From IMG/VR virus record IMGVR_UViG_3300031787_008915, positions 1 to 31,753 of that record: a stretch of DNA of 31,753 nucleotides; one strand, 5' to 3'. The notes below the pieces were generated by a model, which was not told the origin of the DNA, searched no databases, and was given only the letters and a program-made list of their open reading frames with translations. Origin of the DNA: a virus. The position numbers and the translations under genes were made by a program. Below, piece by piece: positions 1 to 31,753 of this stretch. How positions within the stretch are numbered: position 1 is the first letter of the stretch; every line of letters begins with the position of its first letter.

Positions 1-779
1 ACTCTAATTGCGCTATCAAGTACACCTAAATGTACACCATTGCTTTCTGCAAATTTTAACAGGGCCGAAGTGTCCTTCGGAAAGCACATACCACCGAATC
101 CGAATTTTCCGTCGGGGCCTGGTACTTTCATATGACTACGACCAATACGATTGTCAGACATAACCATTTGAGAAACAATCTCATAGTCACAATTCATTTT
201 CTGTGCCAACTTATAAATCTCATTCATGAAGGAGACCTTGGTTGCAAGAAAAGTATTGATTGCATACTTAGCCATAGCAGCTTCACCGATAGTACAATGA
301 TATATGGTTTGAAGATATGGTTGTGTCTTCAAAATGATACGTTCAGCTTCTTTCATATATGCTTTTGTATTGCCACCAATAAAGGCAAATTGTCCTGCCA
401 TAAAATCCCGAATGGCATTTGCTTCAGTTAAAAATTCTGGGGCATGGACAAGATTGGGATAAATTTCATTTAGCTTTTGATACACATCAATAGGTGCCGT
501 AGACTTACTGATGATTACACCTTTGTATTTTTGCAGCTTGCCCAATACATTTAATAGAATATTAACATCACAAGTACCATCCTCGCTTTGAGGAGTAGGA
601 GTACATATGAACACTCCATCACATTCCATCAAATCTTCATAAGTATGAGTATTCTTTGCAGGGTCAATATCCACAACTCGTACATCGAGGGAAAAGTCCG
701 GTGTGGTAGCGCTTATAATTGCGCCGCCCACAACTCCTGCTCCCACGATGCCGATTTTAGTTTTATAATCTTGAATCAT
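1..779 (-). CDS. UDP-glucose 6-dehydrogenase-like nucleotide-sugar dehydrogenase (C-terminus cut by window edge)
   Basis: This open frame runs off the left end; 259 residues are visible, starting MIQDYKTKIG at an ATG preceded by AAGGAT. Residues 10-18 (GIVGAGVVG) form the Rossmann GxGxxG dinucleotide-binding loop. A central segment has Lys171 and Asn175 in AKYAINTFLATK, and FGFGGMCFPKD holds the catalytic Cys232. That order and spacing is characteristic of UDP-glucose/GDP-mannose dehydrogenases, which oxidise the C6 hydroxyl of a sugar nucleotide with two NAD+ to give a uronate. The exact sugar cannot be settled because the C-terminal domain is outside the window. It lies directly after a 68-residue gene, in the same transcription direction, so it probably belongs to the small operon starting from the promoter near 1474-1502. 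It is a second sugar-nucleotide gene, far from the main glycan island. Confidence 0.88.
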   Translation of the reverse strand, partial: MIQDYKTKIGIVGAGVVGGAIISATTPDFSLDVRVVDIDPAKNTHTYEDLMECDGVFICTPTPQSEDGTCDVNILLNVLGKLQKYKGVIISKSTAPIDVYQKLNEIYPNLVHAPEFLTEANAIRDFMAGQFAFIGGNTKAYMKEAERIILKTQPYLQTIYHCTIGEAAMAKYAINTFLATKVSFMNEIYKLAQKMNCDYEIVSQMVMSDNRIGRSHMKVPGPDGKFGFGGMCFPKDTSALLKFAESNGVHLGVLDSAIR

Positions 780-781
780 AA

Positions 782-988
782 TTATCCTTTTTTGCGTTCT
801 ACATAGCCAACAGTAAGGTCATTGCGACCTATTGCTTTGAGCCATGTATTTAGCCTATGGACAATAATAGAATCATCTGCGGGATTATCGAAGTTGATAG
901 TGACGTCCATAACGGTATCGCCACTATCAGCCTCTCGGCTCCCATAACTAAGAGTAAAATTTTCATTTACCTTTTTTACCTTTGCCAT
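782..988 (-). CDS. Hypothetical small protein (68 aa)
   Basis: Unrecognised 68-residue protein. The ATG has a good ribosome binding site (AAAGGG) and the stop lies just before the UDP-glucose dehydrogenase start, so the two are probably co-translated. It is charged, begins MAKVKKVNENFTLSYGSR and ends in basic residues (VERKKG). There is no transmembrane segment, cysteine or catalytic motif. Its middle (TVMDVTINFDNPADDSIIVH) looks like beta strands followed by a helix. The reading frame on this strand is supported by the ribosome binding site and tight packing; function unknown. Confidence 0.65.
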   Translation of the reverse strand: MAKVKKVNENFTLSYGSREADSGDTVMDVTINFDNPADDSIIVHRLNTWLKAIGRNDLTVGYVERKKG

Positions 989-1004
989 AATGGCCCTTTA
1001 TAGA

Positions 1005-1412
1005 TCAAGCCATTGCTGGTTCTTGAGCAAGAGATTTAATTTCTGTCACTTCAAGATCTTCTTCAACTTTAGGCTTGGAGATTTTTGGTTGTTTTGCTGC
1101 AGGTGCAACAGCTTTAACTGGTGCTGCTTTTGCCTTTGGCGCCTTAGTTGCTTTAGGTGTTGCAGTTGTATTACCAACTTTCTTACCCATTGTCTCGATG
1201 ATAAGACCAGACCATTGTGCAAACACGCCACCTTGATCCAAGAGATACTGACAAGCATCAGCCTTAGACATAGGGGAAGGCAGCTCAATCAACTCCAATG
1301 GAGAATGACCGCCCTTGGCCAATACTTTAGTACGAGAAACGATATCGTTCGCGAAACGAACTTTAGTGATACCATGCTGAGTCGAAACACCTACAACTGA
1401 AAATTTAGACAT
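1005..1412 (-). CDS. Hypothetical protein with Ala/Lys/Pro-rich linker (135 aa)
   Basis: Unrecognised. The first ~75 residues look like a compact domain (MSKFSVVGVSTQHGITKVRF...). Residues ~80-120 are a low-complexity stretch rich in Ala, Lys and Pro (for example ATPKATKAPKAKAAPVKAV), and the tail is acidic. A basic flexible tail of this kind could contact nucleic acid or tether the protein, but that is inference. The start is supported by AAAGGA upstream of the ATG. It is the first gene after a near-consensus sigma70 promoter (1474-1502), so it is probably expressed early. A 136-codon antisense frame over the same bases (990-1400, plus) is a shadow. Confidence 0.7.
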   Translation of the reverse strand: MSKFSVVGVSTQHGITKVRFANDIVSRTKVLAKGGHSPLELIELPSPMSKADACQYLLDQGGVFAQWSGLIIETMGKKVGNTTATPKATKAPKAKAAPVKAVAPAAKQPKISKPKVEEDLEVTEIKSLAQEPAMA

Positions 1413-1473
1413 TGTCTTTTCCTTTAAAAATGATATAAAAACTTCTCACCAAGAACTCACTGTTCTTACCTTA

Positions 1474-1502
1474 ATTATATAGCCTTTAGCATCCTGTGTC
1501 AA
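1474..1502 (-). promoter_or_regulatory. Sigma70-type promoter (consensus -35 and -10)
   Basis: On the minus strand the -35 box is TTGACA (1502-1497) and the -10 box TATAAT (1479-1474), separated by exactly 17 bp. Both boxes match the bacterial housekeeping consensus perfectly. It lies about 60 bp upstream of the 135-residue gene and should drive that gene, the 68-residue gene and the sugar dehydrogenase. It probably acts early, using unmodified host RNA polymerase. Confidence 0.9.
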
Positions 1503-1528
1503 GCATAAAGTTTTCAAGTGTTGTTCTT

Positions 1529-1897
1529 TCACAACACCGCCTTAACTTTGGCAGAATGTTTGCACACTTTACGGAATTGGAAGCCCATGCAATCACAAGT
1601 GACGTCTCCATCCACAGAAATGACATTGTATATCTTTCCTGATGATTTTGATTTGACTTGGAAGATGCGCTCAGCACTTCGTTCTTCGGAAAACGTGTGT
1701 CCGACTATAAACTTCTTATGAATATAGGATATGGGATATTCCGGATTGCCTGTACGAAGAGAGACATAGTCTTTGTCCAGCCATTTCGGATTAGGAACGA
1801 CCTTGCCCTTGAAGGACTTGATGTCGAACTCTTGACCCAAAAGATTGGACCGCCACTTTGTCGTCAATTCTATATCTGCACCTATCGAAAAATTCAT
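1529..1897 (-). CDS. SWIM zinc-finger protein (122 aa)
   Basis: The C-terminal end holds a SWIM-type zinc finger, CxCx8CxH: Cys101, Cys103, Cys112 and His114 in CDCMGFQFRKVCKHSAKV. SWIM domains bind nucleic acid or partner proteins and occur in SWI2/SNF2 ATPases, MuDR transposases and archaeal/bacterial stand-alone proteins. The N-terminal ~80 residues have no recognised fold. There is no enzymatic domain, so this is a stand-alone adaptor-like protein. It starts at an ATG with AGGAAAAGG upstream and has its own sigma70-type promoter directly upstream, suggesting early expression. A DNA- or RNA-binding role is inferred from the motif only. Confidence 0.75.
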   Translation of the reverse strand: MNFSIGADIELTTKWRSNLLGQEFDIKSFKGKVVPNPKWLDKDYVSLRTGNPEYPISYIHKKFIVGHTFSEERSAERIFQVKSKSSGKIYNVISVDGDVTCDCMGFQFRKVCKHSAKVKAVL

Positions 1898-1921
1898 AAC
1901 CTTTTCCTCATTCGAACCATT

Positions 1922-1950
1922 ATTATATAACCGTTTGTATCAGAAGTCAA
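1922..1950 (-). promoter_or_regulatory. Sigma70-type promoter upstream of the SWIM protein gene
   Basis: Minus strand: -35 TTGACT (1950-1945), 17-bp spacer, -10 TATAAT (1927-1922). It begins right after a terminator hairpin (1962-1991), so the SWIM gene forms a new transcription unit. Confidence 0.88.
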
Positions 1951-1961
1951 GCATTTTCTGC

Positions 1962-1991
1962 CAAAAAAATACCCCAGTCCTTGCTGGGGTA
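1962..1991 (-). terminator. Rho-independent terminator
   Basis: An 8-bp stem (TACCCCAG paired with CTGGGGTA, 1970-1991) with a six-base loop. Read on the minus strand it is followed by a run of T (the A-run at 1963-1969 on plus). It closes the unit containing the HExxH protein and the 59-residue membrane peptide. In the plus direction the hairpin is followed by A residues, so it is not a plus-strand terminator. Confidence 0.85.
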
Positions 1992-2009
1992 AAAATTAAA
2001 TATTAATTA

Positions 2010-2189
2010 TTAATCTTTAGTTTTTCGGATTTCTGCGTCGTCGGTAAGCTCTATAATACCTTTATCTTCAAAAAACGCTACCGTATCTCCGATTCCTTGT
2101 TGGTATCCATAAATCTTGCATGCCCAACACGCACTCAATAATAAAATAATTTGCACGATATCATAAAATGTAAATGTAATGTTTTCCAT
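2010..2189 (-). CDS. Small single-span membrane protein (59 aa)
   Basis: A short frame of 59 codons starting MENITFTFYDIVQ. Residues ~10-28 (DIVQIILLLSACWACKIYG) form one hydrophobic transmembrane segment with two cysteines at its end. A soluble acidic tail follows (GIGDTVAFFEDKG... ELTDDAEIRKTKD). The ATG has an AAGGAGA ribosome binding site. It lies between the HExxH gene and the terminator at 1962-1991, so it is the last gene of that unit. Short proteins of this shape are frequent in marine T4-like phages; the function is unknown. Confidence 0.75.
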   Translation of the reverse strand: MENITFTFYDIVQIILLLSACWACKIYGYQQGIGDTVAFFEDKGIIELTDDAEIRKTKD

Positions 2190-2234
2190 TCTTCTTCTCC
2201 TTATAATTAAGTTTGAATTTGATGATAAATCCTA

Positions 2235-2747
2235 TCATTCGTTCAAATCATAATCTACATCATACACAAACCAATCTTTTTGTTTCTGTCTAAGATTTTT
2301 GAATTGGTTGTGCTCGATTAAAAATTTAGCAACCAGACTATTTTCTAAACCGTATGCCTCGATCTCCCAAGGTTGATCCCAGTAAGAAATATCGTCCTCG
2401 TATGTTTCTCCTCTCCATACAGTTACATATTTTGTCTTTTTATACCTATCCTTCATTTCGCCCTTAGCCATTTGCTTAAGGTGCACCATCTCATGAGCAA
2501 GTACAGAAAACATATGAATTTTCTTTCTTGTTCTTTGTATGTCTATGTTGAATGTTCTAGGTAATGGTAATCCTTCTTCCTCAAAATCGCAATAGCCACC
2601 TGCATCTAATTTATCTCTGATGTAGATGTTTAGTGTAATGTTCTTATCTAATTGCGGGGATATTAGCTTATCAGCAAAAGAACTTGCCGCTAATTTTAAT
2701 AGTTGCGTTAGGTCTCTATCTTTAGCTCCGTTAACTTTGACTATCAT
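2235..2747 (-). CDS. HExxH zinc metallopeptidase-like (SprT-like) protein (170 aa)
   Basis: Residues 85-89 are HEMVH, the zinc-binding HExxH signature in the context SVLAHEMVHLKQMAKGE. About 40 residues later WEIEAYGLE offers a Glu (128 or 130) as a possible third zinc ligand. The protein is short and soluble without a signal peptide, so it would act in the host cytoplasm. SprT/WLM-type phage proteins with this arrangement are common, but the substrate is unknown. The ATG is preceded by AAGGGG. A TATAAATA late-promoter match sits 26 bp upstream, so it is probably a late gene, transcribed with the following 59-residue membrane peptide. Possible roles are virion maturation or peptidoglycan-associated proteolysis; both are speculative. 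Confidence 0.72.
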   Translation of the reverse strand: MIVKVNGAKDRDLTQLLKLAASSFADKLISPQLDKNITLNIYIRDKLDAGGYCDFEEEGLPLPRTFNIDIQRTRKKIHMFSVLAHEMVHLKQMAKGEMKDRYKKTKYVTVWRGETYEDDISYWDQPWEIEAYGLENSLVAKFLIEHNQFKNLRQKQKDWFVYDVDYDLNE

Positions 2748-2764
2748 AGTTTCCCCTTATTGGA

Positions 2765-2956
2765 TTACCTTTTATTTATAAATGTTAGATCTCCTAAGTT
2801 ATTAGGGCTCTCAATCTTTTGAGTGGATTCGAGTCCTTGTAAAATTTTTAAATCAACAATGTCAATAGGAACAGGGGATTCGTCTAATGTAGGTGCAACA
2901 TTTGCTTTTGCTTTTAAATTTCCACCGCCTAAACGACTATTAGAAAGTGTTTGCAT
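2765..2956 (-). CDS. Hypothetical small protein downstream of gp41 (63 aa)
   Basis: Unrecognised 63-residue protein beginning MQTLSNSRLGGGNLKAKANV. It is rich in Asn, Leu, Pro and Ser and probably largely disordered. It starts right after the helicase gene with an AAGGAT ribosome binding site, which supports it being real and co-transcribed with gp41. Its 3' end contains the TATAAATA late-promoter match that serves the next gene. Confidence 0.6.
   Translation of the reverse strand: MQTLSNSRLGGGNLKAKANVAPTLDESPVPIDIVDLKILQGLESTQKIESPNNLGDLTFINKR
2773..2780 (-). promoter_or_regulatory. T4-type late promoter (TATAAATA)
   Basis: The minus strand reads TATAAATA at 2780-2773, the exact T4 late -10 element recognised by gp55-programmed RNA polymerase. 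It lies 26 bp upstream of the HExxH gene start, inside the 3' end of the preceding small gene. The neighbouring bases make the site partly palindromic (ATTTATAAAT), so chance cannot be excluded in AT-rich DNA. Confidence 0.55.
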
Positions 2957-2957
2957 A

Positions 2958-4373
2958 TTATATCCTTATTTTAGAAAAGTCTCTTTTAGGACTACTAAAG
3001 TTTCCATCAAACGGGGAGTCTATTTTAGGTGAGGGTCTTTCTTGACGTTCATGTCTGATGCCCGAATCTGTGATACCTTTTTGTGCTGATTGTTCAAGAT
3101 CATATAATTTCATCTTCGCCCTATCAACACCAATAACGAAACGCTTGTTGGTTGTAGGATCGTTATATCGATTCTTCAACTGCTTTACCATAAGTTGATT
3201 CAATGATTCCATTTCTTCAGTTGAAATCAAAGCAAACATGAAGTCTACTGTCGCGGGCAATCCAAAAGATTCAGAAGTATCTGTCAATTCAACATCTGTG
3301 TTTCCATAACCACCTCGAGTAGTCTGTGTAGCTGATAAAATAGGAACATTCTCTTCAACCGCCAAGCCTCGAAGTTCTTCCGCAATAGACTTAATCAAAG
3401 TATAGGAATTAATATTAGCTCCGCCCTTGAACCTAGAACTTGCACAAATATTCAAATAGTCAATAATGATGACATCTGGCTTGAATTGTTTCTTTAGCTG
3501 TAATTCATTCAACAAAGATTTGAAATGACCAGAGTGTGCTCCAGCTGTAGGATATTCTTTAATGATCAACTTTCCTTCGGTCTTGTTACGAATTTTCTCA
3601 ATACGATTATCGAACAATGCCTTGGGAAGTTCTTTTAGCTGATCCATAGTGATGTTCATTAAGTTTGCATCAATACGTTCTGCAATACGTTCTTCAGCCA
3701 TTTCTAAAGTAATGTAGAGAACATTTTTGCCCTGTGCCAATACTGATGCTGCAACGTGACACATGAATAAAGATTTACCAACACCTGTTCCTGCCAAACA
3801 AACATTCAATGTCTTATTCGGCATACCACCATTAGTAATTTTATTAAAGTAATCTAAGTCGAAGGGAATGCGAGACTCTACCCTGTGATAAAAGTCATAT
3901 CGACTATCTGCACTGTTTAAGTAATCATGCCCAACATTATTGTCGAAACATACACCAAGTGCATCTTGTAGAAGTTGAGGGATGCCATCTTCAGATTTAC
4001 CGCTGTCTCTACCATCAATGATTGCGATTGACGATAGAATAGCATTGTAGATGGCTTTATCTTTACAGAACTTCTCTGTCTCTTTATAGAGCCATTCTTT
4101 ATTATGTTCTGTTGGATCAAGATCGTGAATGTATTCTACGACCTCTTTATATTGATCCTCATTTAAAGACTTGTCATTTTGAACAGCAATAACCAAAGCA
4201 TCCTTGCTAGGTATTGCATTGTAATCATCTATAAAGCCTTTGATCTTATCATAAATTATTTTCTCATTATTTTCTATAAAGTAATCCCGCTTCAAAAACG
4301 GAATTACTTTTCTCATAAACTCATCGTCATTCGCCAGATTCTGGAGAATTACTTTTTCTATTTTCGTATTCAT
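2958..4373 (-). CDS. 41: Replicative DNA helicase (T4 gp41-like, DnaB family)
   Basis: A 471-residue RecA-fold helicase close to the T4 gp41 length (475). An N-terminal helical domain (1-~165) resembles the collar domain of DnaB-type helicases. The Walker A motif is AGTGVGKS at 194-201, followed by the DnaB-type YITLEMAEERIAERIDANL. Walker B is PDVIIIDYLN with Asp305. In T4 this hexameric 5'-3' helicase unwinds the lagging-strand template and works with primase gp61, which is not in this window. The ATG has an AAAGG ribosome binding site and overlaps the preceding small gene by 47 bp. Gene order uvsX - small gene - 41 is a conserved T4-like arrangement. Confidence 0.95.
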   Translation of the reverse strand: MNTKIEKVILQNLANDDEFMRKVIPFLKRDYFIENNEKIIYDKIKGFIDDYNAIPSKDALVIAVQNDKSLNEDQYKEVVEYIHDLDPTEHNKEWLYKETEKFCKDKAIYNAILSSIAIIDGRDSGKSEDGIPQLLQDALGVCFDNNVGHDYLNSADSRYDFYHRVESRIPFDLDYFNKITNGGMPNKTLNVCLAGTGVGKSLFMCHVAASVLAQGKNVLYITLEMAEERIAERIDANLMNITMDQLKELPKALFDNRIEKIRNKTEGKLIIKEYPTAGAHSGHFKSLLNELQLKKQFKPDVIIIDYLNICASSRFKGGANINSYTLIKSIAEELRGLAVEENVPILSATQTTRGGYGNTDVELTDTSESFGLPATVDFMFALISTEEMESLNQLMVKQLKNRYNDPTTNKRFVIGVDRAKMKLYDLEQSAQKGITDSGIRHERQERPSPKIDSPFDGNFSSPKRDFSKIRI

Positions 4374-4635
4374 CCACTGCCTTTGTAATAATATCTGTCA
4401 TGATCTCACCTAGAATTTTTTCAAATTCCGGACCATTGACCTCTTCAACTGCCATGCCTTCGGGGGAAGCAATTACAGTATAATCTAATTGCAAATCTTT
4501 ATTACCATCATCTTGATCTAATTCATTGATAGAAAAAGATGTGCCGTTATATTTGCCGTCTGTAATTTTAATACCCCAGACTTCCTGATCATTTGTTTTA
4601 ATTACCCATGGTTCATACTTGACTTGCATGTTCAT
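4327..4635 (-). CDS. Conserved small protein between uvsX and gp41 (102 aa)
   Basis: Acidic 102-residue protein of unknown function. It overlaps the end of uvsX by about 20 bp and the start of gp41 by 47 bp. The N-terminal half looks beta-rich (VKYEPWVIKTNDQEVWGIKI, then DGKYNGTSFSI) and ends in a helix (FEKILGEIMTDIITKAVDEY). Two Met codons are possible: 4635, and 4629, which is better spaced from the GAGGA ribosome binding site. The position between recombinase and helicase genes suggests a DNA-transaction role, but no motif supports a specific one. Confidence 0.7.
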   Translation of the reverse strand: MNMQVKYEPWVIKTNDQEVWGIKITDGKYNGTSFSINELDQDDGNKDLQLDYTVIASPEGMAVEEVNGPEFEKILGEIMTDIITKAVDEYENRKSNSPESGE

Positions 4636-5692
4636 ATTCCTCGTCTAATGATTCTCCAGACATCTCTGTGCCCACCATGTCAATTGCTGCTACCTTATAT
4701 CTACCTTCGATATAATCGCGGAATGCTTTAGATGATAAAATTGGCATCCAGAAGTCTTTTGTGTATGTGTCTTTGACACGGTATTTCTTTTCTTCAACTT
4801 CACCTGTTGCTGGGTCTACTTTCGAATACCAACCATTAGATGGCTTAACAACAAACTTACCTTCAATTGCTACATCTAACAAACCAGACCATGTACTAAT
4901 ACCGCCTTCGAATGTTACTTCAACAGGGATCTTAGATTTTTCACGAACGAATCTAGATTTTTCGACATTAACAATAAAGTTATATCCAATAACATCTGTT
5001 CCTTCTTTTTCTTGTTGGCGACCAATAATGAAGATGTTATCCGCAGAATAGTAAATGCCTGTACCGCCAGAAACAATTTGTTTAGGGAACAAACCAATTT
5101 CCTGATAGGTATGGTTAACAACAACCATCGGAATATCTTTAATATTTAAATGAGGTGTGACCATTCGGAACAAGCTCTTCATCTGTTTAGCTCGAGTCAT
5201 ATCTGCAACAGATTTGCCTTCAAGTGCATCATCAACTTCTTTCTTAGATGCAAGATTGCCAACTGAGTCTACAACAATAATAACATGATCGCCTCGTTCA
5301 ACTTGATTGATCTGAGACATGATATCAAACTTTAATTGTTCAATATCTGTTATGGGTGTATGAAGTACTCGATTGGTATCAATCCCGAAACTATCAAAGT
5401 AAGACTGAGGACTGCCAAACTCAGAATCATAAAATAACACAACAGCATCTTCATATTTGTCCATGTAAGCTTTTGCAAGTAACAAAGAAAACGCTGTCTT
5501 AAAATGTTTAGATGGACCTGCAAAAACAGTTAACCCTGGGGTCAACCCACCTTCTAAACTACCAGATAGCGCAACGTTAATCATAGGAACAGAAGTTTGA
5601 ATCATATCCTTCTTATTGAAGAATTTTGATTTGTTTAAAACTTCTGTTTCCTTTATGGTAGAATTTTTTTTCAATTTGTCAAGTAAAGACAT
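4613..5692 (-). CDS. uvsX: UvsX RecA-like recombinase
   Basis: A 359-residue homolog of T4 UvsX (about 390), the strand-exchange protein of recombination-dependent replication. Walker A is GPSKHFKT (59-66), the phage UvsX variant of the P-loop. Walker B is HVIIVVDSVGNL with Asp142, and the loop region carries VVVNHTYQEIGLFPKQIVSGG. The C-terminal end is acidic (EEYEHASQV). It has its own promoter (TAGACA-17-TATAAT, 5718-5746), an AAGGAG ribosome binding site and a short leader. It works with UvsY (not seen here), gp32 and gp41. Confidence 0.95.
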   Translation of the reverse strand: MSLLDKLKKNSTIKETEVLNKSKFFNKKDMIQTSVPMINVALSGSLEGGLTPGLTVFAGPSKHFKTAFSLLLAKAYMDKYEDAVVLFYDSEFGSPQSYFDSFGIDTNRVLHTPITDIEQLKFDIMSQINQVERGDHVIIVVDSVGNLASKKEVDDALEGKSVADMTRAKQMKSLFRMVTPHLNIKDIPMVVVNHTYQEIGLFPKQIVSGGTGIYYSADNIFIIGRQQEKEGTDVIGYNFIVNVEKSRFVREKSKIPVEVTFEGGISTWSGLLDVAIEGKFVVKPSNGWYSKVDPATGEVEEKKYRVKDTYTKDFWMPILSSKAFRDYIEGRYKVAAIDMVGTEMSGESLDEEYEHASQV

Positions 5693-5717
5693 AACAACTC
5701 CTTAAGTATATTTCAAT

Positions 5718-5746
5718 ATTATATAGCATAATGCAATAAATGTCTA
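5718..5746 (-). promoter_or_regulatory. Sigma70-type promoter of uvsX
   Basis: Minus strand: -35 TAGACA (5746-5741), 17-bp spacer, -10 TATAAT (5723-5718). The -35 box overlaps the TAG stop codon of the upstream nuclease gene. The start codon of uvsX is 26 bp after the -10 box. Confidence 0.82.
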
Positions 5747-6556
5747 GTCATTCTTACCGCACTTTGCCCTTTTATCTTTGGTCAATTTGCCAAAGTCAAC
5801 TTTCCATTCTGAACCAGGTGCTAGTTCTGTTCCCTTTTTAGGAGTAACAAAATTAATACCTGCCTGTTTTCTAATATCATCTACACGTAAACGATATTTT
5901 GTTAAATCATTTCCTAAATTAGGATAAGGTGCAACGTGGGGGAACATCCAACCTGCATATTCGCCTGTCTTATTGTTAATGACAATTTTATAATATGCAG
6001 TAGGAACAATTACTCCCGATCCAATTTTTTTATCCTTATCAGTATAGATACCGCCGCCGATAACATTATATGAATTATTTGTTTGCGATGCCCAACCTCT
6101 AACAGAAGTTTCAAGTAGTTTCCAAATGCCTCTGTTTAATGAACCAGCTTGAGGAACCATGTTTGTCATTAAGAATGATTCATATTCTATTTGTTGATCC
6201 CATGATAAATCGCCATCTGGTACTACGTGGCCTTTATCATATCCTGTGCCTGCATAGTCTTCAGGTTTTGGACCATTCTTAATAGATTTGTCTGCGACAA
6301 AAGCATTTGTTCTTGCAATGCAACCAATAGCATTGTCGGGTTGCAAGGTGTAAGCTACATACGCTGGAATTTTTGCAGTAGGATCATATGCGACAAGAAA
6401 AGCATGTCTGCAAATAGGTTGTAATTCTTTCTTTGTTTCTGCAAATCCATATGGTGCGTGTATTCTACATTCCTGTACAGGTAGGGGAGCTCTTTGTTCC
6501 CAAGCTTGTACCGATAACCCTGCGAATAATATAAACGCAATTAATAATTTTTTCAT
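5744..6556 (-). CDS. Secreted DNA/RNA non-specific endonuclease (NUC1/EndoG family)
   Basis: A 270-residue protein with a Sec signal peptide (MKKLLIAFILFAGLSVQA, likely cleavage after residue ~18). The beta-beta-alpha-metal nuclease core follows: DKGH at 107-110 (family DRGH, His110 as general base) and NMVPQAGSLNRGIWKLLE, where Asn141 is the expected Mg2+ ligand. Four cysteines (30, 49, 79, 266) could form disulfides, in keeping with export. The protein should therefore act in the periplasm or outside the cell on DNA or RNA without sequence preference. Its start overlaps the gp43 stop (ATGA), so it is translationally coupled to the DNA polymerase. Why a replication operon carries an exported nuclease is unclear; possibilities include superinfection exclusion or scavenging. 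Confidence 0.88.
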   Translation of the reverse strand: MKKLLIAFILFAGLSVQAWEQRAPLPVQECRIHAPYGFAETKKELQPICRHAFLVAYDPTAKIPAYVAYTLQPDNAIGCIARTNAFVADKSIKNGPKPEDYAGTGYDKGHVVPDGDLSWDQQIEYESFLMTNMVPQAGSLNRGIWKLLETSVRGWASQTNNSYNVIGGGIYTDKDKKIGSGVIVPTAYYKIVINNKTGEYAGWMFPHVAPYPNLGNDLTKYRLRVDDIRKQAGINFVTPKKGTELAPGSEWKVDFGKLTKDKRAKCGKND

Positions 6557-9045
6557 CCGAATAATCCTTCTAGTGTTGCTTGTGGTTTAGCAGACCAACC
6601 GATACCTGTTAATATTGTATTCATAGGTTCTAGAAAAGATTTGTCAAACATTTTTTCATAATCAATAAACTTTAATAGGTCTAATTCAGGAGGTATAACA
6701 GTATTGAATGCTATACAATTTTCGCCGATAGTGTTTGGTTCTTTTAGATAAACAAACTTGATCTTATCGCCTTCTTTAATCAGCTCATATTTCTTTCTCA
6801 AGTCATTCTTGTTGATATAGAAATTATAGAGCAAGGCTCCTCTGACATGCATCGGAGTAGCCTGTTTATATATATTGTTTCTGTCAGTATATTTTTCTAC
6901 TCCATTCACACCTCTAGGAAATGAAATATCTTCTGCCTTCATTTTTCTAAATTCTGTTTCAAAACCCAAGATATAAGATTGCAGTGTATTCTCATCTGAA
7001 GTAAGAACTAATTTAACAGCTTTGCGAAGAGCTTCTCGAATAGGTTCAGGAGTAGATGATCTAACAATCTCCAATCCCATAACCTTTAGCTTAGGCTCTT
7101 TATATGTAATGCCTTCATTATTATAAACATTCAAGGCATATCGTTTCTTAGCTACCCACACACCTGTCTCTGCAATTGCTTCTCGTTTAAATACAATTTT
7201 ATTCTGAAAGGCGTTGGTGTAATCAGATATCTCACCGCATACCTTATTCAACACCTCTTGAATTTTAGACTCACAAATTTTATCTAAGATATCTACAATC
7301 TTTTCTGGTTCTTTGCCTTTGTAGAATTTTTCTACAAGTGGATCTAAAGTAACATAACAAGAATCTGTATCCGAATAGAATGAATACTCGAAATCTTTGG
7401 TGCCACAAATTTTATTCAAATAATCATTTAGTGCTTTGCCGACCTTTTGAATAATATACTGACCCGATAGGGTAATGCCTTCTGCTACTCGGTCATCATA
7501 AAATCTAAAAAACTCATTGGCCATCGCACCGAATAAAGAATTCATCTGAATCTTACGAGCCATCTGAAAATTATTATACTTAGAAATTTCTTTTAACCAA
7601 ATTTTATCTTTTGATTCTTCATACTTGGCTTGTGCAACCAACATCAATTTTTTATACTGTTTTCGGTCATCGAATAACTTCTGAACAATCTCAGGAAATA
7701 TGCCTTGCTTGTCTGTAGTATAGCATACACCATTAGCCGCCATACAAAATTTACTTTCAACTAGATCAGATGTATCCACTGTGCCTTCAAGTAGTTCCGA
7801 TACTTTAATGTCTCGATATTTACTTTCTGTTGCCATTGTTTCTGGCGACATATTATACTGCATAATGATTGAAGGATACAAACTAGTTGCATCAAAAGAA
7901 ACAACCCATTTATATTTGCCTGGTCTAGGAGTTTGTACATATGCACCTGCAATAGATCTACCTTGCTTGCGTTCGTTCTGATGAACAATAATATTTTTCT
8001 TAAGAAGTTGATTGTAAAGAATACAGTCCCAAGTTCTTACTGCTGAGAAAATATCTACATAATTACATTTCGCATCATATGCCATTGTAAGAATCAACTC
8101 AATGAGTTTCATCTTTTCTTCTAGCTCGTCAACCAGTTCACAGTCGATTACGTTATATCGAACAAACTTTTGCCAATCGCCTTTCCAGAATTCATTGAAA
8201 GAAACAAACTCATCATAGTTTAATTTTTCTTTACCGAGTTCTACCTTGGCAATGTGATCTAATTTATATGACTCCTGATTGCCATAAGTAAACTTCTTAT
8301 ACAGATCAAGATAATCTAGAATAGCAATACCTAGAATTGAAAATGCAATAGACTCTTTCTGAAATCTTGTGATGCTCTTTTCCTCAACCACTTTCCAAGG
8401 CGAAAGTTTCTTCAAGGCATCATCACCTAACATTTTAGTAATACGATTACATAGATAAGGGATATCGAAAAACTCTACGTTCCAACCTGTGATAATATGC
8501 GGGTGATCCTCAGCAACATATTCTAAGAACTGAGATAATAGATCTACTTCATCCTTACAATGAACATAAGTATGTTTGTCATTTACTTTTTCACAAGGAT
8601 ATAGACCAAACGATACTATTTGCTTAGACACATAATCTTGTGTCGTAATAAGTAACACTTTTTCCTGAGGATTGCCCACATCAGGAAAACCATTCTCTGC
8701 GGATGTTTCAATATCAAGTGTCCATATTTTCAACTGAGACATATCAAATTCAACATCATCTTTAAAAGTGGATGAGATATACTGATAGGCATAATTCGTA
8801 TTTCCGTAGATCTCAAAACCCTCTACATCTTTATATAATTTCACATATTCTTTGGCGTCGTTAATGCTATCAAATTTAACCTCAGCAAGCGGTTTTCCAA
8901 ACAACGATTTGGCCGTTGCTTTATCTTTGTTCGGTACATATAAAGACGGTTTAAATGCTACTCGATCCTGTACTTTGTGTCCATTATTGACACCCCTGAC
9001 CAAAATATTATTACCATACTGATTAACGCTCGTATAAAACTTCAT
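6553..9045 (-). CDS. 43: DNA polymerase (T4 gp43-like, family B)
   Basis: An 830-residue family B polymerase with 3'-5' exonuclease (T4 gp43 is about 900). Exo I is LDIETS with Asp111 and Glu113, Exo II is ITGWNVEFFD around Asn189, and Exo III is YNVID (Tyr297, Asp301). Polymerase motif A is SFDATSLYPSI (Asp385), motif B has Lys498 to NSLFGA, and motif C is YSDTDS (Asp559, Asp561). The C-terminus (QATLEGLFG) is a short hydrophobic tail of the type that binds the sliding clamp. It starts at an ATG with AAGGG. The leader from its sigma70-type promoter is only about 26 nt, too short for an extensive T4-like operator hairpin. RegA (encoded at 12496-12930) may still control it. Confidence 0.97.
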   Translation of the reverse strand: MKFYTSVNQYGNNILVRGVNNGHKVQDRVAFKPSLYVPNKDKATAKSLFGKPLAEVKFDSINDAKEYVKLYKDVEGFEIYGNTNYAYQYISSTFKDDVEFDMSQLKIWTLDIETSAENGFPDVGNPQEKVLLITTQDYVSKQIVSFGLYPCEKVNDKHTYVHCKDEVDLLSQFLEYVAEDHPHIITGWNVEFFDIPYLCNRITKMLGDDALKKLSPWKVVEEKSITRFQKESIAFSILGIAILDYLDLYKKFTYGNQESYKLDHIAKVELGKEKLNYDEFVSFNEFWKGDWQKFVRYNVIDCELVDELEEKMKLIELILTMAYDAKCNYVDIFSAVRTWDCILYNQLLKKNIIVHQNERKQGRSIAGAYVQTPRPGKYKWVVSFDATSLYPSIIMQYNMSPETMATESKYRDIKVSELLEGTVDTSDLVESKFCMAANGVCYTTDKQGIFPEIVQKLFDDRKQYKKLMLVAQAKYEESKDKIWLKEISKYNNFQMARKIQMNSLFGAMANEFFRFYDDRVAEGITLSGQYIIQKVGKALNDYLNKICGTKDFEYSFYSDTDSCYVTLDPLVEKFYKGKEPEKIVDILDKICESKIQEVLNKVCGEISDYTNAFQNKIVFKREAIAETGVWVAKKRYALNVYNNEGITYKEPKLKVMGLEIVRSSTPEPIREALRKAVKLVLTSDENTLQSYILGFETEFRKMKAEDISFPRGVNGVEKYTDRNNIYKQATPMHVRGALLYNFYINKNDLRKKYELIKEGDKIKFVYLKEPNTIGENCIAFNTVIPPELDLLKFIDYEKMFDKSFLEPMNTILTGIGWSAKPQATLEGLFG

Positions 9046-9061
9046 TGGAAAACCCTTAGAC

Positions 9062-9069
9062 TATAAATA
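9062..9069 (+). promoter_or_regulatory. T4-type late promoter (TATAAATA) for the plus-strand block
   Basis: Exact TATAAATA on the plus strand, 56 bp upstream of the first plus-strand gene. It is the only late-type match oriented towards these genes. It lies between the gp43 start codon and the gp43 promoter, so late and early polymerases would compete for the same DNA. Confidence 0.7.
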
Positions 9070-9078
9070 TTAGTATAC

Positions 9079-9107
9079 ATTATATTATATAAACCAGTGG
9101 AAGTCAA
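9079..9107 (-). promoter_or_regulatory. Sigma70-type promoter of gp43
   Basis: Minus strand: -35 TTGACT (9107-9102), 17-bp spacer, -10 TATAAT (9084-9079). A second TATAAT (9089-9084) overlaps but would leave only 12 bp of spacer. It points towards gp43 and overlaps the 5' leader of the divergent late transcript. Confidence 0.85.
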
Positions 9108-9124
9108 TATAATAAGGAGAAAAA

Positions 9125-9667
9125 ATGGCTGAAACAAAACCTCTATCAAGAAGCGAGCGCGAAGCTCAAATAAAAGATAAAGCGGGATGGGTAATTACGG
9201 TACTTGCTGCACTTTTGGCAATTAATACATTAATGGGCGGCAGCAATAGTAGCAAAGTTTTAAATAATACTATAGAAGCAAATAATACTTGGGCATTTTA
9301 TCAAGCAAAATCAATCAAGCAAACATTGACAGAAATGAAATATGATGAAGCCGTTGCTTCAAATAAAACAAAGAGCGCAGAAAACTTAAAAGCAAAAATA
9401 GATCGTTATGAAAGCGATCCAGCCACTGGCGAAGGCAAAAAAGAGTTAATGGCCAAGGCTCGTAAATTGGAAGACGATAGATCGATTGCTAAATCTCGTA
9501 GTCCATGGTATACATATGCGGGTAGTCTTTTTCAAATAGCTATTGTCTTGTTAACAGCAAGTATATTAGCCGTTAATACAAGATTATATTGGGCCAGTAT
9601 TGGCGTCGGAACAATTGCACTTTTATCTATGTCTCAAGCGATTTGGTTATTGGTACCTGCTATGTAA
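9125..9667 (+). CDS. DUF4337-like membrane protein (180 aa)
   Basis: Membrane protein resembling the DUF4337 family: an N-terminal transmembrane segment (residues ~20-38, AGWVITVLAALLAINTLMGG), the family-like stretch NNTWAFYQAKSIKQTL, a charged helical region (~65-120), and two C-terminal spans (~130-150 and ~155-176). The function of the family is unknown. It is the first gene of the only plus-strand block and follows a late promoter (9062-9069). The ribosome binding site is AAGGAG. Tandem stops TAA TAG separate it from the next gene, which is in the same frame. Confidence 0.8.
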   Translation: MAETKPLSRSEREAQIKDKAGWVITVLAALLAINTLMGGSNSSKVLNNTIEANNTWAFYQAKSIKQTLTEMKYDEAVASNKTKSAENLKAKIDRYESDPATGEGKKELMAKARKLEDDRSIAKSRSPWYTYAGSLFQIAIVLLTASILAVNTRLYWASIGVGTIALLSMSQAIWLLVPAM

Positions 9668-9670
9668 TAG

Positions 9671-10501
9671 ATGGATCCGTTTACCCTATTTGCTTTAGCC
9701 AACGGGGCAGTTGCTGCAGTTAAAAAGGGATGTCAATTATATAAAGATATCAAAAGTGCTACGGGCGATGTAAAAGCCGTACTCAAAGATCTCGATGATC
9801 AATTCAACAAAAAACATCCCCCAGATAAACCTGCCTCCGCCGCGGCTATTAAGCAATATAATGAAGAAAAAACTCGTGTCAAAGAGTTAAACAAACGTAG
9901 TGAAGAAACAACTAATCTTTATGCTGAGATTGGGGACTATCTTGGACAATACTACGACAACTATTTCAAATGCTTAGCAGTTCTAGAAGAAGAAGAAAAG
10001 CGAAGCAAAACTGAAGTCTACACTGGAGATGCCAGCTTAGCTAAACGAGCTCTGCAACGTGTTCTAATGAAAAAACAATTAGAACAAATGGGAACAGAAC
10101 TTCGTGAACTAATGATATATCAAAGCCCCAAAGAACTGGGGGCACTGTTTACTGACGTTGAAGAAATGACAAAAGAACTAGGTAAACAACAAAAAGTTCT
10201 TATTGCTAAACAAATGCAAGATGCAGCTAAAAAAGCTAAACAAAAAGCTGAACGCGCAGAAAAATATAAATTTGAAATTGGACTCATAATAGGATTTATT
10301 ATACTGTGCATAGTCATGGGAATTTTTTGGACATGGTTATATCATGATGCTAGAAAAAGACATCCCGAACTTTGGGAAGGCACATATCGAAATGAATTAG
10401 AAAAACATAAACGATATGAAGTCAATAAAATAAAAGATGCAATTAAATTATTAGACGAGCAGAATTACGAGAACAATAAAAAACTAATAACAGACGAATA
10501 A
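9671..10501 (+). CDS. Coiled-coil membrane-anchored protein (276 aa), function unknown
   Basis: Starts MDPFTLFALANGAVAAVKKG, an N-terminal pattern I recall from uncharacterised proteins of marine T4-like phages. A long charged helical section follows (~30-200), with likely coiled coil around 150-200 (KQLEQMGTELRELM, AKKAKQKAERAEK). One strong transmembrane helix lies at ~203-225 (IGLIIGFIILCIVMGIFWTWL), and the basic/acidic tail is also helical. Topology is probably N-in with a long soluble domain. No enzymatic motif. It begins immediately after the DUF4337-like gene and overlaps the next gene (TAATG), so it is translationally coupled. A role in lysis, envelope remodelling or virion structure is possible but unproven. 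Confidence 0.75.
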   Translation: MDPFTLFALANGAVAAVKKGCQLYKDIKSATGDVKAVLKDLDDQFNKKHPPDKPASAAAIKQYNEEKTRVKELNKRSEETTNLYAEIGDYLGQYYDNYFKCLAVLEEEEKRSKTEVYTGDASLAKRALQRVLMKKQLEQMGTELRELMIYQSPKELGALFTDVEEMTKELGKQQKVLIAKQMQDAAKKAKQKAERAEKYKFEIGLIIGFIILCIVMGIFWTWLYHDARKRHPELWEGTYRNELEKHKRYEVNKIKDAIKLLDEQNYENNKKLITDE

Positions 10502-10644
10502 TGAAAAACAAAAATAAATACACATTTTTGGAATGGGTATTTGAAAAAATTGGGCTTGCTAAATTTTTAATATATTTTTATTTTTTACTACTATTAATAT
10601 CCACAGGTGTACTAACATTTATATGGTGGTTAACCAAAAGATGA
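10501..10644 (+). CDS. Tiny membrane protein (47 aa)
   Basis: A 47-codon frame starting MKNKNKYTFLEWVFEKIG that overlaps the upstream stop as TAATG and ends as AGATGA, where the next ATG begins. The second half is a single transmembrane helix (FLIYFYFLLLLISTGVLTFI) followed by WWLTKR, giving a basic C-terminal end. The double coupling supports it as a true gene despite its size. Small one-span proteins between late genes can be holin or antiholin-like, but nothing here proves that. Confidence 0.6.
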   Translation: MKNKNKYTFLEWVFEKIGLAKFLIYFYFLLLLISTGVLTFIWWLTKR

Positions 10645-10919
10645 AATCAAGCACAGAAGCGGCATTGATAGTAACCGGCATACTTTCAACATTTATTATA
10701 GTACCAGCTTTAATTATTTTTTACTACGATTTGTTGTTGCTAATTACGGCTATCGGTCTTTTAGCGACATCTTTTATTTTAGTAATTTACTATTTCTATA
10801 TAGATATAAAAAAAGAAATAGAATTTAAAAAATATGAATTTGAGTTTGTAACTGAAAGGTTTAGAGGCGATCCAGAGAAACTTCGCTGGTATAAATTTTA
10901 TAGAGAATTTTTGGGATAA
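10641..10919 (+). CDS. Two-span membrane protein (92 aa)
   Basis: Starts MKSSTEAALIVTGIL at an ATG overlapping the previous stop (ATGA). An alternative start at 10623 adds six residues but lies inside the previous gene without a better ribosome binding site. Two adjacent transmembrane segments (~8-28 and ~31-53) are followed by a charged cytoplasmic-type tail with Lys/Glu/Phe-rich helix (IDIKKEIEFKKYEFEF). Function unknown. The small hairpin-topology membrane protein in a late unit is compatible with a class II holin, an inference only. Confidence 0.65.
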   Translation: MKSSTEAALIVTGILSTFIIVPALIIFYYDLLLLITAIGLLATSFILVIYYFYIDIKKEIEFKKYEFEFVTERFRGDPEKLRWYKFYREFLG

Positions 10920-10921
10920 GT

Positions 10922-11242
10922 ATGCTATCTAAAAAAGCAATTCTGACAATAACAACTGTGGTTGCTATTGCTGCTCCGTTGGTTCCCAAAACTGTCAATG
11001 TAAATATAACAGCAAAAGAAGGTACACAGATAACAGCAAAAGAAGGTACACGGGTAGAAAAATCCTATACTAGAGTCAGAACAATATGCGAATTATTTGA
11101 AAGTACTGTAGATAGTGGTCGCCAAGTCTGCAAGTATAAATGCAAAGATGGCGACAATGTGATTGTCTCAAAGGTTTATTATAATAGCGGTGCAGTGTGC
11201 ACCAAAACTATAGAAGAGACAGTTAAAAAGACTCAGCGCTGA
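10922..11242 (+). CDS. Exported or N-anchored small Cys-containing protein (106 aa)
   Basis: The N-terminus MLSKKAILTITTVVAIAAPLVP looks like a signal peptide or anchor. The mature part has an exact eight-residue duplication (ITAKEGTQ then ITAKEGTR), encoded by a 24-bp tandem repeat. Four cysteines in the C-terminal half (TICEL, QVCKYKCKDG, AVCTK) could form two disulfides, consistent with a periplasmic location. It is the last gene of the plus-strand block. Its stop codon lies in a 10-bp palindrome (11233-11242) shared with the stop of the convergent gene. Function unknown; a spanin-like or envelope role would fit the context but no lipobox is visible. Confidence 0.65.
   Translation: MLSKKAILTITTVVAIAAPLVPKTVNVNITAKEGTQITAKEGTRVEKSYTRVRTICELFESTVDSGRQVCKYKCKDGDNVIVSKVYYNSGAVCTKTIEETVKKTQR
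11006..11053 (+). repeat. 24-bp tandem duplication
   Basis: Two adjacent 24-bp units, 11006-11029 and 11030-11053, differ at one base (second last position). They are in frame and encode ITAKEGT twice. The near identity suggests a recent slippage event. Confidence 0.95.
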
Positions 11243-11538
11243 ATGCCGCCTGGGACAATTTGAATACCTGTACCAAAGATCATATTGTACTGGTTATAAA
11301 CATCTTCCTCTAACTCCGCAGTCCAAACAATAGCTTTCTTAAAGATCTCAATTTCGTGATCTTTAGTATATCCTGCGTATGGAATCAACGCCATTGAATG
11401 ATTATCGGGCGTAGACTTAGAAGCGACCAACATAACTGCACAGGGTTTTCTAACCTGAATTTTTTCGTTAGCTGCTTCTGAACTAATATCACCAATCACT
11501 TCCTCGCCTGTAACGAGTTTAATTACTCTAATTGCCAT
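11233..11538 (-). CDS. Sm-like (LSm-like) small protein (101 aa)
   Basis: Starts MAIRVIKLVTGEEVIGDI, which resembles the first strands of an Sm/LSm fold (strand, turn with Gly-Glu, strand). The rest is also beta-like (IQVRKPCAVMLVAS, HSMALIPYAGY) and ends IVPGGIQR. Similar short proteins occur in many T4-like phages and have no settled function; an RNA-binding role is inference from fold-like pattern. The ribosome binding site is AGGAT. It converges with the plus-strand block and shares a 10-bp palindrome at its stop codon. Confidence 0.6.
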   Translation of the reverse strand: MAIRVIKLVTGEEVIGDISSEAANEKIQVRKPCAVMLVASKSTPDNHSMALIPYAGYTKDHEIEIFKKAIVWTAELEEDVYNQYNMIFGTGIQIVPGGIQR

Positions 11539-11549
11539 TTTATATCCTA

Positions 11550-11825
11550 TTATTTGTTGTTGTAGGTGTATGCATCCCAGCCAGCCTTAAACCAATCGAT
11601 GCCAAAAGGATTGAGCATTTTTTCAACCTTTACTTCCATCAATGCTTTAGTAGACTCGGAAACAACATTTAGGTTTGTTTCCATAGCTGTATGTAAGAAA
11701 TCACTTTGTGTAGTAACATAGTCTGTCCAAGATTTTTTCAAGACTGGATTAGTTATGTACTTATTAATGAATTGTTTCTTGCCGTTTTGTATTGTATCTA
11801 TAGTTAGATTAATTGGATCTAGCAT
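11550..11825 (-). CDS. Hypothetical helical protein (91 aa)
   Basis: Unrecognised; mostly helical with regular amphipathic spacing (IQNGKKQFINKYITNPVLKK, FLHTAMETNLNVVSESTKAL), and a Trp/Tyr-rich end (FGIDWFKAGWDAYTYNNK). The pattern weakly resembles phasin-like helical bundles, but this is not enough for a family call. The ribosome binding site is AGGAAG. A CUUCGG hairpin separates it from Hsp20 upstream. Confidence 0.6.
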   Translation of the reverse strand: MLDPINLTIDTIQNGKKQFINKYITNPVLKKSWTDYVTTQSDFLHTAMETNLNVVSESTKALMEVKVEKMLNPFGIDWFKAGWDAYTYNNK

Positions 11826-11841
11826 TTTGCTTCCTAGTTAA

Positions 11842-11859
11842 ATGGGGCCGAAGCCCCAT
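11842..11859 (-). other. CUUCGG tetraloop hairpin between hsp20 and the 91-aa gene
   Basis: On the minus strand ATGGGGC-TTCG-GCCCCAT forms a 7-bp stem with the extra-stable cUUCGg loop, followed by only TTT-like bases. Such hairpins are known between T4 genes as mRNA stabilisers or weak terminators. It lies just after the hsp20 stop. Confidence 0.8.
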
Positions 11860-11863
11860 GGAT

Positions 11864-12385
11864 TTAGACTTGTCTGTCTTCTACAGGATCTTCTGTTAGA
11901 AGTTGTTGCTTACCTTTTTTGGCAGCTTTGCTTTCACCGACATCTTTAACCTCAATTTTCTTAGGTTTTTTATGTTCGGGGATAATGCGCTCTAGAAAAA
12001 TCTTTAACATACCATTTAACATAGCAGCATCTTTAACTTCAATTTGATCATCCAATGCGAATGTTCTAATGAAGTTTCTTCCTGCGATACCTTTGAACAG
12101 GAAGTTTTCATCTTCTTCTTGGCTTTGAGTGTTGCCCTTGATTAGCATTTTGCCATCTGCAAGCTCAATCTCAATATCCTGTTTAGCAAAACCAGCAACA
12201 GCTAATTCAATAACATAAGTGTTATCGCCTGTTTTTCTGATGTTGTATGGAGGATAGTTGGGAATGTTTTTTGTTAGATCATCATGCATCTTTGCAATGC
12301 GATTGAATTGATCGTCAAAACCAACAAAGAATTTATCGAAGTCTTGTGGTTTAAAACCGGGACCAAAAATTGACAAATGTGTCAT
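11864..12385 (-). CDS. Small heat shock protein (Hsp20/IbpA-like)
   Basis: A 173-residue protein. The N-terminus (GPGFKPQDFDKFFVGFDDQF) and YPPYNIRK match the IbpA/B type. An alpha-crystallin domain follows (~45-145) with ELAVAGFAKQDIEIE, GIAGRNFIRTFALDD and the conserved N-G-x-L turn in LNGMLKIFLE. The tail holds a short I-x-I/V-like motif (KKIEV) and is charged. It is an ATP-independent holdase that keeps unfolding proteins soluble; phage copies may assist virion or replication protein folding. The ribosome binding site is AAGGAG. It follows a 110-bp gap after RegA. Confidence 0.93.
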   Translation of the reverse strand: MTHLSIFGPGFKPQDFDKFFVGFDDQFNRIAKMHDDLTKNIPNYPPYNIRKTGDNTYVIELAVAGFAKQDIEIELADGKMLIKGNTQSQEEDENFLFKGIAGRNFIRTFALDDQIEVKDAAMLNGMLKIFLERIIPEHKKPKKIEVKDVGESKAAKKGKQQLLTEDPVEDRQV

Positions 12386-12445
12386 AGTGTTCTCCTTAAA
12401 ATAAGCGAGTTAAAATAAAATACTACCCTTGCGGCGTAGCGTAAA

Positions 12446-12469
12446 TGACGGTTTTATTGGGATCCGTCA
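12446..12469 (-). other. Possible stem-loop in the regA-hsp20 intergenic gap
   Basis: TGACGG and CCGTCA form a 6-bp stem with a 12-base loop in a 110-bp gap. On the minus strand only three T residues follow, so it is a weak terminator at best. A TTGACG resembling a -35 box is also present, but no good -10 box stands 16-18 bp from it. I see no other signal in this gap. Confidence 0.35.
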
Positions 12470-12495
12470 ACCCTCATCCCATCCCTAGGATATAA

Positions 12496-12930
12496 TTATT
12501 TAGTGCTAGTGTTTAATTTTTTCTTACCAATGTTATACTTTGTTTCTAAATTCCATTCATCTTTCTCTTTATGAGAGATGACTTTAATTTGAGACAAAGG
12601 AGCATAGTCTATATAATTGTTAGCATTGTTAATTGTAATCAAACCCCAATCCACTAGTAATTTTGCGATTGTGTTTCTACGTTGTAAATCGTTATCTGAT
12701 AGGTCAGCAGTTTTTCCATCTAAAGCAAAAAGCTCTTTAAAATGCACAATAAAATATCTACCTTGTTTGTGTAGAATATGGCATGATTGATATAGGGTTT
12801 TGTCCTTTCTAGAAGCGACACCTATACGTGTTAGAGTTTCTCTTACTTTTAAAAAATCATCTGGTTCAGACAGCACTACTTCCAGAGGATTATACCCCGG
12901 GAAGTTGATATTGATAATGTCAGTACTCAT
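12496..12930 (-). CDS. regA: RegA translational repressor of early genes
   Basis: Homolog of T4 RegA, an RNA-binding protein that blocks translation initiation of many early mRNAs. Recognisable segments are VVLSEPDDFLKVRETLTRIG, KTLYQSCHILHKQGRYFIVH and LLVDWGLI, then KDEWNLETKYNIGKK near the C-terminus. I chose the ATG at 12930 (144 residues) instead of a GTG at 12939, because it has GGTGGTAAG upstream and the earlier start adds only Val-Arg. It overlaps the gp62 stop by 11 bp, as expected for the T4 order 45-44-62-regA, although other small genes are inserted here. Confidence 0.93.
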   Translation of the reverse strand: MSTDIININFPGYNPLEVVLSEPDDFLKVRETLTRIGVASRKDKTLYQSCHILHKQGRYFIVHFKELFALDGKTADLSDNDLQRRNTIAKLLVDWGLITINNANNYIDYAPLSQIKVISHKEKDEWNLETKYNIGKKKLNTSTK

Positions 12931-13363
12931 TCTTACCACCTTTTGTTATTCTTCTTTTCATGTCGTCAATAATCGCATCGTTTAGAAGTGGGAGTACTTG
13001 TTTGGCTTTTTCTGTGCTATAGCCATAGTATTCTTTTATTACTTCCAAATCATCGATTTTCTCAACCTTGATCCATTTATTGAATCTTTTCTTTGGTCTA
13101 ACTATATTTATTAAAAAATGAAATTGAAGAATTTTATCCAAATGTGGACGAGAATTCATTTCGTTTGCGGGGATAACTGTGTCGGGTCCATAGGATAAGC
13201 CCTTGTTAATGATGTAGGGATTATACTGTTTCTCCGACCATTCATCGACTATTAGATTTTCTTTGCTGTGATGGATAGCATTGATAAAATCAAACGGTGT
13301 TATTGCTGGCGCTTTATAAGGTTCAGCAACAGGCTTTATTACTGGTTCTCCAAATAAACTCAT
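12920..13363 (-). CDS. 62: Clamp loader small subunit (T4 gp62-like)
   Basis: A 147-residue protein (T4 gp62 is 187). Its position directly after gp44 and before RegA, and the segments PFDFINAIHHSKENLIVDEW, NPYIINKGLSYGPDT and FNKWIKVEKIDDLEVIKEYY, fit the gp62 family. With gp44 it forms the 4:1 loader that opens gp45 and places it on primer-template DNA. Its C-terminal part is shorter than in T4. The ATG overlaps the upstream stop as ATGA and has AGGATG in front. The family is divergent, so the assignment rests on motifs plus order. Confidence 0.87.
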   Translation of the reverse strand: MSLFGEPVIKPVAEPYKAPAITPFDFINAIHHSKENLIVDEWSEKQYNPYIINKGLSYGPDTVIPANEMNSRPHLDKILQFHFLINIVRPKKRFNKWIKVEKIDDLEVIKEYYGYSTEKAKQVLPLLNDAIIDDMKRRITKGGKNEY

Positions 13364-13644
13364 AGCATCCTCACTAACCCGATAGTATCAATAGTTGTTA
13401 GCAATAAGTAATTAGCCAGCATCCCAAAACTTTTCCTAGTCCAAGCAGCCCAAGCATACATAGCGCAACCAATAATCCATATAGGATAGAGAACAAGAAG
13501 GGGTGGATGTGGTACCGTGGAAGCCATCGTAATGCTACACCCGATAGATATAGCCCAAGCAAGCAACTCAATAAAAAAGCGAAAGCGATTAGAATTCCAA
13601 TCATTACGAATCCATTCAAATGTAGGTCTAAATAAATCTATCAT
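13360..13644 (-). CDS. Three-span membrane protein inserted between gp44 and gp62 (94 aa)
   Basis: Unrecognised integral membrane protein with likely helices at ~23-42, ~48-67 and ~73-93, rich in Trp, Ala and Ile (IELLAWAISIGCS, IWIIGCAMYAWAAWTR). A basic/aromatic N-terminus (RNDWNSNRFRFF) suggests N-in topology. It is coupled on both sides by ATGA overlaps: gp44 stop/start and its own stop with gp62. T4 has no gene here. It could anchor replication to the membrane or be a passenger; the sequence does not say. Confidence 0.75.
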   Translation of the reverse strand: MIDLFRPTFEWIRNDWNSNRFRFFIELLAWAISIGCSITMASTVPHPPLLVLYPIWIIGCAMYAWAAWTRKSFGMLANYLLLTTIDTIGLVRML

Positions 13645-14582
13645 TTAAATTCTACCGCCGCCATAATTTCAGTTAAGCAAGCTACTAGATTAATTTCTTG
13701 ATCTGCGCAGAATGCTGCTTTGTACTGATAATCAGCTAGCAGAAGAACTAATTGAGGAACCTGTTTAACTTGTTCTGTTAATGTATCGTAAAGCTTTCTA
13801 AAGATTGTACCAGGATCATTGTCAATATTATTAACAACCCAAGTGCGCATTTTCTTCCAGTCACCATCTTTCAAAGATGAGACAAGTTCTTGCATATTCG
13901 ACTCGCCCAAATTAACAAAGATGCCTTCGTCAATTTTGCCTGAAGCTGAATATCTTTGCAGCTCATTCAAGACACGTCGATAATCGGGGAAATGTTTCTC
14001 AATAACCTTTGCAATTACTTTACCGTCTGCCTCGATCTTTTCAATCGTCATAATCTCAGTAACACGCTTGAAGAATGCAGCTGCAATTTTTGGCTTGTCT
14101 GCTTTAGGTAACTTAAACTCAATAACAGCAGTTCTAGAATGAAGCGGAGGAATAATTCTATTCTTAAAGTTACAAGTTAAAATAAACCGACAATTTGCTG
14201 AGAACTCTTCGATGAAAGCTCTAAGAGCAGGTTGTGTAGAGTTAGGATTTAGATAATCTGCCTCGTCTAAAATAACAACCTTTGGCTTACCACTGAATGA
14301 TACAGTAGATGCAAACTGCTTAATTTTAGTACGAAGAACATCGATGCCCGATTCTTCTGAACCGTTAATGATGATATAATCTGTTTCTAACTCTTCACAT
14401 AATGCTCGGGCAACTGTGGTCTTGCCCATACCCGCACCGCCACATAAAAGCATATTCTGAATCTCACCCTTGGCCAACATCTCTTGGAAGATGTGCTTTT
14501 GGTCTGCAGGTAAAATACAATCTTCTAATTTGCGTGGTCGATACTTTTCAACCCACAAAAATTCATTTTCACGATAATCCAT
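13641..14582 (-). CDS. 44: Clamp loader large subunit, AAA+ ATPase (T4 gp44-like)
   Basis: A 313-residue protein (T4 gp44 is 319). Walker A is GGAGMGKT (48-55), Walker B is VVILDEAD with the DEAD box at 106-109, sensor 1 lies in FILTCNFKNRIIPPL, and Arg150 in HSRT is the arginine finger of the SRC-like motif. The N-terminus WVEKYRPRKLEDCILP is the usual clamp-loader start. Four copies plus gp62 load sliding clamp gp45. GAGG precedes the ATG. It is upstream of the 94-residue membrane protein and downstream of the Tat-signal protein. Confidence 0.96.
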   Translation of the reverse strand: MDYRENEFLWVEKYRPRKLEDCILPADQKHIFQEMLAKGEIQNMLLCGGAGMGKTTVARALCEELETDYIIINGSEESGIDVLRTKIKQFASTVSFSGKPKVVILDEADYLNPNSTQPALRAFIEEFSANCRFILTCNFKNRIIPPLHSRTAVIEFKLPKADKPKIAAAFFKRVTEIMTIEKIEADGKVIAKVIEKHFPDYRRVLNELQRYSASGKIDEGIFVNLGESNMQELVSSLKDGDWKKMRTWVVNNIDNDPGTIFRKLYDTLTEQVKQVPQLVLLLADYQYKAAFCADQEINLVACLTEIMAAVEFK

Positions 14583-14599
14583 AATAACCTCATAATATT

Positions 14600-15010
14600 T
14601 TAAGCGTCAAGTGCAACTCGGCGCCACTGTCCATCAACTTCAATCCACAGCCTATCATCTTTACCCACAGACATCTTTACATTATTTTGATTAGGAGTAG
14701 AAGCTCCATTCATAGATAATGCCGGAGATATAATATAACTTGAACCCATTGCAATATATCCATCACTAAAAGTAATAGGCGACGGAGGCGGAGGCGGAGG
14801 CGGTGGCTTATTGTTTGCTGTAAGAACTAAAGTTGTAGAACCTAGTGGGGCTAGGTGACTTATGTCCTCAGCAACAGTAGTACTATTAGCATCAGGTAAA
14901 CTGGGGCCAGCCATCTGGGCGGCTCTATCTTGTAGCAAAGCTGCACCATAGCCAGCACCCAGAGCGCCAAACAAACCGAAGCCTTTAATAAAAGAACGAC
15001 GTCCATTCAT
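14600..15010 (-). CDS. Twin-arginine-signal protein of unknown function, between gp45 and gp44 (136 aa)
   Basis: The N-terminus GRRSFIKGFGLFGALGAGYGA is a textbook Tat signal: R4-R5-x-F-I-K followed by a moderately hydrophobic Ala/Gly-rich helix and a likely cleavage or anchor near residue 30. A Ser/Thr-rich stretch, eight consecutive prolines (69-76) and a small C-terminal beta-like domain (MSVGKDDRLWIEVDGQWRRVALD) follow. It would be folded in the cytoplasm and exported. No catalytic motif is visible. Its start overlaps the gp45 stop as TAATG, so it is translated with replication proteins. Candidate roles are envelope decoration or a virion base protein, both speculative. Confidence 0.78.
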   Translation of the reverse strand: MNGRRSFIKGFGLFGALGAGYGAALLQDRAAQMAGPSLPDANSTTVAEDISHLAPLGSTTLVLTANNKPPPPPPPPSPITFSDGYIAMGSSYIISPALSMNGASTPNQNNVKMSVGKDDRLWIEVDGQWRRVALDA

Positions 15011-15666
15011 TATACCACCGAATCAGGTTCCATTGCGATAAAGTATTCCAATGCCTTTGTAGCATGCTTAAAGTGGAATGCTTTCTTTTTCGAGATTGTT
15101 ACGATATAAGAATCGGGAACAACTTTGAAGTTTTCAACTGCCATGTGGCAATCAAAAGAATGCTCGCTCTTACCGATAATTTTCTTATAGGTATTTGCAG
15201 TATCATTTTTCTTATCACCGATAGTCAAAGTAACATCATCACCTTTGCCTGAAATTGTAATAGTAGGTGCACTGGTAATTGCAGCTGCCTTCATAATCAT
15301 GTTCACATCTTCAGATGACAATGTGAATTGATAGTGATTGTCAACTTCGATACTTTTATCTGGCGCGGCAACAATAACTGTTGGGCTAGAATAGAAGTAT
15401 TCAAATTTGCCGTTGTCTTTAGAGATAGTCAAACTTTTATCACCGAATTCAACATTCTGATTTTCCATCAATGTTAGCAAAGCCAACAAAGAATTTAAAT
15501 CATATACTGCAACTTCTGCGGGGAAGTCTTCAGTAACATCCGCTTTCGCAAAGATGTTCTTAGCAGTACTAATTGTGGACAATGTCTTGCCCTTGCGAAT
15601 CAAAATGTTACTATTGATCGCAGCAAAGTTCTTTAGAACTTGGATTGTTTCATTACTAAATTGCAT
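15010..15666 (-). CDS. 45: Sliding clamp (T4 gp45-like)
   Basis: A 218-residue protein (T4 gp45 is 228). It has the two-domain PCNA-like pattern: start MQFSNETIQVLKNFAAINSN, linker VYDLNSLLALLTLM, and second half FTLSSEDVNMIMKAAAIT. As a trimeric ring it holds gp43 on DNA and, in T4, activates late transcription with gp33/gp55. That matters for the TATAAATA sites found here. The ATG has AAGGAG upstream and overlaps the stop of the DUF3310-like gene as TAATG. Confidence 0.94.
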   Translation of the reverse strand: MQFSNETIQVLKNFAAINSNILIRKGKTLSTISTAKNIFAKADVTEDFPAEVAVYDLNSLLALLTLMENQNVEFGDKSLTISKDNGKFEYFYSSPTVIVAAPDKSIEVDNHYQFTLSSEDVNMIMKAAAITSAPTITISGKGDDVTLTIGDKKNDTANTYKKIIGKSEHSFDCHMAVENFKVVPDSYIVTISKKKAFHFKHATKALEYFIAMEPDSVV

Positions 15667-15953
15667 TATTTAATCTCCTTGGTTTCAATGTCATGCACGT
15701 ATAACAGCATTAATGCATAGTGTAACACCTTTAGTATGTCTTGTCTATTCCTTCCGGCTTTCTTTCCATACCTTTGGACATATTTCATCACGTTTCCAAC
15801 CGTAAATCCAACACCATGTCCGCTGTCAATAATAAATTCGGTGGCTTGAAATTTATTCAATGAATAATGTTGACCATAAGTGGCATCTATATATTCTTTG
15901 AGTTGATTTAAAAGCTCACCCTCATTATACTTATAATTTAATTCTTTCTCCAC
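15666..15953 (-). CDS. DUF3310-type (SaV-like) protein (95 aa)
   Basis: Has the typical DUF3310 core: QATEFIIDSGHGVGF then VMKYVQRYGKK and ILKVLHYALMLLY. Proteins of this type are often labelled nucleotide kinase, but no P-loop is present and biochemical support is thin. The start is GTG at 15953; there is no Met before residue 56, and AAGGATG lies upstream. Its first bases overlap the end of the GT2-like gene by 16 bp. It links the glycan island to gp45 without a visible terminator. Confidence 0.75.
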   Translation of the reverse strand: MEKELNYKYNEGELLNQLKEYIDATYGQHYSLNKFQATEFIIDSGHGVGFTVGNVMKYVQRYGKKAGRNRQDILKVLHYALMLLYVHDIETKEIK

Positions 15954-16663
15954 GGGTATCCATCCTTATATTTTTTTTCCATCATTGCATTGCCCCACAA
16001 AAAGAAGTCGGCTTTGACCGAATCTTCTCTATTCCCAACTCTATAGTTTAACGTATATTTACCGTTGGTATCATATGTAAAACCATATTCTAAAAGTACT
16101 TGCATAATAATACGATCTACTTCTGGCTGGTCGTCGGGATGTCTTGCTCGTCGATACCACAGAGGTGATATTTGTACTGCGATAGGAGTTGGTAAAAAGT
16201 ATGCGCCAACATCTACAAATAATTCTTGTTCGCTTAAGCATGTAGGCCATTTACCTAAATTTTCACAATCATCTAAGCAGATATAATTACTATCTTTATC
16301 TACAATTTTTCTTAATGAGAACGCCCAGTCATTTGTTTCGCAGACTTTAACCAATGATTCTACATGGGTCGGCTCAATAAAATTGTCCTCATCTAAGAAC
16401 ATTACATAATCAGAATCAACTAAGTATGGTATTGCCCCATAAATTCTATGTCCATTGTATTGACTATGTCCTGTATTATAGGGCAATTGCATAATTGTAG
16501 TGTTAAGGCCCTTTGTTGCTGGTACTTTACCTGCAAAGTTTTCGCCGTCAATCACTATTAGATGCTCTACATTGTCGTATGTTTGTGCTGCAACAGATTT
16601 TCTATTCTCTTTAAGATAATGCGAACCCGTTGTAGGTGTAATGACTGTTACTTTTTTAGACAT
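15938..16663 (-). CDS. Glycosyltransferase family 2-like
   Basis: A GT-A transferase of 241 residues. The N-terminus KKVTVITPTTGSHYLKENRKSVAAQT matches the nucleotide-binding start of GT2 enzymes. VMFLDEDNFIEPTHVESLV holds the metal-binding acidic motif (Asp-Glu-Asp 91-93, equivalent to DxD). The later segments are variable and likely bind acceptor. Donor and acceptor are unknown. It overlaps the next upstream gene by 8 bp; the ATG is preceded by GAGGTAG. Confidence 0.85.
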   Translation of the reverse strand: MSKKVTVITPTTGSHYLKENRKSVAAQTYDNVEHLIVIDGENFAGKVPATKGLNTTIMQLPYNTGHSQYNGHRIYGAIPYLVDSDYVMFLDEDNFIEPTHVESLVKVCETNDWAFSLRKIVDKDSNYICLDDCENLGKWPTCLSEQELFVDVGAYFLPTPIAVQISPLWYRRARHPDDQPEVDRIIMQVLLEYGFTYDTNGKYTLNYRVGNREDSVKADFFLWGNAMMEKKYKDGYPWRKN

Positions 16664-17351
16664 AATTTACTACCTCAACTCCTTCAGGAATTCTTACCGG
16701 GATGCCGCCCATATTAGGCTTTCTTGCATCATGGAAAAATATTGCGCCATTGGTCAAACCTTTATAGTATAATTGAAATACTAAATTGTTTAAACCGCTA
16801 TTAATGACGTGCACTTCTTTTGCATTACAGATTGTATCTACATAATCTAACAAATCATCTGTATCTTCTTTTTGTGCTACGTGCTTCGGTAAATCAGATT
16901 TGATATTAAGAGAGAAGCTGCCATAACTACTTGCATCATGTATAAAGATATAGTCTTCGCCTAGCTTTTCTTTTATGTGATTATATAATACTTTAGAACC
17001 TTCTAAATTTGTGGGGAAAACAAATCTATCATACTCTGCCATAGGATCTACATTTGATGTTTCATAGAATGAATCTTCAAATCTATTATAATCGCAATTC
17101 TCAAATCCAACTCTTATTAAAGGATAATTTGTTTCTTGAGCGTACTTTAAAGTATCTGCATGGTCATCCTCAACACCTATAATATGGATATCAGGAAAGT
17201 CTTCGTATAAATGTTTTACTGTTTTAAGATATCTATTTTTGCAGATCAAATCTATATAATAGGTATCCGATAGGGAATGAACAAGACCATTACAAATAAA
17301 ATGGTCTCCTAATCCTGTATGATGGTGTACTATAATTCTTTGTTGTTTCAT
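16656..17351 (-). CDS. GT-B-like glycosyltransferase, heptosyltransferase-like (231 aa)
   Basis: The start RIIVHHHTGLGDHFICNGLV resembles the N-terminal Rossmann loop of heptosyltransferase/GT9-type proteins (GxGD). The second half has a phosphate-loop-like YIFIHDASSYGSFSLN and VINSGLNNLVFQLYYKG, similar to the NSG/PxH site of GT-B enzymes. At 231 residues it is shorter than complete GT9 enzymes (about 330), so it could be a reduced version. It is coupled to its downstream and upstream neighbours by short overlaps. Confidence 0.6.
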   Translation of the reverse strand: MKQQRIIVHHHTGLGDHFICNGLVHSLSDTYYIDLICKNRYLKTVKHLYEDFPDIHIIGVEDDHADTLKYAQETNYPLIRVGFENCDYNRFEDSFYETSNVDPMAEYDRFVFPTNLEGSKVLYNHIKEKLGEDYIFIHDASSYGSFSLNIKSDLPKHVAQKEDTDDLLDYVDTICNAKEVHVINSGLNNLVFQLYYKGLTNGAIFFHDARKPNMGGIPVRIPEGVEVVNYV

Positions 17352-17989
17352 TTTAAAGCTTGATTGTATACTGGGATATCGTTGCCGTCATATGTTTGTC
17401 CGATAAAATCTTTACCGATAAATTCATATGAATTCCTCATCCACATTGTTTCTTTAATGCCGTGCACCATTGCTGTATGCTGCAGGTTAGGCCAAACATA
17501 ATCCCTTAACCAAAATTGATCCATTAGATAAGTATGTTTTTTGTTATATTTAGATTGTTGCTCGATCATGTCTTTATCTAGACCATCCTTTATTCCCCAC
17601 ATACCTGCAAGAATAGGGAATTCGTAATGATTAGCGTGGTCTCGTATAACAGATAGTTTAGCATCTGATGCTAACCATTCATCTACAATTTGTTTTTCTC
17701 TTGCGGATAATCTTGAATCACAATCTCTGGATATTACAATAGTACCAGGTTTCATTGCGTCAAATCTCCAGAATGCTCCGAATGTAAAATCTGTTTCTGG
17801 TCTTATCCATACCTTTGTATTATCAAAAGCATTTAAAGCAGAGATGTATATTCCGGGAACATCTCTACCGCAATAAAACCTACATTCCCATTCTGGAAAA
17901 TATTTTTGTGCTAATTGTGCATTCCTAATAGCACCGACACAATATTTAGGATCCGTGCCCCACAGGCTGAATGATATAATCTTCTGCAT
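17348..17989 (-). CDS. Putative glycosyltransferase with DxD motif (213 aa)
   Basis: Starts MQKIISFSLWGTDPKYCVGA at the ATG 17989; a longer frame from TTG at 18031 adds 14 residues without family-like sequence. The segment GTIVISRDCDSRLSAREKQIVDEWL has a DxD-type site (Asp89, Asp91), and TFGAFWRFDAM precedes it, as in GT-A transferases. Donor and acceptor are unknown. The start overlaps the upstream gene by 44 bp and the stop overlaps the downstream gene as ATGA. Confidence 0.7.
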   Translation of the reverse strand: MQKIISFSLWGTDPKYCVGAIRNAQLAQKYFPEWECRFYCGRDVPGIYISALNAFDNTKVWIRPETDFTFGAFWRFDAMKPGTIVISRDCDSRLSAREKQIVDEWLASDAKLSVIRDHANHYEFPILAGMWGIKDGLDKDMIEQQSKYNKKHTYLMDQFWLRDYVWPNLQHTAMVHGIKETMWMRNSYEFIGKDFIGQTYDGNDIPVYNQALK

Positions 17990-18686
17990 AATATTTAGAT
18001 AATTTTTCTCTGTCACCTTTGATATAACCAAATGCCTCTTTTAAGTCTTTAGGCAATGAATCATATAGTTGCCACATTTCTTTTTCAGCCTGATCTGTAT
18101 TATAATTGGTTCCTCTAGGATGGTCAATAGTATGTGCGTAATCTCGGATAACTGGTCGTTGATTAATAAAACACAACGCGGGGAAAATAATATCCCAACC
18201 CCATCCCATTTTATATTTAGACATATCTATTTTACTCTCCTTGAACCAATTAATTACATCTTTGTGAATGAACCAACAAGTACAATCTGTGTTTGCTACA
18301 ATCTTTAACTTATCAACTGGAAAAGCCAAAGATTCAATATCAGTGCGGCTAGAATCATACCAAGTATAATCGACATTCGGAGCATAGATTCCCCAATCAG
18401 TTTGTTCAAAATATTTTTCAGCATCTGCATATAATTTATCCCAATTATCATATGAAGCATCGCCCTGAATATGGAATAGAACATCGCCGTCGAACAGTTC
18501 AATTGCCTTCATAAACTGATCTGTAAAATAACTGGACTCACCTATGTTATGCCAGTTATCTGCCTTAAGGAGATAATTGTCGTCGCTATTAATAATAATA
18601 GCATTTCTTTGAGATAATTGACGCTGTTTGTTTACTGTGTTATCAAATTGTCCGCGCCAATTAAAAATGAATGTTTGTATATTCAT
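17946..18686 (-). CDS. Putative glycosyltransferase of phage glycan cluster (246 aa)
   Basis: Family not recognised with certainty. The sequence begins MNIQTFIFNWRGQFDNT and has VLFHIQGDASYDNWDKL (possible metal site at Asp76) and IVANTDCTCWFIHKDVINWF, with GT-A-like alternation of strands and helices. Neighbourhood within eleven sugar genes and the pattern support a transferase. The ATG overlaps the GT10 stop as ATGA, with GAGAGAAG as ribosome binding site. It lacks a clear classical DxD. Confidence 0.55.
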   Translation of the reverse strand: MNIQTFIFNWRGQFDNTVNKQRQLSQRNAIIINSDDNYLLKADNWHNIGESSYFTDQFMKAIELFDGDVLFHIQGDASYDNWDKLYADAEKYFEQTDWGIYAPNVDYTWYDSSRTDIESLAFPVDKLKIVANTDCTCWFIHKDVINWFKESKIDMSKYKMGWGWDIIFPALCFINQRPVIRDYAHTIDHPRGTNYNTDQAEKEMWQLYDSLPKDLKEAFGYIKGDREKLSKYYAEDYIIQPVGHGS

Positions 18687-19570
18687 TCTTCTCTCATATC
18701 TATCTTGTTATATACAACAGCATCAAACCAATTCAAGAAGTTGTTGAGAATCATATAATCGCGAGGAATGCCTGAGGCAAGAGGCGGTGCAGATATAACT
18801 CTATTGTAGAGGTCTTCATCCGAATCCAATCGCATAACATAATCAATAACTTCATCTGTGTTATTGAAGTCATGTACATTAATAAAAGACTGTACATTGA
18901 AATCAGATGTTACGGTTGGGCTACCCCAGTAAATAGGAATAGTCCTTGCATAGAATGCGTGTAAAATTTTCTCTGTAGTATAACCGGGATATGAACCAGA
19001 TTCAAAACAGATATTAAATTTGCGCTTTGATAAAAAATCAATTTTAGCAACTTCGCCGTCGAGCTTTGCGTTGATGTTATTATACAACGGACCACCACTA
19101 TCTACTTTTTTAACAGCATTTAGCTTTTTAAAGAATTCATTACGCTCTTCACATTTAGGATTTGATACTACAAATGAAGCAAAGTCTGTTTTTAGTATAG
19201 GATTATGATCACCTAAGATATGATAATACTTATAATTAGTATTATGAATCATATCTAAAGACCACATATAGATTACAAACAAAGGCAAGCGATAGTGCCA
19301 GTTGTTAAAATTGTGGTCGAAGCTAATTGCGTAATGACAATCATAATCTTCTGGTCTTTGATTCTCACCTGTGTAGAAGATCTTGATACAATCCTTTTTA
19401 GAGAACTTTTTATTGTTAGTACCAAAATTAGCATCACCAAAAATTAAATAATCGGGAGTCTCTTTATCTACATCTACAATCTCAATATCAAATCTATTAG
19501 CTAATAGATTGTAAAAGAATTGCATTAAATGGTCATGGGTATCTGTAAACCCTAGTTTCAATTTCTTCAT
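18683..19570 (-). CDS. Alpha-1,3/4-fucosyltransferase-like enzyme (GT10)
   Basis: A 295-residue GT10 protein. The signature lies at ~185-217: KFNICFESGSYPGYTTEKI followed by HAFYARTIPIYWGSP, the GDP-fucose-binding region of the family (FEN...TEK...G.IP.Y.G). The upstream WSLD and SNPKCEERNEFFKKLN match the acceptor/N-terminal half. It transfers fucose (or a related 6-deoxy sugar) from GDP-fucose to an acceptor hexose or N-acetylhexosamine. The donor pathway (GMD and GDP-fucose synthase) is in the same operon. Coupled by ATGA overlaps on both sides. No membrane anchor, so it acts in the cytoplasm. Confidence 0.88.
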   Translation of the reverse strand: MKKLKLGFTDTHDHLMQFFYNLLANRFDIEIVDVDKETPDYLIFGDANFGTNNKKFSKKDCIKIFYTGENQRPEDYDCHYAISFDHNFNNWHYRLPLFVIYMWSLDMIHNTNYKYYHILGDHNPILKTDFASFVVSNPKCEERNEFFKKLNAVKKVDSGGPLYNNINAKLDGEVAKIDFLSKRKFNICFESGSYPGYTTEKILHAFYARTIPIYWGSPTVTSDFNVQSFINVHDFNNTDEVIDYVMRLDSDEDLYNRVISAPPLASGIPRDYMILNNFLNWFDAVVYNKIDMREE

Positions 19571-20541
19571 AGGCTGCTCACCAAAGTATCTAATGATTGA
19601 TTAATGTTTGCTATATCGTCGGCGGTCAATGTGTTAATGTCGCTGATAGGAACAATAGTGTATTCGCATTTATATTCTAAGCTATTAGACATTGTTTCTG
19701 TAGGCTTCTTTCCGCCTGTATGGAATGCTTCACCCCAGCTAACATTGTAGGACAAGAATTTCATATTAGGATTCATGTAATTTGTTTTTGTTTCGCAAAA
19801 TACAAATGGTCCAGAATTCTTACCAACAACAGCATTACAATTTTCACTCAAATAAGAGATTTCTTGTAGGTCACAAATGTTAACTTCTTTATCTTCCCAA
19901 GGAGCTCTTTTATCAACTACTTCAGTGTCGCCGATTACATCATCCGTAAACAAAACATTTTTCTGCTCTGTAGGAAATTTTGTAGTACAAATAAAATGTA
20001 CGTCAGGATATTCTTCGGCCAATGGATTAATAAAATCCTGCATATTGTCAGCAAAAGATTGTCCCGACTTAGGAGGACCATTACAAATTAGAACTTTCTT
20101 ATTTGTATTTTCTTTTAGATAAGAATCGATTTTAGTAACATCAAATTTACTAAAATCTATAGATGGCAGATAGAATTCTTTTTGTTCTTTCAAATAAAAC
20201 TCCACACCAAAGTGATCGTTAATTTGTGCAAAAATCTTTTCCCATTGATGCCACAATGAATTCATATTGATTCCACCGTGTTCGCAGAAAATATCCCAGA
20301 AACATCCGATCCAAGTATTAATATACAACACACCCTCATCTTGATAGAACGGTGTCTTTGGATCAAGATTTGTTGGCTCACCGACTAATGGAATATTCAA
20401 ATCCCTAGTTAGCTTAGGATGATTAAAGTGCATATACTCATAGGTATAGTCGGGCAACTCAGTTTGAATATGACGAATAAACTCTTTATGAGTCAATAGA
20501 TCGCCACGATGGTAGTGATTAAAGAATACTATCTTAGGCAT
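19567..20541 (-). CDS. GT-B-like glycosyltransferase or related sugar protein (324 aa)
   Basis: No exact family. The N-terminus PKIVFFNHYHRGDLLTHKEF resembles the opening loop of GT-B proteins. The central VLICNGPPKSGQSFADNM begins a second Rossmann domain, and NCNAVVGKNSGPFVFCETK looks like the C-terminal donor-binding site (NSG-P, as in heptosyltransferase-like enzymes). It is distantly similar in layout to the protein at 16656-17351. Overlaps GT10 by 4 bp and the 116-residue gene by 8 bp. Confidence 0.55.
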   Translation of the reverse strand: MPKIVFFNHYHRGDLLTHKEFIRHIQTELPDYTYEYMHFNHPKLTRDLNIPLVGEPTNLDPKTPFYQDEGVLYINTWIGCFWDIFCEHGGINMNSLWHQWEKIFAQINDHFGVEFYLKEQKEFYLPSIDFSKFDVTKIDSYLKENTNKKVLICNGPPKSGQSFADNMQDFINPLAEEYPDVHFICTTKFPTEQKNVLFTDDVIGDTEVVDKRAPWEDKEVNICDLQEISYLSENCNAVVGKNSGPFVFCETKTNYMNPNMKFLSYNVSWGEAFHTGGKKPTETMSNSLEYKCEYTIVPISDINTLTADDIANINQSLDTLVSSL

Positions 20542-20884
20542 TATCTACACCTTTATAAAGTTTAACGGAATCTTCTCGCAAAGATTTATTATGTTTAATT
20601 GCATCATCTACAATTAGATTAATTGCCTGTACATAACGAGGTCTTTTAACTTTAAAGCAAATATCGCATTTGCGTTTTAGTTCAGCAATTTCTTCTGCAG
20701 ATGTTGCTGCTTGAATAGCATCTTCTAGCATCCACATTCTGATATGGATAATTGCTAGCTTTTCAATAACTTCGCCAAGGTTGTCTGTTGCTACATATTC
20801 AGAATCTGGCAGACCGGTTTCTGCAAGTACACGGTCTACTGTTTCTTTAATAATTGATTCTATGCTCTCACCTAAATTTTTCAA
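20534..20884 (-). CDS. Small helical protein of the glycan cluster (116 aa), possibly DUF4254-like
   Basis: All-helical protein with the pattern KLAIIHIRMWMLEDAIQAA and CDICFKVKRPRYVQAINLIVDD. It weakly resembles DUF4254-like proteins found in LPS and phage glycan clusters; that link is tentative. It starts at TTG 20884, preceded by AGGAGA at good spacing, with no earlier Met. It overlaps the DegT-like gene by 17 bp and the GT-B-like gene by 8 bp. It may be a structural partner of the transferases. Confidence 0.6.
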   Translation of the reverse strand: MKNLGESIESIIKETVDRVLAETGLPDSEYVATDNLGEVIEKLAIIHIRMWMLEDAIQAATSAEEIAELKRKCDICFKVKRPRYVQAINLIVDDAIKHNKSLREDSVKLYKGVDNA

Positions 20885-22037
20885 AGATTTCTCCTACAAC
20901 CTGTTTTAAAAATGCCATGTCTTTTTCAGTTACAAAATGATTGTTGCCAACATATACGCCTTGATAGTTTACTATGTCTGCGTTTGTTACTGGTCGGTCA
21001 GTATCAATTTTATAATCTTTTAAGAATGGTTGTGTCAATAAATTACCCGCAACAACTGGTCTATATTCAATACCATATTTAACGAATACTTCTTTCATTG
21101 CCTTCATAATCTTAGGAGATCTACAAATGAAGGGGAAACTAAAGCTACTATTTGTTGGCGGATTCTTAATATTATAAAATAAAATAGGATAAGAGTCAAT
21201 AATATCTGTAAACAATTCGTGATTTCTTTTACGAATTGCAATCATTTTGTCCAGACGCTTTAATTGTGACATACCTAATACTGCACAAATTTCATGATTT
21301 CTAAAATTATAACCATCAGTAACAAACAAGAATTGTTTATCAATATCAGGATATGCTTTTGCATAATCATCGAATCTAGTAGACGCGCGAGCCATACCAT
21401 GACTACGTTTCATCTTCATTAGGTCATAAAGGTCGGTGTTGTTGGTCGATACCATGCCGCCTTCAATTGTAGACATATGGTGACCAAAATAGAAACTAAA
21501 TGTTGCACCTAAACTATCCGAGCCTCTTTTATTACCTATCGTATCAGTACAACCATGTGACTCACATACGTCATCTAAAAACAATGCTTTAGGGAATATC
21601 TTTTTCAAGCCTTCATTGTCTGCAGAAAATCCTAAAAGATGAGTAATGAATACTAATTTAATATCATGTTTCTTAGCAATTTTTCTAGCTTCGCTTAAAT
21701 CGAAACTAAAATCGTCAAATTCAATGTCGCAAAATATTGGCTCAAGACCAAGTTGCATAATAGGTGCAACATTCGTCATCCAAGTACAAGCAGGCACTAA
21801 AACTTTATCACCATTCTTTAATCCATACAGTTCTTTAACTGCAGCAATCAATAAGAAGTTAGCTGTACTACCAGATGATACAAACAATGAATGTTTAGCT
21901 CCGAGCCACTCACTCCATTCATTTTCAAACTGTTCTACTTTTTCTCCGAAGGTAAACTTCTTCGCAGTTAAAGTAAAATACGCCATTTTTAATCTATCCA
22001 TGTAGGTGATTGTCTCACCCATTAAAGGCCATCTCAT
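20868..22037 (-). CDS. DegT-family PLP enzyme with His at the Lys site: ColD-like sugar 3-dehydratase
   Basis: A 389-residue DegT/DnrJ/EryC1/StrS fold: VSSGSTAN (PLP phosphate loop, 53-60), VPACTWMTN, DDVCESHG (cofactor aspartate), and FSFYFGHHMSTIEGG. In aminotransferases of this family the last motif has the Schiff-base Lys six residues before the Glu (for example K in the VKPITTGEGG type). Here His186 stands at that place, next to His187. In characterised ColD, His replaces this Lys and the enzyme is a GDP-4-keto-6-deoxymannose 3-dehydratase using PMP and glutamate. Start chosen at ATG 22037 (ATGA overlap, AAGGGG upstream), not 22064. Substrate is inferred from the adjacent GMD gene. Confidence 0.82.
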   Translation of the reverse strand: MRWPLMGETITYMDRLKMAYFTLTAKKFTFGEKVEQFENEWSEWLGAKHSLFVSSGSTANFLLIAAVKELYGLKNGDKVLVPACTWMTNVAPIMQLGLEPIFCDIEFDDFSFDLSEARKIAKKHDIKLVFITHLLGFSADNEGLKKIFPKALFLDDVCESHGCTDTIGNKRGSDSLGATFSFYFGHHMSTIEGGMVSTNNTDLYDLMKMKRSHGMARASTRFDDYAKAYPDIDKQFLFVTDGYNFRNHEICAVLGMSQLKRLDKMIAIRKRNHELFTDIIDSYPILFYNIKNPPTNSSFSFPFICRSPKIMKAMKEVFVKYGIEYRPVVAGNLLTQPFLKDYKIDTDRPVTNADIVNYQGVYVGNNHFVTEKDMAFLKQVVGEIFEKFR

Positions 22038-22969
22038 AGCAACCCCTTTTCTTTCTTGTACCATTCTATGGTATTTTTTAATCCAACATCGAATGTAGTT
22101 TTAGATGACCAACCCAATGCTTTTAATTTACTGTTATCCATTTTACGTCTAGGTGTTCCGTTTGGTTTATCTTTGTTCCAAACAACTTTACCTGTAAAGC
22201 CATATTCTTTAGTAAGTTTCTTAACGAGATCTTTAATAGATAGTTCTTCATCGCTGCCAACATTGACAAATTCTGCTTCGTCATAATTTTGCATCAACCA
22301 GAAACAAGCATCTGCTAAATCATCTACGTATAAGAATTCTCTAGTAGGAGTACCATCTCCCCAACATTCTATTTCATTAGTTCCGTCACTTATAGCGTTT
22401 TGCATCTTAGTAATAATACCCGGAATAACATGACCATGCTCAGGAATGAAGTTATCATTCGGGCCATATAAATTTGCAGGCATGCAACTAATTGCGTTGA
22501 ATCCATACTGGCGTCTGTAATATTCGCACATACGTAGACCAGTAATTTTTGCTAGAGCATACCCCTCATTCGTAGGCTCAAGTGGAGCTGTAAGAAGATA
22601 TTCTTCTTTGATAGGTTGAGGGGTAACCTTTGGATAGATACAAGCTGAACCTAAGAATAATAATTTCTTAGCGCCATTGCGATATGCTGCATCTATAACA
22701 TTCGATTGAATTAATAAATTATCGTAGATAAACTCGCCAGGATTTGTCCAGTTCCAATTAATGCCACCAACTTTAGCAGCACATAGAAATACATATTCGG
22801 GGAGTTCGATACTAAAGAAGTTTTTAACTGCACGCTGATCTCGCAAATCTAATTCTGCTTTTGATCTTAAAATTAAATTGGTGTAGCCTTCTTCTTTTAA
22901 TTTTCTAACAATACCAGAACCAACTAATCCGTTGTGTCCTGCTACAAAAATCTTACTATTCTTTTCCAT
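22034..22969 (-). CDS. fcl: GDP-L-fucose synthase (Fcl/WcaG-like epimerase-reductase)
   Basis: A 311-residue extended SDR enzyme. GHNGLVGSGI (11-20) binds NADP(H). Ser108, Cys110, Tyr137, Lys141 and His180 correspond, each shifted by one, to the E. coli Fcl residues Ser107, Cys109, Tyr136, Lys140 and His179, so both the epimerase (Cys/His) and reductase chemistry look intact. LFLGSACIYPK, LEPTNEGYALAKI and PANLYGPNDNF are family hallmarks. It converts GDP-4-keto-6-deoxy-D-mannose to GDP-L-fucose; a close relative, ColC, acts on the 3-deoxy product. The ATG has GAGG upstream. Confidence 0.93.
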   Translation of the reverse strand: MEKNSKIFVAGHNGLVGSGIVRKLKEEGYTNLILRSKAELDLRDQRAVKNFFSIELPEYVFLCAAKVGGINWNWTNPGEFIYDNLLIQSNVIDAAYRNGAKKLLFLGSACIYPKVTPQPIKEEYLLTAPLEPTNEGYALAKITGLRMCEYYRRQYGFNAISCMPANLYGPNDNFIPEHGHVIPGIITKMQNAISDGTNEIECWGDGTPTREFLYVDDLADACFWLMQNYDEAEFVNVGSDEELSIKDLVKKLTKEYGFTGKVVWNKDKPNGTPRRKMDNSKLKALGWSSKTTFDVGLKNTIEWYKKEKGLL

Positions 22970-22976
22970 TTTTACC

Positions 22977-23621
22977 TCATCTTAATGTGAACAAAAAATC
23001 ATGTTCTGATAATTGTTCTGCTAATGTATGAGTATTTCCTACACGAGCAATTATATCTTTAATATCTTCATGCCATTCTATAAGCAATATTTTTGGCAAA
23101 TATTTGTCTATAGAAAATCCATCCAACACCTCTAGTTCATATCCTTCTACATCTAATGAGAAAAAGTCTACATTATCTACATTACATTCTTCTAGAATAG
23201 AATCCAACGTTCGACAGTTCACAGTGAATTCATATTTAATTTCTTCTTCATCTAAAGCACAAGCTTTAGCAACCCATTTATCACTTTTCCAAATAGAAGA
23301 ATCTTTTGTTGCGGACATTAATCCCGGATCATCTGAGAAAACCCTACGATGAACCATAGTTATTTCTGTATTAGGATTGGATTCACTCACCAAAGCATTA
23401 TTGAACACTTTAGATTTTGGTCTATTGCCAACACAAACTTCAAATGCTTCCTGATTAGGTTCTATAAGAATGCCTGTCCAATTTTTATATTTTTCGAGGT
23501 ACCAGGTGTTGCTTTGCGTATATCCATCAGCTCCACCAACCTCAATAAAAAATCCGGAATTATAATTTAAATACTTTTCCGTAACTATTCTGTTTATGTC
23601 TTTGTATGAAGGAGGAAACAT
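22977..23621 (-). CDS. FkbM-family methyltransferase
   Basis: SAM-dependent methyltransferase of 214 residues from the ATG at 23621; a TTG at 23630 would add three residues. Motif I is FFIEVGGADGYTQSNTWYLE, a later acidic motif is ILIEPNQEA, and DFFSLDVEGYELEVLDGF is the FkbM hallmark. FkbM enzymes O-methylate sugars or glycolipid groups, and they are common in glycan clusters; here the likely substrate is a sugar hydroxyl made by the cluster. The start overlaps the GMD stop region (TAATATG), and the ribosome binding site is weak. Confidence 0.85.
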   Translation of the reverse strand: MFPPSYKDINRIVTEKYLNYNSGFFIEVGGADGYTQSNTWYLEKYKNWTGILIEPNQEAFEVCVGNRPKSKVFNNALVSESNPNTEITMVHRRVFSDDPGLMSATKDSSIWKSDKWVAKACALDEEEIKYEFTVNCRTLDSILEECNVDNVDFFSLDVEGYELEVLDGFSIDKYLPKILLIEWHEDIKDIIARVGNTHTLAEQLSEHDFLFTLR

Positions 23622-23622
23622 A

Positions 23623-24636
23623 TTACTCAAAATTCATACACATATCTTCAACTAAATCGTCGAAAGAATGTTTAGGTTGCCAACCGAGCACACTCCTAGC
23701 CTTTGAAGAATCTCCTAACAATGTTTGAACTTCTGCTGGACGGAAATACTTAGGATCAACTCTAACAACAACTCGGTTTGTATTTTCATCAATACCAACT
23801 TCATCTAAGCCTTCGCCTTCCCAACGAATTTTCAATGCGAAGTATGGAGCACAATGTTCAACGAACTGTTTAACAGTATATTGTTCGCCGGTGGAAATAA
23901 CAAAATCGTCAGGTGTATCTTGTTGTAGCATCAACCACATTGCTTCAACATAGTCTTTGGCATGTCCCCAATCTCGCAAAGCTGTTAAATTTCCTAATGT
24001 CAAACATTCTTGGCGACCAGAACTAACTGCTTCTAAACCATTAACAATTTTCTTAGTTACAAAATTGAAGCCTCGACGAGGAGATTCATGATTAAACAAG
24101 ATGCCAGAACACGCAAACATACCATAGGATTCGCGATAGTTCTTAACAATCCAATAAGCGTAGAGCTTAGCTACACCGTAAGGAGATCTTGGATAAAAGG
24201 GTGTTGTTTCTTTTTGTGGGATTTCCTGAACCAATCCATATAGTTCAGATGTCGATGCTTGATAAATTTTAGTTGTCTTTTCCATTCCCAACAATCTAAC
24301 AGATTCGAGAATTTTAAGAGTGCCTAAACCATCAACCATTGCAGTATATTCCGGAGTTTCAAAAGAAACTTTAACATGACTTTGTGCGGCTAAATTATAA
24401 ATTTCACTTGGATTATACTTCTTTAACACTGTCATAATCGAAAGTGAGTCTGTTACGTCACCGTAGTGAAGATGCAAATTCGGATTTGAGTAGATGTGGT
24501 CGATGCGACCTGTGTTCATAGAAGAGCTACGACGAACGATACCGTGTACCTCGTAACCTTTAGATAAAAGAAGTTCTGCAAGATAAGAACCGTCTTGCCC
24601 AGTGATACCCGTAATAAGGGCAACCTTGTTTGTCAT
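23623..24636 (-). CDS. gmd: GDP-mannose 4,6-dehydratase
   Basis: A 337-residue extended SDR enzyme. Motifs are [18 protein letters not shown] (10-27, NADP binding and GMD signature), [22 protein letters not shown], and the catalytic set STSELYG (Thr129, Glu131) with [10 protein letters not shown] (Tyr153, Lys157). It converts GDP-mannose to GDP-4-keto-6-deoxy-D-mannose, the branch point for GDP-fucose and GDP-colitose. I chose ATG 24636 with AGGAG upstream; an upstream frame extension to 24753 lies inside the previous gene and does not look like protein. The next gene upstream ends one base before it. Confidence 0.95.
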
Positions 24637-24637
24637 A

Positions 24638-25465
24638 CTATAGTCTCCTAAATGATATAGTTTCGTTGTAATTAAAAATTTTGTCAATAACTTGGGGATT
24701 CCACTCATTCCCTTTAATATATTTATTACCGTCGATGTCGGCCTTATAGACATTAAGTTGTTCTTTTAACATCATAGGATTTAAACTATTCGGTAAGTAT
24801 AAATTGGAACAATAAAAATTTCGTATATTCTTAGAACAAAATGCCGCGGATATAGCAAATGATCCTGCGCCGCTTGTTGCTAAATTTTTTGCTTGCATTA
24901 ATATAGAATATGTTGTGGAAACATCCAATACATATACCACTGCCTTCATTTCTTTAAATGCCTGTACAATAGGATTGTTTTCATCCTCAGCCAATATAAT
25001 TATTTTATAATCAAATAACTCGCATAACTTTATATAATATGCCATTGGATTTTGTGGGTGAGAAGGAGGCCATTTTGTATATAGGTCTCCGCTTCTAATA
25101 TGAATCACCAATAGTTCATCAGGCAAAGGTGTTTCTACTATTTTGTGGTTAATTTTTAGCTTTGGATAGATGTAGTCTTCACATATATTTTTACGTAGCA
25201 AATTTAATTCAGCTACATCTGTTTTAAAATCTGCATCGGGACCATCAAAGAAATAGAACCAGTTATTAGAGTCTTCTTTTATTTTAAACGTATTCTTGCC
25301 GAACGGTATATCTATTGCCTCGATCATAGGATGATCTGGAGATGTAAAATGTATGCCATGTCTTTTGCAATAGTAAATAGCATTAGATATTTGTTGTATG
25401 TTATTTCCTAGACGACCAAACCATCTAGGTATAAACGTGTCGTGTACTATTTCGTTAGTGTGCAT
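24638..25465 (-). CDS. GT11-like (alpha-1,2-fucosyltransferase-type) glycosyltransferase
   Basis: Residues 14-37 contain [21 protein letters not shown], the G-x-LGN-x-hydrophobic start of GT11 enzymes. Residues 121-127 contain IHIRSGD, the HxRxGD motif I that binds the GDP moiety in GT11 and related O-fucosyltransferases. The C-terminal half is more divergent ([14 protein letters not shown]) but resembles the GT-B second domain. It probably transfers fucose or a related 6-deoxy sugar; O-antigen colitosyltransferases such as WbgN belong to the same family. First gene of the island after a CUUCGG hairpin. Start is ATG at 25465; no strong promoter lies upstream. Confidence 0.75.
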
Positions 25466-25478
25466 AAAGAAAGGTGTA

Positions 25479-25494
25479 GGGCACCGAAGTGCCC
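25479..25494 (-). other. CUUCGG tetraloop hairpin between the CobS-like gene and the glycan island
   Basis: On the minus strand GGGCAC-TTCG-GTGCCC forms a 6-bp stem with the cUUCGg loop. The following bases are C/T-rich (TACACCTTTCTTT) without a clean T run. It could be a weak terminator, a pause or an mRNA 3'-end stabiliser after the CobS-like gene. Confidence 0.8.
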
Positions 25495-25512
25495 TTGTTA
25501 AATTAAACTAAA

Positions 25513-26682
25513 TTAGAATGGAATTTCGTCATCTTCAATTAATGGACTAACTGGAGACACAACTTCTTCTGGTTCTACAGGTGCATTCATTTTAGTATAC
25601 AAATCCATAAACGCATTCTTTGTATCGTCGTCGAAACGATTGATACAATAACCAATTGCTTCTACTCGGTTATCGAAAATAGAATATGCCTGGACAATGT
25701 TAACCAAACGACGTGTACTGATAATCTCGTCTACGCCACCTTCTTTAAAAGTCTTGCGAATAATATCCGCCCATGCAATCAACTTTTCTGCAAATTCAGT
25801 ATCGACTTTGCCATAAAATTCCATCTTATTAGCAACAATCTTTTTCTCTACAGTTGTGCTTGGATATTCTTGTTCAACTGTGATAGGGAATCGTTCTAGG
25901 AAAGCCTCATCTAAAATTTGTGCTGCAATAAAGCGACCGTCTTCTGTACCTCGACCTTTAGTGTTAGCAGTTGCAATAACATTAAAGCCTGCTGCTGGTC
26001 GAATGACTTCGCCTGTCTTTTTATTGAAATATGCTTTGCCTTCAAGTACGCTTTGTAGACACATCAATTTATTTGATCCACGATCAATCTCGTCAATCAA
26101 TAAAATAGCACCACGGCGCATAGCTGATAGAACAGGACCTTCACGATAAATCACATTACCATCTTGTAGTGTGTTACCACCAATCAAATCTTCTTCATCT
26201 GTTTCCACGCTAATATTGACACGAATACATTCGCGCTTCAATTTAGCTGCAACTTGTTCTACCATAGTAGTTTTGCCATTACCTGAAAGACCAGTAATAA
26301 AGACTGGATAGAATGACTTATGCTTAATGATCTGTTCCAATTGCTTGAAGAAGCCAAAAGGAACATAGGTGTTATCTTTTTCAGGAACAATGTTGTCAAT
26401 ATCAACAGTCATTCGTTTAGGTTTCAAAGGAATTACCTGAGCTTGGAGGGCGGGGGCCATTTCTTCAGTTGACATTTCTACACTTTCAGTATTAAAGGAT
26501 TGCAAATTATAAAACTTACCGTCTTTGATATCACGTCGAGAGATTAAAAAATGAGGATTAGGCAATCCATTTTTCTCACAATAACTAATGATGTTTTCTT
26601 TTGTTGCTTGATTACCAAAATTGGTCATCAACTTAAGAACCAATTCGTTACGTTGCTGTTCAGAGTAATGCGATTTAGACAT
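25513..26682 (-). CDS. CobS/MoxR-like AAA+ ATPase
   Basis: A 389-residue protein. An N-terminal helical domain (~1-90) is followed by the AAA+ core: Walker A GLSGNGKT (131-138), DEEDLIGGN, Walker B LLIDEID (194-200), sensor ATAN (237-240), and LDEAFLERFPI. This is the layout of CobS and MoxR ATPases, which remodel a partner containing a VWA domain; the partner gene lies immediately upstream. CobS-like genes are common in marine T4-like phages, but with no CobN seen here, cobaltochelation is not supported. Start taken as ATG 26682 with AGGAA upstream; a TTG at 26700 would add six residues. Confidence 0.9.
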   Translation of the reverse strand: MSKSHYSEQQRNELVLKLMTNFGNQATKENIISYCEKNGLPNPHFLISRRDIKDGKFYNLQSFNTESVEMSTEEMAPALQAQVIPLKPKRMTVDIDNIVPEKDNTYVPFGFFKQLEQIIKHKSFYPVFITGLSGNGKTTMVEQVAAKLKRECIRVNISVETDEEDLIGGNTLQDGNVIYREGPVLSAMRRGAILLIDEIDRGSNKLMCLQSVLEGKAYFNKKTGEVIRPAAGFNVIATANTKGRGTEDGRFIAAQILDEAFLERFPITVEQEYPSTTVEKKIVANKMEFYGKVDTEFAEKLIAWADIIRKTFKEGGVDEIISTRRLVNIVQAYSIFDNRVEAIGYCINRFDDDTKNAFMDLYTKMNAPVEPEEVVSPVSPLIEDDEIPF

Positions 26683-26712
26683 AATAAAGTTCCTGTTCAA
26701 AATTCATAATTA

Positions 26713-26741
26713 ATTATAACACCTTTTTCGATTCCTGTCAA
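26713..26741 (-). promoter_or_regulatory. Sigma70-type promoter of the CobS-like gene
   Basis: Minus strand: -35 TTGACA (26741-26736), 17-bp spacer, -10 TATAAT (26718-26713). It is a full consensus match. Its -35 overlaps the 3' end of the VWA-protein gene. It could also feed the glycan island if the hairpin at 25479-25494 is read through. Confidence 0.9.
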
Positions 26742-28921
26742 GCAATTTTTGTAACAAATCTACTCAAAAGAACTCGGTTTACACCCTTGCTCTTTTGCAT
26801 TTGCATAAATGCTTTTTTGATTGCATTTTTGCCTGAATCTTTTTCAAGGACCAATTCATCATCCTTTGCGTCTAGATCGGCTTCGCCCGGAATAAAATAA
26901 AAGTCATCATACCCAACATCATTAATCATAAAGAATTTATCTTTGCGAAACGATTTATATCGTTCATCAAAATTCATAACAGGCTTGCCTGTCTGATCAA
27001 TTGTATTCATAATTATTCGTCTTGGATTGTAGGATGGTACAATAAAGAAACCAATTACATTGACTCCTGTTGTAGCTTTCAATAGCTCAAGTAATGCTAT
27101 AGTTATGGAAGCCCTAGGCAAAGCTTTACCTTCTGCCATTGTTTTTGTGTCTCGAACAATAATATTGATATCGCTAAATCTAGTACGAGGAATTCTACTA
27201 ATTTTGTCGTCTTTGGAATAGAGATCATATGTATCATTACCTTCGCCGTCGGTCAGAAAAACAGTATTGACAATATCAAGTCTATATTGTTTCTTGAAGA
27301 TTTTAACAATTTCCATGCTAGAAACAACTGCTTCATTCAACGGGGTACCGTTCAAAGATTCACAATTCTCATCAAGTTTGATATTATATGGAACACTGTC
27401 ATTGGTCATATGTCTATTTCTATAAGAACGGCGACCAAACAATTCTCCAACTAACAACCAATATTTTGCTGCATCTTTAAATTCAATACTAGACATTTCG
27501 CTAGACAAATATTCTCTGAGTCTAAAATGCTTATTCACATTTAAATTAAGCTCACCGGGGTTGTTGGAAAACTTCAAGTATTTGTCTACAGCATTAGGTA
27601 TGTAACCGTTGACATCTTGTGCTTTATATTTGCTGTCATATCCTAACTCTTTAGAAATATTCTCATCACCAGAATTAAGATCAGTGAATGCATATACTCG
27701 GAATGGAATATTTACTTTTCTGCAGAAAGTGGCAAGAATCAATGTCTGTTCAATTGTTGCTCGAATGTTATCATACATTGAACCTGAATAGTCAATGAAC
27801 ATAACTAGACCATGAGATTTGCCTTGCGGAACAACCGAAATACGTTTGAACAGGTCATCATTAATCTTATACTGATGAACTTTCTTCATATCCAATTCAC
27901 CTGTCTTTGAAACTGATGCCCGGGCAAATTGCCTTGCGTTGCGTTTCATTTCAAATTCTTTGATTAGATAGCCAATATATTTTTTGTTCGTTTCATTGAA
28001 TTTAGTAAAGAGTTTTGTCTTAGCCGATTCAATACTAGCTTCAAACTTTTGAGTGTCGGGGATTTCATTATAGTAATCATAGTGAAGTACAAACGGATTA
28101 AATTCTTTAATTCGTTTATGAGAAACAATAATGTTTTCTAATTTAGCAGTAGGGCAATTAGCGTAGTAGTATGGCTTGATCGAAGCATCGACTAAGCTTT
28201 TTTCTTTCTGACGAAAAGCTTTATCTGTTTTAGATTCAGGATCTAAATTATCAGGATCATCCTCATAATAATCTTCGCTTTCCTCACTATCGCCATATTC
28301 GCCTTCCTCACTATCGCCATCTTCGCCTCTATTAAATTTGTTTTCTAATTCTTCACGAAGTTCTTTTTTGCCATTTTCATATAGCTCATTGACAATAGCA
28401 ACAACTTCATCCCAAGTTTTAATCTTGTCTAGACGATTTATGTATACTTGTTCCGAGTCATCGAAGTAGAGATTTAAGTATGAACCAATCTTGTAGTGCA
28501 GATTGATTCTATCAATCAATGGCAAATCATTTAAATCTATATGGGTTTCGTTGACACCGAAGAAGTCGTTATCCATCAATTCGGAATAGCCTTTTCGGAA
28601 GCTTGTTTTAAGACCAGGGAATTTTTCTTGAATCGCTCGTTCAATACGAACATCTTCAATGACATTCAAATATGTCTTATAGCCTTTTTTGGTTTTGTCT
28701 TTGAGGTTATCATGCCAGCCTTCATTAGGTGTATATAAAGCATGACCTGTTTCATGACCTAGCAGAAGGTCATATAGTTCTGGCGACATCTGCTTCCAAA
28801 TAGGAAGTGCCATAACTCGATTCTTAGTATCGAAATAAGCAGTCGAGATTTTTTTGTGCTCGACTGTGATGTTTTCTGTAGCAAGTAACTTTGCTAGAAT
28901 TGACTTTGACTGTGCTAACAT
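26738..28921 (-). CDS. CobT-like VWA protein with N-terminal HExxH metallopeptidase motif (727 aa)
   Basis: N-terminal motif HETGHALYTPNEGWH with HETGH at 56-60, and LNVIEDVRIERA about 30 residues later, whose Glu may be the third zinc ligand. A very acidic region (~199-230) resembles the acidic linker of CobT. The C-terminal half carries a VWA domain: MIDAS motif DYSGS (377-381) in GLVMFIDYSGSMYDN, and later VFLTDGEGND. The pair with the AAA+ gene downstream is the MoxR/VWA or CobS/CobT arrangement. The HExxH segment in front suggests an ATPase-controlled peptidase or a chaperone-like machine, not chelatase. It has its own sigma70-type promoter and an AAGGAG ribosome binding site. Confidence 0.86.
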   Translation of the reverse strand: MLAQSKSILAKLLATENITVEHKKISTAYFDTKNRVMALPIWKQMSPELYDLLLGHETGHALYTPNEGWHDNLKDKTKKGYKTYLNVIEDVRIERAIQEKFPGLKTSFRKGYSELMDNDFFGVNETHIDLNDLPLIDRINLHYKIGSYLNLYFDDSEQVYINRLDKIKTWDEVVAIVNELYENGKKELREELENKFNRGEDGDSEEGEYGDSEESEDYYEDDPDNLDPESKTDKAFRQKEKSLVDASIKPYYYANCPTAKLENIIVSHKRIKEFNPFVLHYDYYNEIPDTQKFEASIESAKTKLFTKFNETNKKYIGYLIKEFEMKRNARQFARASVSKTGELDMKKVHQYKINDDLFKRISVVPQGKSHGLVMFIDYSGSMYDNIRATIEQTLILATFCRKVNIPFRVYAFTDLNSGDENISKELGYDSKYKAQDVNGYIPNAVDKYLKFSNNPGELNLNVNKHFRLREYLSSEMSSIEFKDAAKYWLLVGELFGRRSYRNRHMTNDSVPYNIKLDENCESLNGTPLNEAVVSSMEIVKIFKKQYRLDIVNTVFLTDGEGNDTYDLYSKDDKISRIPRTRFSDINIIVRDTKTMAEGKALPRASITIALLELLKATTGVNVIGFFIVPSYNPRRIIMNTIDQTGKPVMNFDERYKSFRKDKFFMINDVGYDDFYFIPGEADLDAKDDELVLEKDSGKNAIKKAFMQMQKSKGVNRVLLSRFVTKIA
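28280..28320 (-). repeat. 24-bp-period duplication in the acidic linker of the VWA protein
   Basis: A 17-bp block is repeated exactly at 28280-28296 and 28304-28320. It encodes GDSEE-type residues twice in the acidic linker. This resembles replication slippage in low-complexity coding sequence. Confidence 0.85.
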
Positions 28922-28944
28922 CTAGATCTCCTTCGGTTTTCATT

Positions 28945-28973
28945 ATTATAACACCTTTAGGATCAGAAGTCAA
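28945..28973 (-). promoter_or_regulatory. Sigma70-type promoter of the VWA-protein gene
   Basis: Minus strand: -35 TTGACT (28973-28968), 17-bp spacer, -10 TATAAT (28950-28945), in a 67-bp gap between two genes. Confidence 0.9.
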
Positions 28974-28988
28974 GCCCCCGGAAAGCCA

Positions 28989-29264
28989 CTAGCTACGGGT
29001 AATTGCCAAAATCTTTTCTATTTGTTTCTCAATCAAAGGGACTCTATTTGGCCAGTGTATGTAATCCTTCTCGGGATTCTTCATCAAATTAACCAAAAGA
29101 GGCAAAATCAATTTTTCTACAGATGCCAATTTTTGTTTGATTTCTGTATCAGCACCAGCTTTAACCTCAGTGATAACAGGATCCAATACATCACTTTCAT
29201 GTACTGCAGTAAACCCAAAGTCATCATTGAGATCTAAATACTCTAATGGTATTTTTGTTGCCAT
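28989..29264 (-). CDS. Conserved small phage protein (91 aa)
   Basis: Unnamed protein whose segments PLEYLDLNDDFGFTAVHE and LLVNLMKNPEKDYIHWPNR look like a conserved protein of T4-like aquatic phages, by recollection only. Predicted mostly helical in the second half. No catalytic motif. It sits directly after the oxygenase gene with a GGAAA ribosome binding site. Function unknown. Confidence 0.72.
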   Translation of the reverse strand: MATKIPLEYLDLNDDFGFTAVHESDVLDPVITEVKAGADTEIKQKLASVEKLILPLLVNLMKNPEKDYIHWPNRVPLIEKQIEKILAITRS

Positions 29265-29265
29265 T

Positions 29266-29859
29266 TTATTTCCAGCGTGGTCCGTGTATCCAACCTACCA
29301 AGGCCTTGCGTGTACCTTTAGTAATAGGTTTAACTTCGTGCAACGTATATGATGGGAAGAATGTAATCGCGCCTTTGTCTTTAGAAATTGGGAAAGGTTC
29401 TTGAGATGTAATTAGCATTGTTTCTCCACCTTCATATTCCGACGGATCTGTAAGTTGCATAGTAAAACTTAATTTTCTTGGATATTGTCCCGGACCTTGA
29501 AAATGATGATCGACGTGTTTATCATAGAAATCACCTTCATGGTATACTGAGTATTGTAAATTCTCAATATGATTTAGATCAAACCCAAACCATTGTGTGT
29601 TTGCCTGTAGAATAAGGTCTGTTAATTTTCTAAACAACCAAGCATTTTCTGCAGTTGTAGGAATCCAACCTATTTCTGTTTTTCTAATTTTTTCGTTAGG
29701 ACCACCTGCTTCGGTTAAGGTTCCTCCGACTTGGGCGGGACCTGTTTCTAAAGCGTCGCCCAGTTCGACGATACTATCTATCATATCATCGTCAAACACC
29801 CCGGTATAATAACAATATGCATTAACTTGATGTGTTTGTAATTGCCATTCATTTGCCAT
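29266..29859 (-). CDS. 2-oxoglutarate/Fe(II)-dependent oxygenase (prolyl-4-hydroxylase type)
   Basis: A 197-residue double-stranded beta-helix enzyme. Fe(II) is bound by His115 and Asp117 in YDKHVDHHF and His174 in LHEVKPITKG; Arg184 in GTRKALVGWIHGP binds 2-oxoglutarate. The spacing matches P4H/PKHD-type hydroxylases, and such genes are frequent in marine T4-like phages. The substrate is unknown; a protein side chain or a nucleic-acid base are both possible. The gene stands between gp46 and the small 91-residue gene, with no separate promoter seen. Confidence 0.92.
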   Translation of the reverse strand: MANEWQLQTHQVNAYCYYTGVFDDDMIDSIVELGDALETGPAQVGGTLTEAGGPNEKIRKTEIGWIPTTAENAWLFRKLTDLILQANTQWFGFDLNHIENLQYSVYHEGDFYDKHVDHHFQGPGQYPRKLSFTMQLTDPSEYEGGETMLITSQEPFPISKDKGAITFFPSYTLHEVKPITKGTRKALVGWIHGPRWK

Positions 29860-29861
29860 AA

Positions 29862-31580
29862 TTATGTTCCCTGTATTCTAGAAAAGTTCTGATGCTTCTC
29901 AAATTTTATAACACTTCTAAATTTATCAAATAGAAGATCTCCCTTGTGACTAATAACAAATACGTTAGTCTCATCTCCTAAAGTATTTATTAAGTTCATG
30001 ACATAGTCTGTGCCGTTAGCATCTAAAGAAGAATCAAAAACCTCATCAAGTAACAAGAGATTTGTGCTAGCGCAATTCTTCATTTTAGCGATTGTTCTCC
30101 AAGTAAACAACAACGCTAAATCAATACGTTGCTTTTCACCCTCACTAAAAGATGCATATGAAAATTCATCTCTATGTCTTGATTTGATTGATTCATTAAA
30201 TGTTTCATCCAATTCGAAATGACAAAAGAAATCCATTGCCTGCAAATACTTATTTACCAGTTTATTAATTACAGGTAAATACTGGCGGATGATTTTAGTT
30301 TTAATGCCGGTGTCCTTAAGAAGTACGGATGCGATATCGAGGTAATGTTTTTCTTCATTAAGCTTTGTTTTATCATCAGCATGCGAGACGACCTCTTTTG
30401 CCAAAGCTTTGAGAGTCTTCTTTTCATCTTCCAAGTTTGTCGTATCTGTAGTGTCTCTTGCCAATTCATCTTGCAGCTTTTGTATATAATTTTGGGCTGC
30501 GATAATTTTGGAATTGAGTTGTATGATATTGCTCTGATGTTCAGAGATTTTTTGTTCGATATTAGCAATCTCATTAAGTCTAGTTTCAATATCGTTTTGT
30601 TGTTCGATAAGGGTTTGAATTGCTGTTTGTACTTCTTCGAGTTTATGTGTATGAAGTGTGATTGCTGAGTGTTTGAGGTCAGCATCCAAATCTTGGCTGC
30701 ATGTCGGACAAAGGTCATGTTCGTGGTAAAATTGTATACTGCTTTCCTGTGTCTTAATTCGCTCGGTAAGTTTTCTAAGCAAAGTTCCCATTTCCGAATA
30801 CTTGTTACGTTTCTCAGAGGAGTCACGTATCGAGGATTCGAGATTTCCTTGTGATTCTTTTTCTGCATTGACCAAGGATGTAAGCTGTGATATTTCCTGA
30901 TTCGATTCAAGTATTCGCTTTTGAACGTCATCTACTTTCCTTTTCTTATCACCTTCTAATGTTGCTATATATTGTTGCTGCAACTTAACCTTATTTTTAC
31001 CGAGTTCAATTTTAGTATCAATGTCTGTTATCTTACTTTTGATATCTGAGTTTTTATCTTTCAACACAGAATTCATAACAGTGAAAATTTGGATATCTAA
31101 GATATCCTCAATAATTTCTCGTCTATGTCCTAACGGCAATTGCATAAAAGGAGTAAAAGATGCACTACCTAAAATAACAATCTGCGTGAATGACTTATAG
31201 TTTAATTTTAGAATAGCGTCTTCGAGATACTTCTGATAATCCTTAGCAGCAGCATCCTGATTCAACAAGACGCCTTGGGAATAAATCTCAAATATGCCGG
31301 GCTTAATTCCTCGTTTTACGATATAGTCTTTAGGGCCAATACTAAATTCAATCTCAACTTCCAACGCCTTGCCATTAATGCTGTTCATTAGCTGTGGCTT
31401 GTTAATATTCCTAAAAGGTTTATTGAACAAGCAAAAACAAATAGCATCAAGAATGGTACTTTTGCCTGCGCCATTTTCACCTACAACAAGTGTTGTAGTT
31501 GTTTTATCTAAGCTAACCTCAGTATATTGTGCGCCGGTTGATAAGAAGTTCTTCCATTTAACTTTTTTAAATTTTATCAT
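29862..31580 (-). CDS. 46: Recombination endonuclease subunit gp46 (Rad50/SbcC-like)
   Basis: A 572-residue SMC-like ATPase (T4 gp46 is 560). Walker A GENGAGKS lies at 34-41. Two long coiled coils flank the zinc-hook CPTC (291-294), the signature motif is FSEGEKQR (478-485), and Walker B is LLLLDEVFDSS (508-518). With gp47 nuclease it forms the Mre11-Rad50-type complex that resects DNA ends for recombination-dependent replication and degrades host DNA. Its ATG overlaps the gp47 stop (ATGA). A 220-codon frame inside (30269-30931) is a same-strand shadow. Confidence 0.96.
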   Translation of the reverse strand: MIKFKKVKWKNFLSTGAQYTEVSLDKTTTTLVVGENGAGKSTILDAICFCLFNKPFRNINKPQLMNSINGKALEVEIEFSIGPKDYIVKRGIKPGIFEIYSQGVLLNQDAAAKDYQKYLEDAILKLNYKSFTQIVILGSASFTPFMQLPLGHRREIIEDILDIQIFTVMNSVLKDKNSDIKSKITDIDTKIELGKNKVKLQQQYIATLEGDKKRKVDDVQKRILESNQEISQLTSLVNAEKESQGNLESSIRDSSEKRNKYSEMGTLLRKLTERIKTQESSIQFYHEHDLCPTCSQDLDADLKHSAITLHTHKLEEVQTAIQTLIEQQNDIETRLNEIANIEQKISEHQSNIIQLNSKIIAAQNYIQKLQDELARDTTDTTNLEDEKKTLKALAKEVVSHADDKTKLNEEKHYLDIASVLLKDTGIKTKIIRQYLPVINKLVNKYLQAMDFFCHFELDETFNESIKSRHRDEFSYASFSEGEKQRIDLALLFTWRTIAKMKNCASTNLLLLDEVFDSSLDANGTDYVMNLINTLGDETNVFVISHKGDLLFDKFRSVIKFEKHQNFSRIQGT

Positions 31581-31753
31581 GCTTCTTCATAGTGTTGTGC
31601 TTCAACGTAAAGAGTTTTTAAAATGCTCTTTAGTCTTTCTTTATCCGCATCTGTATCAATGCTATCTACATAATTAGACAATAGTGTCATAGTATCTTCT
31701 AAGTCAACATTCTCATCTAATGCTTCAGTTTCAAACTCAGAAAAGTCTTCAAT
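31577..31753 (-). CDS. 47: Recombination endonuclease subunit gp47 (Mre11-like), C-terminal fragment
   Basis: Only the last 58 residues are in the window; the gene continues to the right. The end VDLEDTMTLLSNYVDSIDTD and LKSILKTLYVEAQHYEEA has the helical pattern of the gp47 C-terminus that contacts gp46. Assignment rests on this and on the ATGA overlap with gp46; the catalytic phosphoesterase motifs are outside. Confidence 0.8.
   Translation of the reverse strand: MEDFSEFETEALDENVDLEDTMTLLSNYVDSIDTDADKERLKSILKTLYVEAQHYEEA

Follow-up and report, generated by a model that had tools for sequence, protein, structure and literature searches.

Since we know of no well-understood route from early to late transcription in T4-like phages without MotA and AsiA, the short stretch in front of the DNA polymerase gene gp43 described here raises the question of whether two overlapping promoters could by themselves provide such a handover. 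The window, that is, the whole stretch of DNA analysed, is a 31.7 kb IMG/VR fragment (31,753 nucleotides) of a T4-like phage, which encodes gp43, UvsX, a gp41-like helicase, the clamp loader, gp45, RegA, Hsp20, and a gp46-like gene. The closest relatives come from uncultured viral contigs; in phage isolates, no gp43 reaches 60% identity to the one of the window.

According to the original prediction, an early gp43 promoter on the minus strand and a late promoter on the plus strand lie within 46 bp upstream of gp43, and the letters, the strands and the 17-bp spacer all match the window sequence, in which TTGACT-17-TATAAT is read on the minus strand from 9107 to 9079 and TATAAATA on the plus strand from 9062 to 9069. 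The features of the region are as follows.

6553..9045, minus strand: gp43, family B DNA polymerase (phrog_262, E=0)
9046..9072, minus strand: expected gp43 leader with an AAGGG ribosome-binding stretch, from the sequence and a start placed by its spacing from the -10 element
9062..9069, plus strand: predicted gp55-type late promoter -10 element TATAAATA; NATAAATA in 15 of 15 distinct homologous gp43/DUF4337 intergenic sequences; the motif precedes head and tail genes in a 222 kb relative
9079..9084, minus strand: predicted sigma70-type -10 element TATAAT of the gp43 promoter, its 17-bp spacer kept in relatives
9102..9107, minus strand: predicted sigma70-type -35 element TTGACT of the gp43 promoter; TTGACA, TTGACT or TTGATT with a 17-bp spacer upstream of gp43 in relatives
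9125..9667, plus strand: DUF4337 membrane protein of 180 aa, first gene of the plus block (PF14235, E=1.2e-32)
9671..10501, plus strand: 276-aa gene with a hydrophobic segment near the C terminus; homologues in 74 related loci, some adjoining gp43
10623..10919, plus strand: 98-aa hydrophobic protein of the plus block
10922..11242, plus strand: 106-aa protein of the plus block with a signal-peptide-like start; homologue in the block of the 222 kb relative
11233..11538, minus strand: 101-aa gene at the far edge of the divergent cassette (phrog_527)
15010..15666, minus strand: gp45 sliding clamp, expected to activate late transcription (phrog_223, E=1.1e-63)

By the usual spacing rules, transcription would be expected to start at about 9072 on the minus strand and at about 9075-9076 on the plus strand, that is 3-4 bp apart, which agrees with the claim that the start points lie only a few bases from each other. 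The late promoter element sits inside the expected gp43 leader, and the two promoters are more than back-to-back: with these expected starts they are crossed, in the way that each -10 element falls within the first transcribed bases of the other promoter. In the window, these are two separate -10 elements with 9 bp between them and not a single pseudo-symmetric one common to both directions. Between the promoters, no conserved block beyond the promoter and ribosome-binding elements was seen in intergenic alignments inspected by eye only, an inspection that a weak or host regulator could escape.

The classes of the two sites can be judged from relatives, in particular from G001, the 222 kb relative, whose gp43/DUF4337 arrangement matches that of the window. 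In G001, ATAAATA occurs at 71 sites and is the rarest of its 21 permutations, while 37 copies lie at most 120 nt before a start codon, the most of all permutations, and 20-40 nt is the commonest distance; among others, it stands in front of the genes for the major head protein, the scaffold, the tail tube, the tail tube cap, and the tail fibres. Besides, gp55 was found in 7 of 8 relatives, none being seen within the 31.7 kb window fragment, which does carry gp45. The site thus resembles the T4 late promoters (TATAAATA; gp55, gp33, gp45) in its motif, in having no -35 element of its own, and in the accompanying gp55 and gp45 homologues (PMC2988020). As for the early side, perfect TTGACA/TATAAT sites number 24 on the minus strand of G001 and 0 on the plus strand; 15 of the 24 lie at most 150 nt from a start codon, and such sites precede gp43, a CobS-like ATPase gene, a MazG-like gene, and other early-type genes. 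The conservation of the hexamers and of the 17-bp spacer upstream of gp43 is that of a sigma70 early promoter. MotA and AsiA were not found in seven relatives, both being detected in T4 as a positive control. That both sites are genuine promoters of the predicted classes is very probable.

A few further candidate promoters are worth recording. The other TATAAATA of the window (2773-2780, minus strand) stands 25 nt before a 170-aa gene (2235-2747), where a late promoter is canonically placed. TAGACA-17-TATAAT (5746-5718, minus strand), about 25 nt before uvsX, is a likely early promoter, and at the corresponding position of G001 these hexamers stand before a 360-aa gene. In that genome, two further divergent blocks start from crossed late/late pairs, ATAAATA-N13/15-TATTTAT, located as follows.

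L168:10340-10366: crossed late/late pair of G001, 13 bp between motifs
L173:7507-7535: crossed late/late pair of G001, 15 bp between motifs

By counting alone, neither site is exceptional. TATAAATA was observed twice in the window against 4.87 expected, so that 8-mer counting was set aside as uninformative, and 37 sigma70-like sites were found in 9 kb against 36.8 expected, the gp43 site being among only four that score 11/12. A chance match in A/T-rich DNA would fit with TATAAATA falling below its expected count, but it is conservation that lifts the site above chance: once the motif was relaxed from the exact TATAAATA to NATAAATA, the relatives having C or A at the first base, it was present in 24 of 24 divergent gp43 upstream regions, against a shuffle mean of 5.3, a shuffle maximum of 14, and 11 for the next permutation. 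This comparison statistically refutes a chance origin, which is left with next to no probability.

The crossed arrangement is itself conserved. TATTTAT lies crossed, 17-21 nt before the gp43 start, in 17 lineages, defined by a pairwise four-fold-site identity below 0.75 (mostly 0.35-0.6); crossing is the layout of most lineages, and there 7-10 bp separate the two -10 motifs. When near-identical relatives are set aside, the motif is invariant while the four-fold sites of gp43 are only 28-59% identical to those of the window. The sequence thus bears out the original prediction as regards two promoters, very probably of the stated classes, whose overlap is kept in 17 lineages with silent sites mostly diverged or saturated; its regulatory part, in which the late polymerase would shut off gp43, is plausible. 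The crossing itself, its wide recurrence, and the exchangeable look of the plus block go beyond that prediction. In three lineages (L065, L104, L116), the two sites are back-to-back and not crossed, the late motif being upstream of the gp43 promoter. In three others (L129, L132, L140), and only there, the late motif and the gp43 -10 element merge into one sequence (TATTTATAAT), and a single stretch would serve both sigma factors. Two late motifs, at -26 and -115 from gp43, point toward a divergent RCC1-like gene in L121 and L125.

The late motif also follows the gene that it faces. Among 45 distinct gp43 loci, gathered by protein similarity alone and with relatedness only partly controlled, it is found correctly oriented and at most 80 nt from gp43 in all 26 with a divergent upstream gene, and in none of the 19 where the upstream gene is co-directional or a tRNA gene. 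The motif-less loci belong mostly to one gp43 clade, L120 being the only close independent one. Seven motif-less loci had been scored as divergent by a nearest-gene script and were rejected as spurious: in five, the supposed neighbour is an antisense ORF inside gp43 and the true neighbour is co-directional, and in L136 and L137 the ORFs are antisense to co-directional tRNA genes.

Most of the divergent genes have no relation to one another; they comprise DUF4337, a family of 259-aa proteins related to the second plus-block gene of the window, asparagine-rich proteins with a common C terminus, RCC1-like and glycine-rich proteins, and a GH19-like lysin. Where present, the block falls between the conserved 101-aa gene and gp43, and the distance between these two is 1.7-3.5 kb in the divergent lineages, about 500-760 bp in the more distant co-directional clade, and 155 bp in L120. 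The latter represents a close "empty site", in which TTGACA-17-TATAAT is kept for gp43 while both the late motif and the block are missing. The late half of the site therefore accompanies the cassette. The plus block has the appearance of an exchangeable cassette, which may have been gained in some lineages or lost in others.

With regard to known phages, no phage isolate was found to have the gp43/DUF4337 pair, as DUF4337 itself has no match in the isolate collection, and no paper found in the literature search pairs DUF4337 with a phage; in viral contigs, 478 stretches related to DUF4337 are present. gp43 is co-directional with its neighbour in all annotated isolates examined, and T4, S-PM2 and phiM7, where gp43 follows a co-directional gene, differ from the present locus in having no divergent late gene at gp43. 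Since no alignment was obtained between the 101-aa gene and S-PM2p135, the case for synteny with cyanophages is based on RegA and Hsp20.

Overall, it is more probable than not that the composite crossed site sets an early gp43 start against a late block and works as a handover without a regulator, with negative feedback on gp43. Host sigma70 polymerase would start gp43 early from the minus-strand promoter, and gp55-directed polymerase, expected to need gp33 and the DNA-loaded gp45 clamp, would start the DUF4337 block late from the plus-strand promoter. Because the first bases transcribed from either promoter would include the -10 element of the other, only one polymerase at a time would open the site, and each departing polymerase would cross the other promoter. 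Such mutual exclusion is sterically near-certain from the geometry, as two polymerases cannot open overlapping bubbles. Late firing, dependent on gp45 loaded during replication, should then cut the number of gp43 starts, since the promoters would exclude or overrun each other; the outcome would be an early-to-late handover and a brake on the DNA polymerase gene, and the late half of the composite goes with the late gene cassettes located between the 101-aa gene and gp43. Transcription of the minus-strand operon further upstream might also run on across the plus block into gp43.

The same two promoters could be real and overlap through tight genome packing only, with no regulatory effect worth selecting. 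The 79 bp gap between gp43 and DUF4337 in the window, the 94% coding density of G001, and the three back-to-back lineages are in line with this explanation, as are the late/late pairs of G001, which may reveal a general habit of crossing. Packing accounts less well for four lineages (L090, L121, L129, L132) in which 132-163 nt separate gp43 from the called divergent gene, although short uncalled ORFs may begin earlier in some, and in which the late motif still lies 26-34 nt before gp43. Nor does it readily explain why the late motif of the window stands about 55 nt from its own gene, beyond the usual 20-40 nt. An overlap due to packing alone is, on balance, unlikely. As to whether the crossed layout was selected as a regulatorless switch, in which replication-loaded gp45 would bring in the late polymerase, gp43 would be shut by occupancy and read-over, and the layout would be kept while the cassette is swapped, this is a tentative reading with a chance below even.

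Two other explanations give the motif a different role. It could mainly silence gp43 through interfering late transcription, provided that late transcription of the divergent genes starts, or can start, from other promoters. This idea draws on L121 and L125, where a second TATAAATA at -115 stands at the canonical distance to the divergent gene and the -26 copy is nevertheless kept; two motifs are seen in that lineage only, however; elsewhere, no late motif other than the overlapping one was seen in the intergenic stretch, and where no divergent gene is present the motif is missing too, which makes a silencer improbable. Alternatively, TATTTAT could be an RNA element of the gp43 leader, involved in RegA action or mRNA decay, and not a promoter on the opposite strand. 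In most lineages, only 17-21 nt separate it from the start codon of gp43, which would suit such a role, as would the presence of the RegA gene in the window, but the motif is absent where the upstream gene is co-directional, and in the three back-to-back lineages the copy lies upstream of the promoter, outside the gp43 mRNA, and still faces the divergent gene. An RNA element is accordingly very improbable.

The favoured reading, a crossed early/late site acting as a handover, has partial counterparts in known systems. Overlapping early and late promoters have been described in RB49 and in the marine cyanophages S-PM2 and Syn9 (PMC2984593). RB49 and S-PM2 are likewise T4-like phages without motA and asiA that combine a sigma70 early and a NATAAATA late site at one gene, but their pairs are described as serving that same gene, with middle-like expression, whereas here the sites are on opposite strands and serve different genes (PMC2984593). 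In phi29, the A2c/A2b-A3 region is likewise a short control region, where early promoters lie together with a late one and the two kinds are switched reciprocally; this switch, however, depends on phage proteins p4 and p6 and uses one host sigma, while in the present case the sites overlap, two sigma factors are implied, and no regulator was seen (PMC3100819). Comparable in geometry are the bidirectional promoters of E. coli, with divergent starts a few bp apart where opposing polymerases cannot bind together, and where activating one direction can repress the other through polymerase competition (PMC12825309). These rely on one pseudo-symmetric -10 element and one holoenzyme, with starts that are commonly separated by 10, 18 or 23 bp (PMC12825309), in contrast to the two -10 elements, two sigma classes and crossed layout found here, with starts that we infer to be about 3-4 bp apart. 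In E. coli, competition matters only with one direction strongly activated, basal activity being too weak (PMC12825309), and an effect on gp43 would therefore need strong late firing; in T4, late transcription activated by gp45 represents a strong activation of this kind (PMC2988020).

The crossed layout recurs widely, as judged from a scan of viral contigs for TTGACA-N17-TATAAT-N7-10-TATTTAT in which the fractions of attached genes were compared with those of a permuted motif. Among the matches listed, a divergent start stands beside 42 of 66 composite sites compared to 14 of 71 control sites, and starts are present on both sides of 29 of 66 and 5 of 71, respectively. Many of the composite matches listed are directly at gp43, and others are at different early/late boundaries, for example beside a tail tube gene. 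The composite pattern could also serve as a signature for locating early/late boundaries in uncultured phages, and the conserved site at gp43, where the late polymerase would have to displace the early one, offers a concrete and testable handover point.

Some minor observations concern the surrounding genes. A sugar/glycan gene cluster (15938-25465, minus strand) lies within the replication region of the window and includes GT2 and GT10 (fucosyltransferase) glycosyltransferases, an aminotransferase, and nucleotide-sugar epimerases. In 7 relatives (L029, L034, L052, L054, L078, L079, L083; see also L174:538-1143), DUF4337 is directly preceded by a GH19-like lysin gene in the same orientation, a neighbourhood that hints at a part for DUF4337 in lysis or in the envelope; such a gene is also present in G001, at another place. 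Finally, DUF4337 genes located away from gp43 (L055, L057, L067, L071, and others) often have CTAAATA upstream and not ATAAATA, possibly a late-motif variant of other lineages.
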